NCBI GenBank assembly: GCA_026710905.1
Contig: JAPOQD010000125.1
Location: 1 to 64,000 of the forward strand
Length of the DNA: 64,000 bases
Source of the DNA: Halieaceae bacterium
GTDB lineage: Bacteria > Pseudomonadota > Gammaproteobacteria > Pseudomonadales > Halieaceae
Reading direction: 5' to 3'
In this document: positions 1 to 64,000 of the stretch, in pieces
Position numbering within the stretch: the first letter of the stretch is position 1
Layout: each line of letters starts with the position of its first letter
Notes under the pieces: model-generated
Seen by the model: only the letters and a program-made list of their open reading frames with translations
Told to the model about the DNA's origin: nothing
Databases searched by the model: none
Position numbers and translations under genes: made by a program

Positions 1-324
1 GACCTCATACTGGATGACATCACCATCCACCAGTTTTTGCAGGATTTCACCGGGTGAAAGCCCGGAGTCGAAAAGATATTCCCCCCTTTTGATTTGTGTG
101 GCCTGTCCCTTGAGCCGCACAATTTGCCGCCAGAGTTCGGCGTAACGCAGCGCGCCACCAGCTTCAAGCTGCTCGGACACCGCGCTCAGGGTGGTTCCCT
201 TGTCTACTTGCAGCAGCAACTGCCGTTGCCCGGGAAAGGGACGCGACCACCACTGCCACAAGGCATCTCCGGCAACCCCCAGGGACATCAGCAGCAGGCA
301 AAAAATCAGGATCGCCCTGTTCAT
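1..324 (-). CDS. mltG: MltG endolytic transglycosylase, N-terminal part
   Basis: The gene runs off the left edge; only the first 108 codons are visible. The protein starts MNRAILIFCLLLMSLG, an inner-membrane anchor, followed by the LysM-like region typical of YceG/MltG proteins (LLLQVDKGTTLSAVSEQLE, then RGEYLFDSGLSPGEILQKL). MltG cleaves nascent peptidoglycan strands in the periplasm and helps set glycan length. The ATG at 324 has a GGAG ribosome site 7 bases upstream. In many gammaproteobacteria pabC lies between fabF and mltG; here only about 100 bases separate them, so pabC is missing from this place. The family call rests on N-terminal motifs only, as the catalytic YceG domain lies outside the window. 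Confidence 0.85.
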   Translation of the reverse strand, partial: MNRAILIFCLLLMSLGVAGDALWQWWSRPFPGQRQLLLQVDKGTTLSAVSEQLEAGGALRYAELWRQIVRLKGQATQIKRGEYLFDSGLSPGEILQKLVDGDVIQYEV

Positions 325-421
325 GCCGACTCCGGCGCATGGCGCCGCAAGCGCGTTCGATTGATTCGATCAGTCTGCGCCAGAAGCCGGTATGCGGGTA
401 GCCCCGTCATTGTCAACAGCT

Positions 422-1663
422 TTAGCCAACTTTGGAGAACAACAGGGTGCCATTGGTTCCCCCAAAACCGAAGGAGTTCGACAAGGCATAATCGATTTGC
501 ATCTGTTGCGCGGAATGCGGCACATAGTTGAGGTCGCAATCCTCACTGGGGTTGTCAAGGTTGATGGTGGGAGGGGCCACCTGGTCACGTAGAGCCAGAA
601 CAGTGAAAATGGCCTCCACGGCGCCGGCGGCTCCCAGTAAGTGCCCGATCATGGATTTGGTGGAACTCACCGCTACTTTTCCGGCAGCATTTCCCATGAT
701 GCTCTTGACCGCGTCGCTTTCCGCCTTGTCCCCGGCGGGGGTGGATGTTCCGTGCGCGTTGATGTAGTTGATCATGCCTGCATCAATACCGCCATCACGC
801 AGGGCATTACTCATGGAGCATTCCGCGCCGCGGCCACCCGGCGGTGGAGAAGTGATGTGGTACGCATCACTACTCATGCCGAAGCCCTTGAGTTCTGCGT
901 AGATTCTGGCGCCGCGAGCCCGGGCGAATTGGTATTCCTCGATGACGATTACACCGGCCCCGTCACCCAGTACAAAACCGTCTCTGTCGACATCCCAGGG
1001 CCGGCTGGCGCCTTCCGGGTCGTCATTGCGGGTGGACAGGGCCCGTAGCGCGGCAAAACCACCCAAACCCACTTTGGTGGTCGCCATTTCCGCCCCGCCG
1101 ACCACCATCGCATCTACATCACCGCGCTCAATCAATTGCGCACCCAAACCTATATTGTGTGTGCCTGTAGTACAGGCAGTGACCAGGGAAAGGTTAGGCC
1201 CCCTGAAGCCGTATTTAATGGACAAATTACCGGCGATCATGTTGGTAATGGCGCCGGGAACAAAGAATGGGGATATCTTGCGGGGACCCCCAAGGCGCAC
1301 TATTTCGGTATTTTTTTCAATCTGGCCAATGCCGCCGATACCCGACCCTATGGCCGCACCAATGCGGCCGGCATTTTCCTCGGTTACTTCCAGTCCCGCA
1401 TCTTCCATGGCCTGCATGCCGGCCACCATACCGTACTGGATAAAGGCATCCATGGTTCGAGCGGCCTTGGCGGGCATGTAGTCGGTGCAGTCAAAACCCT
1501 TGACACTGGCGCTGATTCGCGAGGAATAAGCGGATGCATCAAAGTGCTGAATCTCGGCTACGCCGCTCCGTCCCGCCAGGATATTACGCCAGGAATCAGC
1601 TACAGTGTTGCCAACCGGGGTTACCATCCCCAGACCGGTCACAACGACCTTTCTGCGCGACAC
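422..1663 (-). CDS. fabF: 3-oxoacyl-ACP synthase II (KAS II)
   Basis: FabF condenses malonyl-ACP with acyl-ACP in cytoplasmic type II fatty acid elongation and is the enzyme that adjusts unsaturated chain length. The 413-residue protein has the usual length and the Cys-His-His triad of the family: C164 in TACTTG, H304 in NAHGTSTP and H341 in [10 protein letters not shown], with K336 before it. The N-terminus reads [13 protein letters not shown]. The start is GTG at 1663, preceded by a G-rich ribosome site. It is the last fab gene of the plsX-fabD-fabG-acpP-fabF series and is separated from acpP by a strong hairpin, so its level may be set apart from that of acpP. Confidence 0.97.
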
Positions 1664-1704
1664 CCTGCTACCCCCCTGGCGTTTTGGCTGAATTCCAATA
1701 TTGC

Positions 1705-1738
1705 AAAAGCCGTTCTACCTCTCAATAGAAACGGCTTT
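1705..1738 (-). terminator. acpP-fabF intergenic hairpin, likely terminator or attenuator
   Basis: Read on the minus strand, AAAGCCGTTTCTA pairs with TAGAACGGCTTT across an 8-base loop with one bulged base, and TTTT follows within the closing arm. It lies directly after acpP. The very abundant ACP and the less abundant FabF need different transcript levels, so partial termination here is a reasonable inference, but it is not shown by the sequence alone. Confidence 0.6.
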
Positions 1739-1758
1739 ACGTGTGAATGTGGCAGGGT

Positions 1759-1995
1759 TCAGGAATGATGTTGACTTATGCAATCAATAGCCAGTTGAAC
1801 GGTGGTGATCACTTCAGCTTCTTCGTCGGGAATTTCCGTTTCAAACTCCTCTTCCAGAGCCATCACCAACTCTACCGTGTCGAGGGAATCGGCGCCAAGG
1901 TCTTCAACGAATGAGGCCGTGTTCAACACTTCCTCTTCTTTAACGCCCAATTGTTCAGCGACAATTTTTTTAACACGTTCTTCAATGCTACTCAT
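1759..1995 (-). CDS. acpP: Acyl carrier protein
   Basis: Acyl carrier protein carries the growing acyl chain on a 4'-phosphopantetheine arm in fatty acid, lipid A and lipoate synthesis. The 78-residue, strongly acidic protein has the attachment motif GADSLDTVE with Ser37 as the modified residue. I place the start at the ATG at 1995 (MSSIEERV), which has an excellent AAGGAG ribosome site 9 bases upstream. A longer frame opening at 2049 would only add residues unlike the family. It lies between fabG and fabF, as in most gammaproteobacteria. Confidence 0.98.
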
Positions 1996-2095
1996 GGTTT
2001 TGTTCAACTCCTTTCGATTAGAAATAAACCCGTTACCAAGTAGAATCACGGGCGCAGTTTACTCTGTTTTCAGTGGCAGTAATATCCCCTAAGAG

Positions 2096-2113
2096 GGAAT
2101 AGAAATCTATTCC
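2096..2113. repeat. Perfect inverted repeat between fabG and acpP
   Basis: GGAATAG and CTATTCC form a perfect 7-base stem around a 4-base AAAT loop, just after fabG on the minus strand. A TTGAGA box 16 bases before TATTCC overlaps it, so the site could be an operator over an acpP promoter as well as a weak transcript end. No T-tract follows on the minus strand. The role is not determined. Confidence 0.4.
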
Positions 2114-2127
2114 GTTTTCTCAAGTGC

Positions 2128-2874
2128 CTAGTTCATATACATGCCACCATTGACATGGATGGTTTCACCGCTGATATAGCCTGCGTCGGTGGATGCAAGA
2201 AAGCTTACGGCGGCTGCTACCTCCGCCGTATTTCCCAGCCGGCCAAGGGGGATTTGCTGGAGCAACCACTCCCTTTGCCCTTCGTCCAGCGCTTGCGTCA
2301 TGTCCGTATCGATAAAGCCGGGGGCAACGCAGTTCACAGTAACGGCGCGACTGCCCAGTTCGCGGGCCAGCGCACGGCTGAAACCTTCTGCTCCAGCCTT
2401 GGTGGCCGCATAGTTGCTCTGCCCGGGATTGCCCATGGAACCTACCACCGAAGTGATGGTGATTATACGGCCCCAGCGAGCCCTGGTCATACCGCGAAGG
2501 CAAGCCTTGCTGAGTCGATACAAAGCGTTGAGGTTGGTATCGATCACCTCATCCCACTCGCCTTGCTGCATGCGCATGAGGATATTGTCTCGCGTAATGC
2601 CCGCATTGTTGACCAGTACGCTCGGAGCAGTGTATCGCTCCCTGATGGTAGCCATGGCGGAGTCGATACTGTCCGTTTCTCCAACCCGCAGTTCCAGGCC
2701 GCAACCAGGATTTTCCAGTTCCGCCAGAGTAGAGGAAATACCTTCTGCGCCGCTGCGGCTGGTGGCGGTACCCACAACCGTAAAGCCATCAGCAGCCAAT
2801 CGCGCGGCCGTACTTCTACCGATACCACGGCTGGCGCCCGTCACCAGGGCGACCTTTGCTGTTTCGCTGCTCAA
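2128..2874 (-). CDS. fabG: 3-oxoacyl-ACP reductase
   Basis: FabG reduces 3-oxoacyl-ACP with NADPH, the first reduction of each elongation cycle. It is a 248-residue short-chain dehydrogenase with the cofactor loop TGASRGIG at 12-19, NNAG at 89-92, catalytic Ser142, and the YAATK motif (Y155, K159). The C-terminal GETIHVNGGMYM is typical of FabG. The start is TTG at 2874, overlapping the fabD stop as TTGA, with GGAG seven bases before it, so translation is probably coupled to fabD. The fab context separates it from generic SDR proteins. Confidence 0.95.
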   Translation of the reverse strand: MSSETAKVALVTGASRGIGRSTAARLAADGFTVVGTATSRSGAEGISSTLAELENPGCGLELRVGETDSIDSAMATIRERYTAPSVLVNNAGITRDNILMRMQQGEWDEVIDTNLNALYRLSKACLRGMTRARWGRIITITSVVGSMGNPGQSNYAATKAGAEGFSRALARELGSRAVTVNCVAPGFIDTDMTQALDEGQREWLLQQIPLGRLGNTAEVAAAVSFLASTDAGYISGETIHVNGGMYMN

Positions 2875-3827
2875 CTTGTGTCTCCGCTCAGAATTGCCAA
2901 TGCGGACGCCATGGACCCGGGTTGTTCAATACTATAGCTCTCGATCGTTGCGTCGATACCACGGTTGAGTCCACTCAAAACCTTACCCGGCCCACATTCC
3001 ACGATACGTTTGATACCTCTCAAGGCTATGGCTTGCACACACTCGGTCCAGCGTACCGGGCTGCAAATTTGCTCGACCAGCAAAGCCTTGATTTTGTCAG
3101 GGCGGGATTCGGTTCTCGCATGTACGTTGTGCAGCACGGGAATAACCGGCCTGCTCAACACCAGTCGAGACAATTCCCCAGCCAGTTTTTCACCAGCAGG
3201 TTTCATTAATTCCGTATGGAATGGCGCACTCACCGGAAGAGACATGGCGCGCTTGGCTCCAGCCCGCTTGCAGTTCTCAACCGCCAGTTCGACAGCCCCT
3301 GCCTCGCCCGCGATAACTACCTGCCTTGGAGAATTGAAATTCACTGCCGCCACTACTGCACCGGTAGTGGCGGCAGTGTCGGCGCAGACCTGAACGACGC
3401 TAACATCATCCAGCCCGATAATTGCCGCCATCGCACCTTCACCCACGGGTACTGCCGATTGCATGAACAGGCCGCGCTGCCGAACCAGGCGTACAGCATC
3501 AGTAAAGGCAAGCGATCCGGCGCAGACCAGGGCGGAAAATTCCCCGAGGCTGTGGCCGGCCATAAGGCCAGGTCGCGGCCCGCCGGTTGAACACCAGCTA
3601 CGCCACAAGGCCACACTGCAGGTCAATACCGCCGGTTGGGTGATTTCGGTCAGCTTGAGCTGGTCCCGGTCCCCGTGTTGAATCAACTCCCACAGGTCAT
3701 AGCCCAGGGCCTGTGAGGCTTCTGCGAAAGTCTGTCCCACACAGGGGTGCTCCAGCGCCGCCTCCGCCAGCATACCCGGCCGCTGCGAACCCTGTCCCGG
3801 AAACACAAATGCGATACTATCTTCCAT
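2871..3827 (-). CDS. fabD: Malonyl-CoA:ACP transacylase
   Basis: FabD moves malonyl groups from CoA to ACP, supplying the extender unit for fatty acid synthesis. The 318-residue protein has the GQGSQ motif at 11-15, the nucleophile Ser93 in GHSLGE, and the catalytic His204 in PVSAPFH, all in the expected places. The ATG at 3827 has TAAGG six bases upstream. It starts 8 bases after plsX ends and overlaps fabG by 4 bases, which indicates a single operon. Confidence 0.97.
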   Translation of the reverse strand: MEDSIAFVFPGQGSQRPGMLAEAALEHPCVGQTFAEASQALGYDLWELIQHGDRDQLKLTEITQPAVLTCSVALWRSWCSTGGPRPGLMAGHSLGEFSALVCAGSLAFTDAVRLVRQRGLFMQSAVPVGEGAMAAIIGLDDVSVVQVCADTAATTGAVVAAVNFNSPRQVVIAGEAGAVELAVENCKRAGAKRAMSLPVSAPFHTELMKPAGEKLAGELSRLVLSRPVIPVLHNVHARTESRPDKIKALLVEQICSPVRWTECVQAIALRGIKRIVECGPGKVLSGLNRGIDATIESYSIEQPGSMASALAILSGDTS

Positions 3828-3835
3828 GGTAAACC

Positions 3836-4798
3836 TTACTCACCCGCCGAACTGAACATCCCTGGATTTTTCATACATTGTAAAGCCTGCCGGATAGCAG
3901 TGAGGAAACCTTCGGCGTCGGACCCGCCATGACTCTTCACAACCACGCCGTTCAAACCAAGCAGAAAGGCGCCATTGTAGCGATTGGGGTTCATCCAGCG
4001 CAGCAACTTTGCCGATGACACCCCGGAACCGGCCTGCAGGCTTTGTAGTTGCTCGCGTAAATAACGGCCGGTGCCTTCCATGGCTTTCAGAGCGATATTG
4101 CCGGTGAAACCATCACAAACTACAACATCAGCTTGCCCTTGTTGTATCTGGTCAGCCTCTATAAAACCACAAAAGTTGATGAGCGGGCTGGACTCCAGCA
4201 GTTTCCGGGCGCGCCGCACCTGTCTGTTTCCCTTGCTGGCTTCACTGCCATTGCTCAGCAGAGCCACTCGGGCCGGGGTTTGCGGCCGAAGTGTACGCGC
4301 CAGCGCCGTCCCCATCATGGCGAATTCGAGCAGGCGCGCTGGCCGGCTATCCACGTTGGCGCCCAAGTCAAGCATATGGCATTCGCCCGTGGTTGTGGGC
4401 ACTGCTGAGCACAATGCCGGCCGGGAAAACCCTGGCCGCATGCCCACACTGCGTTTGGCCAGGGTCATCAACGCCGCGGTGTTGCCAGCGCTTACTACCC
4501 CACTAACCACGCCCTGTTTCAGTAAATCCAGGGATTTTGCCATGGAACTGCCTAGCGGCCTCGAACGCAGCACCGTGCGAACATTTGCCGCCATCGGTAT
4601 AACGCTGTCACTGTGTTCAATTGTCAGCCGCTGATCATCATCTGCATCCAGCGCCTGCTGGATTTCGGCCCGATTTCCAACCAGGTGCAGACGTAATCGG
4701 GGAAATTCACGCAAAGCTTTCAAGGATGCAGGTATGGAGCTGCGCAGGCCATGGTCTCCGCTCATCACGTCCACTGCCAGGTGAACCTCGGTAGTCAA
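3836..4798 (-). CDS. plsX: Phosphate acyltransferase PlsX
   Basis: PlsX makes acyl-phosphate from acyl-ACP, the donor for the first step of phospholipid synthesis through PlsY. The 320-residue protein has VSAGNTAALM, LDLGANVDS, VVCDGFTGNIALK and YNGAFLLGLNGVVVKSHG, all typical of the family. The start is TTG at 4798, two bases after the rpmF stop; starting there keeps the conserved N-terminal LAVDVMSGDHG, which an internal ATG would destroy. The usual motif is DVMGGD, so Ser in place of Gly is a small oddity. The protein is shorter at the C-terminus than the E. coli enzyme (about 356). Confidence 0.95.
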   Translation of the reverse strand: MTTEVHLAVDVMSGDHGLRSSIPASLKALREFPRLRLHLVGNRAEIQQALDADDDQRLTIEHSDSVIPMAANVRTVLRSRPLGSSMAKSLDLLKQGVVSGVVSAGNTAALMTLAKRSVGMRPGFSRPALCSAVPTTTGECHMLDLGANVDSRPARLLEFAMMGTALARTLRPQTPARVALLSNGSEASKGNRQVRRARKLLESSPLINFCGFIEADQIQQGQADVVVCDGFTGNIALKAMEGTGRYLREQLQSLQAGSGVSSAKLLRWMNPNRYNGAFLLGLNGVVVKSHGGSDAEGFLTAIRQALQCMKNPGMFSSAGE

Positions 4799-4800
4799 AC

Positions 4801-4983
4801 TTAGTCTTCGCCGCTGGTATCGACCACTTTCCGGCCACGATAGAAACCATCCTTGCTGACATGATGCCGCCGATGGGTTTCACCGCTGGTCTGGTCCACC
4901 GACAGGGTTGCCCCGGCCAGGGCATCCTGCGAACGGCGCATGCCGCGGCGGGAACGTGTCTTCTTACTTTTCTGTACTGCCAT
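4801..4983 (-). CDS. rpmF: 50S ribosomal protein L32
   Basis: L32 is a small zinc-free protein of the large ribosomal subunit in this lineage. The 60-residue sequence [17 protein letters not shown] is diagnostic of the N-terminus. The start ATG lies inside the end of yceD (20-base overlap in a different frame), so the two genes are translationally linked. The plsX start follows two bases after its stop, giving the conserved yceD-rpmF-plsX arrangement that ties ribosome and membrane synthesis. Confidence 0.98.
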
Positions 4984-5527
4984 CGCCTGGCTCCTGCTTT
5001 ACCTGAATGGATTTCAATTGCTCCAGCACCTTGAATGGGTTTTCCGCCTGCGCCAGTTCTCTTTCGTCCGAGTTCGGGTAATCCGGCAATTTCCTGCAGG
5101 ATACCCCGTCGTGGTAACTGACGATGGGCAAACTCAGTATCAGTTCGTCCTCGGCAAGCTCCCACAAATTACATTCCTCTCCTTCCACGATCAGCGGTCC
5201 GAGCCGGCGTGGCAACAGACGAGCCTGGTCATCGTCGGCGACGATGGCCAGTTCACTCTCAGAGGCGACCATCACCGTCATGATATCAAGACAACGCTGA
5301 CACACCACCTGTACGTCAGCACGTACCTGTACAACCACGATGGAACGAGATTCATCATCACGGAAAAAACTACAGCTTATCTCGGCCCGCCCCCGCTCCG
5401 AGGCCAGGGATTCGCAGAACCGCGGCAAATTGCCTAGCGCCAGGAAACCCCGAACCACCGTGCCGCGCAAACCCGCGGTTCGGACATCCAGGGTGGCCGG
5501 GAGGGGCTCGCTGTACAAGGTCTGCAT
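4964..5527 (-). CDS. yceD: YceD/DUF177 family, 23S rRNA accumulation protein
   Basis: This family is linked to 23S rRNA accumulation in bacteria and chloroplasts; the mechanism is not settled. The 187-residue protein has the family's central pair of cysteines (VVCQRC, near 90) and the acidic [15 protein letters not shown] segment, and ends in a basic, polar tail. Its 3' end overlaps rpmF by 20 bases. In Enterobacteria maf lies next to it; here no maf is seen between this gene and rluC, where about 200 bases without a recognizable gene remain. Confidence 0.9.
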
Positions 5528-5731
5528 AACTTACCAAGCCGTTGCCTGCTGGAATAAAATCTTCTTCATTTCCTGGAGTCTTTACCGAATTCAATGATCG
5601 CGCCAATAACGGAATTCCCGGGATTCTGGCTCGGGGCGTAATGGTAGGGGCCGTTCCGGGTGATGTCAAAAATTCTCGGCGCATTCCCGCTTGGGCTGAG
5701 GGTCGCGTTGTTACGTGGAAGTGCGGGGGAA

Positions 5732-6742
5732 TTACAGTGCATCCAGAAATTTCTGCAGGTCCGGTTCCAGTTCCGCGCCCACCGTCACACGCTCACCACC
5801 GGCATCATCGAAACTCAGGGTCTGCGCATGTAAAAAAAGGCGCTGCAAGCCCCGGCCCCGAGCAGACTTGAACTGATCTCGGCTGGAATATTTGGCATCC
5901 CCCAACAACGGGTGCCCCGCATGCCGCGCATGAACCCTGATCTGGTGAGTTCGGCCTGTGTGCGGCCTGACCTGTAGTAGAGTGCAGCCGGCAAAACGCC
6001 GCAGCACCTGAAACTCGGTATGAGCGAATTTGCCCGCCTTGTCCACGCGGACGACCCGTTCACCGGAACGCAGGGTATTCTTGAGCAACGGCGCCTCGAT
6101 GTCCCTCAGTTGCCGCGGCCACTGGCCCTCTACCAGGGCGAGATAGCGTTTGTCGATACGGCCCTCCCGCAGTTGCCGATGCAGTTCTTTCAATACCGCA
6201 GCCCGGCGGGCCACCATCAGGCATCCAGAAGTTTCCCGGTCCAGACGATGCACCAGTTCCAGGTAATTGTCACCGCTGCGCATCAGGCGCAGGCTTTCAA
6301 TAAGGCCGACTGTGAGACCACTGCCGCCGTGCACCGCCAGGCCCGCAGGCTTGTTGATCACCAGCAACCCACGGTCTTCATACAGTGTGCGTTCCCTGTC
6401 CAGACCCAACCAGTGGGCGGGCGGCGGTTGTATCGGCTGGCCAGCCGCCATACGAATCGGTGGAATGCGCACCCGGTCCCCAACTTGCAGGCGGTAGTCC
6501 GCCTTCACCCGGCCCCTGTTGACCCTGACCTCACCCTTGCGCAACGCACGATACAGCCTGGATTTGGGCACTCCCTTCAGTTCCCGTATCAGGAAGTTGT
6601 CCACGCGCTGCCCAGCGTACTCATCCGATACCTCCAGGAAACCTGGCCGGTTCATGGAGGATTTGCGCGGCGAAGTGTCCGCTGTCTTTCGCACCAGCGA
6701 TTTGGCAGGTTGCCGGCTGATATCTGAATATTTCCGAGGCAT
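5732..6742 (-). CDS. rluC: 23S rRNA pseudouridine synthase RluC
   Basis: RluC isomerizes uridines 955, 2504 and 2580 (E. coli numbering) of 23S rRNA. The 336-residue protein has a basic leader (1-35), an S4 RNA-binding domain (about 42-100, RVDNFLIRELKGVPKSRLYRALRKG), and the RsuA/RluA catalytic domain with HRLDRETSG, Asp168 being the catalytic residue. RPHTGRTHQIRVH completes the family signature. It is transcribed away from rne, the common arrangement in gammaproteobacteria. RluA-family substrate assignment rests on S4 domain and synteny. Confidence 0.92.
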   Translation of the reverse strand: MPRKYSDISRQPAKSLVRKTADTSPRKSSMNRPGFLEVSDEYAGQRVDNFLIRELKGVPKSRLYRALRKGEVRVNRGRVKADYRLQVGDRVRIPPIRMAAGQPIQPPPAHWLGLDRERTLYEDRGLLVINKPAGLAVHGGSGLTVGLIESLRLMRSGDNYLELVHRLDRETSGCLMVARRAAVLKELHRQLREGRIDKRYLALVEGQWPRQLRDIEAPLLKNTLRSGERVVRVDKAGKFAHTEFQVLRRFAGCTLLQVRPHTGRTHQIRVHARHAGHPLLGDAKYSSRDQFKSARGRGLQRLFLHAQTLSFDDAGGERVTVGAELEPDLQKFLDAL

Positions 6743-7356
6743 TGTCCGCTAGAAATCATGGGTAGAAGTGAGGGGACATGATGCTCCCTGGAAAGGCCGC
6801 GAGCCTCGCGCCAAACAGTCCATCTGTTTGACAAACGGCATGCAAGCGCCGCATACCAAGGCCGCAGCAAGCTCATGGTAGCGCAAACTCGCCAAGGGCG
6901 GCAAAGCCCGACAGGGTGCCAGCACAACACTCTTTATTGAAGGGCCAGCCAATTGCTGCTATAGTCGCCGCCGGTGACTTGGCGGTACCAGAAACATCAG
7001 CAAACCGGTAGGTTGCAATACATTGACGAAACGTCTCGTCACCAGGTACTGGATACCAGTTTTTTGTAGTGTAGCCGGAGAAAGCCGGCATACACACGGT
7101 ATAACCGCACAGCAAGGGCTGGCGGCGCTTGATAACAGACCAGGGTTTATATTTGCCCCGCGCAGGCTGAGTTGTTCGCAGCGGGGCGTAGTCAAGAACA
7201 TAGACGCTTTTACACGAGAAAAGAGTTCTTTTGCTTGAAGTATTGATGACAGGTTTACTAACACCAAGCTTGTAACCCGGAATAAATGCCTGCCAAGGCA
7301 TGTCTTTCTGTTCAGCGCTGCCTCCTTTTGTTGTGCCACAACACAAAGTGGCGCAC
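6743..7356. other. rluC-rne intergenic region with long rne leader
   Basis: No convincing gene occurs in these 614 bases; short frames here have neither family features nor ribosome sites. The half next to rne probably forms a long 5' leader. It includes a strong hairpin at 7155-7187, where GCCCCGC pairs with GCGGGGC across a 19-base loop. In E. coli, RNase E regulates itself through structures in a long rne leader, so a similar role is an inference. A TTGACA box at about 6826 could belong to a promoter. Confidence 0.5.
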
Positions 7357-10113
7357 ATGAAAAAAATGCTTATCAATGCAACTCATCCCGAAGAGTTGCG
7401 CGTTGCCCTGGTCGACGGCCAGCGGCTCTATGATCTGGATATTGAGAATCGTACTCGCATCCAGACCAAATCCAACATTTACAAGGGAAAAATAAAACAG
7501 GTGGTGCCCAGCCTGGAGGCCGCCTTTGTCGAGTTTGGCGACGAGCGTCAAGGTTTCCTGCCAATGAAGGAAATTGCCCGTGAATACTTCGCCAAACAAC
7601 CACCCCCTGGTGATGCTCCTCTGCATATCCGCAATCTGGTCAAGGAAGGCACCGAAGTAGTTGTGCAGGTAGAGAAAGAGGGGCGCGGCAACAAGGGCGC
7701 CGCGCTGACAACCTTTATCGCCCTGGCGGGACGCTATCTGGTGCTGATGCCCAACAATCCTCGCGGTGGCGGTATTTCCCGACGCATTGAGGGAGACGAC
7801 CGGTCTCAGTTGAGAGATGCCCTCAACGAAGTGGAAATTCCCCAGGGCATGAGTGTCATCATCCGCACGGCCGGTATCGGACGAACCAGTGAGGAACTGG
7901 GCTGGGACCTGAACTACCAGGTAAAGCTCTGGGAATCGGTGAGAGAAGCCAGCAAGAAGAACAAGGCTCCCCGCTTGCTGCTGCAGGAAAGCAACGTCAT
8001 CATTCGCGCCATTCGCGACAATATGCGGGACGACATCGATCAGGTGCTGATCGACTCCCCGGAAGCTTACACACTGGCGAAGGATTTCGTATCCGGGGTG
8101 ATGCCGCAATTGGAAAGTCGGATCCGTCTGTACGAGGACCCGATCCCGATGTTCAACCGTTTCCAGATTGAAAGTCAGATTGAAACCGCCTTCCAGCGTG
8201 AAGTGCAGTTGCCATCCGGGGGGGCTATCGTGATTGATCCCACCGAAGCAATGGTATCGATCGACATCAACTCGGCCCGCGCCACCCGGGGCAGTGATAT
8301 TGAAGAGACTGCCTTCACTACCAACCTTGAAGCTGCTGTTGAAATCGCACGGCAACTACGCTTGCGCGATATCGGCGGGTTGATTGTCATCGACTTCATC
8401 GATATGCAGTCAAACCGCAACCAGCGTGCAGTGGAAAGCCAGATGCGCGAGGCCCTGGAACTGGATCGGGCACGGATGCAGGTTGGCCGTATCTCCCGAT
8501 TTGGTTTACTGGAAATGTCACGGCAACGGCTGCGTCCTTCACTGGAAGAAACCAGCGGTATTGTCTGCCCCCGCTGCAGCGGCCAGGGATCGATTCGGGA
8601 CACAAAATCCCTGGCGCTGGTTATTCTGCGCCTACTGGAGGAAGAAGCAATCAAGGATCGCTCGGCCGAAGTTCGGGCCTATGTTCCAGTATCAGTTTCC
8701 ACATACCTGCTCAATGAAAAGCGAGCCGCTTTGACGGAGATTGAGGAATTGACCAAGGTACGCCTGATCGTGGTGCCCAACCCGAATATGGAAACCCCTC
8801 ATTTCGAGGTGCGGCGCCTGCGCGACGATGAAATGGAATCGCGTACCGAGTCGTCTTTCGAATTCGAACTTCAGCCAAAAGAAGAGCACCCGTCCACGGA
8901 TACTGCCAATACCTACCGGGAACAACAGGAAGCCGTGGTAAAAAGCATTGACTATAACGCCACGGCGCCTAAACCAGCACCCTCCAAACCCGCTAAAAAA
9001 GGCGCCGGGAAACAAGCCCGGCCGTCTGCGGCAAGAAAACCCGGCTTGATCAAGCGCATTCTGGAAGTACTGTTCAGTGGCCCCAACAAGGAAGCCATTC
9101 CGCAAAACAGGCACCCGCAGCGTGATAAATCAAACGATGCCAGACCAAAGCGTAGCCGTAACAATCAGCGCTCCAACAATCGGCGTCGGCGCAGCGATGG
9201 AAATGGAACTGCCGCTCGTGTCGACAACCGGGGCCAGGCTCGCGAACGCAAGTCAGCCAATGCTGATCGTGAGGCCCGCACCGGGCAACAGCGTAGCGAG
9301 CGCGCCAGTATGGATTTGAACGGCCAGGAGAATCCTGCTCAAGGCCAGCCTCGTAAACGCCCCCCTGAGCGGCGTGGTGAGGAACCGCCTCGCCGCCGCA
9401 GACGTGGTCACCGGCGGCTGAAACCTGCCGAACAGGGGCTTGCGCAGACCTCAGCGGCAGAGGCTATGACAGTTGAGCCAGTCATTGAGAATGATATGGC
9501 TGAACCAGCGCCAGCCCAAGGGCCTGAAACCAAAGAGTTCGAATCTGCAGAAATCGAAATCACAGGAGATGGAACCGCCGGGTTCCAAACCGCGGAGGAC
9601 GAGTCCGTTGAAGCTGAAACCCCCGGGATCGAAACTGCCGAGTTGGAGACAATAGAGGACAAGTCCACCGTGGCCAATGCAGCCGAGCTCGAAACCGCGG
9701 AGGACGAGTCCATCGAAGCCGAAACCTCCGAGCTGGAGACAGCGGACGACCGGTCCGCCGAGGCCGTTGCCTCCGACACGGGAACCACCGAGGCCGATAT
9801 CGCCGGGGACAAAACCGCAGAGCCTGCAATCCCAGCGAACGAACTGCATGATACTGATGAGGAATTGCTGACCGAGGAACCGGGTGCAGCCATCGAAACC
9901 GCAAATACCGGGGGTATCAACCAGAAAGGACGCGCTTGCAACGATCCGCGTGAGCAGACCAAGCCCGTTGGCAAAGTGGAAATCACTACCAGCTACAGCA
10001 ACCTTTTCAGTTCCGAAGAGGCTCCCGCGGTGGAACAGATTCGAGGGACATCACTTCGCGCAGCCAACGATCCACGTAACAACAATGGCGATGCAATTGC
10101 CGAAGGAGGCTGA
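7357..10113 (+). CDS. rne: Ribonuclease E
   Basis: RNase E is the membrane-associated endonuclease that starts mRNA decay and processes rRNA and tRNA. The 918-residue protein starts at the ATG at 7357 (MKKMLINAT, as in E. coli); upstream codons do not fit the family. The catalytic half has the S1 domain (about 35-125), an RNase H-like and a DNase I-like region, and the zinc-link CPRC near residue 404. The C-terminal half is disordered: a Lys/Arg-rich block (about 545-690, with RRRRRGHRR near 680) and then a Glu/Thr/Ala-rich acidic stretch (about 725-830) with imperfect repeats of [12 protein letters not shown]. The basic part likely binds RNA; the acidic part is unusual and its partners are not apparent. 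Confidence 0.97.
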
Positions 10114-10183
10114 TCCACTGGAATACCAGTTAGCAGCCTGTTTATCCACCAACCTGATTCAACCAGCAAACACCCGGATACGC

Positions 10184-10211
10184 TTGTACCAGGATTGCAG
10201 GACTGTATAAT
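10184..10211 (+). promoter_or_regulatory. tRNA-Ser promoter
   Basis: TTGTAC at 10184-10189 and a perfect TATAAT at 10206-10211 are 16 bases apart. The expected transcript start falls about 7 bases before the tRNA, which fits a short 5' leader removed by RNase P. Confidence 0.75.
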
Positions 10212-10224
10212 CCCGCGTCTTCCC

Positions 10225-10312
10225 GGTGGGCTGGCTGAGTGGTCGAAAGCGGCGGTCTTGAAAACCGTTGAACCGTAAGGTTCCCGGGGTTCGAATCCCT
10301 GGCCCACCGCCA
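10225..10312 (+). tRNA. serT: tRNA-Ser (UGA)
   Basis: The 88-base sequence folds as a class II tRNA: acceptor arms GGTGGGC and GCCCACC, a G discriminator and encoded CCA, the T-arm sequence GGTTCGAATCC, and a long variable arm. The anticodon TGA lies at 10259-10261. The same tRNA next to yccA is found in E. coli (serT), supporting the assignment. Confidence 0.97.
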
Positions 10313-10368
10313 TTTTCGATTACCGTGCCGGAAACAACCAGGATATCGTAATACACTGGTTTGTACGC

Positions 10369-10396
10369 TTGATTTTCGAGAAATCTCCTTTATATT
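10369..10396 (+). promoter_or_regulatory. Putative yccA promoter
   Basis: TTGATT at 10369-10374 and TATATT at 10391-10396 are separated by 16 bases. The leader to the yccA ATG at 10594 would be about 190 bases, and no separate gene is recognizable in it. Confidence 0.55.
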
Positions 10397-10593
10397 AGGG
10401 GTAGATTGTCGGGTTCAGGCGTTCGCCGTGAGGGGCAGTCCGGCATTTGCCCTCTGGCGGCTATTTTGCAGCGAATGGTGATTCCATTTTGCGAAAAATA
10501 GCCAATAGCAGGACCGGAGCCGGCTCTTCAGAGAGCATCTCAGTCCCTTCAGACAATGTCGCCCGCGAAGCCTATTACTGTGGAGTTGTAGCC

Positions 10594-11268
10594 ATGCAAG
10601 ACAAAAGCCTTTATACCGCCGACATGACCGGCCTTGAGTCGGTGCTGTCTACCAACAAGGTACTGAAAAATACCTATCTTCTGCTGAGCATGACCCTGTT
10701 GTTCAGTTCCGTAACCGCAGGTCTGGCAATGGCAATGGGCCTTGGTCACGGCGCCGCATTGATACTGATGCTGGTGGGCTTCGGGCTACTGTTCGTGGTC
10801 CATCGCATGGCCGACACCAGCAAGGGCTTGTGGGCCATCTTCGCCTTCACCGGTGTGATGGGAGCGGCTCTTGGGCCCATGCTCAGCTACTACCTGGCGA
10901 TGCCCAACGGCCCAGCCCTGGTACTGCAGGCACTGGGGGGTACTGCCCTGGTTTTCTTTGGCCTTTCCGCCTATGCGTTGACCACCCGCAAGGATTTTTC
11001 CTACATGGGCGGATTTCTGTTCATTGGCCTGCTCATCGCCGTAGTTGCTGGAATTGCCAACATCTTCCTGGGCATTCCGGCGCTGTCACTGACCATTTCG
11101 GCTGTAGTTGTACTGATTATGTCAGGGCTGATTCTGTTTGATACCAGCCGCATCATCAACGGTGGTGAAACCAACTATATTCGCGCTACCGTCGCGCTGT
11201 ACCTGGACATCTACAATCTTTTCATCCACTTGCTGCACCTGCTCACGGCATTGAGTGGCGATGATTGA
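10594..11268 (+). CDS. yccA: Bax inhibitor-1/YccA family membrane protein
   Basis: YccA-type proteins are inner-membrane proteins; in E. coli YccA is a substrate and modulator of the FtsH protease. The 224-residue protein has seven hydrophobic segments and the family end YLDIYNLFIHLLHLLTALSGDD. The start is the ATG at 10594 (MQDKSLYTAD) with a TGGAG site nine bases upstream; the frame is open further upstream but encodes nothing like the family. It is flanked by tRNA-Ser and the tus genes, as tRNA-Ser-yccA-tusE are in Enterobacteria. A good terminator follows. Confidence 0.9.
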   Translation: MQDKSLYTADMTGLESVLSTNKVLKNTYLLLSMTLLFSSVTAGLAMAMGLGHGAALILMLVGFGLLFVVHRMADTSKGLWAIFAFTGVMGAALGPMLSYYLAMPNGPALVLQALGGTALVFFGLSAYALTTRKDFSYMGGFLFIGLLIAVVAGIANIFLGIPALSLTISAVVVLIMSGLILFDTSRIINGGETNYIRATVALYLDIYNLFIHLLHLLTALSGDD

Positions 11269-11290
11269 TTTCGCCGGATTGCGAATGCAG

Positions 11291-11318
11291 GCCCCGGTCA
11301 TGCGCCGGGGCTTTTCAT
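11291..11318 (+). terminator. Rho-independent terminator after yccA
   Basis: GCCCCGG (11291-11297) pairs with CCGGGGC (11305-11311) over a 7-base loop and is followed by TTTTCATTT. It separates yccA from the tus operon. Confidence 0.8.
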
Positions 11319-11340
11319 TTATGGGCCCGATACGGGAAAT

Positions 11341-11733
11341 ATGAAAATATCACTGCTGGTGCTCGGTTCCCCCCTCGCCGGCGCCTCCGCTGACAGCGCC
11401 TACCATTATGCCGACGCGGCCCTGCGTGCCGGCCACGAGATACCGGGCATCTTTTTCTATCACGAGGGCGTGTATCACGGTAATGCTTTTTCCGCCCCCG
11501 CACAGGACGAAACAGACCGGGTGGAGCGCTGGGTGGAATTATCGCGCAGAGGGCCTTCAGAGTTGGTTCTGTGCGTCGCCTCCGCCCTGCGCAGAGGAAT
11601 ACTCGATCAGGCGGAAAGCTCGCGTCGCAGCAGGGCAGCGGGCAATATGCACCCCGCCTTCAACCTGGCCGGGCTCGGTCTGCTGGTGGCTGCCGCCGGC
11701 GAATGTGATCGGCTGCTGACTTTTGGCACCTGA
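11341..11733 (+). CDS. tusD: Sulfurtransferase subunit TusD
   Basis: TusD takes persulfide sulfur from TusA and passes it to TusE within the TusBCD hexamer; the sulfur ends up as 2-thiouridine at U34 of Glu, Gln and Lys tRNAs through MnmA. The 130-residue protein is of the DsrE fold and keeps the active Cys78 in ELVLCVASALRRG, matching Cys78 of E. coli TusD. It begins the compact tusDCBE operon, two bases before tusC. The DsrEFH sulfur-oxidation proteins are related, but no dsr genes are nearby, so the tRNA role is favoured. Confidence 0.92.
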   Translation: MKISLLVLGSPLAGASADSAYHYADAALRAGHEIPGIFFYHEGVYHGNAFSAPAQDETDRVERWVELSRRGPSELVLCVASALRRGILDQAESSRRSRAAGNMHPAFNLAGLGLLVAAAGECDRLLTFGT

Positions 11734-11735
11734 GT

Positions 11736-12095
11736 GTGACGCTTCCCGGGAAACGTCTGCTACTGATTTGCCGGCACTCGCCCTATGCCGGCCAGCTTAG
11801 CCACGGCGCCCTGGATTTCGCCCTGGCGGCCAGTGTGTTTGAGCAGGATCTCACCCTGCTGTTCATGGATGAGGGAGTTTGGCAGTTGCTGCCCAATCAG
11901 CAAGTGGACGGAAAGAGCATAGAAAAAACCCTGGACTCGCTGCCCCTGTATGATTTTGAAGAACTCCACGTAGACCTCGGTTCTCTACACAGCCGCCATC
12001 TGTCAATCACCGACCTGCGCGGTTCGGTGACGCCGCTATCCGCGGCCGAATTGCCTGCTTTTCTCGATAGTTTCGACCAGCTGATCAGTTGCTGA
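11736..12095 (+). CDS. tusC: Sulfurtransferase subunit TusC
   Basis: TusC is a structural member of the TusBCD sulfur relay complex in the cytoplasm. The 119-residue protein shows the DsrF-type start RLLLICRHSPYAGQLSHGALDFALAASVF and the segment LTLLFMDEGVWQLL. The start is GTG at 11736, two bases after the tusD stop, implying coupled translation. It lies between tusD and tusB in the usual order. Confidence 0.9.
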   Translation: MTLPGKRLLLICRHSPYAGQLSHGALDFALAASVFEQDLTLLFMDEGVWQLLPNQQVDGKSIEKTLDSLPLYDFEELHVDLGSLHSRHLSITDLRGSVTPLSAAELPAFLDSFDQLISC

Positions 12096-12096
12096 C

Positions 12097-12393
12097 ATGT
12101 TGTTGCACACCGTTTCCAAAAGCCCTGCCAACAATTCAGCATTAGACAGTTGCCTGCGAAGCCTCGCGGACGGCGCCATCATTCTGCTGCTGGAAGATGG
12201 CGTCTACGCGGCATTGCAGGGCAGCGCCTGGGCCGATGCCATCGCCGACAGTACCGAATACTGTTATGTCATCATGGCGGATGCCGCCGCACGTGGGCTG
12301 GAGGATAAAATTGACCGGCGCTTCCCAACCGCCGGTTACGACGATTTCGTCAGGCTGAGTACCGAGTGTCACGCTGTACAGAGCTGGTATTGA
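12097..12393 (+). CDS. tusB: Sulfurtransferase subunit TusB
   Basis: TusB completes the TusBCD complex. The protein has 98 residues, the usual size, and the DsrH-type start MLLHTVSKSP with GAIILLLEDGVYAAL in the middle. Identity comes from these short motifs and from position between tusC (one base upstream) and tusE (three bases downstream). Confidence 0.88.
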   Translation: MLLHTVSKSPANNSALDSCLRSLADGAIILLLEDGVYAALQGSAWADAIADSTEYCYVIMADAAARGLEDKIDRRFPTAGYDDFVRLSTECHAVQSWY

Positions 12394-12396
12394 CCC

Positions 12397-12699
12397 ATGT
12401 TTGACGACGAAGGATTTCTGCAGGATCCAAATCGGTGGAGCCCGGCTCTGGCCAAGGAGGTCGCGGCCCGTGAATCCCTGGTGCTGACCGCCGAGCACTG
12501 GGAAATCATTACTCTGCTGCGAAACTACTATCAACGCTTTGATGCCTCACCCGCCATGCGGGCCCTGGTGAAGTATTCCTCCCAGGAACTCGGCCCTGAA
12601 AAAGGCCGCAGTATTTATCTGCTCAGCTTGTTCCCCGGCAGCCCTGCCAGGCTGGGCAGTAAAATTGCCGGCTTGCCAAAACCCCACAACTGCCTGTGA
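12397..12699 (+). CDS. tusE: Sulfur relay protein TusE
   Basis: TusE accepts sulfur from TusD and presents it to MnmA bound to tRNA. The 100-residue DsrC-like protein keeps the essential penultimate cysteine (C99, in AGLPKPHNCL) on the flexible C-terminal arm, and the family segments HWEIITLLRNYY and GRSIYLLSLFP. In E. coli tusE lies beside yccA but tusDCB are elsewhere; here all four relay genes form a single operon. Confidence 0.93.
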   Translation: MFDDEGFLQDPNRWSPALAKEVAARESLVLTAEHWEIITLLRNYYQRFDASPAMRALVKYSSQELGPEKGRSIYLLSLFPGSPARLGSKIAGLPKPHNCL

Positions 12700-12720
12700 C
12701 GGCCTGCCGGCTTCAATAGC

Positions 12721-13944
12721 ATGAGCGCCTCGGATCGTTTGAACAAAGGGGTAAGAGGTTTGTCTCATCGGAGGGGGAAACTGGACGCTGAAGAACTTGT
12801 TCAGAGCGGCGGCCCGGCAACCCCGCCCGTGTTCACCGGGAATCCGGAAAAAAACCTGATAACGTCTGCCCAACCCTGGCGCTATGCCTCTCAACTGGCG
12901 CAAAAGGAACGGCGGCTAAACAACATGCTGTCGGAACTTGGCGCACCGGCCGCAGAGGTCCATGCCTCCCCCAGCCACAGTTATCGCATGCGAGTGGAAT
13001 TTCGAATGTGGCATGACGGGGATGAACTGTACTACGCCATGTTTGACCCGGTTGCAGCAAAGACACCGGTTCGGGTAGATACGTTTGATATTGCAGCCGG
13101 CCGTATCCAGCAGGCCATGCCGCTATTGCTGGAGAAGCTGAAGTCCAGTCAGGAATTGCGCAATAAGTTGTTCCAGGTGGAATTTCTAGCCTCCCTGTCG
13201 GGTCAGTTACTGATCACGCTCATCTACCATCGCCAATTGACCGAACTATGGGACAAGCCCGCCAGAGTGGTCGGAGAACAGTTGGATGCCCGTTTCATAG
13301 GCCGGAGCCGAGGGCAGAAACGAGTGCTCACTGTGGACCATGTGGATGAAGTACTGAACGTGGAGGGGAGCGAGTATCAATACCGGCAGCAAGAGCAGGT
13401 GTTTACTCAACCCAATGCCAGGGTCAACGTCAAAATGCTGGCCTGGGCCTGTCAACAAGCCGCTCCCCTCGGCGGCGACCTGCTGGAACTGTATTGTGGC
13501 AACGGAAATTTCAGTATTCCCCTGAGCCGGCATTTTCAGCGTGTGCTTGCCACCGAGGTTTCCCAATCCGCCCTGAACGCGGCGCGCCATAATGCCGCTG
13601 CGAATGGAACAGACAACCTTGACCTGGTCAGACTTTCGGCGCGGGAAGTGATTGAAGCACTGGCCTGCAAGCGGCAGTTCCGCCGCTTGCAGGATATCGG
13701 GCCACTTAGCCAATACGATTTCAGCACGATTTTCGTGGACCCGCCCCGGTCCGGATTGGATCGTGAAACCGAACAACTGGTCAGCCGCTTTGACAACATC
13801 CTGTATATTTCCTGCAATCCGCATACGCTACTCGGCAATTTACACAACATCACCCACACCCATGCCATAAAACGGCTTGCCTTGTTTGACCAGTTCCCCT
13901 ATACCCCGCATATCGAGTGTGGTGTTTATCTTGGCAGGCATTAA
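12721..13944 (+). CDS. trmA: tRNA (uracil-5-)-methyltransferase
   Basis: TrmA methylates U54 in the T-loop of tRNAs with S-adenosylmethionine. The protein has SYRMRVEFRMWHDGDELYY, the AdoMet motif LLELYCGNGNFS, FVDPPRSGLD, and the catalytic Cys in ILYISCNP. At 407 residues it is about 40 longer than E. coli TrmA; the extra part is N-terminal and without family likeness. No ribosome site precedes the ATG at 12721, so the true start may be internal, for example GTG at 12829. It follows tusE by about 20 bases, placing two tRNA modification systems side by side. Confidence 0.93.
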   Translation: MSASDRLNKGVRGLSHRRGKLDAEELVQSGGPATPPVFTGNPEKNLITSAQPWRYASQLAQKERRLNNMLSELGAPAAEVHASPSHSYRMRVEFRMWHDGDELYYAMFDPVAAKTPVRVDTFDIAAGRIQQAMPLLLEKLKSSQELRNKLFQVEFLASLSGQLLITLIYHRQLTELWDKPARVVGEQLDARFIGRSRGQKRVLTVDHVDEVLNVEGSEYQYRQQEQVFTQPNARVNVKMLAWACQQAAPLGGDLLELYCGNGNFSIPLSRHFQRVLATEVSQSALNAARHNAAANGTDNLDLVRLSAREVIEALACKRQFRRLQDIGPLSQYDFSTIFVDPPRSGLDRETEQLVSRFDNILYISCNPHTLLGNLHNITHTHAIKRLALFDQFPYTPHIECGVYLGRH

Positions 13945-13996
13945 CTGCAATATTGCGCCATGTATGGTGCAACATTACGGCTAAGGAGCAGTGGTT

Positions 13997-14275
13997 ATGG
14001 GTTTACTTTCAGAACAACAACTGGATGAGGAACTGGCCAAACTGCCACAATGGCAGCTGCGAGAAGAAAAATTGTTCCGCAGCTTCCGTTTCGCGGATTT
14101 TGTAGAAGCTTTCGGTTTCATGAGTCGGGTAGCGCTATTGGCGGAGACTCGAAACCACCATCCGGAATGGAGCAATGTTTACAACCGAGTGAATATTGAA
14201 CTGGTCAGTCACGACCTTGGTGGTATTACCGAGCGCGATACCCAACTTGCGCTGGCTATCGACAAGCTCAACTGA
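13997..14275 (+). CDS. phhB: 4a-hydroxytetrahydrobiopterin dehydratase (PCD)
   Basis: Pterin-4a-carbinolamine dehydratase recycles the pterin cofactor of aromatic amino acid hydroxylases. The 92-residue protein has the family signature [16 protein letters not shown] and the downstream Asp in ERDTQLA. The start is chosen at the ATG at 13997, which lies 8 bases after AAGGAG (13983-13988); a GTG at 13991 is too close to it. No phenylalanine hydroxylase gene is in the window, so the substrate partner is not known. Confidence 0.88.
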
Positions 14276-14295
14276 TCAAGCCGGCAGTTCGCTGT

Positions 14296-14919
14296 TCAGG
14301 CGCTGACCTCGCGGTAACGCTGCTCCAGCGCCCGATACAGTTGATCCGCAAAATCCGGCTGGGCGGAATCCAGGGTTTGGGTCAACTCCATCAGGTGTTC
14401 ATTATCTTCTCTGCCCCGCCACAGTTTTTGGTAGGAGCCCGATTGGTACCCGTGGTCCTGGCGGAAAAAATTGAGAACATTCTTGCCAATGTAGGCGACA
14501 TGGAGTTGCCCGAAACTCATGCCCACGGCTTCCATCAGTTCACGGAATATCCGGGGGCAAAAGCTGTGCTCGGCAAGTGCGTGTAAAGCCAGCTTTTCCG
14601 CGGCTTCCAGCACGCCCGCCGAGGATGCCGTGAACTGATCAAGCTCCCGCAGTATACGGTTGACGCTTGGCTCTACACCGCCTTCCCCGGTGATAATTGC
14701 GCTCATGCCAAAGTGCCAGATATCCACTACCTCCAATTGTAGCTGTGGTAAATCCGGGCGCTGTTGTTTCCACCATTTGTAGCCATGGTGGTCCATAAGT
14801 TCAGCACACTCCACCCACACAGCCCGATACCATTCGAAGCCCTGTTCGATCCAGTTCTCGTGCACCCTGGTATTCATCCGGTCCTGCATGACCAGCATTT
14901 CGGTCAGAGCCTGCTTCAT
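14296..14919 (-). CDS. Dimeric dUTP diphosphatase
   Basis: This enzyme hydrolyses dUTP to dUMP, keeping uracil out of DNA. It belongs to the all-alpha NTP pyrophosphatase group (dUTPase_2), not to the common trimeric Dut fold. The 207-residue protein shows the metal-binding motifs ECAELMDHHGYKWWK (about 37-51) and EVVDIWHFGMSA (about 63-74). It is convergent with phhB. Dimeric dUTPases are best known from trypanosomatids, phages and some bacteria. Whether a trimeric dut also exists cannot be told from this window. Confidence 0.82.
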   Translation of the reverse strand: MKQALTEMLVMQDRMNTRVHENWIEQGFEWYRAVWVECAELMDHHGYKWWKQQRPDLPQLQLEVVDIWHFGMSAIITGEGGVEPSVNRILRELDQFTASSAGVLEAAEKLALHALAEHSFCPRIFRELMEAVGMSFGQLHVAYIGKNVLNFFRQDHGYQSGSYQKLWRGREDNEHLMELTQTLDSAQPDFADQLYRALEQRYREVSA

Positions 14920-14987
14920 GTGATTGCTGCCTGAAAATGCAATATTTTCGCTCTTTGAAACATTTGAATGTCGATAGTGGAGACCCC

Positions 14988-17162
14988 TCAGGACGACGCG
15001 GCAATTCGGTCAGACTTCTCTATCTCAACCAGGATGCCCGACAGGTGAGCCATGCCGGAGAGTTTTTCGATATTCCGGTACCCGTCACCGGCCAACAAGT
15101 TGGAATTAACTCCCGGGTGCCGCTGGGCGTGGGACAGCCCATCGGCCTTCTGATGGCCCCAGCACTGGGGAATGGCGACGGTACCTGGCATCATTTCATC
15201 GGTAACTCGCACCGGAATGAATATGGAATCGTATTCCGAGCTGACCTTGACCCACTGCCGGTCCGCCACCCCGATACGCCGCGCATCCCGCGGGCAGATA
15301 TAGGCGTAGTTGGTTTTTTCCTTGACCAGCCTGCTGGAATTGGAAGAGGAGGTATTCATGCGCTTGATTTCGCGCTTGCCGATCAACTTCATCTTGCCGA
15401 GATTGCCAATTTCTTCAGTGAAAAATTTCTCAACAGATTCCTCAAAACGCTGCACATAGGGCTCTGGCGCCAGGTCGACCAGGCGATCACCAGTCAAGAC
15501 CCGCTCGGTGCCGAGAAAATTGCCGCCTTCGTTGTCACTGAGCCGCAGCCCGTGCGGGTGGTCGCGCAGCATGGCTTTGAAGTCCGGTTGTCCGGCCTGT
15601 TTGAGCATGCCGCCAATCAACATTTTGGGCACATTGACAAAACGGAAGCGGGTATGAGCAAGGCGTGCAGCCAATTTCAAGAAGCCGCTGAGAATGCGGT
15701 TGCCCATCAGGGTGATGCCGAACTTGTCCGCCAGACGCACGTACATCCACCACTCTTCCCGTACTTGCGGAGGCGGTTCCAGCACGGCGTCCGCGGCGTA
15801 CAGGTATGGGGTAGGAGTGCAGCCGGTGAAAGACTGCAACGCGTAGGGCATGCCGGGACGCTCCATCCAGGTGGCGGCCGGCAGAATGTAATGGGCCAGA
15901 TTACCGGTTTCGTTACGAAACCAGTCGATGCTGACCAGCAAGTCCAGTTCTCCCAGTGCCTGTTCCAGTCGATTTTCGGGGTTGGGAACTGCCAACACCG
16001 GGTTCGATGCCTCTACTATCATGCCCTTGACCAGTCCGCCAAAAATGTCGTCCGCCACCATGGCGGCAGGCTGCTGACCCGACACGCTGGGCAGGTCATC
16101 CTGCCGATGAAACCCCAGTTTCAGTATCGGGTCGTCCTTGGCCTGGAGGGCGAAATCAATAATACCCTCGCCGATCAGGTTACCGCCCTTGCGATCAAAG
16201 TTACCGGTGATGGCGCTGATCGATTCCAGCAACCAGTAGCACAGGGTTCCGCTGCGCCCTTGATTGACTCCGGTTGCCATATTCAGGGCGGCGCCGTCGG
16301 CGGCAAGGAAGGCCTCAACCAGCTCCCGAAGGGTGTCTGCGGAAATGCCGGTAACCTGTGCTTGCCGCTCCGCGGTCCATGGCGCCACGCAGCGCTTGAG
16401 TTCGTCAAAATTCTTCATATAGCGCTCAATACGGCTGTGCGCCAAGCCATCGCGGCGAATGATTTCGTTGCAAAATGCGGCCAGGAAGTAAACATCCGTA
16501 TCGGGGCGAATAAAGAAATGCTCTCCAATGCGGGCGCTTTCCACGCGGCGGGGGTTGATAAACACAACCCGGCCGCCCCGCTTCACGATGCCGCCAAGGC
16601 GTGCCCTTGAGCGGGGCAAGTGGTACAGAGTGGTTCCGGAAATATCGGGGTTGGCGCCAAGGATCATCATGAACCGGGTATGGTCCACATCGGGATACGC
16701 CAGGCGCATGGGTGAACCATACATATCCCCGTTGACGCGAAACTTGTTCATTGTGTCGCAACTGCCCGTACCGTACATGCGGTTGGAACCCAGCCCCTTG
16801 AAGAATTCGCCCCTGAAAATGGGGGACAGGAGGTTTGCGCCGCCTGGCGCGCCCACGAAATGACCGAACGACTGTGGACCGTTCGCATCGATAATGGCGC
16901 GCATTTTTTCCGCAATTTCGTCCAACGCTTGCCCCCAACTGATGGGAATCCACTCCTCACCCATCCGTTTCATGGGTTTGGTAATGCGGTCGGGGCTGTG
17001 TTGCACCGAGTCGAACCGGGTTCCTTTCACACACGCATAACCATTGGAGACCACGTGTTCCCGGTCGGGCCGGATGTCGGCGATGCGGCCATTCTCCACA
17101 TCCACCTCCAGGCCGCAGAAGGATTCACAAAGAGAGCAAAAGGTCAGCCGGGTATCTGTCAT
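14988..17162 (-). CDS. Molybdopterin-dependent oxidoreductase (DMSO reductase family)
   Basis: The 724-residue protein carries an N-terminal 4Fe-4S motif (C9, C12, C16, C44), several bis-MGD binding segments (for example MMILGANPDISGTT and VFINPRR), and a C-terminal molydopterin dinucleotide-binding domain (after about 600). Cys135 in GTGSCDTMNK lies where the Mo ligand is expected. There is no Tat signal, so it is probably cytoplasmic. The start is the ATG at 17162 (MTDTRLTFCSLC); upstream codons look non-coding. It has no partner subunits next to it, and the substrate cannot be deduced; formate or an organic oxide are among many options for this fold. Confidence 0.85.
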   Translation of the reverse strand: MTDTRLTFCSLCESFCGLEVDVENGRIADIRPDREHVVSNGYACVKGTRFDSVQHSPDRITKPMKRMGEEWIPISWGQALDEIAEKMRAIIDANGPQSFGHFVGAPGGANLLSPIFRGEFFKGLGSNRMYGTGSCDTMNKFRVNGDMYGSPMRLAYPDVDHTRFMMILGANPDISGTTLYHLPRSRARLGGIVKRGGRVVFINPRRVESARIGEHFFIRPDTDVYFLAAFCNEIIRRDGLAHSRIERYMKNFDELKRCVAPWTAERQAQVTGISADTLRELVEAFLAADGAALNMATGVNQGRSGTLCYWLLESISAITGNFDRKGGNLIGEGIIDFALQAKDDPILKLGFHRQDDLPSVSGQQPAAMVADDIFGGLVKGMIVEASNPVLAVPNPENRLEQALGELDLLVSIDWFRNETGNLAHYILPAATWMERPGMPYALQSFTGCTPTPYLYAADAVLEPPPQVREEWWMYVRLADKFGITLMGNRILSGFLKLAARLAHTRFRFVNVPKMLIGGMLKQAGQPDFKAMLRDHPHGLRLSDNEGGNFLGTERVLTGDRLVDLAPEPYVQRFEESVEKFFTEEIGNLGKMKLIGKREIKRMNTSSSNSSRLVKEKTNYAYICPRDARRIGVADRQWVKVSSEYDSIFIPVRVTDEMMPGTVAIPQCWGHQKADGLSHAQRHPGVNSNLLAGDGYRNIEKLSGMAHLSGILVEIEKSDRIAASS

Positions 17163-17336
17163 TTTGAGTATTCTCGAACTTGCGTTGGATTCGTGCAGGG
17201 AGAATTGCTGCCATCCCTGGCGGACACCGGCATCGTAATCGGCTTCGAAGTTTAATGGTAGCGTAACAAGTATCAAGCTTCACATCACGAGGGCAACTAC
17301 CGGCCTGTTCGATCCGCTATTTCCGGAGTGGTCAAA

Positions 17337-17424
17337 TGGTGCCCGAGGCCGGAATCGAACCGGCACGGCCGCAATGGCCGGGAGATTTTAAGTCTCCTGT
17401 GTCTACCAATTCCACCACCCGGGC
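17337..17424 (-). tRNA. tRNA-Leu (UAA)
   Basis: The 88-base class II tRNA has acceptor arms GCCCGGG and CTCGGGC (one G-U pair), an A discriminator and encoded CCA, a long variable arm, and the loop CTTAAAA giving the anticodon UAA. Confidence 0.96.
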
Positions 17425-17511
17425 AAGGCGTCGATGGATGAGAGCGCTGCGTGAAGGAGCGGCATCAATGATACACTGCCGAAGCAATTCCAGACATAAG
17501 GATGTCGATGC

Positions 17512-18864
17512 ATGAGCGCTATGCGAGGCGAGTTCAGTTCCCGTATCGGGTTTGTCCTGGCTGCGGCGGGAAGCGCGGTTGGCCTTGGCAATATTTGGGG
17601 CTTCCCCACTCAGGCCGCCAGTAATGGTGGCGCCGCCTTTCTTCTGGTTTACCTTGTTTTGGCTTTCTCTTTGGCCTACCCGGCGCTCATGGCGGAATTG
17701 ATTATCGGCCGCCATGCCCACGCCAATGCGGTGACAGCCCTGAAAGGTATTGCCCCAGGGCCCGGCAGCCGCCGGCTGGGCGCCGCGACAGGCGGGGCCG
17801 GCTTCATTGTCGCCAGCCTGATACTCAGTTTTTACGCTATTGTAGCGGGTTGGATGATCGCCCATCTGTTGGCGGCCATGGCGGAACTTGCCGGAGCCAG
17901 GGCTACCGCGAACTGGCTGGTGGAATTCACGCTGCCGCGGAATGTGCTTTTCATGGGGCTGTTCATGGCCTTGACCGTAGGCATCATCAGGGGTGGCGTA
18001 TCCGCCGGCATCGAACGCTGGTCCAGAAGGCTGATGCCCACGCTCCTGGTCACCCTGGTGCTACTGGTGGGCTATGTACTGACCCTGGAAGGCGCCATGA
18101 CCGGGTTGAAAATCTACCTGCTGCCCGATTTCAAAGCATTGCTCTCGCCCCAGTTGATCATCAGCGCACTGGGAGCGGCATTTTTTTCCCTCTCGCTGGG
18201 TGTGGGAACCATGCTGGTCTACGGCTCCTATATCAGCGACCGGGAGAATCTACCCGTGCTGGGAGGGGTGGTGACACTGGTGGATATCTCCATCGCCGTG
18301 ATGGCCGGGTTTCTGGTGTTACCGGCCATGTACGTGGCGCTGCACAACGGGGTGGATATCTTCACGGCCGGCGGCGCGCTGATCTCGGAAGACACACTGA
18401 TTTTCACGGTACTGCCCGCCCTGTTTGAGACGATGGGGTTTACCGGTTCGCTGGTAGCGCTGGTTTTCTTCTTCCTGATGACTGTTGCCGCACTCACTTC
18501 CTCCATCTCCATGCTGGAAGTCCCGGTGGCCTATACCATTGAGTCAAGCGCAATCAGCCGGCGGCGCGCGGCGGCTGGCATCGGCGCACTGATCTCCCTG
18601 ATCAGCCTGGCCATACTGCTGAATTTCGAGTTCCTGTTTGGCTTCGTGGTAAGCCTGACCACCCGCTATGCGCAACCATTACTGGGCTTCATGTACTGCC
18701 TGTTCTGCGGCTGGCTGTGGCATCGGGACAGTATCCTGCAGGAGCTGCGCCGCGGTTCGCCCGACGCCGGGAACACCCTGTTCTGGAAGCTCTGGCCCGG
18801 CTACGTGCGCTATGTCTGTCCCGCCATTATTCTATTGATATTCCTGCACAGCCTGCTGGGCTGA
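17512..18864 (+). CDS. Sodium-dependent NSS family symporter
   Basis: The 450-residue protein is a LeuT-fold Na+ symporter of the neurotransmitter:sodium symporter family, which takes up amino acids or similar solutes through the inner membrane. It has about 11 hydrophobic segments. TM1 reads AAAGSAVGLGNIWGFP, where many relatives have Arg instead of the last Gly, the outer gate Arg of LeuT. The ATG at 17512 has an AAGGATG site; an in-frame ATG at 17521 is possible. It lies alone between two tRNA genes, so the substrate cannot be inferred. Confidence 0.88.
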   Translation: MSAMRGEFSSRIGFVLAAAGSAVGLGNIWGFPTQAASNGGAAFLLVYLVLAFSLAYPALMAELIIGRHAHANAVTALKGIAPGPGSRRLGAATGGAGFIVASLILSFYAIVAGWMIAHLLAAMAELAGARATANWLVEFTLPRNVLFMGLFMALTVGIIRGGVSAGIERWSRRLMPTLLVTLVLLVGYVLTLEGAMTGLKIYLLPDFKALLSPQLIISALGAAFFSLSLGVGTMLVYGSYISDRENLPVLGGVVTLVDISIAVMAGFLVLPAMYVALHNGVDIFTAGGALISEDTLIFTVLPALFETMGFTGSLVALVFFFLMTVAALTSSISMLEVPVAYTIESSAISRRRAAAGIGALISLISLAILLNFEFLFGFVVSLTTRYAQPLLGFMYCLFCGWLWHRDSILQELRRGSPDAGNTLFWKLWPGYVRYVCPAIILLIFLHSLLG

Positions 18865-18920
18865 CCCACGTAGGCCGGCAACCGCGTAGTGTTCGCGCCA
18901 AAGCCACTAACAGAAGATAT

Positions 18921-18994
18921 TGGAGGCTGGAGTCGGAATCGAACCGGCGTAAACGGAGTTGCAGTCCGCTGCATGACCACTCTGCCATCCAGCC
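18921..18994 (-). tRNA. tRNA-Cys (GCA)
   Basis: The 74-base tRNA has acceptor arms GGCTGGA and TCCAGCC, the U discriminator expected for tRNA-Cys, encoded CCA, and the anticodon GCA in GGACTGCAACTCC. Confidence 0.96.
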
Positions 18995-19069
18995 CTGAAA
19001 AGCAGGGCGGCTATTCTAGGCAGTTGTTCGAAGCTGTCAAGGAATATTTCACAACATACTGATAAATAA

Positions 19070-19630
19070 CTATTTTTTATCCTTTACAAGGGCTCGACTG
19101 GCAGACTTCATATAATAATACAGCGAGTAAAGGGCTAGCACCGCGGCGGCAAAAATCAGTAGTTGTGCGGAATCCAGTGCCCATTGCGGCGACTGTACCG
19201 GGTTTAGCGCCAGCAGGAAAAAGATAGCCAGCATTTGCACAAAAGTTTTCACCTTGCCGGCCCGGGACACAGCCACACTGCCGCTTTGCCCCTGTTCCGC
19301 CATCCATTCCCGCAGGGCGGACATCACCAGTTCACGGCCGATAATGACGCAAGCAGCCAGAGTGAACAGCAAGCTGGCCTGTTGCTCCACCAGCAACACC
19401 AGGGCCACGGTGACCATCAGCTTGTCCGCCACCGGGTCCAGGAAGGCGCCAAACCGGGTCAGTTGTCCCAATTTGCGCGCCAGGTAGCCATCCAGCCAAT
19501 CGGTGATGGCCGCCAAAGCAAAAATTGAGGCGGCAAGCAGCCGATGATGCTCGAATGGCCAATAAAAGACCAACACCAACAGGGGAATCAAGCCGACCCG
19601 GGTGATTGTAAGGGAATTGGGGATGTTCAT
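19070..19630 (-). CDS. pgsA: CDP-diacylglycerol-glycerol-3-phosphate 3-phosphatidyltransferase
   Basis: PgsA commits CDP-diacylglycerol to phosphatidylglycerol synthesis in the inner membrane. The 186-residue protein has the CDP-alcohol phosphotransferase signature DWLDGYLARKLGQLTRFG and FLDPVADK and about five hydrophobic segments. The start is the ATG at 19630 (MNIPNSLTITRV), one base beyond the uvrC stop; the frame continues upstream but only inside uvrC. The uvrC-pgsA pair is widely conserved. Confidence 0.95.
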   Translation of the reverse strand: MNIPNSLTITRVGLIPLLVLVFYWPFEHHRLLAASIFALAAITDWLDGYLARKLGQLTRFGAFLDPVADKLMVTVALVLLVEQQASLLFTLAACVIIGRELVMSALREWMAEQGQSGSVAVSRAGKVKTFVQMLAIFFLLALNPVQSPQWALDSAQLLIFAAAVLALYSLYYYMKSASRALVKDKK

Positions 19631-19631
19631 A

Positions 19632-21449
19632 TCAGTGATTATGCAGATTATCGTATATGGCACGGGCTATTTTTTCATTAATGCCATTCACTTTCATTAA
19701 TTCTTCCCTACCCGCACGTTGGATACCCTGTATGCCACCAAAATGCCGTAACAGGTCACGGCGCCGTTTGGCTCCCACACCGGGAATCTGTTCCAGGGTC
19801 GAGCCCCGGCGCTTCTTGTCGCGTTGACCGCGGTGCCCGGTGATGGCGAAACGATGCGCCTCGTCGCGGATGTATTGAATCAGGTGCAGCCCCTGGTGAT
19901 CTCCCGGAAGGTGGAACTGCCTGCCACTGTCACCCATGATCAGGGTCTCGAAACCCGCCTTGCGGCTGGGCCCCTTGGCCACCCCCACCACGCAAACGCC
20001 GCTGATCTGCAACTCTTCCAGCACCGACATGGCCTGTTTGACCTGCCCTTTGCCACCATCGACAAACAAAACATCCGGTACACGGCCCTCCGCGGACTTG
20101 AGACGTTGATAACGACGCATCAAGGCTTGCTGTATGGCCGCGTAGTCGTCTCCAGGAGTAATTTTCTCGATGGAGAACTTGCGATAGTCGGACTTGCGCG
20201 GCCCATTGCCATCGAACACCACGCAAGAAGCCAAGGTGGCCTCACCGGAGCTGTGGCTGATATCGAAACACTCCATGCGTTCTGGTGTTTCGTCAAGTTG
20301 CAGCGCATCCTGCAAAGCCTGGGTTCGCTCCAGCCCGGTCTTCTTCGCCGCCAGATGCGATTGCAGGTTGTGAGCAGCCGTTTGATTGGCCAGTTGCAGC
20401 CACTTGGCCCGAGCATCACGCACCCTGGTTTTTACAGCTACCTTGCGGCCGGCCCGGTCACTCAATACATCCCGCAGGCTGGCCAGTCCCTGCGGGCGTA
20501 CTCCGAGAATAATTTCGGCAGGTATCGCCCGGCTACCGGCAAGGTAATACTGGGGCAGGAAGGCGCCGATTATTTCCGCGGCTCCCTGGTCCAGACGCAA
20601 CGGCGGGAAATAGCTCTTGCTGCCCAGCACGCGTCCGGCCCGCACGAACAACACCTGCACACAGGTTTTACCCGCCTCGGCCACGGCGCTGATGATATCC
20701 AGGTCCCCCGCCACCCCCTCAATACCTTGGATCGTTTGAACCTGCTGCAATTGCGCCAGTTGGTCACGCAGCACGGCTGCTTTTTCAAATTCCAATCGCT
20801 GCGAGGCAGCCTCCATGGCGTCGGCCAAACGCTGCATCAGTTGACTGGACTTGCCGCGCAGGAACAGGCGCGTGTTTTCCACCTGCACCGCATAGTCCTC
20901 CTTGCTGACCAGGCCGACGCAGGGCCCGCTGCAACGCCCGATCTGATACTGCAGGCAGGCCCTGGAACGATTCCGGTAATAGCTGTTTTCACATTGCCGA
21001 ACCTGAAATACCTTTTGCAGCAGGTGCAGGCTCTCCCGCACGGCTCCCGCACTGGGGTATGGGCCATAGTATTCCCCATCGGCCCTTTTTGCCCCACGAT
21101 GCAGGCCCAGCCTCGGGAACTCATCGCTGGACAGGTACAGGTAGGGATAGGACTTCGCATCGCGCAAGAGGATGTTATAGGCAGGTTTGTGACGCTTTAT
21201 CAGGTTGTGCTCCAGCAACAACGCATCGGTTTCCGAGTCTGTTACCGTCACCTGGACATCGGCGACCCGGTTGACCATGGCCAGGGTCTTCGCGGCCAGG
21301 CCGCGGCCCCTGAAGTAACTCGCCAGCCGCTTCCTGAGGTTTCCGGCCTTGCCGATATACAATACCGCGCCGCTATCATCATACATTTGATACACGCCCG
21401 GACGGGTAGTCACGGCAGCGAGCAGTGAACTGGCGTCAAACCCAGCCAT
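19632..21449 (-). CDS. uvrC: Excinuclease ABC subunit C
   Basis: UvrC makes both incisions around a lesion in nucleotide excision repair. The 605-residue protein has the GIY-YIG domain for the 3' cut (PGVYQMYD and VLYIGKAGNLRKRL), a Cys-rich linker region, a UVR motif (LEFEKAAVLRDQLAQL), an RNase H-like endonuclease domain for the 5' cut, and two C-terminal helix-hairpin-helix motifs (EQIPGVGAKRRRDLL, MKVNGINEKIARAI). The start is the ATG at 21449 with GGAG upstream, overlapping the end of murB by 14 bases. Confidence 0.97.
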   Translation of the reverse strand: MAGFDASSLLAAVTTRPGVYQMYDDSGAVLYIGKAGNLRKRLASYFRGRGLAAKTLAMVNRVADVQVTVTDSETDALLLEHNLIKRHKPAYNILLRDAKSYPYLYLSSDEFPRLGLHRGAKRADGEYYGPYPSAGAVRESLHLLQKVFQVRQCENSYYRNRSRACLQYQIGRCSGPCVGLVSKEDYAVQVENTRLFLRGKSSQLMQRLADAMEAASQRLEFEKAAVLRDQLAQLQQVQTIQGIEGVAGDLDIISAVAEAGKTCVQVLFVRAGRVLGSKSYFPPLRLDQGAAEIIGAFLPQYYLAGSRAIPAEIILGVRPQGLASLRDVLSDRAGRKVAVKTRVRDARAKWLQLANQTAAHNLQSHLAAKKTGLERTQALQDALQLDETPERMECFDISHSSGEATLASCVVFDGNGPRKSDYRKFSIEKITPGDDYAAIQQALMRRYQRLKSAEGRVPDVLFVDGGKGQVKQAMSVLEELQISGVCVVGVAKGPSRKAGFETLIMGDSGRQFHLPGDHQGLHLIQYIRDEAHRFAITGHRGQRDKKRRGSTLEQIPGVGAKRRRDLLRHFGGIQGIQRAGREELMKVNGINEKIARAIYDNLHNH

Positions 21450-22467
21450 AGCTTCTCGGCTCCTGCTCAAGGGTGATGCCAAATCGGCCGTGCACCTCGG
21501 CAATGATCTGTTCGGCGTAGGCGCGCACCTCGGAGCCGCCCCGGCGCAGCGGGTTGGTGATCACCAGTGCGTGCCGCGCGTGTACCTGAACCGGTTGCGC
21601 TTGCCGCTGCTTGAAACCACACTGCTCTATCAACCAGGCTGCTGCAATTCGCACACTGCCGTCAGGTTGTGGATAGACCGGCAGTAAGCGCCATCGTGAC
21701 TGCAACTTGGATGCCTGAACAGCCGATAACACCGGGTTTTTGAAAAAGCTGCCGGCATTGGGGATTTCGGCCGGGTCCGGTAGTTTGCTACGCCGTATTT
21801 GCACAACTGCCTCGAATACCTGTTGTGGGCCGGGCTCGTGTACCCCGGTGCTCTCAAGGTAATTCTTCAAGGCCGGGTAGTCCACCTGTACCCTGGCGAG
21901 CCTGGACAATTTCAGGTCCACCGACTGTATCAGCAACTGGTCGGCCTGACTGCGTTTGAAAATGCTGTCCCGATAGGCAAACCGGCAGTCTTGCGCAGCC
22001 AGTAGAACCGGTTCGCCCGTGTGCAGGTCGATGCAATGCACCTGTTCCAGGCAGGATGCCAATTCCACCCCGTAGGCGCCGATATTTTGCACGGGCGCGG
22101 CGCCAGCGGCGCCCGGAATCAGCGCCAGGTTCTCCAGGCCGTAATAGCCCTGCCGCATACACCAGTTCACCAGGCCATGCCAGTTTTCACCGGCGGCTAC
22201 GCGCAACCAAATACTGTCATCCTGTTGCTTGAGCCGCTCTATGCCAAGGCAGTTCTGCATGATAACCAGCGCCTCCAGGCGCTCAGCCAGCAGAACGTTG
22301 CTACCCTGTCCCAGCACCACTACCGGTAAACCTTCGCCGTGGGCGTAATCCAGTGCGGCGGGTAACTGCAGGGGATGTTGCAAACTGACAAAGGCCTCGG
22401 CCCTGCTGGGTACCGCCAACGTGTTCAGGAGCTGGAGGTTTTTGTCACGCTGCAGCCACTCAGGCAT
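21436..22467 (-). CDS. murB: UDP-N-acetylenolpyruvoylglucosamine reductase
   Basis: MurB reduces the enolpyruvyl group with NADPH and FAD to give UDP-MurNAc, early in peptidoglycan synthesis. The 343-residue protein is of the type I (E. coli-like) class: VLGQGSNVLL, the FAD-binding LALIPGAAGAAPVQNIGAYGVEL, FAYRDSIFK, and PNAGSFFKNP with the proton-donor Ser. The final residues are RSYGWV. It lies between kdsB and uvrC. Confidence 0.96.
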   Translation of the reverse strand: MPEWLQRDKNLQLLNTLAVPSRAEAFVSLQHPLQLPAALDYAHGEGLPVVVLGQGSNVLLAERLEALVIMQNCLGIERLKQQDDSIWLRVAAGENWHGLVNWCMRQGYYGLENLALIPGAAGAAPVQNIGAYGVELASCLEQVHCIDLHTGEPVLLAAQDCRFAYRDSIFKRSQADQLLIQSVDLKLSRLARVQVDYPALKNYLESTGVHEPGPQQVFEAVVQIRRSKLPDPAEIPNAGSFFKNPVLSAVQASKLQSRWRLLPVYPQPDGSVRIAAAWLIEQCGFKQRQAQPVQVHARHALVITNPLRRGGSEVRAYAEQIIAEVHGRFGITLEQEPRSYGWV

Positions 22468-22476
22468 AAATTCTCA

Positions 22477-23250
22477 TCACAGCTCAGAGTTAAGCGCTAT
22501 GGACCGGCGAACCCGGTCCAGGTCTTCGGCCGTATCTACACCCGCCGGCACCGGGCAGCAGGCTTGCTCTACATGGATACGGGCTCCGTTGGCAAGCGCC
22601 CGCAACTGCTCAAGGGCTTCGAGTTGTTCCAGAAGTTGCGCCGGCCAGGCGACGAACCTGTGCAGCAGGCCAACCCTGTAAGCGTAGATACCGAGGTGAC
22701 GGCGGGCTGTGCCGGAGGTTTGCCGGTCCGCCCGGCTCTTCGCATCGAACGCGTCCCTCTCCCAGGGGATGGGCGCCCGGGAAAAGTACAGGGCGAGATC
22801 ATTATTATCAGCAACCACCTTGACCACATTGCTGTCGAACAGTTCTTCCACACCGGTAATCGTTGTGCTCAGCGTGGCGATATCCGCGCTGGTATTTGTT
22901 GCCAAATTGTCTGCGACCTGGTCGATGACCTGTGGGGGGATCAGCGGTTCATCCCCCTGCACATTGACCACGATATGCGTATCGTCGAAAGTCAACTGCC
23001 GGGTGACTTCCTCGACCCGGTCGGTGCCGGAAGGGTGCCCGGCAAGAGTCATGCAAACCTTTGCGCCAAAAGCTTCGGCCACCGCGGAAATACGTACATC
23101 GTCAGTAGCGATCACTACCCGGCTTGCCGCGCTGGCGCAGGCTTGTTCGTAAACCCGTTGCAACATGGATTTGCCACAGATATCGGCCAGCACCTTACCG
23201 GGCAGACGGCTGGAATCATGGCGGGCTGGAATCACCACGCTAAAGGTCAC
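22477..23250 (-). CDS. kdsB: 3-deoxy-manno-octulosonate cytidylyltransferase
   Basis: KdsB makes CMP-Kdo for the LPS inner core. The 257-residue protein starts [17 protein letters not shown] and has [11 protein letters not shown] and [11 protein letters not shown], all family signatures. The start is GTG at 23250, overlapping the exbD stop as GTGA with GAGG seven bases upstream. In many relatives msbA and lpxK lie between exbD and kdsB; both are absent here. Confidence 0.96.
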
Positions 23251-23681
23251 GGTGATTCCTCCGCGGTACTACGGGATTGAATGGTAGCTATGCCCAGGTG
23301 TACAAAACCCAATTGCCCTGCCGCATCCATGGCTCTCACCACGGCCTGATGCCGGGTTAGGGCATCCGCGGTAATTAACAGGGGAATACTGGTGTCGCCC
23401 CGGGCCTCCTGACTGATCGCGGACTTGAGTGCTGCCAGACCGCTGTTGGCCAGTTGCCGGGAGTTGACTCGATAACGCCCCGATTCATCGATCAGAATTT
23501 CAATTTGTTCCGGCTCATCGACTGTCGTTGCCGCCGCGGCTTCGGGCAGTTCTATCTGCAGCCGAGCTGTTTTGACAAAAGTGGTCGAGACCATGAAAAA
23601 AATCAGCAGCAGAAACACTACGTCGATCAGTGGCGTCAAGTTGACACCGGCCTCCTGCAACCGTGGGCGGCGGAATTTCAA
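23247..23681 (-). CDS. exbD: ExbD/TolR family biopolymer transport protein
   Basis: ExbD-type proteins couple the proton gradient to periplasmic partners such as TonB. The 144-residue protein has one membrane helix near 15-38 ([22 protein letters not shown]) with the essential Asp, then a periplasmic domain. It overlaps exbB and kdsB by 4 bases each, so the three form one operon. Location beside comEC and kdsB is the common chromosomal arrangement in gammaproteobacteria; energizing the TonB receptors of this window is possible but not shown. Confidence 0.93.
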
Positions 23682-24325
23682 GGTCCTGCGCCCGTGAGGT
23701 TCAGACCCTGGCTTTCATTGTGCAGGGCATCCACCAACCTGATCGTCTCCTGTTCCAGTTGCAGAACAATGGTTTCAACACGGCCGCTCAGATAACGATG
23801 CATGATCAAGGCGGGAATCGCCACGGACAATCCCGCGGCGGTTGTTGTCAGGGCTGCAGAAATACCACCTGCCAGCAATGAGGGATCGCCCGAACCCCGC
23901 ACCATGATTTCGGTAAATACCCTGATCATGCCCACAACCGTGCCCAACAAACCCAGTAATGGAGTAACTGCGGCAATGGTTCCCAGGGTATTCAGAAAAC
24001 GTTCCAGATCGTGCACTACATGACTTGCGGCTTCTTCGATACTCTCTTTCATCACCTCACGGCCATGGTGTGCATTGCCCAGCCCCGCACCCAATATCCG
24101 CCCCAGCGGGGAGGAGTCTCGAAGGCTGCGCAATTTGGCGGCATCCAGTTCCTGATTCTTGTGTTGCTGCCAGACCAGGGCCAGTAGATGCGGCGGTGCA
24201 ATCTTTTCCGCGTTCAACACGACCAGCCGTTCGACACAAATAGCCAATGCTGCAATCGAGCACAGTATGATGGGTATCATCAACCAACCACCGGCAGTTA
24301 CAATTTCCAGCATGTCCTTCCCCAT
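23678..24325 (-). CDS. exbB: ExbB/TolQ family proton channel protein
   Basis: ExbB forms the pentameric proton channel around ExbD. The 215-residue protein has three hydrophobic segments (about 9-30, 117-140, 158-180) and the family sequence LERFLNTLGTIAAVTPLLGLLGTV followed by AALTTTAAGLSVAIPAL. The start may be the ATG at 24325 or at 24313 (MLEIVTAGGW), the latter being closer to relatives. It overlaps exbD by 4 bases. Confidence 0.93.
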   Translation of the reverse strand: MGKDMLEIVTAGGWLMIPIILCSIAALAICVERLVVLNAEKIAPPHLLALVWQQHKNQELDAAKLRSLRDSSPLGRILGAGLGNAHHGREVMKESIEEAASHVVHDLERFLNTLGTIAAVTPLLGLLGTVVGMIRVFTEIMVRGSGDPSLLAGGISAALTTTAAGLSVAIPALIMHRYLSGRVETIVLQLEQETIRLVDALHNESQGLNLTGAGP

Positions 24326-24405
24326 TGAACCTGGGAACCTGCGCGGTATTCCATGACGCAGGGCATTCGCTAACCATTATACGCAGGCCCCATGACCGGG
24401 AATAG

Positions 24406-26697
24406 CTACTGCCAATGGGGCCGCCAGCGCCGCTGCCGGTAAGCCCGTACGGAGCGCAGTTCCCCCTCACGCACCCACACTTCCACCGCGCCGTCCGTTG
24501 CGGTATTGAAAAGGTCGCTGTGCACTGCCAGATAACGGCTCTGAACATCCGGGTGGGGATGGCCGAAGCGGTTGAGAAAGCCCGCACTGACTACAGCGAT
24601 CGCCGGCGCCACTTTACGCACGAACAAGGCCGACGAGGAAGTGCGGCTGCCATGATGAGGCGCCAGCAGCAAATCTGCGGACAATTCCCCGGTAGGGTTC
24701 TCATACAGTAAATCCCGCTCCACCGACTTTCCGATATCACCGGGCATCAGAACCCGGTACCCCAGATGGTCCAGCATCAGCACGCAGGAACGGTCATTGC
24801 CGCTCCTCAGGTCCAGCATGCCACTCGGATGATACTCGCGAATTTTCAACTCGCCGAAGGTTCTGCGCCCCCCTCGCCGGCACTGCCGTTGTGGCACTGA
24901 AAGCCGGAAGGGCTGATCTCCATACCAGATTTCCCCCACCGCCAGGCTGCCGGAAAGGGTGTACACACCACTGGCATGGTCGCGGTCTCCATGGCTGATC
25001 ACCAGGATATCTATCCGCCCGACCCCAAAACGCCGCAGGTACGGCAAAATCACTGAAGACGCCATATTTGGCCCTGCGGGATCTCCACTACCCGTATCAT
25101 AGACCAGGGTGTGCTCCGCGGTACGCACCACGGCCGCCAGGCCCTGTCCTACATCCAGCACGGTCAGTTTCATATCTCCGGCAAGCACTTGTTCCGCCTG
25201 GTTGCTGCGCAACAACGGGAAAAACAACAACAGCGACAGCCAGGCCCAGGGCTGCCGAACGGCGAAGAGTAAAATCAGCAAACCCACGAGAGCCAGCATC
25301 AGCGCCGGCAACTGCGGCTGCAGGCTGTACCAGAACACCTCTCTTCCCGGAAAATCCGGCCCCTGGACAATTTCGAGAAGCCCTGCCAATCCGTCTACCC
25401 ATTGCAGCAGCCAGGCGGACAAACCCGGCCAGGCCGGCAGGAACAGCGCTGCGGCCAGGCACAGGGGCGTCATCAAAAAACAAACCAGAGGCACCGCTAC
25501 CAGGTTCGCTACGGGAGCCACCAGGCTGACGCCGCCGAACCAGAAGCTGGCCAATGCCCCCGTGCCTGCCGCCAACAGACACTGAAGCTGCAGCAGTAAC
25601 CGCCAGCGCGGAACATCCCGCCAAACATGCAACAGGTAGAAGATAAAGGCGACTGCGCCGAAGGAAAGCCAAAAGCCCGGGCTGTGGGTGCATAGGGGGT
25701 CAATCAGGCTTACAACGAACAACGCCAGCAGCAGGGAGTGTTGTCCGAATAGCCGCCGCTGCCACAGTGAAGCTGTCTGAACTGCTGCCAGCATCACCAT
25801 GGCGCGTTGCGCAGGTAAAGAAAACCCCGCCAGGGCGGAGAACAAGGCAGCGGCTGTCAAGGCACACAAGTGTGGCGTAATGTGACTGGCCAGGGGCATC
25901 CGGTTGACCCCCGGCAAACGGCCCAGCAACCGCCCACTGGCAAAACCGAAGCCGGCCACCAGGCCCACATGCAAACCGGAAATCACAAACATGTGACCGA
26001 GCCCCAACTGTTTGATCATTTCCCAACTGGCCGCCGGTATCTGGCTGCGGTCGCCGATTGTGAGGGCCAAAACCAGGCCCCGGCCCAGGTCTGACAGGGG
26101 TAGCACCTGAATCCTGGTGTGCAGGGACTGACGCCAAAGTTGATGCAGAGGTATCGGGCTGTGCTGTTCCGTCAGTCGTTGCAGGGATTTTTCGCGGACG
26201 TAACCTGTGGCGCAAAAACCATTTCGGATCAGCCAGACCTGGTAGTTGAATGAACCGGGATTGGCCAACCCCCAGACCGGCTTGAGGCGCGCCTCCAGTT
26301 GCCAGCGCTGACCGGCCTGTAGTGGTTGGTCCCCATAATAGGAGAGTAGTACCCGGCAATTCATCCCCACATCCGCCGCAAAGGCGAAGCGCTGCCGCTG
26401 ACCGCCCTGACTGAAGCTGCGAAGTTGCGGGAATTCCGCCACCCAGCCCCGCACCAACCGCACCTCGGCCCGTGCGCCGCTGGCTAATTGTGGGTCAGGC
26501 AGAGTTGTGCTCCACCACACTCCGTAGCCACATCCGCACAGTATGCCCAGAACCAGGCGCGAGCCACGCCGCCAACGAAGCAGGCAGCAGCAAAACAGCG
26601 CGAAAATGCCAGCGAAAAACAGTTCCGGTGGCGGTATCGACGGCGTCCAGGCCAGCAGCGCAATACCCGCCACAGTACCCATCATCCATGATCTCAT
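24406..26697 (-). CDS. comEC: ComEC/Rec2 DNA-uptake channel protein
   Basis: ComEC carries single-stranded DNA across the inner membrane in natural transformation. The 763-residue protein has an N-terminal membrane part with the OB-like DUF4131 region, a central Competence domain (about 215-480, HMFVISGLHVGLVAG), and a C-terminal metallo-beta-lactamase-like domain (from about 510: LTVLDVGQGLAAVVRT, SHGDRDHASG, LLLAPHHGSRTSS). All three parts are present and intact, so the organism may be naturally competent. It lies upstream of exbB, as in Pseudomonas and relatives. Confidence 0.94.
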   Translation of the reverse strand: MRSWMMGTVAGIALLAWTPSIPPPELFFAGIFALFCCCLLRWRRGSRLVLGILCGCGYGVWWSTTLPDPQLASGARAEVRLVRGWVAEFPQLRSFSQGGQRQRFAFAADVGMNCRVLLSYYGDQPLQAGQRWQLEARLKPVWGLANPGSFNYQVWLIRNGFCATGYVREKSLQRLTEQHSPIPLHQLWRQSLHTRIQVLPLSDLGRGLVLALTIGDRSQIPAASWEMIKQLGLGHMFVISGLHVGLVAGFGFASGRLLGRLPGVNRMPLASHITPHLCALTAAALFSALAGFSLPAQRAMVMLAAVQTASLWQRRLFGQHSLLLALFVVSLIDPLCTHSPGFWLSFGAVAFIFYLLHVWRDVPRWRLLLQLQCLLAAGTGALASFWFGGVSLVAPVANLVAVPLVCFLMTPLCLAAALFLPAWPGLSAWLLQWVDGLAGLLEIVQGPDFPGREVFWYSLQPQLPALMLALVGLLILLFAVRQPWAWLSLLLFFPLLRSNQAEQVLAGDMKLTVLDVGQGLAAVVRTAEHTLVYDTGSGDPAGPNMASSVILPYLRRFGVGRIDILVISHGDRDHASGVYTLSGSLAVGEIWYGDQPFRLSVPQRQCRRGGRRTFGELKIREYHPSGMLDLRSGNDRSCVLMLDHLGYRVLMPGDIGKSVERDLLYENPTGELSADLLLAPHHGSRTSSSALFVRKVAPAIAVVSAGFLNRFGHPHPDVQSRYLAVHSDLFNTATDGAVEVWVREGELRSVRAYRQRRWRPHWQ

Positions 26698-26766
26698 GGT
26701 ACAGTTTGCGTTCGATTCCGTGTCTCCATACAGTCAAGCACAGGAACATTCCACTCGCCACCCGGC

Positions 26767-27285
26767 ATGGCCAGAAAAACCCTGAAACGTGTTGCTCCCA
26801 ACCCTGAAAAATTAAGTAAAATCAGGTATTTACGGATATTTGGTGAGAAAATATATCAACGCGACCTGTGGTATCTCAATCGCCGCTCTTGCGCTGTCGC
26901 TTTTTTTACCGGGCTTTTCTGCAGCTTTATCCCGCCACCTCTGCAGATGGTAACCGCAGCCTTGATGGCGATACTTCTGCGCTGTAACTTGCCTCTCTCG
27001 GTGGCGCTTTGCTGGGTTAACAACCCGCTCACCGTGACCCCAATATATTACCTGGCCTACCAGGTGGGAACTTTTTCCATGGGCAGAACACCTCGGCCAA
27101 TGGAATTTCAAATGGACTGGAGCTGGATCAGCCAAAGCCTGGGCGCAACCTGGCAGCCCTTGCTGCTGGGCTGCCTGATCTGTGGGCTGCTATCCGGCGG
27201 GTTCGGTTATTTGGCTATCAACGTCTTGTGGCGCCGGGCGTCGCTGCGCCGCTGGGAAGCCCGCAATAAACTCCGCCGTCAATGA
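26767..27285 (+). CDS. DUF2062 domain membrane protein
   Basis: The 172-residue protein has a basic N-terminus and three hydrophobic segments, with the DUF2062 signature (FFTGLFCSFIPPPLQMVTAALMAI and NNPLTVTPIYYLAYQVG). The function of the family is unknown. It often lies opposite comEC in gammaproteobacteria, as here, where it is divergent from comEC and convergent with lolE. No ribosome site is obvious before the ATG. Confidence 0.85.
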   Translation: MARKTLKRVAPNPEKLSKIRYLRIFGEKIYQRDLWYLNRRSCAVAFFTGLFCSFIPPPLQMVTAALMAILLRCNLPLSVALCWVNNPLTVTPIYYLAYQVGTFSMGRTPRPMEFQMDWSWISQSLGATWQPLLLGCLICGLLSGGFGYLAINVLWRRASLRRWEARNKLRRQ

Positions 27286-27293
27286 ACGCAATG

Positions 27294-28523
27294 TTATTCA
27301 TGGCGCAGTACTTCCGCGGGTAGAAAATTGGCGGCGCGGTGAGCAGGGTACAGGGCCGCCAGAAAACACATCAGGGTTGTGGTGATTCCCACCGCGGCTA
27401 CATCAGCCCAGCGCAAGTCCGCGGGCAGATAATCGATAGGATAAATATCCGAACTGAGAAATTGTACATTGAACAAGGCTTCAATGCCGGCCGCCAAATC
27501 GCTGGCCCAAATGCTGCCGAGGATACCCAGCAGACTGCCCAAAAATACGCCGATGGCAGCAATCAGCAAGCCCTGTAGCAAAAACACCACGCGGATGTCT
27601 CCCGGAGTGGCGCCCAGGGCCCTGAGGATGGCGATATCACCCTGCTTGTCAACCACTACCAGAACCAGGGAAGAGACCACGTTAAAGGCTGCAATTGCGA
27701 TGATCGACAACAGCAACATGCCGATCAGATCGCGTGACATCTGGATGGCCGCGTACAAATTCCCATGGGTCATGGTCCAGTCGCTGGCGTAATAGCCCGC
27801 CGGCAGGCCGCGCACCAGCTGCCAGCCAATGGGACCCGCTTGAAACAAATCGTCCAGTGTGATCCTGTATCCGTGTACCGCGTTTTCCAACCCGGCCAGG
27901 CGGGACGCCATTTCCAGGTGCAACAGCGCCGCACTGTGGTCCCACTCGGTGCCGGTATCCAATAGACCGCTGACCCGAAGATAGGCAAATTCGGCGGCCC
28001 TGCCCCGCCGCGAGGGGGTAATCAGCGTCACCGGACCGCCGGCCGTTACCTGTAGTTTTTCGGCCAACTTTGCGCCCAGCAGCACCCCGTGTGAATCGGC
28101 GGAGAAACGCTCCACGGCGGAAGTTTCCAGGCGCTGGTAAAAACCACCGGCACGCGCTTCATCCGCCAGCGAGATGCCGTTGACGATGGCGGTGTCAATC
28201 CGTCCTCCATGCACCAACATGGCCTCCGTCTGTACATACGGGGCCACCCCGCGCACTCCGGGGAAACTGGCGATTCGTTCCTGCCCCTCCCGCCAGTCGT
28301 TCACCGGCTGCAAGGATTTCAGGGTCAGTTGCGGCACCAGGGCGAGAATGTTGTCGCGCATTTCCCGCTCAAAACCATTCATGACCGACAGCACGATGAG
28401 CAACAGGCAGATGGCCAAGGCAATACCCACCACCGACAGGCTGGAAAGATAACCGCTCAGGTACGCACCCTGGCGATTCAGGGTGTAGCGCAGTGCGATG
28501 GTAAGTAATTGGCGCGAGGTCAC
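27294..28523 (-). CDS. lolE: Lipoprotein-releasing ABC permease LolE-type
   Basis: LolE with LolC and LolD extracts outer-membrane lipoproteins from the inner membrane and hands them to LolA. The 409-residue protein has one N-terminal helix (SVVGIALAICLLLIVLSVMNGF), a large periplasmic domain (about 50-265), and three C-terminal helices with the MacB/FtsX-type DIAILRALGATPGDI loop. It overlaps lolD by 4 bases. The last-gene position of the lolC-lolD-lolE order suggests LolE; C and E types are hard to tell apart from sequence alone. Confidence 0.9.
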   Translation of the reverse strand: MTSRQLLTIALRYTLNRQGAYLSGYLSSLSVVGIALAICLLLIVLSVMNGFEREMRDNILALVPQLTLKSLQPVNDWREGQERIASFPGVRGVAPYVQTEAMLVHGGRIDTAIVNGISLADEARAGGFYQRLETSAVERFSADSHGVLLGAKLAEKLQVTAGGPVTLITPSRRGRAAEFAYLRVSGLLDTGTEWDHSAALLHLEMASRLAGLENAVHGYRITLDDLFQAGPIGWQLVRGLPAGYYASDWTMTHGNLYAAIQMSRDLIGMLLLSIIAIAAFNVVSSLVLVVVDKQGDIAILRALGATPGDIRVVFLLQGLLIAAIGVFLGSLLGILGSIWASDLAAGIEALFNVQFLSSDIYPIDYLPADLRWADVAAVGITTTLMCFLAALYPAHRAANFLPAEVLRHE

Positions 28524-29206
28524 GGGGAAAGTTTCCTCAAGCGGCCATTCACCAGTTCATGGCGGGAATCCATACGCCCGGCAATCGCCAGGTTATGAGT
28601 CACCAGGACAAAACTGGCGGTGGTTTCCCGGCGCTGCTCGCCGATCAATTGCAGCACCTGTTCGGCTGCTTCCGCATCGAGATTACCGGTCGGCTCATCC
28701 ATGAGTACACAGGCGGGGCGCAGCACCAAAGCTCGGGCGATGGCAACCCGCTGACGTTCCCCACCGGAAAGTTGGGCCGGACGATGCTGCAGGCGCTCGG
28801 ACAGGCCGACCCGGTCGAGTAAATCCGCTGCCGCGACGCGCGCCTGCGGCCCACTCATTCCAGCGATCAAACCCGGCATGGCGACGTTTTCCAGGGCGGA
28901 AAACTCGGGCAGAAGATGGTGAAACTGATAAACAAAACCCAGGCTCCGATTGCGCATCCGGCACAATTCACGCTCCCCCATCCCGGCCATGTTCCTTCCT
29001 TGCAACCAGACCGAACCCCCACAGGGTTTGTCCAGCCCGCCCAACAAATTCAACAATGTCGATTTCCCTGAACCCGAGGCGCCGACAATGGCCACCTGCG
29101 AGCCGGGCAGCAACTCGAAATCAAGCTGTCTCAGTACGCTTACGGAAAGCTCTCCCACTCCGTAGGCCCTGGATAATTGCCTTGCTTCCAACACTGGCTC
29201 AGCCAT
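28520..29206 (-). CDS. lolD: Lipoprotein-releasing ATPase LolD
   Basis: LolD is the cytoplasmic ATPase of the LolCDE extractor. The 228-residue protein has Walker A GASGSGKST (about 41-49), the ABC signature LSGGERQRVAIARAL, Walker B VLMDEPTGNLD, and an H-loop in VLVTHN. It overlaps lolC by 8 bases and lolE by 4, so the three subunits are co-translated. Confidence 0.96.
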   Translation of the reverse strand: MAEPVLEARQLSRAYGVGELSVSVLRQLDFELLPGSQVAIVGASGSGKSTLLNLLGGLDKPCGGSVWLQGRNMAGMGERELCRMRNRSLGFVYQFHHLLPEFSALENVAMPGLIAGMSGPQARVAAADLLDRVGLSERLQHRPAQLSGGERQRVAIARALVLRPACVLMDEPTGNLDAEAAEQVLQLIGEQRRETTASFVLVTHNLAIAGRMDSRHELVNGRLRKLSP

Positions 29207-30440
29207 GGCGAAGCACCTCGGCGGGATCGATATCCGAGGCCCGGCGAGCGGGAACCAGAGTGGCCAGCAAACTCAGCAACAAGGCCAGCACGACAATAGT
29301 GCCAAGATCGCGTGAATCCAGCCGAGCCGGCAGCCTGGAGATGAAATACACTTGTGGATCAAACAAGTTCACTCCCAACAGTTGCTCCAGAAACTGGCTG
29401 ATATCGGCAATATTGAGCGCCATCAGGATACCTGCCGATGCGCCGCAGAAGATTCCCAGCAGCGACAGCGCCATACCCTGGCAGACAAAGATGGCCATTA
29501 TCGTGGCGCGGCTTGCCCCCATGGTCCTCAGAACGGCAATATCAGAACGTTTCTCGGTGACCGCCATGGTCAGGGTGGAAACGATATTGAACGCCGCCAC
29601 CGCCACCACGGCGAGCAACAACACCGTGATCACGGTTTTTTCCATGTTTACCGCGCTGAACAGGCTGTGGTGCGACTCCCGCCAGGAAGTAACGCGCAGG
29701 CCGGCGGGCATGGCGGCCGCCACCCGGCTCGACAGTTGCTCTGCTTTGAACAGGTCGTCATAGTCCAGCCGCAGGCCATGAACGCTATCACCCTCGGCCA
29801 GCAGCGCCTGTCCGTCTGCAAGGCCTACCAGGGCCTGAGTAGCGTCCAGTTGTGCGCCCACCTCAAAGATACCCACCACGCTGAGGCGTTTGCGGCGTGG
29901 CACATTGCCGAGGGGCGTCATGTTCAGCTTGGGCAGCGTAATTTCTACCTGATCACCCACACCCAGACCCAGCGAGCGGGCCAGCAGGCTGCCCAGCACT
30001 ACGCCCCAACGCTGCCTTTGCAATGCCTGAAAACTGCCCTCCGTGATATGTTCGGCCACCCTGGATACTCCCGGTCCGGCATCCACATCCACCGCCAACA
30101 ACCGGGCGCCCTGCACCTGATGAGGGCCAGCGAGCAACACCTTGGCCTCCAGGAAGGGCGCGGCCGCAACCACCTCAGGGAGTGACTCGGCCTGCTGTAG
30201 CAGGGTTTTCCAATCCACAAGAGACCCTTGCGAGGAACTGATCGAGGCGTGCGGCACCACGCTGAGAATGCGTTCACGCAGTTCATCGGCAAAACCGTTC
30301 ATTACCGAGAGAACCGTTATCAGGCTGGCGACACCTAGCGCCATGCCCAGCAGGGACACCAGCGACACGACACCGATAAACCGATTGCGCCGGCGGCTAA
30401 AACTGTAGCGAAGACCGATAAGGAAAGGCAGTTTGTTGAT
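29199..30440 (-). CDS. lolC: Lipoprotein-releasing ABC permease LolC-type, non-canonical start
   Basis: This is the first permease of LolCDE. The first in-frame ATG/GTG/TTG is GTG at 30368, but the 24 codons before it encode conserved family sequence (FLIGLRYSFSRRRNRF before the first helix). The frame is closed by TGA at 30455-30453, and no standard start codon occurs between. The codon in the right place is ATC at 30440-30438, preceded by GAGGA nine bases upstream, giving 413 residues starting M-NKLPFLIGLRY. Such a start is rare; a point mutation or base-call error of ATG is the alternative. The rest is normal: first helix with VLSVMNGF, periplasmic domain, DIAVLRTMGASRATI and three C-terminal helices. 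Confidence 0.85.
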   Translation of the reverse strand: MNKLPFLIGLRYSFSRRRNRFIGVVSLVSLLGMALGVASLITVLSVMNGFADELRERILSVVPHASISSSQGSLVDWKTLLQQAESLPEVVAAAPFLEAKVLLAGPHQVQGARLLAVDVDAGPGVSRVAEHITEGSFQALQRQRWGVVLGSLLARSLGLGVGDQVEITLPKLNMTPLGNVPRRKRLSVVGIFEVGAQLDATQALVGLADGQALLAEGDSVHGLRLDYDDLFKAEQLSSRVAAAMPAGLRVTSWRESHHSLFSAVNMEKTVITVLLLAVVAVAAFNIVSTLTMAVTEKRSDIAVLRTMGASRATIMAIFVCQGMALSLLGIFCGASAGILMALNIADISQFLEQLLGVNLFDPQVYFISRLPARLDSRDLGTIVVLALLLSLLATLVPARRASDIDPAEVLRHG

Positions 30441-30452
30441 ACCGGAAAATCC

Positions 30453-30542
30453 TCAACCCAAAGGAGCAAAATGGCGTGTATTCCGCTCGCAACGCGTCGC
30501 ATTGCCCATTACCACTACCGGGAATATCAGCAGAATGAACAA
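30453..30542 (-). pseudogene. Short hydrophobic frame, possible nqrM remnant
   Basis: Between apbE and lolC is a 29-codon frame starting TTG, with a hydrophobic stretch FILLIFPVVVMG and a Cys after it. In intact Na+-NQR operons the small membrane protein NqrM often follows apbE, and NqrM begins with one such helix followed by a Cys-rich end. The Cys-rich end is absent. With nqrF decayed on the other side of apbE, this may be a remnant, but the stretch is too short to be sure. Confidence 0.2.
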
Positions 30543-30563
30543 GAGGTCACCACATATCCAATA

Positions 30564-31592
30564 CTACTGTATGTAGGCTTCGATTGCCGACGTTTTGTGA
30601 ACCGTGAATTGCTCTCCGCCACGGCTGACCAGAAAGGCGGCCAAATCTTCCTTCCCGGCTACCTCAAGCGCTTGCTCCAGGCCCAGCACAGTCAGAGCGG
30701 TAGCCCAGGCGTCCGCGTACAGGGCGCTATCCGCCACTACCGTCACCGAGGCCAGAGATTGGGGCACCGGGTAGCCACTTCGCGGGTCAATAAGGTGGGA
30801 GTAGCGAACCCCGCCAGCTTCAAAAAAATTACGGTAGTCCCCCGAAGTAGCCACGGCGCCCCGCGCCAGCGACAGGGTGGCGACAGGTTCGCCAACGACC
30901 AGTTGTGGTCGCTCGACGGCCAGTTTCCATGGGCTGCCGCGGGGACTGTTGCCCGCAGTCCGTATTTCCCCACCAATCTCCACCAGGTAATCCGATACCC
31001 CTGCGGACTCCAGCCATTGCGCCACCCGGTCGACCGCGTAGCCTTTGGCCAGCGAGGAAAAATCCAATTGCCTTGGCGCTTGCTTGCGCAACCGCGCCGA
31101 GGCCGTGTCCAACTCAAGCGCCGCTATTCCAATCTGCGCCTTTTGCTCGGCGATGGCCGCCGGCTCCGGTACACTATCTCCGCGCTCCGGGCCAAAGCCC
31201 CACAGATTCACCAGGGGAGCTACCGTTACGTCATAGGCTCCCCGGCTGCGCCCACCAACATCGATCGCGGCCTCCAATACGGTAACAAAATCACTGCTCA
31301 GCCCCAGCCACTCACCCACCGCAGCGCGGTTTACCCGGTTGATTTCCGAATCCTCACGCCAAGTGGACATTCCAGCGTTCACTACTTCCAGAATTTCTTC
31401 CACTTCGGGCTGCAGATTGTCGCGGTCAACCTCACCCATCCCCGGTAGAGTGATGTGGTAACGGGTGCCCATGGTGGACCCTTCCAACAGCAATGGCTCG
31501 GGAGCACGCTGACAGGCAGCGGCCGGCAACATCAGCAACACTGCCAGCATCGGCCAGTTCCGAAATGGCCGCCGCTCAGCCACCGAAGTCAT
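30564..31592 (-). CDS. apbE: FAD:protein FMN transferase, ApbE lipoprotein
   Basis: ApbE attaches FMN to Thr or Ser of NqrB, NqrC, RnfG and similar proteins in the periplasm. The 342-residue protein has a lipoprotein signal ending in LPAAAC (Cys27), then LEGSTMGTRYHI, STWREDSEINRVN, the FAD-binding DFSSLAKGYAVDRV, IGGEIRTAG, and the metal-binding HLIDPRSGYP and ADAWATAL. All appear intact. Its start overlaps the stop of the nqrF remnant, showing that it belonged to an nqr operon; without that operon here it may serve Rnf or another flavoprotein. Confidence 0.94.
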   Translation of the reverse strand: MTSVAERRPFRNWPMLAVLLMLPAAACQRAPEPLLLEGSTMGTRYHITLPGMGEVDRDNLQPEVEEILEVVNAGMSTWREDSEINRVNRAAVGEWLGLSSDFVTVLEAAIDVGGRSRGAYDVTVAPLVNLWGFGPERGDSVPEPAAIAEQKAQIGIAALELDTASARLRKQAPRQLDFSSLAKGYAVDRVAQWLESAGVSDYLVEIGGEIRTAGNSPRGSPWKLAVERPQLVVGEPVATLSLARGAVATSGDYRNFFEAGGVRYSHLIDPRSGYPVPQSLASVTVVADSALYADAWATALTVLGLEQALEVAGKEDLAAFLVSRGGEQFTVHKTSAIEAYIQ

Positions 31593-31705
31593 CCAGCAGA
31601 AACTTTTCTTTCTCCATACCGAGATTGGTGAACACCGTGATCACCGAGACATGTAACATCGGTGGCCCACAAATAATTGCACTCGCAGTCCTCGGGAGCG
31701 GGCGC
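31576..31705 (-). pseudogene. nqrF: Remnant of the 3' end of nqrF
   Basis: Two reading frames together give the C-terminus of NqrF, the FAD/2Fe-2S NADH-oxidizing subunit of Na+-NQR. Codons 31705-31682 read APAPEDCE; in the next frame, codons 31671-31579 read CGPPML, VSVI, and end with LLDDFGG and the stop. Intact NqrF has PEDCEYYMCGPPM here with 9 bases between GAG and TGT; this copy has 10, a one-base insertion. Nothing further upstream resembles NqrF, and nqrA-E are absent. The stop overlaps the apbE start as in intact operons. Confidence 0.8.
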
Positions 31706-31816
31706 CCTATCAGAACGAGATTCTTCACCGGCGGGACATTCGCCGGTCGCGCATTATAGGAAATACCCCGGCGCAACACCAGATTGAGGGGCTGCCAAGG
31801 CGGAGAGTAGGGGATG

Positions 31817-32653
31817 CTACCGGTAGCGCAATACGTCCTTGCTGCGACTGAGGGCGACTTCGGCGGCCTCGCCCCTGGCCAGTGCGAGAGCAACCTGCAG
31901 GGCATCGAGCAGGGCCAACTGCGCCAGCCGCGAGCACATCGGAGTATAAAGATTGGTATCTTCCGGTGGATGGCATTCGATCACCAGGCTGGCCTGCTCC
32001 GCCAGCGGCGCCCGTGGGTCGGTCAAAGCGATCACGGTGGCGCCGTTCCGCCTGGCCAAGGCCATGGCCCGCACCAGATCCGGCCACTGACCGGTGTGGG
32101 AGATCGCAACATGGACATCACCGACCCCGGCAATGGCGGCGCGTTGCAGAATGGTCTGTGAATCCACGGTGCTGGAACAGGGGATCCCCAACCTGAAGAA
32201 CTTATGGCAGGCGTCCTCCGCCACTATGCCAGAGGCTCCCAGCCCGGAAAACACCAATTGCCGGGCAGTTGCCATCGCCTCCACCGCTGCCTCCAGCGGC
32301 TGCTTCGGAATTTGTTCCCGCAATTCCACCAGGGCCCAAATTGATCGTTCCAGCACCTTGCCAGCAGCGTCGATGGCGCTGTCCTGCGCATCAACATCGT
32401 GATGCAGGTAACTTTCGGGCCGTTGCAGGTTGGCGATCAGGCGAGTTTTGAGTTCCCGGAAACCGGAAACTCCGACACTGCGGCTGAAGCGGATAATGGT
32501 CGGCTCACTGACCCCGGCCACCACGGCCAGTTCGCTGATGGATTGATCAATCACCTGGCGTGGATGCTCCAGCACCCAGCGGCCAACATCGGCTTCACTA
32601 CGGCTTAGCGTATCAAGTTGACCTTCAATCCGGTCGAGTATGTAGGCAGTCAA
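31817..32653 (-). CDS. hexR: HexR-type RpiR family regulator of sugar catabolism
   Basis: HexR represses zwf, edd, eda and gap genes and is released by KDPG. The 278-residue protein has an N-terminal RpiR helix-turn-helix domain (about 5-78, AVVAGVSEPTIIRFSRSVGVSGF) and a sugar-phosphate-binding SIS domain (about 125-255, VFSGLGASGIVAEDACHKFFRLG and AISHTGQWPDLV). The start is TTG at 32653. It is divergent from the zwf operon, and two operators matching the HexR consensus lie between them, so it probably regulates both directions. Confidence 0.9.
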   Translation of the reverse strand: MTAYILDRIEGQLDTLSRSEADVGRWVLEHPRQVIDQSISELAVVAGVSEPTIIRFSRSVGVSGFRELKTRLIANLQRPESYLHHDVDAQDSAIDAAGKVLERSIWALVELREQIPKQPLEAAVEAMATARQLVFSGLGASGIVAEDACHKFFRLGIPCSSTVDSQTILQRAAIAGVGDVHVAISHTGQWPDLVRAMALARRNGATVIALTDPRAPLAEQASLVIECHPPEDTNLYTPMCSRLAQLALLDALQVALALARGEAAEVALSRSKDVLRYR

Positions 32654-32675
32654 TTATTTCTCACGTATTCAGTTA

Positions 32676-32690
32676 TGTAGCAAAACTACA
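32676..32690. promoter_or_regulatory. HexR operator 1
   Basis: TGTAGCAAAACTACA, a palindrome with TGTAG/CTACA arms, close to the HexR consensus TGTARTNNNAYTACA. It lies nearer to hexR, 23 bases upstream of its start, and probably serves autoregulation. Confidence 0.7.
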
Positions 32691-32737
32691 AATATATTTT
32701 CAAAATAACGCTATATTACTTGCTATTTTACTATATA

Positions 32738-32752
32738 TGTAGTCAAATTACA
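32738..32752. promoter_or_regulatory. HexR operator 2
   Basis: TGTAGTCAAATTACA fits the HexR consensus TGTARTNNNAYTACA at every position. It lies 28 bases upstream of the zwf ATG, where binding would block the promoter or early transcript of zwf-pgl-edd-eda. Confidence 0.8.
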
Positions 32753-32779
32753 ACTCAATACACCCAAAGACTGCAAGTC

Positions 32780-34243
32780 ATGGCCCAACTCGTACCTGCC
32801 GAACCCTTCGACCTGGTGATCTTCGGTGGCAATGGCGATCTTGCTCTGCGCAAGCTGCTTCCGGCCTTGTATCACCGGGATGGTGACCGGCAATTGTCCC
32901 CGGATAGCCGTATTATCGCCGTAGGACGCACACCCCTGGACCGGGAAAGTTACGTCACCGGCGTACGCAAGGCGCTGCAGACGGCGCTGTCCGAATGTCT
33001 CAATGAAGCCCGCTGGGATGACTTCGCCACTCGCCTGGATTATCTCGATTTCGACGCCGGTGATCACCGCTCCTGGGGCAAGCTCGAACAAGTGCTCAGC
33101 GGTCATGAGCACAAGATACGCGCCATTTACATGGCCACCGCCCCTACCCTGTTCGGCCCTATTGCCCAGGGCTTCAAAGTTAACGGCCTGATGACCGAAC
33201 ACATGCGTATCGTCCTGGAAAAGCCGGTGGGCCATGACTACTTGTCAGCCCACGCCATCAATGACGAAGTCGGCGCTTGCTTTGACGAGAACCAGACCTT
33301 CCGTATTGATCATTACCTGGGCAAGGAAACCGTGCAGAACTTGCTGTCCCTGCGTTTTGGCAACTCGCTGTTCGAACCTCTTTGGCGGCGGGAGGTAATC
33401 GATCACGTGCAGATCACCGTGGCGGAAGAACTCGGGGCCGGTAATCGTATCGAGTTTTACGACAGCATCGGAGCCCTGCGCGACATGGTGCAAAACCACT
33501 TGTTGCAGTTGTTTTGCCTGGTCGCCATGGAACCGCCGATCAGCCTTGACGATGACGCGGTACGCGATGAAAAGCTGAAAGTGCTGCGCGCACTCAAACC
33601 CGTCACTGCGCGGGAGGTGAAGACAAACACCGTGCGCGGCCAGTACAGCGCCGGCGCCATCGCCGGAGCTGCCGTCCGCGGCTATGCGCAGGAACTGGAC
33701 GCGCAATCCCGGACGGAAACCTTTGTCGCCCTGAAAGTAGAGGTGGACAACTGGCGCTGGTCAGGCATTCCCTTTTATCTGCGCAGCGGCAAGCGGCTGC
33801 CTGCGAAACATTCGGAAATTTTGATTCAGTTCAAGCCGGTGCCCCACGCCATTTTTGACCAGGCTCACTACCCAACCCGACCCAATCAACTCTCCATTAT
33901 GCTGCAACCGAACGAGGGCGTTCAACTGAGAATCATGGCCAAGGAACCTGGCCCCGGCGGTTTCAGTCTCAAACCCGTGTCACTCGCGCTCAGCTTCGAG
34001 GAGACCTTTGGCATTCGCTACCCGGATGCCTACGAGCGCTTGTTGATGGAGGTGCTGCGCGGCAACCCCGCCCTGTTCATGCGCCGCGACGAAATCGAAG
34101 CCGCCTGGCAGTGGATTGATCAGATTGTGGCCGGCTGGGAGGCGTCCAGACAGGAAGTTGAGACGTATGTTGCGGGCTCCTGGGGCCCAGCCGCGGCGGC
34201 CATGTTACTGGACCGGGACGGCCGCGCCTGGGAAACGGGTTGA
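32780..34243 (+). CDS. zwf: Glucose-6-phosphate 1-dehydrogenase
   Basis: Zwf oxidizes glucose 6-phosphate to 6-phosphogluconolactone, producing NADPH. The 487-residue protein has the nucleotide fold IFGGNGDLALRKLLPAL, EKPVGHD, and the active site RIDHYLGKE. The start is taken at the ATG at 32780; the frame is open upstream to 32720, but that part would include the HexR operator. It is the first gene of the Entner-Doudoroff operon, overlapping or abutting pgl. Confidence 0.97.
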   Translation: MAQLVPAEPFDLVIFGGNGDLALRKLLPALYHRDGDRQLSPDSRIIAVGRTPLDRESYVTGVRKALQTALSECLNEARWDDFATRLDYLDFDAGDHRSWGKLEQVLSGHEHKIRAIYMATAPTLFGPIAQGFKVNGLMTEHMRIVLEKPVGHDYLSAHAINDEVGACFDENQTFRIDHYLGKETVQNLLSLRFGNSLFEPLWRREVIDHVQITVAEELGAGNRIEFYDSIGALRDMVQNHLLQLFCLVAMEPPISLDDDAVRDEKLKVLRALKPVTAREVKTNTVRGQYSAGAIAGAAVRGYAQELDAQSRTETFVALKVEVDNWRWSGIPFYLRSGKRLPAKHSEILIQFKPVPHAIFDQAHYPTRPNQLSIMLQPNEGVQLRIMAKEPGPGGFSLKPVSLALSFEETFGIRYPDAYERLLMEVLRGNPALFMRRDEIEAAWQWIDQIVAGWEASRQEVETYVAGSWGPAAAAMLLDRDGRAWETG

Positions 34244-34245
34244 AC

Positions 34246-34893
34246 ATGAAGTTCGAGGCATTCAGCAGCCGCGATGCGGCATCCCGAGCCGCCGCCGGCT
34301 ATCTGGAAACTGCCCTGCGCAGGCATCTGCGGCAGCACGGCCAGGCCGCCCTGGCCGTCAGTGGCGGTTCCAGCCCCGAAGCTTGTTTCTCGCTGCTGGC
34401 GCAGGCGGAACTTCCCTGGAACAAGGTCAAGATCACCCTTACCGACGAGCGTTCCATCCCGGTCTCCGATGCCGCCAGTAACGAGGGCATGTTACGCCGC
34501 AGTTTGCTGACCCGGCGGGCTGCGGCGGCGGAATTTGTACCGCTGCAACCGGGCGCTCTTGAGCAGTTGCCCAGACCCTGCGCCTGCACTCTGGCTGGCA
34601 TGGGAGAAGACGGCCATTTCGCCTCGATCTTTCCCGATCATCCGGACCTGTCAAGCGCACTCTCGCCGGAGAATCAGGAACTCTGCTTTCCCGTCACCAC
34701 CAGGGCCAGCACCCTGCCCAGGGTCAGCATGAGCCTGGCAATGCTGTTGCAGAGTGCGGTGATCTATCTACTGGCTTTCGGCGCGGCCAAGCGCGCCATC
34801 ATCGAAGCGCCCGGGGCTCTCCCGGTAGCAGCACTGCTGACACAGCAGCGCACTCCCGTTCACGTCCTCTGGGCGCCACAGGAGCCGTCATGA
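34246..34893 (+). CDS. pgl: 6-phosphogluconolactonase
   Basis: Pgl hydrolyses 6-phosphogluconolactone to 6-phosphogluconate. The 215-residue protein has [22 protein letters not shown], and [15 protein letters not shown], the family's substrate-binding segments (relatives usually have WVDER or similar). The ATG at 34246 is preferred over TTG at 34240, which is inside the zwf stop. It overlaps edd by 4 bases. Confidence 0.94.
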
Positions 34894-36734
34894 ATCTGAA
34901 CCCGAAGATAGCAGCCGTCACCGAGCGGATCCGCAAGCGCAGCAGCACCGGCCGCCGGGCCTACCTGCAAAAGATCGATACCGCGGCCGCTGCCGGCCCG
35001 AACCGCACCAGTATGTCCTGCAGCAACCTGGCGCATGGCATTGCCGCCTGCGGCTCGACGCAAAAAGCCCTGTTGTCGGCGAATATCGCGCCCAATATCG
35101 GTATTGTCACTGCCTTCAATGACATGCTCAGCGCGCATCAACCTTATGAACCCTATCCGCACCTGATTCGACGCACCGCCGCCGATGCCGGGGCCGTGGC
35201 CCAGGTGGCCGGTGGGGTCCCGGCCATGTGCGACGGGATTACCCAGGGCCGCGAGGGCATGGACCTGTCCCTGTTCTCCCGCGATGTCATCGCCATGTCA
35301 ACGGCCATCGCCCTATCGCACGACATGTTCGATGCGGTGCTGTGCCTGGGCATCTGCGACAAGATCGTTCCCGGCATGCTGATCGGCGCCTTGTCCTTCG
35401 GCCACCTGCCGGCTGTATTCGTGCCTGCCGGCCCGATGCTTTCCGGTCTTTCCAACCGCGAGAAAGCCAAGGTGCGCGAGGCCTATGCGGCCGCCGAGAT
35501 CGGGCGATCGGAATTGATTGCAGCAGAATCCGCCGCCTATCACAGCCCCGGAACCTGTACCTTCTACGGTACGGCAAACAGCAACCAGATGCTGATGGAG
35601 TTCATGGGCCTGCAACTTCCCGGCGGGTCCTTCGTCAACCCGAAGACCGAATTGCGCGAAGCGCTGACCGCGGCGGCAGTGCGCCAGGTACTGATCCTGA
35701 CCCGATTGGGTAGCCGCTACCCCCCCCTCGGCAGGGTGATTGATGAGGCAGCCATCGTTAACGGTATCATCGGCTTGCTGGCCACCGGCGGTTCCACCAA
35801 CCATACCATTCACCTGGTGGCCATTGCGCGCGCCGCCGGCATCAGCATTGACTGGAGCGACTTCGCGGAGCTGTCCCAGGTTATTCCCCTGCTGGCCAGG
35901 GTATACCCGAATGGCGAGGCGGATGTAAACCACTTCCACACCGCCGGCGGCCTGGGTTTTCTGATCGGGGAATTGCTGGATGCGGGGCTGTTGCAACGGG
36001 AGGTGAACACCATTCTGGGCCACGGACTGGATCGCTTTACTGTAGCGCCAACCCTGACGGGTGGTTCCGTTGAATGGCGCGAGTCCGGGCGGCAGCCTGG
36101 GGATCGAAGCATCATCCGCAAGGTCCACGAACCTTTCCAGGAACAGGGCGGCCTGCAACTGGTGGCAGGGAATATCGGCAGGGCCATTGTGAAAGTTTCC
36201 GCGGTGGAGCAGCAACATCGCGCTATCGAAGCTCCAGCGCGGGTTTTTGCATCGCAGGCTGATTTCGCGGCGGCTTTCGCCGGGAAAGCTATCGACCAGG
36301 ATCTGGTCGCGGTGGTCCCGTACCAGGGACCCCGCGCCAACGGCATGCCGGAATTGCACAAATTGACTCCCTATCTCGGGGTATTGCAGAATCGGGGCCG
36401 CAAGGTGGCCCTGCTTACTGACGGGCGCATGTCCGGAGCCTCCGGCAAGGTGCTGGCAGCCATCCAGGTAACGCCTGAAGCGGCCAATCATGGCTTGATT
36501 GGCAGAATTCGCGATGGCGACATGATCAGGATCGACGCCAGCGAGGGTGTCCTTGAGGTGGCCGCGGACCTCGCCGGCCGGCAACCGACAGCATCCGGCC
36601 CGCGCGCGCAGACCCAAGGCATGGGCCGGGAACTGTTCGAAGCCTTTCGCAACACGGCCGGTTCCGCAGAGGAGGGCGCCAGTATTTTCCAAGAGGAAAC
36701 CCTTACTCCGAAACAACTTGGTGAGGTTGCCTGA
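34890..36734 (+). CDS. edd: 6-phosphogluconate dehydratase
   Basis: Edd removes water from 6-phosphogluconate to give KDPG. The 614-residue 4Fe-4S protein is of the IlvD/Edd family and has the usual length. Visible signatures include [47 protein letters not shown] and [18 protein letters not shown]. The cysteines in MCDG, CDKI and the SPGTCTFYG segment are those expected to hold the cluster. It overlaps pgl by 4 bases and is two bases from eda. Confidence 0.97.
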
Positions 36735-36736
36735 AG

Positions 36737-37363
36737 ATGGACGCGGGAGATTTGCTAAAGCAGGTACGCCTGATGCCCGTAGTCGTGATCGAGGACGCCC
36801 GCAAGGCAGTGGAGCTTGCCCACATCTTGCTGGAAGCAGGAATCGGTGCGATCGAAATCACCCTGCGCACCGAGTGCGCCCTCGCCGCCATTGAAAATAT
36901 CGCCTCGGCGGTACCCGGCATCCTGTTGGGAGCCGGCAGTGTTCGCACACCGCAACACTTCGCCAGTATCAGTAGCGCCGGTGCAGTCTTTGCGGTCAGT
37001 CCCGGACACTCTGACAGCTTGCTCGCAGCCGCAGCGGCGCAACGCATGCCCTTTGTTCCGGCGGCCGCCACTGCCTCGGAGTGCATAAAACTGTTGGAGC
37101 ACGGCTACCGACTGCAAAAATTCTTTCCCGCGGAACTGCTGGGAGGTGTGGCCAACATCAAGACGTTGTCCGCCCCGCTGCCAGAACTGCGTTTCTTCCC
37201 CAGCGGCGGCATCACGTCCGCCAACGCCAGGGAATATCTCAACTGCCCCGCCGTGGCCTGTATAAGCGGCACCTGGTTCTTACCCATGGATGCGCTGAAT
37301 GCCGGTGATTTTGAAACGATCAGCCGCCTGGCCAGGGAAGCCGTAGCCATCATCAAAGATTGA
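36737..37363 (+). CDS. eda: KDPG aldolase
   Basis: Eda splits 2-keto-3-deoxy-6-phosphogluconate into pyruvate and glyceraldehyde 3-phosphate. The 208-residue protein has the proton-shuttling Glu in GAIEITLRT, GAGSVRTPQ, and the Schiff-base Lys in LQKFFPAE. The phosphate-binding segment reads FFPSGGI where CPTGGI is more common. It ends the zwf-pgl-edd-eda operon. Eda is also where alginate and mannonate carbon would enter central metabolism after KDG is phosphorylated. Confidence 0.96.
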   Translation: MDAGDLLKQVRLMPVVVIEDARKAVELAHILLEAGIGAIEITLRTECALAAIENIASAVPGILLGAGSVRTPQHFASISSAGAVFAVSPGHSDSLLAAAAAQRMPFVPAAATASECIKLLEHGYRLQKFFPAELLGGVANIKTLSAPLPELRFFPSGGITSANAREYLNCPAVACISGTWFLPMDALNAGDFETISRLAREAVAIIKD

Positions 37364-37373
37364 GCCGCAGGTA

Positions 37374-38366
37374 TTAGGCAAGCAGTGGTAACAGGTCACA
37401 CACCCTGCTGGAATACCCCCACTCGTTGTCATACCAGTTCAGCGCCTGCAGGTAAGTGCCGCCGACCACCTGGGTAAAGCTGGCGTCATAGACGGAGGAA
37501 TGGGGATTGCCAATAATATCGGATGACACCAGGGGCCGCTCACTGTATTCCAGCACACCGCGCAGGCGTTCGCTCTGCGCCGCTGCTCGCACCGCGGCAT
37601 GCACGTCGGCAACGCTGACCTGCTGGCCCAGTTCGAGAAACATACTGACCACGGAGCCGTCGGGCACAGGCACCCTCGCGGCGATGCCATCCAGCTTGCC
37701 CTTCAGTTCCGGTAACACTTCCCCCACCGCCCTGGCCGCGCCGGTCGACGTGGGAATGGTGTTTTCCGCCGCGGCCCGGCTGCGCCGCCAGTCGGAGTGG
37801 GGCACATCGGCCAGACGCTGATCATTGGTATAGGCATGCACCGTGTTGATCACTCCCTCTACAATACCGAACTGGTCGTGCAGCACCTTGGCCATCGGCG
37901 CAAGGCAATTGGTGGTGCAACTGGCATTGGAGATGATCCGGTGCCGGGGCAGTAATCCGTCCTCGTTGACTCCCAGCACCACGGTATAATCAATCGCGTC
38001 TTTGGCCGGTACAGTAAGCACCACCCGCCCTGCCCCCGCTTGCAGGTGCCATTCCAACTGTTTCCGGGCGCTAAAGACACCGGTGGATTCGACCACTACA
38101 TCGACTCCCAGCTCCGCCCAGGGCAGGGCCGTCGGCTCACGCTCCTTGAGCATTTTTACCCGGCTGCCGGGGGTAATCAGATAGCCGTCTTCCAGACGCA
38201 GAGACTTGCCGAAATTACCCATGATGGTGTCGTAATTGAGCAGGTAGCGCAGCGCCTCATGATCGAACAGATCATTGATGGCCACGACTTCGACTTCTTG
38301 CCGGGCATCGAGAATACGAAAGACAGAACGGCCGATACGGCCGAATCCATTGATGGCGACTCTCAT
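37374..38366 (-). CDS. gap: Glyceraldehyde-3-phosphate dehydrogenase
   Basis: GAPDH oxidizes glyceraldehyde 3-phosphate to 1,3-bisphosphoglycerate. The 330-residue protein is complete: INGFGRIGR, catalytic Cys150 in SNASCTTNCLAP, His177 in TVHAYTNDQ, and WYDNEWGYSSRV. It lies convergent to eda and overlaps the Cys-less paralogue by 4 bases (38363-38366), the paralogue being first in the transcript. Placement beside the Entner-Doudoroff operon suggests that it acts on the triose phosphate from Eda. Confidence 0.96.
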   Translation of the reverse strand: MRVAINGFGRIGRSVFRILDARQEVEVVAINDLFDHEALRYLLNYDTIMGNFGKSLRLEDGYLITPGSRVKMLKEREPTALPWAELGVDVVVESTGVFSARKQLEWHLQAGAGRVVLTVPAKDAIDYTVVLGVNEDGLLPRHRIISNASCTTNCLAPMAKVLHDQFGIVEGVINTVHAYTNDQRLADVPHSDWRRSRAAAENTIPTSTGAARAVGEVLPELKGKLDGIAARVPVPDGSVVSMFLELGQQVSVADVHAAVRAAAQSERLRGVLEYSERPLVSSDIIGNPHSSVYDASFTQVVGGTYLQALNWYDNEWGYSSRVCDLLPLLA

Positions 38367-39385
38367 GACTGTCCCTCCTGGGCGGCCCGGTCAAGCGCGG
38401 CATAAGCTCGCACCACATCCAGGATTCTGGCGGCATGGCCCAGACTCTCATACCACCCAAGCAGCTTGAAAATTCGCCGGCCCGCCTTGATGGTGCCTCT
38501 GTGATCAAACAGAAGCGAGCAGGCGTTACCTATCACATCGGAGGATACAATCGGGTCGCCGGTGACCTGCAATAAGCCGGGCCAGCGCTCCAGCGCCGCG
38601 GACATGGCGGCATTGATGTCATCAATCGTTGTGGCGGGGTCGCTGACCACCACGTCGAGGTCCAGCAGACTGCCTTTCTGCACCGGTACGTTGAGGGCAA
38701 AGCCGGTAAGCTTGCCGGCAAACCGGGGCAACACCCGCTCCACCCAGTGGGCGGAGTCATTGGTATTGGGAATGATATTCTCGGCGGCGGAGCGGCTGCG
38801 GCGAAAATCCGTACCCGCGTAATCCTGCAGCGACTGGTCGCTGGTATAGGCGTGAACCGTGGTCATCGAAGCGCTTTCAACACCGCAGGCCTCATCGACT
38901 GCGGTCAGCGCCAGGGCCAGCGCCAGGGTGGTGGCGGAACCCGCACTGATCATGCGGTCCTCCCGGTGCAGCTCCGATTCGTTCAAACCCATCAGCACCA
39001 GCCGGTCGATATGCTCCTGGGGCAGTTGAGAAATGATGACCCGAGGCGCCCCGCTATCCAGATGCGCCTGCATATCGGCGGCTTTCCTGAAGCGGTTGGT
39101 GGCATCGATAACCACATCCACGGCAAAGATATCCCAGGGCACCTCGCCGGGCCGGTCTGCCCGCATCATGCGGGTACGGAATTGGCGATTTTTCAGGTAG
39201 TTGCCGTCCAGTTCGCAGTGAGCAGACCTTCCGGAGTCAGTTGACAGCAGGTAATGCAGCACCTCGGGGGCGCCGATATCCGAAACCGCGACGATTTCCA
39301 GATCTTGCGACGCGGCCGCGAGGTGATAGAGTTGCCGGCCAATCTGGCCAAACCCCATCAAGCCGACCCTTATTTTTTCTGTCAC
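38363..39385 (-). CDS. GAPDH-like protein lacking the catalytic cysteine
   Basis: The 340-residue protein aligns with GAPDH over its full length: LMGFGQIGR at the cofactor site, TVHAYTSDQ with His178 kept, RRSRSAAENIIPNT, and SSDVIGNACSLLFD. The catalytic motif SNASCTTNCLAP is replaced by SAGSATTLALAL, so Ala151 stands where the nucleophilic Cys should be, and the second Cys is lost too. The conserved NEWGY near the C-terminus is also gone (WYESLGHA). It therefore cannot work as a normal phosphorylating GAPDH. The frame is intact and it is the first gene of a coupled pair with gap, so a regulatory or partner role is inferred. It could form mixed tetramers with Gap. Confidence 0.88.
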   Translation of the reverse strand: MTEKIRVGLMGFGQIGRQLYHLAAASQDLEIVAVSDIGAPEVLHYLLSTDSGRSAHCELDGNYLKNRQFRTRMMRADRPGEVPWDIFAVDVVIDATNRFRKAADMQAHLDSGAPRVIISQLPQEHIDRLVLMGLNESELHREDRMISAGSATTLALALALTAVDEACGVESASMTTVHAYTSDQSLQDYAGTDFRRSRSAAENIIPNTNDSAHWVERVLPRFAGKLTGFALNVPVQKGSLLDLDVVVSDPATTIDDINAAMSAALERWPGLLQVTGDPIVSSDVIGNACSLLFDHRGTIKAGRRIFKLLGWYESLGHAARILDVVRAYAALDRAAQEGQS

Positions 39386-39472
39386 TGCATCAACGCCCCG
39401 GAAAATTCTCCGGCATTATATAGATTGAACTGAGTGGCGGCGAAATTACCAACTCCTTCCAATTCTGCAGTT

Positions 39473-40225
39473 TCAGGAAAACACCAAGCCACCGTTGATG
39501 TCGATACTGTCTCCATTGATGAAACCGGATTCACGGGAGGCGAGATAAGCAACCAGGCTGGCGACCTCCTCAGCACAGCCCTCCCTTCTCAACGGGGTAG
39601 CCGCAGCGACACCCGAGCGCACTTCGTCCTTTGTGAACTGATCGTGAAAACTGGTGCTGATCATCCCCGGACAAACACAGTTCACCCTTATGTTACCGGG
39701 ACCAAGTTCTTTCGCCATTGCCCGGGTGAACCCCATGACCGCAGCCTTGGACGTCGCATACGCCGCCGCTCCCGGACCCCCACCGTCGCGGCCGGCCTGC
39801 GATGCGAAATTAATGATCGAACTCCCCGCCGGCATATGGGGTGCTGTCCGCTTGGTCATCAGAAACGTGCTGACAAGGTTCAGCCGCAAAACCTTTTCAA
39901 CAAACTCCTCGTCCATCTCCTGCAAGGATTTGCGCGCGATAATTCCGCCAGCGACATTGACAAGAATATCAATGGAGCCACCGTATTCCCGACGCGCCGC
40001 ATCCACCAACACCTTGGCATCGGTGGCGCTGGTGACATCGGCCTTTACCAGAATCGCCGTGCCTCCGATATCTCTGATTTCGTCCAAAGTCTGTTCTCCC
40101 AGTTCCCTGTTGTTGTGGTAATTCACCACAACATTCGCTCCCTGTGTGGCGAGTTTTAGGGAAACGGCTTTGCCAATGTCTCTTGCGCCCCCGGTAACCA
40201 AGGCAACTTTATCCTTTAAATTCAT
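39473..40225 (-). CDS. SDR oxidoreductase, probable DEH reductase of alginate catabolism
   Basis: The 250-residue short-chain dehydrogenase has TGGARDIGKAV, NVAGG, and YATSK. It is the last gene of the alginate operon, overlapping the MFS gene by 4 bases. In alginate degraders an SDR of this kind reduces 4-deoxy-L-erythro-5-hexoseulose uronate (DEH), the monomer released by PL17 lyase, to 2-keto-3-deoxygluconate (KDG). That substrate is inferred from neighbours; the sequence alone shows only an NAD(P)H-dependent SDR. The end SIDINGGLVFS is typical of the group. Confidence 0.85.
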   Translation of the reverse strand: MNLKDKVALVTGGARDIGKAVSLKLATQGANVVVNYHNNRELGEQTLDEIRDIGGTAILVKADVTSATDAKVLVDAARREYGGSIDILVNVAGGIIARKSLQEMDEEFVEKVLRLNLVSTFLMTKRTAPHMPAGSSIINFASQAGRDGGGPGAAAYATSKAAVMGFTRAMAKELGPGNIRVNCVCPGMISTSFHDQFTKDEVRSGVAAATPLRREGCAEEVASLVAYLASRESGFINGDSIDINGGLVFS

Positions 40226-41523
40226 GATATTACATTTCCTTTCGTAGTTTCTGGTTTAGGTTTAACAGGCTCAATACGTTGGCCCAAAAGCCAGACGGAC
40301 ATGATCGCCAACGGCACCAACACTCCACCGAGGGCAAAAAAGGGTACATAGGAGGTCCTGGTCAGCACAGGCACGGCCCAAGTGGTCAATAAAACGCCGA
40401 CTATTGCGGCGGTACCACCCACACCCGCCAGAGAACCAACCGATTTTCCCGAGAAAAAGTCACTCGGAAGCGTCTGGATATTTCCGATCGCCAACTGAAA
40501 TCCGAACAGAATGATCGCGATCAACAATACCGCTACCAATGGCGTCGCCGCATAGGCCGTAGCAAACAGAATGGGCAGCATAATTGCGCCCCCCAGGGTA
40601 ATGGTGAATTTTCGGGTTCTATTTACGTCCCAACCATGGCTCAGGAGTTTGCCTGCCAGCCAGCCGCCGAAAATGCTGCCCAAGGCCGCGCCGACGTAGG
40701 GCACCCAGGCGAACAGGCCGATTTGCTTGATATCGAATCCAAATCGCTCTGCGAGATAGATGGGCAGCCAGGATACAAACAACCACCACACAGGGTCGAG
40801 AAAAAACCGGGAAGCGATGACCGCCCAACTCTGACGATAGCGCAACATTTCGAGCCATCCGGGCGCAAACATGTCTTCCCCGGACGAGTCAGCGGCAGCC
40901 ACTTTTTGCCCGGATAAAATGTAATCGCGCTCTTCATCCGTCAACCAGGGATGGCGGTCCGGGTCCGACTTGTAGAGAATCAACCAGGGTATGACCCAGA
41001 GAAATCCCAGTGCCCCTAAAGCCAAAAAGGTCGCCCTCCAGCCGATCCACAAGTACAGCAGAGCAATCAAAGGCGCGGAAACCACCGCTCCCACGGAAGC
41101 GCCGGCATTGAAGATCCCCTGGGCCAGGGCGCGCTCTCGGATGGGGAACCAAATCGCGTTGCTTTTGGTTGCGCCCGGCCAGTTGCCGGCTTCTCCAAGC
41201 CCCAGGGCAAGGCGAACCACCCCGAAGCCAGCGGCGGTTCGCACCACCGCATGCAGGGCCACGGATACCGACCAAAGACTGATGGCCAGCAGAAACCCAA
41301 AGCGGGTGCCAATGGCATCAAATATCTTGCCAAACAGGGATTGGCCGAGCGCATAGCCAACCATGAAAAACGACAGGATCAAGGCATAGTCGTTTTTGTC
41401 CATGCCCAGTTCTTCCGAGATACTGGGCCACATCACGGCCAAGGCATTTCGATCGATGTAGTTGATGACCGTCGCCAGCGCGACGAGACTCACAACCAAC
41501 CAGCGCAGACCTTTTAGTTGCAT
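40222..41523 (-). CDS. MFS transporter, hexuronate/ACS family
   Basis: The protein of about 433 residues has 12 hydrophobic segments and the anion:cation symporter (ExuT-like) signatures: NYIDRNALAVMWPSI near the N-terminus, GLGEAGNWPGATKSNAIWFP between helices, and WLPIYLAERFG. ExuT relatives bring hexuronates through the inner membrane with protons; here DEH or short alginate oligomers are the likely cargo. I place the start at the ATG at 41523 with GAGG eight bases upstream, over a TTG at 41541. Confidence 0.88.
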   Translation of the reverse strand: MQLKGLRWLVVSLVALATVINYIDRNALAVMWPSISEELGMDKNDYALILSFFMVGYALGQSLFGKIFDAIGTRFGFLLAISLWSVSVALHAVVRTAAGFGVVRLALGLGEAGNWPGATKSNAIWFPIRERALAQGIFNAGASVGAVVSAPLIALLYLWIGWRATFLALGALGFLWVIPWLILYKSDPDRHPWLTDEERDYILSGQKVAAADSSGEDMFAPGWLEMLRYRQSWAVIASRFFLDPVWWLFVSWLPIYLAERFGFDIKQIGLFAWVPYVGAALGSIFGGWLAGKLLSHGWDVNRTRKFTITLGGAIMLPILFATAYAATPLVAVLLIAIILFGFQLAIGNIQTLPSDFFSGKSVGSLAGVGGTAAIVGVLLTTWAVPVLTRTSYVPFFALGGVLVPLAIMSVWLLGQRIEPVKPKPETTKGNVIS

Positions 41524-41544
41524 GATTTTCGCCTCACTCAAGAC

Positions 41545-43734
41545 TCAACATGAAAAACGCCGATGGAAGCCGGCCCAGGCAAAGTTTCCGTCCGGCAGGC
41601 TGATAGCATGGGTTTTGCTTGTGTCCGCATCGTAGGAAAACGCCAGACAAAGTCTTTCACCAGTTATGGTTTCGATTTGAATCAGGTCCTTGTCCCCAGC
41701 CCCGAAACGTCGAATTGCGGCGATTCGGCTGCCGCTGCCAGTAGTGAACTCCCTGGCTCCATTGTATTCACCATGCGTTTCCAGCGCACCGACGAAAGTG
41801 ACTCTGTTGGCGTCTTCGACGCGAAATAAAAGGCCGGGTTCATGGCGCAAGTTAAATTCCGGGTCGCTGGCGCCCGTCTCCGTCATCAATACGCTCAGCC
41901 TGGCGTTGGCAATCTGGCTCCAGGTGTAGAAACGATTGCCGGCAAGCCAAGTATGAGAGTACTTTACGCCGCGCTCAATCGTGTTGCGAGCGCGCAACCA
42001 GAGATGCTGGTAACCGTTGCTGTTCCCAACGCGCTTTAGCGTAGTGCTGGCGGCCACCAAAGGCGGCGTGCTCTCAATCACCTGGCCCTGGTAATACAGC
42101 GGCAAATCGTACTGATGCGCTGTGTTGCCACGAACTTTCAATATATCCACTACCAGGGGCGCCGGGAAAGCCTGAGACTTGAGCAGCATGACAGTCCGGG
42201 TAAATTCAACTCCAGGATAAGCATTTGCCTCGCGCGCCGATGCAATTTGCGTCTGTTCGCCCAAGTGGAAAAAATGGGTGTCAGGCGCAGCCTCTTCCGC
42301 GGCCTGCAACACCCCGCCGAAATGACTATTATGGTCGACAACCAGGGTATTGTGGGCCACTGTCTGTTTTGCCCAACTGTTATTTTCTGGCAGGTAGTGG
42401 CCACCATTTTTCTGCACAATATTGAGAAAGCGCGCCGCGCCATAGTCGGAAATTATCTCCCGGCCATTGTCGTAATAGAGCCAGTTGAGGCGATCAAAAT
42501 GTCCGTGGCCCATACCCTGGGATGTGGCCTTGAATACCAGCGCTGCGTGTCCGGGATGGCTGCCGCTGCGCATGATGGACAGGGCGCCGCCCCCGCCCTC
42601 GGGGCCATCGCGCAATTGTATGGAAGCATACGCAAACGGCGCCCCCAAACCGGCTTCCCAAGCCCGCGCCATACGCAGGCCGTCGCCGGTAAGCGCCAGT
42701 GTTCCCCGCCCTTCAAGCAGAGACAGCAACGATGGCTCCAAAGTCAGGCCCCAGGCGATCGGAATTGCGTAATCCAGTTCGAAGGTATCCAGACCCTTGT
42801 CCTTTATCGCGTCATTGATCGGGAAGAACTTGCCGTTGTAGCTAAGTTGGAGGGTCGTATGGATGGCCTTCCTGAGCACACCGCCGCGATAGTCGAAGAT
42901 CCTGCGCTCCGGTTCGTTTTGCTCAATGGCCTTCGCGAACAGAACCAGGGGCATCAAGGCGTAGCGCTGGTAATAAGGACCTTCCTGGTAATAGCCGCCG
43001 GGGGAAAGCAGTTCGTCGAGTTGCTTCAGAAAGCCCGCGCTGCCGTCCTGTTTGAGACCCAGCAGCGCCCTGTTTACATAGCCGGAGTCATTGAGGACAT
43101 ACCCGGTCATACCAACTGCGGCGGCCGCCCAGGCACCGTGGTTGTGAATTCTATCGAAAGTTTGCGGAGACTCGACCGAGAGAAACTCCACCATGTTCCG
43201 AAACAATCGTGATTCGATGCGGCTTCGGTCCGCGGTACTCAAGGATTCGTATACAGCGTCATATCCCAAAATGGAATTCACCAGCCATACGGCCTCGTTC
43301 AAACTTTGCCAGAAAAGGCGACCGGGGGCCTGTTCCTTCTTTTGCGGATGTTCCGGCAGTGATGGATAAAGGTCCGAGTAGGCGAGTAACAGTCCCCTGA
43401 CATGATTGGAATATTCAGGTTCTCCGGTCCACAGGTACAACAGCCCGGCGTCCCACACTGCGGCTGCATTCCGCTTGTGTTGTTCGTGGGTGTACCCACC
43501 GCCGGCATCTTTTGGCCAGGGAACCTCGGGGGCGGTTTGAAAGTAACTGTCAACGCGCTCTTGTGTCCGCTTCAGCAGCGCAGAGAAATACTCAGATTGG
43601 CGCCAGGAATCGGCGTTTTCGCGGACTTCGGCAGCGGTCAGCAGCAGCCGTGGATGGCTACTGCCCTGCGCATTGGCAACCCAGGCAGCTAACAGACATA
43701 ACAGAGCACAGAGCAGACCTTGCGGTAACTTCAC
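41545..43734 (-). CDS. PL17 oligoalginate lyase
   Basis: PL17 enzymes are exo-acting lyases that cut alginate oligomers to unsaturated monomers, which become DEH. The protein (729 residues) has a signal peptide (MKLPQGLLCALLCLLAAWVANAQ), an alpha-toroid domain with the active-site FDRIHNHGAW (N198, H199) and GGYYQEGPYYQRYA, and a heparinase II/III-like beta-sheet domain with GMGHGHFDRLNWLYYDNG and VAHNTLVVD. These residues match the described Alg17C active site of Saccharophagus. The start is GTG at 43734, overlapping the PL6 stop as GTGA with GGAGG six bases upstream. Confidence 0.92.
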   Translation of the reverse strand: MKLPQGLLCALLCLLAAWVANAQGSSHPRLLLTAAEVRENADSWRQSEYFSALLKRTQERVDSYFQTAPEVPWPKDAGGGYTHEQHKRNAAAVWDAGLLYLWTGEPEYSNHVRGLLLAYSDLYPSLPEHPQKKEQAPGRLFWQSLNEAVWLVNSILGYDAVYESLSTADRSRIESRLFRNMVEFLSVESPQTFDRIHNHGAWAAAAVGMTGYVLNDSGYVNRALLGLKQDGSAGFLKQLDELLSPGGYYQEGPYYQRYALMPLVLFAKAIEQNEPERRIFDYRGGVLRKAIHTTLQLSYNGKFFPINDAIKDKGLDTFELDYAIPIAWGLTLEPSLLSLLEGRGTLALTGDGLRMARAWEAGLGAPFAYASIQLRDGPEGGGGALSIMRSGSHPGHAALVFKATSQGMGHGHFDRLNWLYYDNGREIISDYGAARFLNIVQKNGGHYLPENNSWAKQTVAHNTLVVDHNSHFGGVLQAAEEAAPDTHFFHLGEQTQIASAREANAYPGVEFTRTVMLLKSQAFPAPLVVDILKVRGNTAHQYDLPLYYQGQVIESTPPLVAASTTLKRVGNSNGYQHLWLRARNTIERGVKYSHTWLAGNRFYTWSQIANARLSVLMTETGASDPEFNLRHEPGLLFRVEDANRVTFVGALETHGEYNGAREFTTGSGSRIAAIRRFGAGDKDLIQIETITGERLCLAFSYDADTSKTHAISLPDGNFAWAGFHRRFSC

Positions 43735-45905
43735 CTTACGCCTCCCGTCGTGACGGAAGGCGGCGGCGTAGCAACCCATTGATTCTCCCTGATGACAGTG
43801 ATTGGCTCACCCACGGTCTCCACGATGCGCAGCGGCTGACTGTCGCTGAAGAGATTGGCCCGAATCTCCGCTTGCTGTACGCCGTGCAGAAAAACGGCGG
43901 ACGAATTTCTGTTGCGCCGGTTTTTACCGACAGTTTTCAGGATGCTGTCCTGCAGACGAACATGCGGACCAAAGGTGCTCTCATCCGTGCCACCACGATA
44001 GATACTGATGACAGCACCTCCGATATTTTCAAAGGTCGAGCCGGTCAGGGTGATGTATTCGCCGTTGTAAATTCCAAGATCATCAATTTCTCGATCCAGA
44101 GCAATAACATGCCCGCTGATATTCCTGAACAGCGAACCGCGAATTGAGACCTTTTGCGCGAAGGTATGGCTGGATACTCGCAGAAAGTTGAAGGAATGAT
44201 TGGTATCGAGATTCAATACTTCGGCGTTCGCCACTTCTAGCTCATAATTTGACAGCATCGAATAACGGCTGGTGCGCACCACGGAATTGCCGGAAGCATC
44301 CGGGGCCAGCGAACCGTCAATGGCGATGCCCGCAAGCTTCAGGCTGCCGCCTTCGGCCAACTCAAAGAGTGCGCTGCGCTCGAACTGTATTCGCGGTCGC
44401 GGCTGCGCGTTCGCTGCAGCACGCACAGTCAGTGGGCGGTCGAGAGACAGAATCCGGGTAACAGTATAGTCGCCTGGCCGCAGTTCGATGATGTCACCGT
44501 ACGCCGCCTTTTCGAAAGCCCCTGTCAGAGTGTCCCGCCCAGGGTCGACAAGCCAAGTGGCGCCGCTGTCGAAGCTGCTGGCTGAGCCCGGTTTCGGGTA
44601 CCAGGATACACCGGTTTGAGCACGCTCCAGCAGTTTTAGGGATCGCGGCGCGCCGATTTTCGCAAGAGACTCGTCAAGCGGGTGGAAGAGCCCGTTTTCA
44701 TTTTTTTCCAGGGCAACCTGCCGACGTTCAAAACCCAATGCATCCGGCAGGGTCACGTCACCGGCCACAACATTATTGGCGAAGGAGACTCCTTTGATTT
44801 CGTCATGTACGGTAATCAGGTTGGGTCTGCTGCTGTTGACAATCAAATTATTGCGGAAAGTACTGCGAATCGGCACGGCCGAGCGTTCCTCATCGCTGCC
44901 GGCGGCGAACTCGATGTGCTCGTTATCGATCAGGCTGTTGTTTTCGATCAGAGAATCCTCTACCTGGTGATAGCGATTAATCGGAGAATCCGGTACTCCA
45001 TTCATGATCACAAGGGCGCCACCGAAGCGATGGCCGGTCAGGCCGGACAAATAATTATTGCGGATGACCTGGCGCTTGTTTATCACCCGTATTCCGCCTG
45101 TGTGTTCCACTCCATTGCCAAGGAAAACATTAGCTTCGACCAGATTGTCGTTGCCGTGGCGCAGCGTCAGCGTACCCCTCGACTCGAGGAAAACATTTCC
45201 TCTGAACACATTTTTTCCCGACTTGTTTGAGATGATCTCGAGTTCTCCGTTGCAGCGGTCAAAGTAATTGTTTTCAACGAGTGTTTCCGATTCTGTCAAG
45301 GAGTACTTGCTGGTTCCGATACGAAGTGTTTCACCGCCATTGGCGCCGAGTATCGGCCGTGGGCCGAAATAGTTGTGGTCGATGCGATGGCGATTATTGC
45401 GGCTGCCCTGGCTATCAAGCCTGACGGCCATGGTGACGCCAGCATTACTTTTGCCCTCGAGATGATTGTGATCGAAACGATTGTTCTTGCCGTACATCAT
45501 CACCCAAAAATCTCTTTCGTAACGCTCCGGGTTGTTGTAATGGTCAATGACGATGTTGGTAACTCGGGAATGATTGGCGAGTTGATCCCTGCCACGTCGG
45601 AATGAAATGACTTCGTTGGTGGGGGTATGACCGTCTCTGAACACCAGGCCCGTAACCAAAAGGTATTCGCCGGCCAGTCTCAAATTCGATTTGCCGCCGA
45701 TCAGCACCTTGCCCGGGGTTTCCGCCCGCAGGGTAATCGGCTGCCCAGGCCGGCCTCGCCCCGAAAATACCATCTCGAAGTCTCGCCACTGTCCATTTGC
45801 GAGAATCACGCTATCACCGGGCTGTAGACCCTTGGTTGCAAGGAGGAATTCCTGCTCGCTGCGGACCATGATTTCGGCTGCTGGCGCCGTTTGGCTGACG
45901 GCCAT
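43731..45905 (-). CDS. PL6 alginate lyase (chondroitinase B-like)
   Basis: PL6 lyases cut alginate, preferring MG or poly-M blocks. The protein is two right-handed beta-helix regions in tandem (about 10-385 and 440-720). The first has NGGETLRIGTSKYSL, EIISNKSGKNVFRGN and SRGTLTLRHGN, which hold the Ca2+-binding residues and the catalytic Lys and Arg. The ATG at 45905 cuts the signal peptide short: the 16 codons before it read in frame FIKYKRFGVICGLFF, a good signal sequence ending at TAPAA, but no ATG, GTG or TTG exists before the stop in gntR. An ATT at 45953 is a possible start. Confidence 0.88.
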   Translation of the reverse strand: MAVSQTAPAAEIMVRSEQEFLLATKGLQPGDSVILANGQWRDFEMVFSGRGRPGQPITLRAETPGKVLIGGKSNLRLAGEYLLVTGLVFRDGHTPTNEVISFRRGRDQLANHSRVTNIVIDHYNNPERYERDFWVMMYGKNNRFDHNHLEGKSNAGVTMAVRLDSQGSRNNRHRIDHNYFGPRPILGANGGETLRIGTSKYSLTESETLVENNYFDRCNGELEIISNKSGKNVFRGNVFLESRGTLTLRHGNDNLVEANVFLGNGVEHTGGIRVINKRQVIRNNYLSGLTGHRFGGALVIMNGVPDSPINRYHQVEDSLIENNSLIDNEHIEFAAGSDEERSAVPIRSTFRNNLIVNSSRPNLITVHDEIKGVSFANNVVAGDVTLPDALGFERRQVALEKNENGLFHPLDESLAKIGAPRSLKLLERAQTGVSWYPKPGSASSFDSGATWLVDPGRDTLTGAFEKAAYGDIIELRPGDYTVTRILSLDRPLTVRAAANAQPRPRIQFERSALFELAEGGSLKLAGIAIDGSLAPDASGNSVVRTSRYSMLSNYELEVANAEVLNLDTNHSFNFLRVSSHTFAQKVSIRGSLFRNISGHVIALDREIDDLGIYNGEYITLTGSTFENIGGAVISIYRGGTDESTFGPHVRLQDSILKTVGKNRRNRNSSAVFLHGVQQAEIRANLFSDSQPLRIVETVGEPITVIRENQWVATPPPSVTTGGVR

Positions 45906-45966
45906 GAAAAACAGCCCGCATATGACGCCAAATCGCTTGTATTTGATAAAAATAAGAGGGAAAAAC

Positions 45967-46716
45967 CTATAGTTGCGCGCTTTTCAGGAACCGTTCCCGG
46001 CTTGCGGTAGCCCGTTGGCGCAATTCCTCAAACGCCTGTTCTTCGGTGACATCCAGCATTGATTTTAGCAGACGGGTGAAATGCTGGCGCATGGCTGACC
46101 GTGCGGCGCCAGAATCGCGGCTGCGCAACGCTTCGAGGATTTCCGTATGCTCCTGGCCTCGCGCCGCCGAGTCTTCAGAACAGACGGAATCGTAAACCTC
46201 CCTGACTTGCTCCAATTCCATGCGCATTTTCCACAGCGTCTCAACAATATAGAGAACCGCCTTGTTGCCGGTGGAGGATGCTATGGTCAAATGGAAGTCG
46301 CGGTCTGCTTGTTCCGCGACCTGAGCCCCATCCGGCTCATCACTCATCATTTTTTCGATCAACGTTTCCAGGCGGTTCAGCACCTCATTGTCAATATCGG
46401 GAGCGGCCAGCGCCGCTGCCTCGGATTCGAACAAGGAGCGCGCTTCAGTAAGTTCAAACGCGCTGACACTGGGAATGCCTCCGGCAGACTGGTCCGATTT
46501 GTTCCGTACGTAGGCCCCGGAACCGGTTTTGATGTCGATACGCCCCAGCGCCTGAAGGAAGATTTCCGCCTCGCGCACAGTCACCCTGCTGACTTCGAGC
46601 GTTTCGGCCAACTCACGCTCTCCCGGTAAACGGCTGCCCGGAGGGTAGATACCGCTGTCTATCAAGCCGGCGATTCGGTCCGCGACCGATTGATACAAGC
46701 GTTTGTCTTTCATCAT
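45967..46716 (-). CDS. GntR family regulator, FadR/FCD subfamily
   Basis: The protein of about 249 residues has a winged helix (LYQSVADRIAGLIDSGIYPPGSRLPGERELAETLEVSRVTVREA region, about 6-75) and a C-terminal FCD ligand domain (about 95-225) with the metal-binding pattern RDFHLTIASSTGN and a later His in QEHTEIL and MRQHF. FCD proteins often respond to uronates or other organic acids. It lies between the TonB receptor and PL6 genes, so it probably senses an alginate product such as KDG. A GTG at 46743 and an ATG at 46737 are alternative starts. Confidence 0.88.
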   Translation of the reverse strand: MMKDKRLYQSVADRIAGLIDSGIYPPGSRLPGERELAETLEVSRVTVREAEIFLQALGRIDIKTGSGAYVRNKSDQSAGGIPSVSAFELTEARSLFESEAAALAAPDIDNEVLNRLETLIEKMMSDEPDGAQVAEQADRDFHLTIASSTGNKAVLYIVETLWKMRMELEQVREVYDSVCSEDSAARGQEHTEILEALRSRDSGAARSAMRQHFTRLLKSMLDVTEEQAFEELRQRATASRERFLKSAQL

Positions 46717-46743
46717 TCGTCTTTCTTGCCCGGCCATGGACAC

Positions 46744-49700
46744 TCAGAACTTGGCGCGAACGCTGGCAAACAGGCGCGGACCATAGCTGTTGAGTTCGGC
46801 GAAGTTCTGGGGCGTGGGGTTGTATTGGCTACGCGGTTCGTCAAACAGATTAATACCTTCGATTTTAATCGAAATCCAATCATTCAACTGATACGTAACC
46901 CTGGCTTCAAACACCTCGGTATCACCGATATAGCGGAGATTTCCAGGCGTACTGATGAATTGCTGGAAGTACTCACTGCGATATTTGTAGATGACCTGAA
47001 AATCCAAACTGGCGATTTGATAGTAGAGCTGAGCCGAAGCTACGGTATCGGAAAAACCGAATATATCCGCCGGCGGCACGATACCAACGCGCTCGGTAAC
47101 GACATTGCCGGAATCATCCTCTACTTGCGCCGAGCCAAAGTTGCCATCTTCAAACTCGAAATCCGACTCCGCCAGATTGAGGCTCAGCTTGGCGCCCAGA
47201 CCGCTCCATGCACCAGGCAACCAGCTAAAGGAGTGTGCGGCCGTGAGCTCAAAGCCATACAGGGTGCTCTCCCCGGAATCGGTTTGCGACGTGGTCACAT
47301 TCGCCGTAAAAGGCTGGCCGTTGATGGTAAAGGTTTCCACGCGCTGAACGTTCTCGAACCCTCCGAGGAATTCCTTGTAGTAGGCTCCAAGGGCAAGAAT
47401 CGTGTCATCGTTTGGATACCACTCGAGGGCGACATCGAAGTTCCAGGAGGTAAGCGGCTCCAGGCTCGGCTCTCCATAGGCCGTAGCGCTTCCTACCAGT
47501 TCGGCAATGGACGTGGGCTCGCCTGAGTCATCGACACTCAAGGCGCGGCCAAAACCCAGGTCTGCGGGGTCCGGACGAGACAACCCGCGAAAAATGCCAC
47601 CACGTAGCAGAAGGTCCTCTCTGAGGTCCATCACCAGGCTGAAACTGGGCAGAAGTTCGGTATAGCTGCCGCCGTCGCTCACCGAGAAGAAATTCTCGTT
47701 TTCCTCATTCACACTGATAACGCCATCCGCGTCGGTTTCCGTGGTAAAGGTTGTGCGTAGACCGGTGGAGTTGGTCTCGGTATTGACCACTCGCAAGCCG
47801 AAGTTGCCACGAACCGGCTTGCCCGCCAACTCACCCCTGTAATTGGCCTGAATATAGGCTGCCAGGGTTTCCTCTTCGACATCAATGTTGCGGACGTCGA
47901 GTTCAGGCTCGGGAATTGGGGGAACTTCGCCACCAACGAATTCCCGCACCAGGCAGAGTGGATCAAAGGATGCGTAACCGCTCCCCGTTCCCTGTGAAAT
48001 CACATTGCCATTCTCGTCCACGTTGGTGATAAGAGGGTTACCGTTGCGCGCCTCTGAAAGAAAACCACTTTCGGGAAACTCTGAGTTTCTGCAGGCCAGG
48101 CTCGCCCCAGCAATTGCATCATCAGAAAAGGTTCTCTGGTCCCTGACCCTGGGCCAGCTCTCGTATTCCAGCTTGGAATAACGTACACCGCCCTCGATGC
48201 TGGTGATTGCATTCCAATCCAGATCCCATTCAACGTCGCCTCGGACCGCCTCAATGGTGTTATCGCGGGCCTGGTTGAGATCAATCCTGCTGCGAGCGGA
48301 ATCGGCAAACAGATCTGCATTGGTAACATCGAAGTTTTCCACGGTAGCCAGGAAAACATCAGCACCAGAACCTGGCATCCTGAATGAGGTGAAGACGCGG
48401 TCCGAGCCGGCCGGGGTGGTATTGCCATGGATGTCTCTCGGTTCCGACTGCAAGCGCGTCTGAATAATGTTCTCGCGGCGCATGGTATCCGAATACGAGG
48501 CATCCAATGATACGGACAGGGTGTCGTTTACCTGGAAGCGGAGGTTCAGGCCGCCCCCCCGATACTCCTCAATGCGCTCCATCCAGGTGCTGTTTGTCTC
48601 GATACGTCCAATAGTCTCGAACAGCGAAACTGCGCCACTGCTGTCAGCAATCAGGCTTACATCGGTCAGGCCGGGAATAATGCGCCGTTGCTCCGCAAAT
48701 ACCAGATCATTGCGGGTTTCGGTGAAAGTACGGTCTGAGACCTGCATGTCGAAATTAATATCGACCCTTTGGTTGGGCCGCCATTGCAGTGCCGCAAAAA
48801 ACGACTCACGCTCATCATCGGTAATGTTCTGCCTATAGGAGCGGGAACTCGGGACAAATATGAAGGGGGCGCTCGCGTCCGCGGAGACTCCGGTGGCGGG
48901 GTCGACATTCAAATTCAGGTTTCCCGAGCCGCTGTCACAATTTCCACTGGAGGTTCGGTAAACGCCACCCGCAACGGATGGGTCCGCACGGCAGTCGCGC
49001 CAGCCACTGGTGGTGCGAGCTTCCTGCTCGGGATTGGTGGCGAGATTCTTTTGAATACCAAGGGAGACGCCAATGTCACCTAGCCCGTCGGTCTCGAACT
49101 GATCTATGTAACTCAGTGTCGGCCTGGCGCCCCAATCTCTTTCGTTATCGTTAATATCGGAATTGTCCGGGTTGTAATTGCCCTTGACTTCCACCTGAAT
49201 TCGCCGTTTGCCGTAATCCAGCGGATTGATGGTATCCAGTGCTATCTGGCCGGAAACTCCGCCCTCGATCAGGCTGGCTTCCTGGGTCTTGTAAATCATG
49301 ATCTTGTTGAACAATTCAGAGGGGAACTGGCTGAAGTTCACCGAACGGTCGCCACTGCCGTTGGTCGCCTCACGGCCGTTGACAGTGGTTGAGCCGAGAT
49401 AGGGGCCCATTCCACGAATCGAAATTTCCGTCGCCCCGCCCTGCTCGCGGTGTGATGCCGCGCTGGTCAGCGTTTCCAGCGCCTCACCGATGGAAAGAGC
49501 GGGAATATCGCCAATATCATCAACTGACAGGGCTTCGACCACTGTGTCCGAGGCCCGCTTTTCTTCAATGGAACTTCTTATGGTGCTGCGAGTACCGGTG
49601 ACGATTACCTCCTCAATGAACCCGGCATCCGCCTCCTGGGTGGATGCAATCGACGGCCAGGCCATCAGCCCGGCGCAGCAAACCGCCAGTGACAGGTATT

Positions 49701-49758
49701 TGACCAGCCAACTTTGCATGAAAGTAACTGGTTTCTTATCCGAATTATTCAAGCACAT
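46744..49758 (-). CDS. TonB-dependent receptor of the alginate locus
   Basis: The 1004-residue outer-membrane receptor has a signal region, a TonB box (EEVIVTGTR near 49-57), a plug domain (about 65-190, with SIRGMGPYLGSTTVNGRE) and a long beta-barrel ending in SYGPRLFASVRAKF with terminal Phe. It resembles the Xanthomonas/Caulobacter carbohydrate receptor group. As first gene of the operon with gntR, PL6, PL17, MFS and SDR, it probably takes up alginate oligomers with TonB energy. The ATG at 49758 has TAAGGTG five bases upstream; a second ATG at 49719 gives a more usual signal peptide. Confidence 0.93.
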   Translation of the reverse strand: MCLNNSDKKPVTFMQSWLVKYLSLAVCCAGLMAWPSIASTQEADAGFIEEVIVTGTRSTIRSSIEEKRASDTVVEALSVDDIGDIPALSIGEALETLTSAASHREQGGATEISIRGMGPYLGSTTVNGREATNGSGDRSVNFSQFPSELFNKIMIYKTQEASLIEGGVSGQIALDTINPLDYGKRRIQVEVKGNYNPDNSDINDNERDWGARPTLSYIDQFETDGLGDIGVSLGIQKNLATNPEQEARTTSGWRDCRADPSVAGGVYRTSSGNCDSGSGNLNLNVDPATGVSADASAPFIFVPSSRSYRQNITDDERESFFAALQWRPNQRVDINFDMQVSDRTFTETRNDLVFAEQRRIIPGLTDVSLIADSSGAVSLFETIGRIETNSTWMERIEEYRGGGLNLRFQVNDTLSVSLDASYSDTMRRENIIQTRLQSEPRDIHGNTTPAGSDRVFTSFRMPGSGADVFLATVENFDVTNADLFADSARSRIDLNQARDNTIEAVRGDVEWDLDWNAITSIEGGVRYSKLEYESWPRVRDQRTFSDDAIAGASLACRNSEFPESGFLSEARNGNPLITNVDENGNVISQGTGSGYASFDPLCLVREFVGGEVPPIPEPELDVRNIDVEEETLAAYIQANYRGELAGKPVRGNFGLRVVNTETNSTGLRTTFTTETDADGVISVNEENENFFSVSDGGSYTELLPSFSLVMDLREDLLLRGGIFRGLSRPDPADLGFGRALSVDDSGEPTSIAELVGSATAYGEPSLEPLTSWNFDVALEWYPNDDTILALGAYYKEFLGGFENVQRVETFTINGQPFTANVTTSQTDSGESTLYGFELTAAHSFSWLPGAWSGLGAKLSLNLAESDFEFEDGNFGSAQVEDDSGNVVTERVGIVPPADIFGFSDTVASAQLYYQIASLDFQVIYKYRSEYFQQFISTPGNLRYIGDTEVFEARVTYQLNDWISIKIEGINLFDEPRSQYNPTPQNFAELNSYGPRLFASVRAKF

Positions 49759-49796
49759 CTGAGCACCTTATTGCTTAGCGCTTCTGCAGACCTCAA

Positions 49797-49824
49797 TGTA
49801 TACCAATTTTTCATAGATTTGCAA
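49797..49824 (-). promoter_or_regulatory. Promoter of the alginate TonB receptor
   Basis: On the minus strand TTGCAA (49824-49819) and TATACA (49802-49797) are 16 bases apart. The sequence around the -10 box reads AAATTGGTATACATT, similar to the TTGGTATACCAA type of operator bound by some GntR/FCD regulators, so repression at the promoter is plausible. The same elements recur upstream of the second TonB receptor. Confidence 0.65.
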
Positions 49825-49859
49825 GAAATTATTTGAAAATTGTCTTGTAAAACCGATCA

Positions 49860-49871
49860 TACCAATTGGTA
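49860..49871. promoter_or_regulatory. Perfect palindrome upstream of the TonB receptor promoter
   Basis: TACCAATTGGTA is a perfect 12-base palindrome about 36 bases upstream of the -35 box. The other copy of the block has TATCAATTGGTA at 58859-58870. Its position and conservation suggest a regulator site; the local GntR protein is a candidate. Confidence 0.5.
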
Positions 49872-49904
49872 AATAAGGCGCTGACAGGGTAACCCGCTAT
49901 CGGG

Positions 49905-50190
49905 TCTCCTGGCCGTCATCAACCTTGGTCACACTTCCAGTGACGTATTCGGATGCCGGGGAGCATAACTACAAAAGCTACTGTCCAGTTGAGCGGCATG
50001 ACCGTTTCTCTCGGGTGGGAAAGCTCCATAGACATCTCCTATCCGGGCCAGCGTGCCGTCGGTCATTTCCGAGTGAAACAAACCAGGCGCAATCGCATCA
50101 ACGTTACTATTGAACTTTGACCACTCCACCGCCAGGGTCTCGGGCATTCTTGAAAACGCGGCCTTTGTCGTGGAATACAGTGCAATTTAA
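49905..50190 (-). pseudogene. Truncated, frameshifted SDR gene
   Basis: This is the 3' third of an SDR gene equivalent to the intact one at 58902-59678. It reads LYSTTKAAFSRMPETLAVEW, then KFNSNVDAIAPGLFHSEMTD and LARIGD, keeping the active-site YSTTK, up to about 49990. There a single-base loss (AGTAGCTTTT against AGTACGCTTTT) shifts the frame, and VTKVDDGQ follows in another frame. Upstream, similarity stops at the Tyr of the active site and an in-frame TAA follows. Some 95 further bases to the lacI end (50191-50286) match nothing I recognize. Confidence 0.85.
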
Positions 50191-50286
50191 CTTCAGTTCC
50201 GGAAAAGAGTGTAGCCGACCTGTCAATTTACTTCGCCACCAGGGAATTGAGTGTTCTCATCAAAGCCAAGGCGGCGGCTGCGAAGC

Positions 50287-51294
50287 CTATATTTTCCTAC
50301 AGGATTCTCTTATAACCAGTGAGCAGGGAATCATTATCCGTTGAAAAGGAGGCGCCTTGCCGTCAATAATTTCGAGCAAAAGTTTTGCGGCCTGCATTCC
50401 AATTCTGTGTGGATCTTGTTTTACAACCGTTATAGGCGCCTTAAAAAATTCGGCCATGGGGACCTCATCAAACCCAAGAACGGAAACATCTTCAGGAACT
50501 GAGACATGCGCCTGGTTTAGCTGCTTTAGTAGCTCGATTGTAATGGCTAAATGTTGTGCAAAAAATACAGTCGGAGCATTGTCCAGTTCGAGGATGCTCT
50601 GGGGCAATTGTTGGAAACCGGTTTCACGGTGCCAAAATAGAATTAATTGCTCATGCACCGAAATACCATTCATGGTCAATGCTTCCACAAAGCCCTGGTA
50701 CCGTTCATTTCTTGATTTCACATCCTGATAAACTTGCGTCGCGAAACAAATTCGTTTGTGCCCGAGCTGAATTAAATATTCGGTTGCGTCGAACGCAGCT
50801 TGTCTATAGTCAGACAAAATAATATTTTTTTTGGCGTCATCGTGCTCGAGCTGAAATTCTACAACGGGTAAGCCCCGTTTTACCTGTTCTGAAATGAGAT
50901 CAGTATTCTGTCCCGTTGAAGCGACAATAAGGCCATCGATGCGAAGCTGGCTTAGCGCTTCTATCGAACGGGCTTCGACATTGGCATCGAAGTCGGTGTT
51001 ATAGATCAGGACGTTGTATTCGCTGATTTTACAGAAATCATCTATGCCCCTGATCGCACGGCTGGAATAAAAACCTGTTATGTCTCTTACGATGACGCCG
51101 ATAGTTTTGGTTTTGTTGGTTTTGAGACTGCGTGCGATAGGGTTTGGAGCGTAATTCAGTTCTATAACGGCGGCATTGATACGCTCCCTCGTCGCCTTCG
51201 ACATATAGCCGAATCTTCCGTTCAAATACTGAGAGACGGTGCTCTTTGACACGCCCGCGTGTTCGGCTACATTAATTAACTTTATCTTTTGCAT
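50287..51294 (-). CDS. LacI family transcriptional regulator
   Basis: The protein of 335 residues has the LacI helix-turn-helix at the N-terminus (LINVAEHAGVSKSTVSQYLNG), the hinge helix (PNPIARSLKTNKTKTIGVIV), and a periplasmic-binding-protein-like sensor domain (about 62-330). The start is the ATG at 51294 (MQKIKLINVA); the open frame upstream runs through the promoter. It is divergent from manD, and a palindrome of the LacI type lies between them, so it most likely represses the manD operon until a sugar acid binds. Confidence 0.93.
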   Translation of the reverse strand: MQKIKLINVAEHAGVSKSTVSQYLNGRFGYMSKATRERINAAVIELNYAPNPIARSLKTNKTKTIGVIVRDITGFYSSRAIRGIDDFCKISEYNVLIYNTDFDANVEARSIEALSQLRIDGLIVASTGQNTDLISEQVKRGLPVVEFQLEHDDAKKNIILSDYRQAAFDATEYLIQLGHKRICFATQVYQDVKSRNERYQGFVEALTMNGISVHEQLILFWHRETGFQQLPQSILELDNAPTVFFAQHLAITIELLKQLNQAHVSVPEDVSVLGFDEVPMAEFFKAPITVVKQDPHRIGMQAAKLLLEIIDGKAPPFQRIMIPCSLVIRESCRKI

Positions 51295-51338
51295 GGAAGG
51301 CCATGGATTTTGCGTCTTACCGCCAATAGGGTAATGTG

Positions 51339-51366
51339 TTGACATATTGAAACACTGTGATATTCT
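51339..51366 (+). promoter_or_regulatory. Promoter of the manD operon
   Basis: A perfect TTGACA (51339-51344) is followed after 16 bases by TATTCT (51361-51366). The expected start of transcription falls at the edge of the LacI-type operator just downstream. Confidence 0.8.
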
Positions 51367-51371
51367 AACCA

Positions 51372-51387
51372 ACTAAAACGGTTTAGT
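51372..51387. promoter_or_regulatory. LacI-type operator
   Basis: ACTAAAACGGTTTAGT has ACTAAA/TTTAGT arms around a central CG, the pattern bound by LacI-family proteins. It begins five bases after the -10 box, so a bound repressor would cover the transcript start of manD. Confidence 0.75.
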
Positions 51388-51425
51388 AAATCAATTTATT
51401 TTTGGTCTAAAGTAGAAGCAATACG

Positions 51426-52643
51426 TTGAAAATTAAGGAGATCAGGGTCTTTATCTGTAATCCGGGCAGAAACTTCATTACGGTCAAGGTGATTTTAGAC
51501 TCTGGTATATACGGTCTGGGGGATGCGACAGTGAACGGCCGTGAAATGGCTGTTGTCACTTACCTCGAAGAACATGTCGTCCCCTGCCTTATCGGCAGGA
51601 ACGCTCATGACATAGAAGATATCTGGCAGTATTTGTATAAAGGTGTCTACTGGCGTAAAGGCCCAATTAATATGGCGGCCATTTCCGCTATTGATATGGC
51701 TCTTTGGGATATCAAGGGGAAAGTTGCCGGTTTGCCGGTTTATCAATTGTTGGGAGGGCAAAGCCGAAGTGGCGTAAGTCTATACGCACACGCCCATGGT
51801 GAGAATATCGGCGATACGCTCGATATGGCCGACAAACATATCAGGCAGGGGTTTAAAGCGATTCGATTACAATCCGCTGTTCCAGGTTTAAAAGTTACCT
51901 ACGGAGTGCTCGGTGACAGAAAGGACTACTACAAGCTGCAAGGAAATAGGCCACTACCGCCGGAAGATGACTGGTCAACACAAAAGTACTTCAATATGAT
52001 TGAGGAACTTTTTTTTCAGGCCCGTGAGCGTTTCGGAAACGACGTTCATTTAATGCATGACGTGCATAGCCGGTTAACTCCGATCGAATCAGCGCGGCTT
52101 GGTCAGCTTCTGGAGAAATACAACCTGTTTTTCTTGGAAGACGCTTCGATTGCGGAGAACCAGGACAGCTATAAGGTAATTCGGCAACACACTACGATCC
52201 CACTCGCTATTGGCGAAACCTACAACACAATTTGGGATTGCAAGGACCTTATTCAAAATCAGCTAATTGATTATATACGAGTAGCAGCCTCTCACGCCGG
52301 GGGTATCACCGCATTCCGACGAATTGCGGACTTCGCTGATGTCTATAACGTTAAAACAGCGCCTCACGGAGCACCTGATCTTTCCCCTATCTGTTTTGCA
52401 GCGCATATTCACCTAGACACCTGGACACCGAATTTTGGAATTCAGGAATTTGTAGGTTTAGGTAACAAACAGAGCAAGGAAATATTTCAACACGACATCC
52501 AGGTTAAGGATGGCATAGCGCATGTGAGCGACGCTCCTGGGCTTGGAGTCGAATTTGATGAGTCCGCTGCCAGGGAATACCCCTACAAGCGTTCCTATCT
52601 TCCAGTTTGTCGTCTTGAAGATGGAACGTTGTGGAACTGGTAA
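51426..52643 (+). CDS. manD: D-mannonate dehydratase family enzyme (ManD/RspA)
   Basis: ManD turns D-mannonate into 2-keto-3-deoxygluconate. The 405-residue enolase-superfamily protein closely follows the ManD pattern: CPGRNF-like start (ICNPGRNFITVK), IEDIWQYLYKGVYWRKGP, metal ligands in HDVHSRLTP, FLEDAS and AIGETYNTIWD, a His in TAPHGAPDLSP, and the ending YLPVCRLEDGTLWNW. The start is TTG at 51426. The family also has members with low activity and D-gluconate specificity, so the substrate is a family-level inference. It is first in an operon with a Gfo/Idh/MocA protein and an SSS symporter. Confidence 0.88.
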   Translation: MKIKEIRVFICNPGRNFITVKVILDSGIYGLGDATVNGREMAVVTYLEEHVVPCLIGRNAHDIEDIWQYLYKGVYWRKGPINMAAISAIDMALWDIKGKVAGLPVYQLLGGQSRSGVSLYAHAHGENIGDTLDMADKHIRQGFKAIRLQSAVPGLKVTYGVLGDRKDYYKLQGNRPLPPEDDWSTQKYFNMIEELFFQARERFGNDVHLMHDVHSRLTPIESARLGQLLEKYNLFFLEDASIAENQDSYKVIRQHTTIPLAIGETYNTIWDCKDLIQNQLIDYIRVAASHAGGITAFRRIADFADVYNVKTAPHGAPDLSPICFAAHIHLDTWTPNFGIQEFVGLGNKQSKEIFQHDIQVKDGIAHVSDAPGLGVEFDESAAREYPYKRSYLPVCRLEDGTLWNW

Positions 52644-52685
52644 GTCCAGCAAGTTCAATTGAATTTATTACGTCAGAACATCAAC

Positions 52686-53825
52686 ATGAGTAAACAAATT
52701 AAAGTACTAATTTGCGGAACCGGTTTTGCTGGCCAGGGGCATGCAGAAGCTTTTAGATATGCTTCTGCCGAAGTTGTTGGCATTGTCGGTAGAACAGAAA
52801 GTGTCGTACAGAAAGTAGCTGAAGACCTGGCCATTCCTTACGCCAGCACTGACTGGAAACAGGCGCTTATAGATTGCCAACCCGATGTGGTATCAATCGC
52901 TACGCCAGGGGGCTCCCATTTAGCGCCCATCAAACAGGCTATTGAATTCGGCTGCCACGTATTTTGCGATAAGCCCTTGGCGGAATCGGGTGAAACAGCA
53001 AAAGAGCTCTACCAGCTGTCGATCAGCAAAGATTTGAAAACAGCTTTTGCTGCAAGTTTTAGATACATGCCAGAAGTGATGCATGCAAAGAGACTGGTCG
53101 CAGAAGGAGCGATTGGCGAACCTTTGGAAGTTGAATGTATTTCGCACTTTAATCTAGAGCGGGGAATACCATTTGGCTGGTCCCATAGAAAGGAAGACGG
53201 TGGTGGCCGGCTAAACAACAACTTCACCCACAAGCTATCAATTGTGACCTCCGTACTTGGTGAAAGGATTCTCTCCATTATGGGTGAGGTGCGGGATGAT
53301 CTGGGCAAAGCGCCAATAGTAGAGGGTGTGCATAACTTTAAGACGAGACGGGAATTGATTCCTGAAGACCTCACAGACCTGTCTCTAAAGTGGGGAGAAT
53401 CCAATGTTGAATGGACATACACAGTATTGGCAAAGATAGAAAGTGAATTTGCCAAAAAACCCGTGTCGGTGATGTTCAAGCACGGCGGGCTGAACCCTCG
53501 ATTCAACGAAGACCATATTGTGTTTTATGGCAGCAAAGGTGCGATATATATTAAAGGACACTATGGTTCTGGCCCTCTGTATTTATATGGAGGAGACAAT
53601 GAGTGGCAAGAAATTCCTCTACCCGAGGAAATTGCCGCAGACGTACCAGATATTGAAGGCGACACCGAGCGAAACTGGACATATCTTATCCGCGAGCTGG
53701 TAAGGGATATTCAAGGAGTGCCGGTTGCTCCCTATCAAACTTTCAAAGAAGGCAGTCAGTATCAGCAGCTTATTGACCTGATTCGCAAAAACGAGAATTG
53801 GATGGACGTCAGTCATCTGCGATAA
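52686..53825 (+). CDS. Gfo/Idh/MocA family oxidoreductase
   Basis: The 379-residue protein has an N-terminal Rossmann fold (VLICGTGFAGQGHAEAF, VSIATPGGSHLAPIKQAIEFG, and the catalytic-type CDKPLAES) and the C-terminal GFO_IDH_MocA domain from about residue 130. Members oxidize or reduce sugars and sugar acids with NAD(P). The ATG at 52686 is taken as start. Position after manD suggests that it makes or interconverts a sugar acid feeding ManD, for example at C2 or C3 of a uronate or aldonate; the exact substrate is not known. Confidence 0.88.
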   Translation: MSKQIKVLICGTGFAGQGHAEAFRYASAEVVGIVGRTESVVQKVAEDLAIPYASTDWKQALIDCQPDVVSIATPGGSHLAPIKQAIEFGCHVFCDKPLAESGETAKELYQLSISKDLKTAFAASFRYMPEVMHAKRLVAEGAIGEPLEVECISHFNLERGIPFGWSHRKEDGGGRLNNNFTHKLSIVTSVLGERILSIMGEVRDDLGKAPIVEGVHNFKTRRELIPEDLTDLSLKWGESNVEWTYTVLAKIESEFAKKPVSVMFKHGGLNPRFNEDHIVFYGSKGAIYIKGHYGSGPLYLYGGDNEWQEIPLPEEIAADVPDIEGDTERNWTYLIRELVRDIQGVPVAPYQTFKEGSQYQQLIDLIRKNENWMDVSHLR

Positions 53826-53837
53826 AGGGGAGATCCC

Positions 53838-55586
53838 TTGCTCTATGAGTACTTGGTGATTTCTGGCTATTTTTTCTTAATAGTCGGCATCGGTTTTGCA
53901 TTTAAAAAAATGGCAAAAAATTCAACCAGCGACTACTTTCGTGGTGGTGGTAGAATGCTCTGGTGGATGGTCGGTTCAACGGCCTTCATGGCCCAGTTTT
54001 CAGCTTGGACATTCACAGGTGCTGCTGGCAAGGCCTTTACAGATGGTTTTTCGGTCAGCCTTGTGTTTTTTGCGAATACCTTTTCCTACTTTTGTGGGTG
54101 GGCGTATTTTTCTCATCGCTTTCGTCAAATGCGAGTGGATACGCCCACTGAAGCAATCAAGAGGCGATTTGGTCATCAGAATGAGCTGTTCTTTTCATGG
54201 GCCTTGATCATATTCAGTTTGATTAATGCAGGTGTATGGTTAAACGCATTAGGTGTGTTTGCCAGCGCGTTTTACAATGCGGATATCAGTCTCACAATCA
54301 TCGCTACAGGCTTGGCTGTGATATTTGTTTCAGTCCTGTCGGGCGCCTGGGGGGTAGTGGCATCAGATTTTGTACAGACCTTGGTTGTTGCCGTGGTTTC
54401 CGTAGCCTGCGCCATTGTGGCACTTGTCAAAGTTGGCGGCCCGGTCGAACTGTTCACTAACTTTCCCTCCGGTTTTCTAATAGGACCAGATTTGAATTAC
54501 GGGCTAATACTGTTTGGTTCCTTTGTATTCTTTTTGGTGAAACAGCTAATCACCATTATGAATCTCAACGACTCCTTTCGATTTTTGAACGCAAAGGATT
54601 CGGAAAGCGCCAGAAAAGCAGCCTTACTTGCGATGGTGCTGATGGGAGTGGGTAGTATCGTCTGGTTTATTCCACCATGGGCTTCGGCCATTTTGTATCC
54701 TGATGCCGCCATGGCCTACTCCGGTCTCGGAAATAAAGCGTCCGATGCAGTGTATTTGGTTTTCACGAAAAATGCGATGCCTGTGGGTACAATCGGACTG
54801 CTAATGGCGGGGCTATTTGCTGCATCCATGTCATCAATGGACTCCGCCCTAAATAAAAATGCCGGGATTTTTATAAGAAGTATTTATCAACCTCTAATAG
54901 CCAAATACGGGAAGGAGGTGAATGATAAACGGCTGCTTAAACTAAGCAGATTGGTGAGCTTTATCAGTGGTTTACTTGTTATCTTGGTCGCTTTATTCTT
55001 TAGGTCTCTACAGGAGCTGAGTTTATTTGAGCTCATGATGAGGGTTTCAACCATGATTCAGGTGCCGCTTCTTGTTCCACTGATCTTTGGCCTGTTTATA
55101 AAAAAGACTCCTCAGTGGGCTCCATGGGCGACTGTTGCTCTTGGGCTGTTCATTTCCTGGTTTATTGCGAATATATTTACCCCGGAGGTATTTGCCGGTT
55201 TGGTGGGCATTGAAGAGCTAACTCGCCGAGAGACAGTGGATATTGGCCTGATATTGACCATTGCAGCACACCTGTTTATCACTGCCGCTTTCTTCTGTAT
55301 GACAGCTCTTTTCTACAAAGAAGAGTGCGATGCGCATCGGTTTGAAACAGAGCGATTCTTTGCTGATATCGAGACCCCGGTCATCGCTGACTCTGAGCAG
55401 GACGAATATGACCGGCAGCAACGATATAAATTGGGGTCAATGGTGGTTTTCATGGGAATAGGTGTGATATTTATGGCGCTGATTCCGAATCCTCTGTGGG
55501 GGAGGTTTATGTTTATAATGTGCTCATTAGTGATATTAGCATTAGGGATGTTACTGAAAAATAGTGCTACTAAAAAGCTGGCGTAA
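53838..55586 (+). CDS. Sodium:solute symporter (SSS family)
   Basis: The 582-residue protein has about 13-14 hydrophobic segments and SSS features: SDYFRGGGRMLWWMVGSTAFMAQFSAWTF-type TM1-2 region, and AGLFAASMSSMDSALNKNAGIF in TM8 with the Ser residues of the Na2 site. A soluble stretch (about 495-525) lies before the last helices. The start is TTG at 53838 with GGGGAG upstream, 12 bases after the Gfo/Idh gene. It probably brings in the sugar acid handled by the two enzymes before it. Confidence 0.9.
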   Translation: MLYEYLVISGYFFLIVGIGFAFKKMAKNSTSDYFRGGGRMLWWMVGSTAFMAQFSAWTFTGAAGKAFTDGFSVSLVFFANTFSYFCGWAYFSHRFRQMRVDTPTEAIKRRFGHQNELFFSWALIIFSLINAGVWLNALGVFASAFYNADISLTIIATGLAVIFVSVLSGAWGVVASDFVQTLVVAVVSVACAIVALVKVGGPVELFTNFPSGFLIGPDLNYGLILFGSFVFFLVKQLITIMNLNDSFRFLNAKDSESARKAALLAMVLMGVGSIVWFIPPWASAILYPDAAMAYSGLGNKASDAVYLVFTKNAMPVGTIGLLMAGLFAASMSSMDSALNKNAGIFIRSIYQPLIAKYGKEVNDKRLLKLSRLVSFISGLLVILVALFFRSLQELSLFELMMRVSTMIQVPLLVPLIFGLFIKKTPQWAPWATVALGLFISWFIANIFTPEVFAGLVGIEELTRRETVDIGLILTIAAHLFITAAFFCMTALFYKEECDAHRFETERFFADIETPVIADSEQDEYDRQQRYKLGSMVVFMGIGVIFMALIPNPLWGRFMFIMCSLVILALGMLLKNSATKKLA

Positions 55587-55650
55587 ACCGCCTTCTAAAC
55601 ACCGGCCTTATTTATTATTTATGAAAAGGGAGAAAACCAGATTCTCTTAA

Positions 55651-55678
55651 AAAACCGCTCAGTTCCCCAAGCGGTTTT
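55651..55678. terminator. Bidirectional terminator between SSS symporter and TonB receptor
   Basis: AAAACCGCT (55651-55659) pairs perfectly with AGCGGTTTT (55670-55678) across a 10-base loop. Runs of A before and T after make it usable from both sides, as expected between the convergent symporter and receptor genes. Confidence 0.85.
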
Positions 55679-55718
55679 GAATGAATCCAAAGCGTCTACA
55701 GTAATAAACAATGCGCAA

Positions 55719-58682
55719 TTAAAACTTCATGCGCAGACCAAGAGAGAAACGACGATCTGCTTCAGTATAATACCAAGGACTTCCAAGCTCTGTCAGAAAT
55801 GTTGAAGGTTCGCCCGTTAGATTAGTAATGTTAGCTACTACGGTCGTACTATCACTAACAGCCCAACTTGCCGAGAAATCAAACTGGCCTCTATCATCAC
55901 GATAATTATTACCTGCAGTAGGGTCAAAGACGGGTGATGTCTCATCATTAGTGTTGCTATTTAGGGCCAACCCACCAACAGTCTGTACACGAGTTTCCTC
56001 TTCAGTATCCAGGAAACGGTCGCGGAAGTTGTAAGCAAGCCGAACCTGGATTGACTCACCTTCCCAGTAAAGTTGGGCGTTGATTGTGTTTTCAGAGATG
56101 TCCAGCAACATGTTGCCGTTGGGTTGTTCACTATCCGCATAGGTATAGTTTGCACTCACGCCCAACCCGGACCATGCGCCAGGCAAAAAGTCGAAGTGTT
56201 GATGGTAACCGAGTTCAAAGCCTTCAATCGTACCGTTTTCGCCATTTGTCACGCGATTGGTGTTTATACCGGTAAGACCAGCGTCTCTCTGAGCAGCGGT
56301 AAAGGCAAAACCCGCAGCATCAACGTCAGGCGCACCTGCAAAATCCGCTTGGGTAGAGAACTCGAGATCGGGATTGTTTACGCCAGAACTGCCAAGAAGG
56401 CAGATGGCTTCCCATTCGGTAACATTTTGACCAGAGGTTAGTGAGCTGGCTACACAGGTATTGGATTCACTCAAGAATGATTTAACATCCTTATAGAACA
56501 CCGCAAAAGACACCAAATTACCTTCACCAAAGTAATGCTCGATCGAAAGGTCATACTGGGTTGCACGGAACGGATCCAAATCGATCGCCCCTTGAACAGC
56601 AGAGTAAAATGAGCTGTTGATTTCAAAGGCTGGGCTTAGCTCGCTATAGTTTGCACGGCGCATCACTTTAGCAGCTGCGAATCGAACCAGAGTATTCTCT
56701 GTAACATCATAAGTGACATTCAAGCTTGGCAAAATGTCACTATAGTCGTGATCACCTGTTACCAATTCACCATCCACATAAACCGTGGATTCGATATCAG
56801 TTGTAACGTAACGACCACCTACGACGGCACGAACATTATCGAAATCCAACTCCGCCGACACATAGAAAGCGCCTGTTTCTTCAGTAATATCCCGGTAGGC
56901 GCTTTCTTGAACCTCCAAGTTATCATCCAGGCTTCCTGTGGTTTCATAGTTCGTCCCTTTAAGCATCTCTTGAACTCGATCAAAAGTGCCTTCAAGATCA
57001 GTAAGCAGGTCACCTCGGTAAATGCGATATTCCAGCAAGTCCATTTGACCGGAGATGCCGTGTTGATCAAAAGAGCCGGAGTGATTAACTGTTTCGAAAG
57101 AGCCGGGGAACATAGCTTCAAAGTCATCAATCCATACGGCGAAAGGTCTTTCGGTCGCAGTACCCTCATCATACAAAACATTCCTGTAGAGATTAGACGC
57201 AAGGTATTCTCTCTCGTTGAACTCGTAGTCGTTCTTTGTAAATCGTATACCTGCCTTCAATGAGGAAACAAATTCCAGGCCAAATGCCTCCGAATAATCG
57301 ACATCAAACCGGACAGCCGTCTCGTCATTTGTGGTGAGCACTTCTTCAGTAACAAAACGTCGAATAGCCAAATTTTCAGGACTCAAAAGCGCTAGCGGGT
57401 CAGAATACACAATGCTGGGAATATCACTTCCCGATTGGTTAAATTCGGCATCGACTGTATGACGAAGACCGAATGCCACACGATCACTGTTAAAGTTGCT
57501 TACACCCGGAGTATATTGTGCCGCCCAGGTTTCCCAGTTCGTTTTGTTTATCGGTCGTAGGTTGAATTCAGAATCCGGCTGAGAGCTTTCTGAAGATGCC
57601 ATCGAAATCTCACCGGAAACGGCAAGAGTATCTGAAAAATTCCAGTCAAATCCCAGTGCATTTGAAAAAGACTCCGTTTCGCGGAATTCACTCCAGGTTT
57701 TTGGAATAACAAAGGCGCCTGTAAGCGAATAGTTATTAACCTGACCGGAGCCATCCTGTGTAGTATTGGCGTTATAGGTCCTGGAGCCACCTACATCGAG
57801 AATTGAACTACCTCGTTGACCTCCGGACCTTTCAGTCATGCTTACATCCAGGTAAACACTTCCAGCATCCGATGCGGGTGCCCACTGGAGAGAAAGGTTC
57901 AATGCGGTACGCTCGCGATCCTCCTCGTATTGTTCAAGCGTATTTTGCTCTCTAACGGCAAATCGACCACTAGGCGTGTTTGCCACTAAGCCGTTCACGG
58001 GTTCATCATAAAGTCTGACGCGGTTTTTATATTCATCCTGACGAATCGTGCGGTCTTGGTAAGACAGCATACCTATCACGCCAAATCTGCCTCCGCTATC
58101 AAGGTCCCAGACATTACCGGCTGAAAAGTTTGCTATGGGAGCCCAGTTTTCAGTTTTATCAGCATATTCAGTGTCTAGGGATCCAGCGACAGTGAGGCCA
58201 CTTAATTCTAGAGGGCGAACTGTATTCATACCGACAGTGCCACCGAGTGCGCCTTCGATCATATCTGCAGTTGGTGATTTAATAACTTCAACAGATTTCA
58301 AGAAACTTGAAGGAAAGTCTTGCAGACTGATACCGTCGCGATCATCACCTATAGTAGTACGACCATTTAATTCAACTCGGTTTTGAGACAAACCCCGAAT
58401 CGAAACGCTATCACCTACGCCGAAGTCAGTGTTAATGGAAACACCGGTAATACGCTGAAGTGCTTCAGCAATATTGTTGTCTGGCAATTTGCCAATATCT
58501 TCAGCAACAATCGCATCTACGATACGCGAATCATTGCGTTTAAGTTCTGTCGCGGCTACCAGACTGGCGCGAATGCCAGTAACCACGACTTCCTCCAAAG
58601 CTTCCTGTGAAATAGCGGTTTGTGTGAACGGTAAAATCGACGCTGACAACAAGAAAGTCATCAATCTTTTCGTAAATTTCAT
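55719..58682 (-). CDS. TonB-dependent receptor of the mannonate cassette
   Basis: The protein (about 987 residues) has a signal peptide (MKFTKRLMTFLLSASILPFTQTAISQ), the TonB box EEVVVTGIRASL, and a plug with AEDIGKLPDNNIAEALQRITGV and SIRGLSQNRVELNGR, the classic pattern of carbohydrate receptors of the Xanthomonas/Caulobacter type. The barrel ends with RRFSLGLRMKF. I take the ATG at 58682 as start. It shares its promoter block with the alginate receptor but the proteins themselves differ widely. It is convergent with the manD operon and probably imports the larger substrate of that cassette. Confidence 0.93.
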   Translation of the reverse strand: MKFTKRLMTFLLSASILPFTQTAISQEALEEVVVTGIRASLVAATELKRNDSRIVDAIVAEDIGKLPDNNIAEALQRITGVSINTDFGVGDSVSIRGLSQNRVELNGRTTIGDDRDGISLQDFPSSFLKSVEVIKSPTADMIEGALGGTVGMNTVRPLELSGLTVAGSLDTEYADKTENWAPIANFSAGNVWDLDSGGRFGVIGMLSYQDRTIRQDEYKNRVRLYDEPVNGLVANTPSGRFAVREQNTLEQYEEDRERTALNLSLQWAPASDAGSVYLDVSMTERSGGQRGSSILDVGGSRTYNANTTQDGSGQVNNYSLTGAFVIPKTWSEFRETESFSNALGFDWNFSDTLAVSGEISMASSESSQPDSEFNLRPINKTNWETWAAQYTPGVSNFNSDRVAFGLRHTVDAEFNQSGSDIPSIVYSDPLALLSPENLAIRRFVTEEVLTTNDETAVRFDVDYSEAFGLEFVSSLKAGIRFTKNDYEFNEREYLASNLYRNVLYDEGTATERPFAVWIDDFEAMFPGSFETVNHSGSFDQHGISGQMDLLEYRIYRGDLLTDLEGTFDRVQEMLKGTNYETTGSLDDNLEVQESAYRDITEETGAFYVSAELDFDNVRAVVGGRYVTTDIESTVYVDGELVTGDHDYSDILPSLNVTYDVTENTLVRFAAAKVMRRANYSELSPAFEINSSFYSAVQGAIDLDPFRATQYDLSIEHYFGEGNLVSFAVFYKDVKSFLSESNTCVASSLTSGQNVTEWEAICLLGSSGVNNPDLEFSTQADFAGAPDVDAAGFAFTAAQRDAGLTGINTNRVTNGENGTIEGFELGYHQHFDFLPGAWSGLGVSANYTYADSEQPNGNMLLDISENTINAQLYWEGESIQVRLAYNFRDRFLDTEEETRVQTVGGLALNSNTNDETSPVFDPTAGNNYRDDRGQFDFSASWAVSDSTTVVANITNLTGEPSTFLTELGSPWYYTEADRRFSLGLRMKF

Positions 58683-58759
58683 TACTTTTTTACCCTTTGT
58701 AATCATGAAGTGGACTTTTTGCATTAAGAGATATGACATCTTTTTGACCAAATTGTGTT

Positions 58760-59190
58760 GAGCACCCTATTGGTCAGTGCCTTCTTTAGACCCCTGTATA
58801 TACCAATTATCAGAGACTTGCAAGCAATTTTTTGAAATTTGTCTTGTAAAATTGGTCATATCAATTGGTAGACAGAAGATGGCGTTGGCAGGGTGGCCCC
58901 GTTATCGGGCCCCCTGCCCGTCATCAACCTTGATCACTGTCCCAGTGACGCAATCGGATGCCGGGGAACATAAATACAAAAGCGTACTGTCCAACTGAGC
59001 GGGATGACCAATACGCTTGCGGGGGAAATGTACGGAGATATCTCCTATCCGTGCCAACATGCCGTCGGTCATTTCCGAGTGAAACAAACCAGGCGCAATC
59101 GCATTTACATTGATGTTGAACTTTGACCACTCCACCGCCAGGGTTTCGGTCATTCTTGAAACCGCGGCCTTTGTAGTGGAATACAGGGCA
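58760..59190 (-). repeat. Direct repeat copy B: TonB receptor promoter plus SDR 3' end
   Basis: This is the second copy of the block described at 49761-50184, here joined to an intact SDR gene. The two copies lie about 9.0 kb apart in direct orientation and enclose lacI, manD, the Gfo/Idh gene, the SSS gene and the second receptor. Confidence 0.85.
58795..58823 (-). promoter_or_regulatory. Promoter of the second TonB receptor
   Basis: On the minus strand TTGCAA (58823-58818) and TATACA (58800-58795) are 17 bases apart, with AATTGGTATATA overlapping the -10 box. A CAATTGGTA site lies upstream at 58862-58870. This mirrors the arrangement at 49797-49871. Confidence 0.65.
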
Positions 59191-59678
59191 GCGCCATTTC
59201 CATCGTAAACACTTGCCCCCAAACTGGAAAGATTCACAATGCGGCCAGGCATCTTCTTCTCCAGCAGGCGCCGCGCAATTTCACAGGAAAGGATCCACGG
59301 GCCACGCAGATTGGTGCCGATTACTCGATCAATCAGTTCCACCGACATTTTTGTGGCCCGTTGCGCGTCGGGGATGCCGGCATTGTTCACCAATATGGTG
59401 ACTGTGCCCAGCGTATTTTCAATTTGTTCAACCACACTGAAGATGTTTTCCGCATCGATGACATCCATGGTGAAGCCAATACAATCGCCGCCGTCCTGCG
59501 CTATGGTTTGTTCAAGCTCGCGCAGCCTGGCCTCGCGACGCCCGGTGGCCGCAACCCTGGCGCCGGCCTTGGCCAGCACCCGGGCAAAATGCCAGCCCAG
59601 GCCCGATGTTGCGCCGGTGACCAGGGCGGTTTGCCCGGATAAATCGGTAGATACATTTGGAAAGTCGAATTCCTGCAT
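58902..59678 (-). CDS. SDR family oxidoreductase
   Basis: The 258-residue short-chain dehydrogenase has VTGATSGLGWHFARVL, NNAGIPD, catalytic Ser in NLSSLG, and YSTTK. The start is the ATG at 59678 (MQEFDFPNVS) with GGGAG upstream. It follows an acyl-CoA synthetase and a truncated acyl-CoA dehydrogenase on the same strand, which suggests a 3-hydroxyacyl-CoA or similar substrate, but no motif proves that. Its 3' end is duplicated as a pseudogene at 49905-50190. Confidence 0.88.
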   Translation of the reverse strand: MQEFDFPNVSTDLSGQTALVTGATSGLGWHFARVLAKAGARVAATGRREARLRELEQTIAQDGGDCIGFTMDVIDAENIFSVVEQIENTLGTVTILVNNAGIPDAQRATKMSVELIDRVIGTNLRGPWILSCEIARRLLEKKMPGRIVNLSSLGASVYDGNGAALYSTTKAAVSRMTETLAVEWSKFNINVNAIAPGLFHSEMTDGMLARIGDISVHFPRKRIGHPAQLDSTLLYLCSPASDCVTGTVIKVDDGQGAR

Positions 59679-59791
59679 GGGACACTCCCAGATACTTGTT
59701 AAAGATTCACCAGTCCTGCAATGTGCGGAGTCCGGCGCGGTTTGCAGCAAAGCATGCTGAAACGGTTGGAACTGGATCTGCCAGTTGAAAA

Positions 59792-60082
59792 TTATTCAAA
59801 ACGGTTGTGCAGGGTGTTGAAACATTCGGGGCAGTCTGCGCGAAAGGTCTCTTCGATAATGATCTGCTCGAAACGGAAATCGGTATCCCCCATGCCGCCA
59901 AACTTTTCATCGGGCCAGATCATGAGAAAGCCCTGCTCACCGGTTTTCCTGAACGCTTCGCGATCTACAATGCCGGCCTCACGCCAGCGCTGCATCAGGG
60001 GCTGGATTTCCGCTTCCAGAAATCGCCGGCAGGCATCCCGAAACATGTTCTGCTCTTCGGTAAAATCTCGGGCAGGGCTCAT
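59792..60082 (-). pseudogene. Acyl-CoA dehydrogenase, N-terminal fragment
   Basis: The 96-residue frame reads as the start of an acyl-CoA dehydrogenase: FTEEQNMFRDACRRFLEAEI, REAFRKTGEQGFL, and the EKFGGMGDTDFR segment. It ends at TLHNRFE, where a normal enzyme would continue for about 280 residues with the FAD-binding and catalytic-Glu domains. No further part is seen in the 110 bases before the SDR gene, so a deletion is likely. It may be transcribed but would not make an active enzyme. Confidence 0.75.
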
Positions 60083-60201
60083 TCAAACAGTTCTCCTTCA
60101 GCAGATATTTCAGCCAGAAAAGCCAGCGCCAATGATTCAGCAGTCTCAGCTATCCGCAGGCGGAATTTTCCGGCGGGCATTTCATTTGTAGCTGAATCAC
60201 A

Positions 60202-61725
60202 TCAGCGCAATTTGTATTTCTGGATTTTTCCGGAAGCCGTGCGCGGCAGCTCGGAAACAAAGTTGTAAATACGTGGAATCTTGTATCCTGCGAGCCGCTC
60301 CCGCAAAAACTCGATCAGTTCCTCCTCACCCGCATGCAGCCCCGGCTTCAATACCGCCACCGCCTTCACCGCCTCCCCCCACTTTTCATCAGCTACACCG
60401 ACCACGGCCACCTCGGCGATGGAGGGATGCTCATAAAGCGCATTTTCAACCTCAGTTGGGTAAATATTTTCACCGCCACTGATAACCATGTCCTTGATCC
60501 GATCACTCATGTACAGAAAGCCGTCTTCGTCCAGGTAGCCGCCATCGCCCGATTTATACCATCCATTAACGCAAACCTCGGCCGTTGCCTGGGGATTGTT
60601 CCAGTATTCTTTCATCAGGGAGTCGGTTTTGACCCAGATTTCACCCGGCATATTCGGAGCTAGCTCATTACCATCGGGGTCACAGATCTTTATCAGCATA
60701 CCCGGCGCGGCCTTGCCACAAGACTTGAGGCGTTCGGGATTGGCAAGATCGTGGTCGTCCGGGCTCAGGACAACAGCGATTCCGTTCACTTCCGTCATTC
60801 CGTAGTACTGGCTAAAGCCACACCCCATCAGCTTGATCGCTTCGCGCAACACGGCCGGTGCGGCAGGCGATGCGCCATAATGGAAAACTTTCAGGCTGGA
60901 AAGGTCCCTGGGTGTTTTTTTCTGCTCTTCCAGCATCATCGCGAGCACCACGGGAACTGCAAACAGGTGGGTAGCTTTTTCCGTCTCAATCAGGTCCAGA
61001 AATGCCGCGGGATCCGGAGCGGCCATCAATACAACTTTCGCGCTTCTGAACAACCCTATCAATAACCACTCCAAGCCAGCGATATGGAAATTGGGCATGG
61101 CGTTAATGGTAACTTCGTCCCGGCTGCCTTGCAGGAACCAGTTGCCATATCTGTCCTCACTGCGGCGTGACGCCTCCATGGCCTGGTTGGTAATGACAAC
61201 TCCCTTGGGCTTGCCGGTAGTGCCACTGGTGTAGAACTGGACGATGGCATCATCGGCGCGATGCTCCAGCGCGGGGTCTGCAGTTGAATGTTGATCTCTC
61301 CACCGCGTGAAGCCGGCCAAATCCACGGATATGACCTGTTCCAGTGAAGGAATCGAAGCCCGCATGCCCTCCAGCATCTTCAGGAACTGGGGGTCGCAAA
61401 AGACCACTTTCGCGGCAGCGTCGTTAAAAATGTAATCCAGTTCGACCGGGGTCAAACGCCAGTTTATGCCGGTATATACGGTTTTTGCCTTGCAGGCGCC
61501 GAAAAACACTTCGACGTAAGGGCCCGAGTTGACGCCGAGGTAGACCACCCGGTCTCCGGGTTGACAGCCCAGGGAAATCAAGGCATTGGCTACCCGATTG
61601 GAGCGCTCATCCAGTTCTTCATAGGTGCAGCTTTCGGCACCGTCCAGATAGGCGGTGCGAGTTGGAGAGTTTTTACCTTGATAGCGTGGATAATCTGCCA
61701 CTGGCTGGCTGTAATCGGGCTGCAT
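60202..61725 (-). CDS. Acyl-CoA synthetase (AMP-binding family)
   Basis: The 507-residue protein activates a carboxylic acid to its CoA thioester through an acyl-AMP. It has the P-loop-like FYTSGTTGKPKGVVIT (about 165-180), YYGMTEVNG, the hinge motif SDRIKDMVISGGENIYP, and the C-terminal catalytic Lys in PRTASGKIQKYKLR. The sequence resembles medium- or long-chain fatty acid ligases, but the acid is not predictable. About 120 bases without a gene separate it from the acyl-CoA dehydrogenase fragment. Confidence 0.9.
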   Translation of the reverse strand: MQPDYSQPVADYPRYQGKNSPTRTAYLDGAESCTYEELDERSNRVANALISLGCQPGDRVVYLGVNSGPYVEVFFGACKAKTVYTGINWRLTPVELDYIFNDAAAKVVFCDPQFLKMLEGMRASIPSLEQVISVDLAGFTRWRDQHSTADPALEHRADDAIVQFYTSGTTGKPKGVVITNQAMEASRRSEDRYGNWFLQGSRDEVTINAMPNFHIAGLEWLLIGLFRSAKVVLMAAPDPAAFLDLIETEKATHLFAVPVVLAMMLEEQKKTPRDLSSLKVFHYGASPAAPAVLREAIKLMGCGFSQYYGMTEVNGIAVVLSPDDHDLANPERLKSCGKAAPGMLIKICDPDGNELAPNMPGEIWVKTDSLMKEYWNNPQATAEVCVNGWYKSGDGGYLDEDGFLYMSDRIKDMVISGGENIYPTEVENALYEHPSIAEVAVVGVADEKWGEAVKAVAVLKPGLHAGEEELIEFLRERLAGYKIPRIYNFVSELPRTASGKIQKYKLR

Positions 61726-61838
61726 GCTTATCTCTTCTCACCGTGGCGGGACACGGCTACAGTGTACCCCACCCCCGGCTTTAGCCAATAATTCATCGGA
61801 AACCCTGCCAGCACGACGGTTTCCCGTGGAACAGTTTG

Positions 61839-62855
61839 TTATCCATTCCTGTATGTATCGCCATAAGCATTCAGCGCAGGCGCACCGCCGAGATGCACAA
61901 ACAGCACCCTTGAGCCGGCGGGAAAGAATCCCTTCTTCACCAGGCCAATCAAGCCCTGCATGGATTTGCCCTCGTATACCGGGTCGGTAATCATCGCCTC
62001 GGTTCGAGCGGCCAGGCGGATGGCCTCGCTGGTTTCCTTACTGGGTATGCCATAAGCGGGATAGGCGTAGTCGGGAATGATCACACACTCATCCTCGACT
62101 ACCTGGCGCCCAAGTTCCACCAATTCGGCAGTGTGTTCGACAATCCGGAGCACTTGGGCGCGGGTTTTTTCAACCGTGGCGGATGCATCAATGCCGATCA
62201 CTGTTTGCGCCCGCCCCGTAGCGGCGAACCCCACAATCATTCCCGCCTGGGTGGAGCCGGTAACGACACAGACGATGAGGTAGTCAAAACGGAAGCCCAA
62301 CTCGGCTTCCTGCCGATACAGTTCTTCGGCAAAGCCCACATAACCCAGACCGCCGTAGGGGTGCTCCGAGGCGCCGGCCGGAATGCCATAGGGAATTCCC
62401 CCCTCGTCCCGAACCGATTCCATGGCCTCTTCCCAGCTTGCTCGAATACCGATATCAAAACCGTCATCGACAATCCGGGAATCGGCGCCCATCAACCGGG
62501 TCAGCAATATATTCCCTACCCGGTCGTGAACAGCACTCTCGTGGGGAACCCAGCTCTCCTGCACCAACCGGCATTTCATACCAATTTTGGCGGCAACCGC
62601 GGCGACCAGGCGGGTATGATTCGACTGCACGCCGCCGATGGAAACCAGGGTGTCCGCGCCAGATGCCAGCGCATCGGGCACAATGTATTCCAGCTTGCGG
62701 AGTTTGTTGCCCCCCAGGGCGAGCCCTGAATTGCAGTCTTCCCGCTTGGCCCAGATTTCCACCCTGCCGCCCAGGGCGGCTGATAAGCGGGGTAGCTTCT
62801 CCACCGGCGTGGGGCTATAAGTGAGCGGATAACGTTCGAATTTTTCCAGATTCAT
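61839..62855 (-). CDS. acdS: 1-aminocyclopropane-1-carboxylate deaminase
   Basis: ACC deaminase splits ACC, the ethylene precursor of plants, into 2-oxobutyrate and ammonia with PLP. The protein has exactly 338 residues, as in Pseudomonas AcdS, with Lys51 ([10 protein letters not shown]) for PLP, Ser78 (GGVQSNHTR), Tyr294 and Glu295 ([10 protein letters not shown]), and Leu322 (HLGGAPAL). Glu295 and Leu322 are the residues that separate true ACC deaminases from D-cysteine desulfhydrases. It is transcribed alone or ahead of the acyl-CoA synthetase. Confidence 0.92.
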
Positions 62856-63058
62856 GGACGATTTTCCCGGCCTGAGTGACGGGGAGAAGATACCGGAAAA
62901 TTCCGGTCATGTACTCGCACAATTGCAGGTAATGACATTCATATTTTTTGCTGTTTCACCCCAAGCATGGCATGCTTTTAAAAAAGCTTATCCGCTTTTG
63001 CAAGAAGGGTCATACTAGCTCTGCAATTGAACGATCTCCCGGCAAAGGTGGGTGCAAG
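62856..63058. other. acdS / acylase divergent intergenic region
   Basis: These 203 bases separate divergent genes and must hold both promoters. I see no clear regulator site. GCTTTTAAAAAAGC at about 62972-62985 is a short inverted repeat near the middle. Confidence 0.4.
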
Positions 63059-64000
63059 ATGAAAGCCATGGATTACAAAATCATATCTGCGCTGGTGATC
63101 GGCTCTGTGCTGCTCTCTTCTTGTGGGGGCTCGGGTGGCGGGTCCGATACCGCGCCGCCGGAACCGCCTCCCCCGCCCGATCCGGAAGTCCGCTACAGCG
63201 CTGAAATCCGCCGCACCGAATACGGTATTCCCCACATCAAGGCAATGGACTGGGGCAGCCTGGGTTACGGCTATGGCTACGCCTATGCCCAGGACAATTT
63301 CTGCGTCGGCATGCGCGAGGTGGTGCTTGCATCGGGCCGTTCGGCGGAACTGATGGGGGAAGCCCAGGGCAGCGCCGAGTCCGACTTTCTGATCCGCTAC
63401 CTCAATGGCAGCAAAGAGGAGTTCCGGGCGAATTTCTTTGACCAGCTTCCCGAGTTCGCACAGGAATTGGCAAGAGGAACCGCTGCGGGCATGAACCGCT
63501 ACCTGGATGAGACCGGGGTCGAAAATCTGCCGGAGGGGGGCCAGGGTTGCCGCAACGCGGACTGGGTGTCCCCCCTGGACGAAGTGGACCTGGTGCTGTA
63601 CCAGAGCCGGGAAACGCTGCGCGGGAGTTCCAACAACAGCATATTCCGCCGCGCCATTCTGGCTGCGCGGGGTCCGGACCAGCCGCTGGCCGCCGTGTCC
63701 AGGGTTGCGCCATCCGGCCCTATGCCTGCGCGATCTGATTCCCCGGCCGCGCAATCCGAACCCCGGGTTACACGATCTGATTCATTGGTTGCGCGGCTGC
63801 GGCAATTGGGCAGGGATATCCAACCTCTGGACCGCGGCAGCAACGCCATTGCACTGGGCCGCGACGCAACCAGGGACGGCAGCGGCATGCTGCTGGGCAA
63901 CCCCCACCAACCCTGGCAGGGTGCCGGCAGTTGGTTTCAGGTTCACCTGACCATTCCCGGAGAATACGATGTCGCCGGCGCCACCCTGACCGGCTATCCC
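63059..64000 (+). CDS. Penicillin acylase family lipoprotein, N-terminal part
   Basis: The gene leaves the window at the right edge after 314 codons. The start ATG at 63059 follows AAGGTGG. A lipoprotein signal ends in LLSSC (Cys21), followed by a Gly/Pro linker. Then come IRRTEYGIPHIKA and GYGYGYAYAQDNFC, the alpha-subunit signature of Ntn-hydrolases related to penicillin and acyl-homoserine lactone acylases. Ser261 in DRGSNAIALG is the expected self-cleavage nucleophile. Family members hydrolyse amide bonds of acyl-homoserine lactones or cyclic lipopeptides; the substrate here is open. The linker before the cleavage site carries an imperfect repeat of RSDS units. Confidence 0.88.
   Translation, partial: MKAMDYKIISALVIGSVLLSSCGGSGGGSDTAPPEPPPPPDPEVRYSAEIRRTEYGIPHIKAMDWGSLGYGYGYAYAQDNFCVGMREVVLASGRSAELMGEAQGSAESDFLIRYLNGSKEEFRANFFDQLPEFAQELARGTAAGMNRYLDETGVENLPEGGQGCRNADWVSPLDEVDLVLYQSRETLRGSSNNSIFRRAILAARGPDQPLAAVSRVAPSGPMPARSDSPAAQSEPRVTRSDSLVARLRQLGRDIQPLDRGSNAIALGRDATRDGSGMLLGNPHQPWQGAGSWFQVHLTIPGEYDVAGATLTGYP

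Follow-up and report, generated by a model that had tools for sequence, protein, structure and literature searches.

A ManD–Gfo/Idh operon beside the alginate lyase genes of a Halieaceae bacterium: a probable accessory route for saturated uronates in alginate catabolism

In the window (the whole 64,000-nt stretch of Halieaceae DNA analysed here), genes for a D-mannonate dehydratase (ManD), a Gfo/Idh oxidoreductase and a sodium:solute symporter (SSS) lie next to each other, raising the question of where the D-mannonate would come from. The first-pass annotation had described a LacI regulator, ManD, Gfo/Idh, SSS symporter and convergent TonB receptor, and Pfam and NCBIfam matches confirm this layout (Table 1). 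The LacI ORF is open to 51372; because family matches begin ~30 residues inside it, the ATG at 51294 is the likely start, and the CDS lies just outside the interval 51339–58751 covered by that annotation. The top PDB sequence match of the symporter is 5nv9 (81 bits). The convergent receptor is 47% identical to a receptor in the related locus L019, where the same LacI operator also precedes that receptor, a gluconokinase and a PL7 lyase. The operon adjoins an alginate locus with PL6, PL17 and an SDR; the PL17-type lyase scores 850 bits with NF042990, under the cut-off of 1400, and the position of the SDR in alginate loci suggests that it reduces DEH, the unsaturated alginate monomer.

Table 1. 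Features of the operon and of the adjacent alginate locus, in window coordinates
Feature	Position	Strand	Basis
KDPG aldolase (lower pathway)	36737..37363	+	Pfam Aldolase
SDR, DEH-reductase-like	39473..40225	-	SDR by Pfam and NCBIfam
MFS transporter, alginate locus	40222..41541	-	Pfam/family match
PL17-type oligoalginate lyase	41545..43779	-	Pfam Alginate_lyase and Hepar_II_III_C
PL6-type lyase	43731..45905	-	Pfam Chondroitinas_B
GntR/FCD regulator, inside alginate locus	45967..46743	-	family match
TonB-dependent receptor, inside alginate locus	46744..49758	-	family match
LacI-family repressor	CDS 50287..51294	-	Pfam LacI and Peripla_BP_3; orthologues adjoin ManD in related loci
Sigma-70-like promoter TTGACA-16-TATTCT	51339..51366	+	motif match
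LacI operator ACTAAANCGNTTTAGT	51372..51387	+	uniqueness and conservation in related loci
ManD, D-mannonate dehydratase, Gfo-linked clade I	51426..52643	+	NCBIfam equivalog, active-site residues, tree
Gfo/Idh oxidoreductase, proposed D-mannuronate C1 reductase	52686..53825	+	Pfam, comparative data
SSS (sodium:solute) symporter, proposed uronate importer	53838..55586	+	Pfam SSF
TonB-dependent receptor, convergent	ORF 55719..58751, likely start 58682	-	TIGR01782, 547 bits

Family score and active-site residues identify the ManD of the window, on sequence grounds, as a D-mannonate dehydratase: it matches the NCBIfam equivalog NF043051 with 665.5 bits (cut-off 550), and D212, E238, E264, R147, Y159, H214 and H314 are invariant in all 27 aligned ManDs, linked and unlinked. 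Following the Novosphingobium enzyme, we take D212, E238 and E264 to be metal ligands and the other four residues to be catalytic. The Gfo/Idh protein is less easily named. It matches PF01408, PF22725 and PF02894 above cut-off, that is, Rossmann and C-terminal domains, and nine NCBIfam models, none of them at cut-off (best, levoglucosan dehydrogenase NF052479, 80.5 bits vs 650). The hallmark of the Gfo/Idh/MocA family is a catalytic Lys (EKP-like) with a D-x-x-x-H motif; K97 and H183 are invariant in 41/41 sequences, and the residue that corresponds in the alignment to the usual catalytic Asp is N179, also invariant. When its structure model was compared with known folds, the nearest was levoglucosan dehydrogenase (Z 36.4, 345 residues, rmsd 2.6), followed by L-glucose/scyllo-inositol dehydrogenase (Z 34.8, 343 residues, rmsd 2.6); NAD-dependent sulfoquinovosidases also appeared, at Z about 32. 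With the two dehydrogenases the protein shares the fold, but identity is about 20% and their catalytic Asp is replaced by Asn. As Gfo/Idh folds serve aldose, inositol and levoglucosan dehydrogenation as well as redox glycosidases, the fold alone cannot fix the reaction.

We therefore turned to gene neighbourhoods, comparing 91 related Gfo/Idh loci (window excluded; relatives found by scan are the best 80 of 218) spread over Pseudomonadota and Bacteroidota, with a single MAG from a third phylum. At most 89 of these are distinct, because L020/L099 and L075/L078 are identical or nearly so. For comparison, 38 control ManD loci were obtained, of which five from Gfo genomes (L155, L187–L190) were set apart before counting, including L189, which is situated within an alginate locus. 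The remaining 33 controls represent 33 of the 36 genomes that have ManD minus the Gfo/Idh (G097, G213 and G257 were left out), all from one order, and three of them span less than 15 kb. The comparison shows that Gfo/Idh is paired with a mannonate dehydratase. ManD occurs in 76/91 loci, in 53 of them within 200 bp of Gfo/Idh on the same strand, and it is absent from the sequence covered in the other 15, five of which span less than 10 kb. On plasmids, Gfo/Idh was directly upstream of ManD in all five cases found, with PL7 or DUF4962 genes nearby in four. An SSS symporter is present in 73/91 loci.

The Gfo-linked ManDs themselves are distinct. In a tree that left out L108 (238 residues) and the ManD of G275 (76% identical to that of the window), they form two clades, both apart from the 33 controls, one of 54 rows and the other of 22 rows plus three unlinked ManDs of Gfo genomes. 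The residue at position 316, which presumably bears on catalytic efficiency, was tried as a group marker and separated Gfo-linked ManDs from controls poorly: it is Ala in 73 and Pro in three of the 76 linked proteins vs 23 Ala and 10 Pro in the controls (four unparsed rows scored by eye). UxuA, an unrelated mannonate dehydratase, occurs in 10/91 loci, and L104 has UxuA and Gfo/Idh with no ManD. These partners of Gfo/Idh, two separate ManD lineages and the unrelated UxuA, point to D-mannonate as the product of the enzyme.

Which substrate would be converted to D-mannonate? One answer is D-fructuronate, with Gfo/Idh as an unusual fructuronate reductase that substitutes for UxuB and ManD completing the known glucuronate route. 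ManD classically follows UxuB, which lies near 21 of the 33 control ManDs, and UxaC is encoded somewhere in 4/8 Gfo genomes. However, this route requires the UxaC isomerase, which is found in 0/91 Gfo loci and 8 of the 33 controls, and 6/91 loci have a UxuB alongside Gfo/Idh. The first-pass annotation had noted that UxuB and UxuA/UxuC were absent here, and this extends beyond the window: the entire host genome, at 92.9% completeness, yielded no match for UxaC (PF02614), UxuA or the mannitol-dehydrogenase-type UxuB (PF08125). Neither half of the UxaC-plus-UxuB pair by which we recognised a glucuronate pathway was thus detected, UxuB being sought as the PF08125 type. Three further Gfo genomes, including one with just 64% completeness, likewise gave no UxaC. 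In genome G343, moreover, a second ManD adjoins UxaC and UxuB, away from the Gfo-linked one. We consider a fructuronate reductase improbable, and the least probable of the functions weighed here.

A link to alginate is seen both in the loci and across genomes. An alginate-lyase family is present in 27/91 Gfo loci, 22 via PL6, PL7 or PL17 and five via DUF4962 alone, vs none of the 33 controls, where distant lyases may be missed because the tblastn reference proteins were themselves drawn from loci of the same type; for the strict lyase loci (22/91 vs 0/33) p = 9e-4. The other 64 loci, which have no alginate lyase in the sequence covered, count against the link. At the genome level, a Gfo/Idh of the operon's kind was found in 8/390 genomes of the order, host included. 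A PL17-type oligoalginate lyase is present in 8/8 of these vs 12/382 others (Fisher 1.0e-11; 7/7 with the host left out). Like the locus counts, these carry no phylogeny correction although related genomes are not independent. The 12 PL17 genomes without this Gfo/Idh also count against the link. ManD is found in 8/8 Gfo genomes vs 44/390 genomes overall.

The same data bear on a D-mannose (aldose) dehydrogenase, which would convert D-mannose via mannonolactone to mannonate, with ManD then forming KDG in a non-phosphorylating mannose route. Relatives of Gfo/Idh include aldose dehydrogenases, the L-glucose/scyllo-inositol enzyme being among the nearest folds, and such an activity would likewise supply D-mannonate to ManD and UxuA. 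The association is with alginate lyases, however, and no mannan-degrading family was recognised in the top 25 of 123 Pfam families (83 of 342 candidate unlabelled neighbours, 26 loci); weak GH76 matches among the scanned neighbours sit on AGE-epimerase proteins. A mannose route is unlikely. Among the scanned part of the neighbours there was also nothing to support methylated uronates, ulvan, fucoidan or glucuronan, which had been suggested earlier as sources, evidence that weighs little against the first three since only part of all neighbours was scanned.

Alternatively, Gfo/Idh could act on alginate products other than free mannuronate, as a second DEH reductase or as a redox glycosidase or 3-dehydrogenase on oligomers, its adjacency to ManD reflecting shared regulation only. 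C1 reduction of DEH yields KDG directly, and levoglucosan dehydrogenase and the sulfoquinovosidases are among the nearest folds. Furthermore, in L017 and L018 Gfo/Idh and SSS lie within alginate operons and ManD is not adjacent. These two loci, like L012–L015, nevertheless already have an SDR of the DEH-reductase type, and where ManD is distant from Gfo/Idh (G158, G003 and G303) it belongs to the special clade II, which together with the prevalence of ManD in the Gfo loci speaks against mere co-regulation. We regard this possibility, too, as having little chance of being correct.

Regulation of the operon was examined at the sequence level. A textbook promoter and operator had been claimed upstream of ManD. 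The promoter motif is there, but promoter-type matches in the region (15 vs 12.7 +/- 2.9 expected) are not above chance; the operator, by comparison, is conserved and stands out. ACTAAAACGGTTTAGT is unique in the window when two mismatches are allowed (0.08 expected) and unique in the host genome when one is allowed. Among 53 related loci with a ManD more than 60% identical, 11 or 12 positions of the 12-base core are matched upstream of ManD in 25/25 loci with a labelled LacI gene and in 3/28 without one. The LacI repressor would bind this single operator, which closely follows the -10 hexamer, with a sugar acid from the pathway presumably acting as inducer.

Altogether, the operon probably serves as an accessory branch that brings saturated uronate monomers into alginate catabolism, with Gfo/Idh reducing mannuronate to mannonate. 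This reading, offered earlier as one option, is the best supported by the PL17 co-occurrence, the lyases in the loci and the scarcity or lack of the enzymes that usually form mannonate; the same data favour the earlier view of a sugar-acid uptake and catabolism unit whose KDG joins the alginate route. The TonB receptor and SSS symporter would import the sugar acid, and Gfo/Idh, using NAD(P)H, would reduce free D-mannuronate at C1; owing to the symmetry of the D-mannitol skeleton, the product would be D-mannonate. Dehydration by ManD would turn this into KDG, which would merge with KDG from DEH and continue via KDG kinase to KDPG aldolase; the host has a KDG-kinase-like gene (259.7 bits, under the model cut-off of 400). 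Alginate lyases yield mostly unsaturated monomers, which leaves the supply of free saturated mannuronate unaccounted for and counts against this explanation. Also weighing against it are the loci with UxuB (6/91) or without ManD, the Gfo genomes that encode UxaC (4/8) or UxuA (5/8) somewhere, and the Asn in place of the usual catalytic Asp.

A wider version of the proposal is conceivable, though we consider it less likely than not: an overlooked second alginate-monomer route in Pseudomonadota and Bacteroidota (and the one MAG of a third phylum), in which one Gfo/Idh would reduce both saturated monomers, D-mannuronate to D-mannonate and L-guluronate to D-gluconate. ManD or UxuA would lead to KDG and, in some, gluconokinase to 6-phosphogluconate, while a protein family with a galactose-mutarotase fold, unnamed so far, probably secreted and encoded near the symporter in 52/91 loci, would release or anomerise the uronate outside the cytoplasm. 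Gfo/Idh may perhaps make D-gluconate in this way, but the guluronate branch is unproven here, as gluconokinase lies near Gfo/Idh in just 2/91 loci (L019, L111) and was not found in the host genome.

How does the preferred D-mannuronate reductase compare with known systems? Farmer and Eagon reportedly described a D-mannuronate reductase of Aeromonas in 1969 (EC 1.1.1.131). This activity converts D-mannuronate and NAD(P)H to D-mannonate, which is then dehydrated to KDG, and to our knowledge no gene or sequence is assigned to it. The reaction proposed here is the same, with a Gfo/Idh gene family put forward as the candidate for it. With the UxaC–UxuB–UxuA/ManD glucuronate route the operon has the last step, D-mannonate to KDG, in common, but D-mannonate would come directly by C1 reduction. 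The DEH reductase route (SDR, KdgK, Eda), whose type of SDR adjoins the operon, also reduces C1 of an alginate monomer and ends in KDG; it takes the unsaturated monomer in one step, whereas the proposed saturated substrate needs a dehydratase. A chemical precedent comes from the DEH reductase of Sphingomonas A1, which can oxidise both D-gluconate, giving L-guluronate, and D-mannonate at C6 (PMC6011931). UxuA, UxuB and UxaC figure in the uronate metabolism of an alginate grower (PMC13274419). The ManD–Gfo/Idh pair is not described in titles and abstract beginnings of open-licence literature on mannuronate reductase, mannonate, ManD and MocA with alginate, nor in the consulted parts of PMC6353982, PMC6011931, PMC13274419, PMC7953866, PMC9122927, PMC4476818 and PMC8563752. 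The reaction itself is old biochemistry; what appears to be new is the gene proposed for it and how widely that gene occurs.

If the proposal is correct, it would provide a candidate gene family for the old activity EC 1.1.1.131 and account for ManD in alginate degraders where UxaC and UxuB are undetected. Automatic annotation would be corrected, since ManDs of the Gfo-linked kind would not signal glucuronate use, and the usual scheme of alginate catabolism, which provides for DEH only, would gain a saturated-uronate branch.

All five features proposed in the first-pass annotation (a LacI regulator, ManD, a Gfo/Idh oxidoreductase, an SSS symporter and a TonB receptor) were confirmed from gene coordinates and family matches. 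The operator is followed by ManD (665.5 bits; curated cut-off 550), Gfo/Idh and the symporter, with intergenic gaps of 42 and 12 bases, and the TonB receptor is convergent on the right side of the operon. An alginate locus starting 528 bases left of the LacI gene contains a TonB receptor, GntR, a PL6-type lyase, a PL17-type oligoalginate lyase, an MFS transporter and an SDR resembling DEH reductase (DEH is the unsaturated alginate monomer); beyond it lie two GAPDH genes and then the Entner-Doudoroff genes zwf, pgl, edd and eda. In the related locus L017, edd, eda and two GAPDH genes (75% and 53% identical) are likewise adjacent to one another, close to the alginate genes of that locus. The window further encodes an ACC deaminase (TIGR01274, 542.6 bits, cut-off 392), a surprising neighbour for alginate genes unless this bacterium is associated with algae or plants.

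Coordinates of features in the window and in related loci (L-numbers)
Feature	Location	Strand	Remark
LacI gene	window 50287-51294	-	
LacI operator	window 51372-51387		just 3' of TTGACA/TATTCT promoter
Two adjacent GAPDH genes	window 37374-39385	-	between zwf/pgl/edd/eda and alginate genes
ACC deaminase	window 61839-62855	-	
AGE-family 2-epimerases (PF07221)	L046:15591-16769, L066:8576-9772, L053:13784-14965		beside NRAMP transporter
~280-residue family	L049:12999-13799, L065:5843-6691		examples; members among L036-L115
Gluconokinase, GntK/IdnK-type	L019:5398-5913		by model match
Gluconokinase, GntK/IdnK-type	L111:845-1327		by 55% identical stretch
BspA-type leucine-rich-repeat proteins	L042:3543-4586, L055:4272-5279		
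Aldehyde dehydrogenase	L045:4968-6554		
RraA-like aldolase	L045:9273-9992		
2-hydroxyacid dehydrogenase	L051:8850-9959		

We compared 91 related loci carrying Gfo/Idh (window excluded) with 33 control ManD loci whose genomes belong to the same order but lack Gfo/Idh. The Gfo loci contained ManD in 76 cases, SSS in 73 and an alginate-lyase family in 27, against 0/33 controls for the lyases (p = 1e-4; strict lyases only, 9e-4); no alginate lyase was found within the locus DNA of the other 64. Twenty-two of the 27 qualified via PL6, PL7 or PL17 and five via DUF4962 alone, which we take for a domain of alginate lyases, partly because it lies next to genes for an SDR and a KDG-kinase-like protein. 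Conversely, UxuB was present in 6/91 Gfo loci vs 21/33 controls (p = 2e-10) and UxaC in 0/91 vs 8/33 (p = 1e-5). The host genome (92.9% complete) gave no match to UxaC, UxuA or mannitol-dehydrogenase-type UxuB, short-chain-type fructuronate reductases being outside this search. Of the 8 Gfo genomes, four contain a UxaC and five a UxuA at some position, and therefore the two routes can coexist. These 8 genomes, the host among them, are of 8 different genera and were found among 390 from the order. All 8 are among the 20/390 with a PL17-type oligoalginate lyase (Fisher 1.0e-11; NF042990 at E <=1e-60, with none over that model's own strict cut-off), and all have ManD, which occurs in 44/390. Outside the order, scanning genome contigs yielded 218 Gfo/Idh relatives, the best 80 of which were, by their titles, from Gammaproteobacteria, Alphaproteobacteria and Bacteroidota plus one Chloroflexota (Anaerolineales) MAG. 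A plasmid search added five, all from Rhodobacterales and all directly upstream of ManD.

In 53 related loci with ManD >60% identical, the 12-base operator core (11 or 12 matching positions) was upstream of ManD in 25/25 loci with a labelled LacI gene vs 3/28 without; one of these three, L059, has a LacI match at the contig end. The host genome holds a single operator at <=1 mismatch. In genome G343 (locus L019) a second copy precedes three genes, one for a receptor that shares 47% identity with that of the window, one for a gluconokinase (142.9 bits; cut-off 113.75) and one for a PL7 lyase, and here LacI probably controls alginate genes directly. The gluconokinases of L019, where it shares the LacI operator with a PL7 lyase, and L111 adjoin a TonB receptor, as do BspA-type proteins in two loci with the operator.

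The product of Gfo/Idh is probably D-mannonate. In a quick IQ-TREE tree (114 rows, midpoint-rooted for drawing only), Gfo-linked ManDs formed two clades, one of 54 rows and one of 22 rows plus 3 unlinked ManDs of Gfo genomes (support 100 each), both separate from the 33 control ManDs. In G158, G003 and G303 ManD is not adjacent to Gfo/Idh, yet each genome has a clade II ManD elsewhere; G343 has two ManDs, one with Gfo/Idh and the other beside UxaC and UxuB. UxuA, whose fold is unrelated to that of ManD, also dehydrates D-mannonate; it occurs in 10/91 Gfo loci, including L104, where it accompanies Gfo/Idh and a UxuB-like gene and no ManD was found in the locus DNA. L045 and L051, which contain Gfo/Idh, clade II ManD, UxuA and PL17, carry extra enzymes (Table) that possibly provide an alternative fate for KDG.

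Gfo/Idh is a superfamily member below every NCBIfam cut-off (best 80.5 bits vs 650), and its top PDB sequence match reaches 85 bits. Its model (pLDDT 87.1) is closest to levoglucosan dehydrogenase (Z 36.4) and next to L-glucose/scyllo-inositol dehydrogenase (Z 34.8). Lys97 and His183 are invariant in 41/41 aligned sequences, as is Asn179, which replaces the usual Asp of the family. The second beta strand has G-R-T at its end instead of an acidic residue, which would lean towards NADPH as cofactor.

C1 reduction converts L-guluronate to D-gluconate and, by symmetry, D-mannuronate to D-mannonate. Because the system tracks alginate lyases and this reduction gives D-mannonate, the substrate is probably mannuronate. 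Exolytic lyases should release just one saturated residue per chain; ample free mannuronate could come from a mutarotase-fold protein, some hydrolase or an outside supply. A second, isomerising route from mannuronate via fructuronate to D-mannonate is possible where an AGE-family 2-epimerase occurs with UxuA/UxuB: in L046 and L066 it lies between a metal transporter and UxuB, with UxuA also present, which would be a further hint at mannuronate. An SDR of alginate catabolism performs the reverse chemistry, with C6 oxidation of both D-gluconate (giving L-guluronate) and D-mannonate (PMC6011931), and a hexuronate catabolism review presents the DEH route for alginate (PMC6353982).

The mutarotase-fold protein belongs to a family of about 280 residues found in 52/91 Gfo loci, <=400 bases from the symporter in 42 of them, with no match in the host genome. 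Members gave nothing over cut-off in Pfam (L018, L065) or NCBIfam (L016, L018, L019). By eye their N-termini resemble signal or lipoprotein leaders, and they are probably secreted. AlphaFold predicts (pLDDT 86.8) a galactose-mutarotase fold (match to 3mwx with Z 19.4 over 219 residues, rmsd 3.1), which is found also in lyases and glycosidases; a mutarotase role would suit a free reducing sugar and would hint at mannuronate. The proposed reaction and the enzyme families are already known; as far as the literature searched shows, the proposed gene assignment, the Gfo/Idh-ManD pairing and its spread look new.
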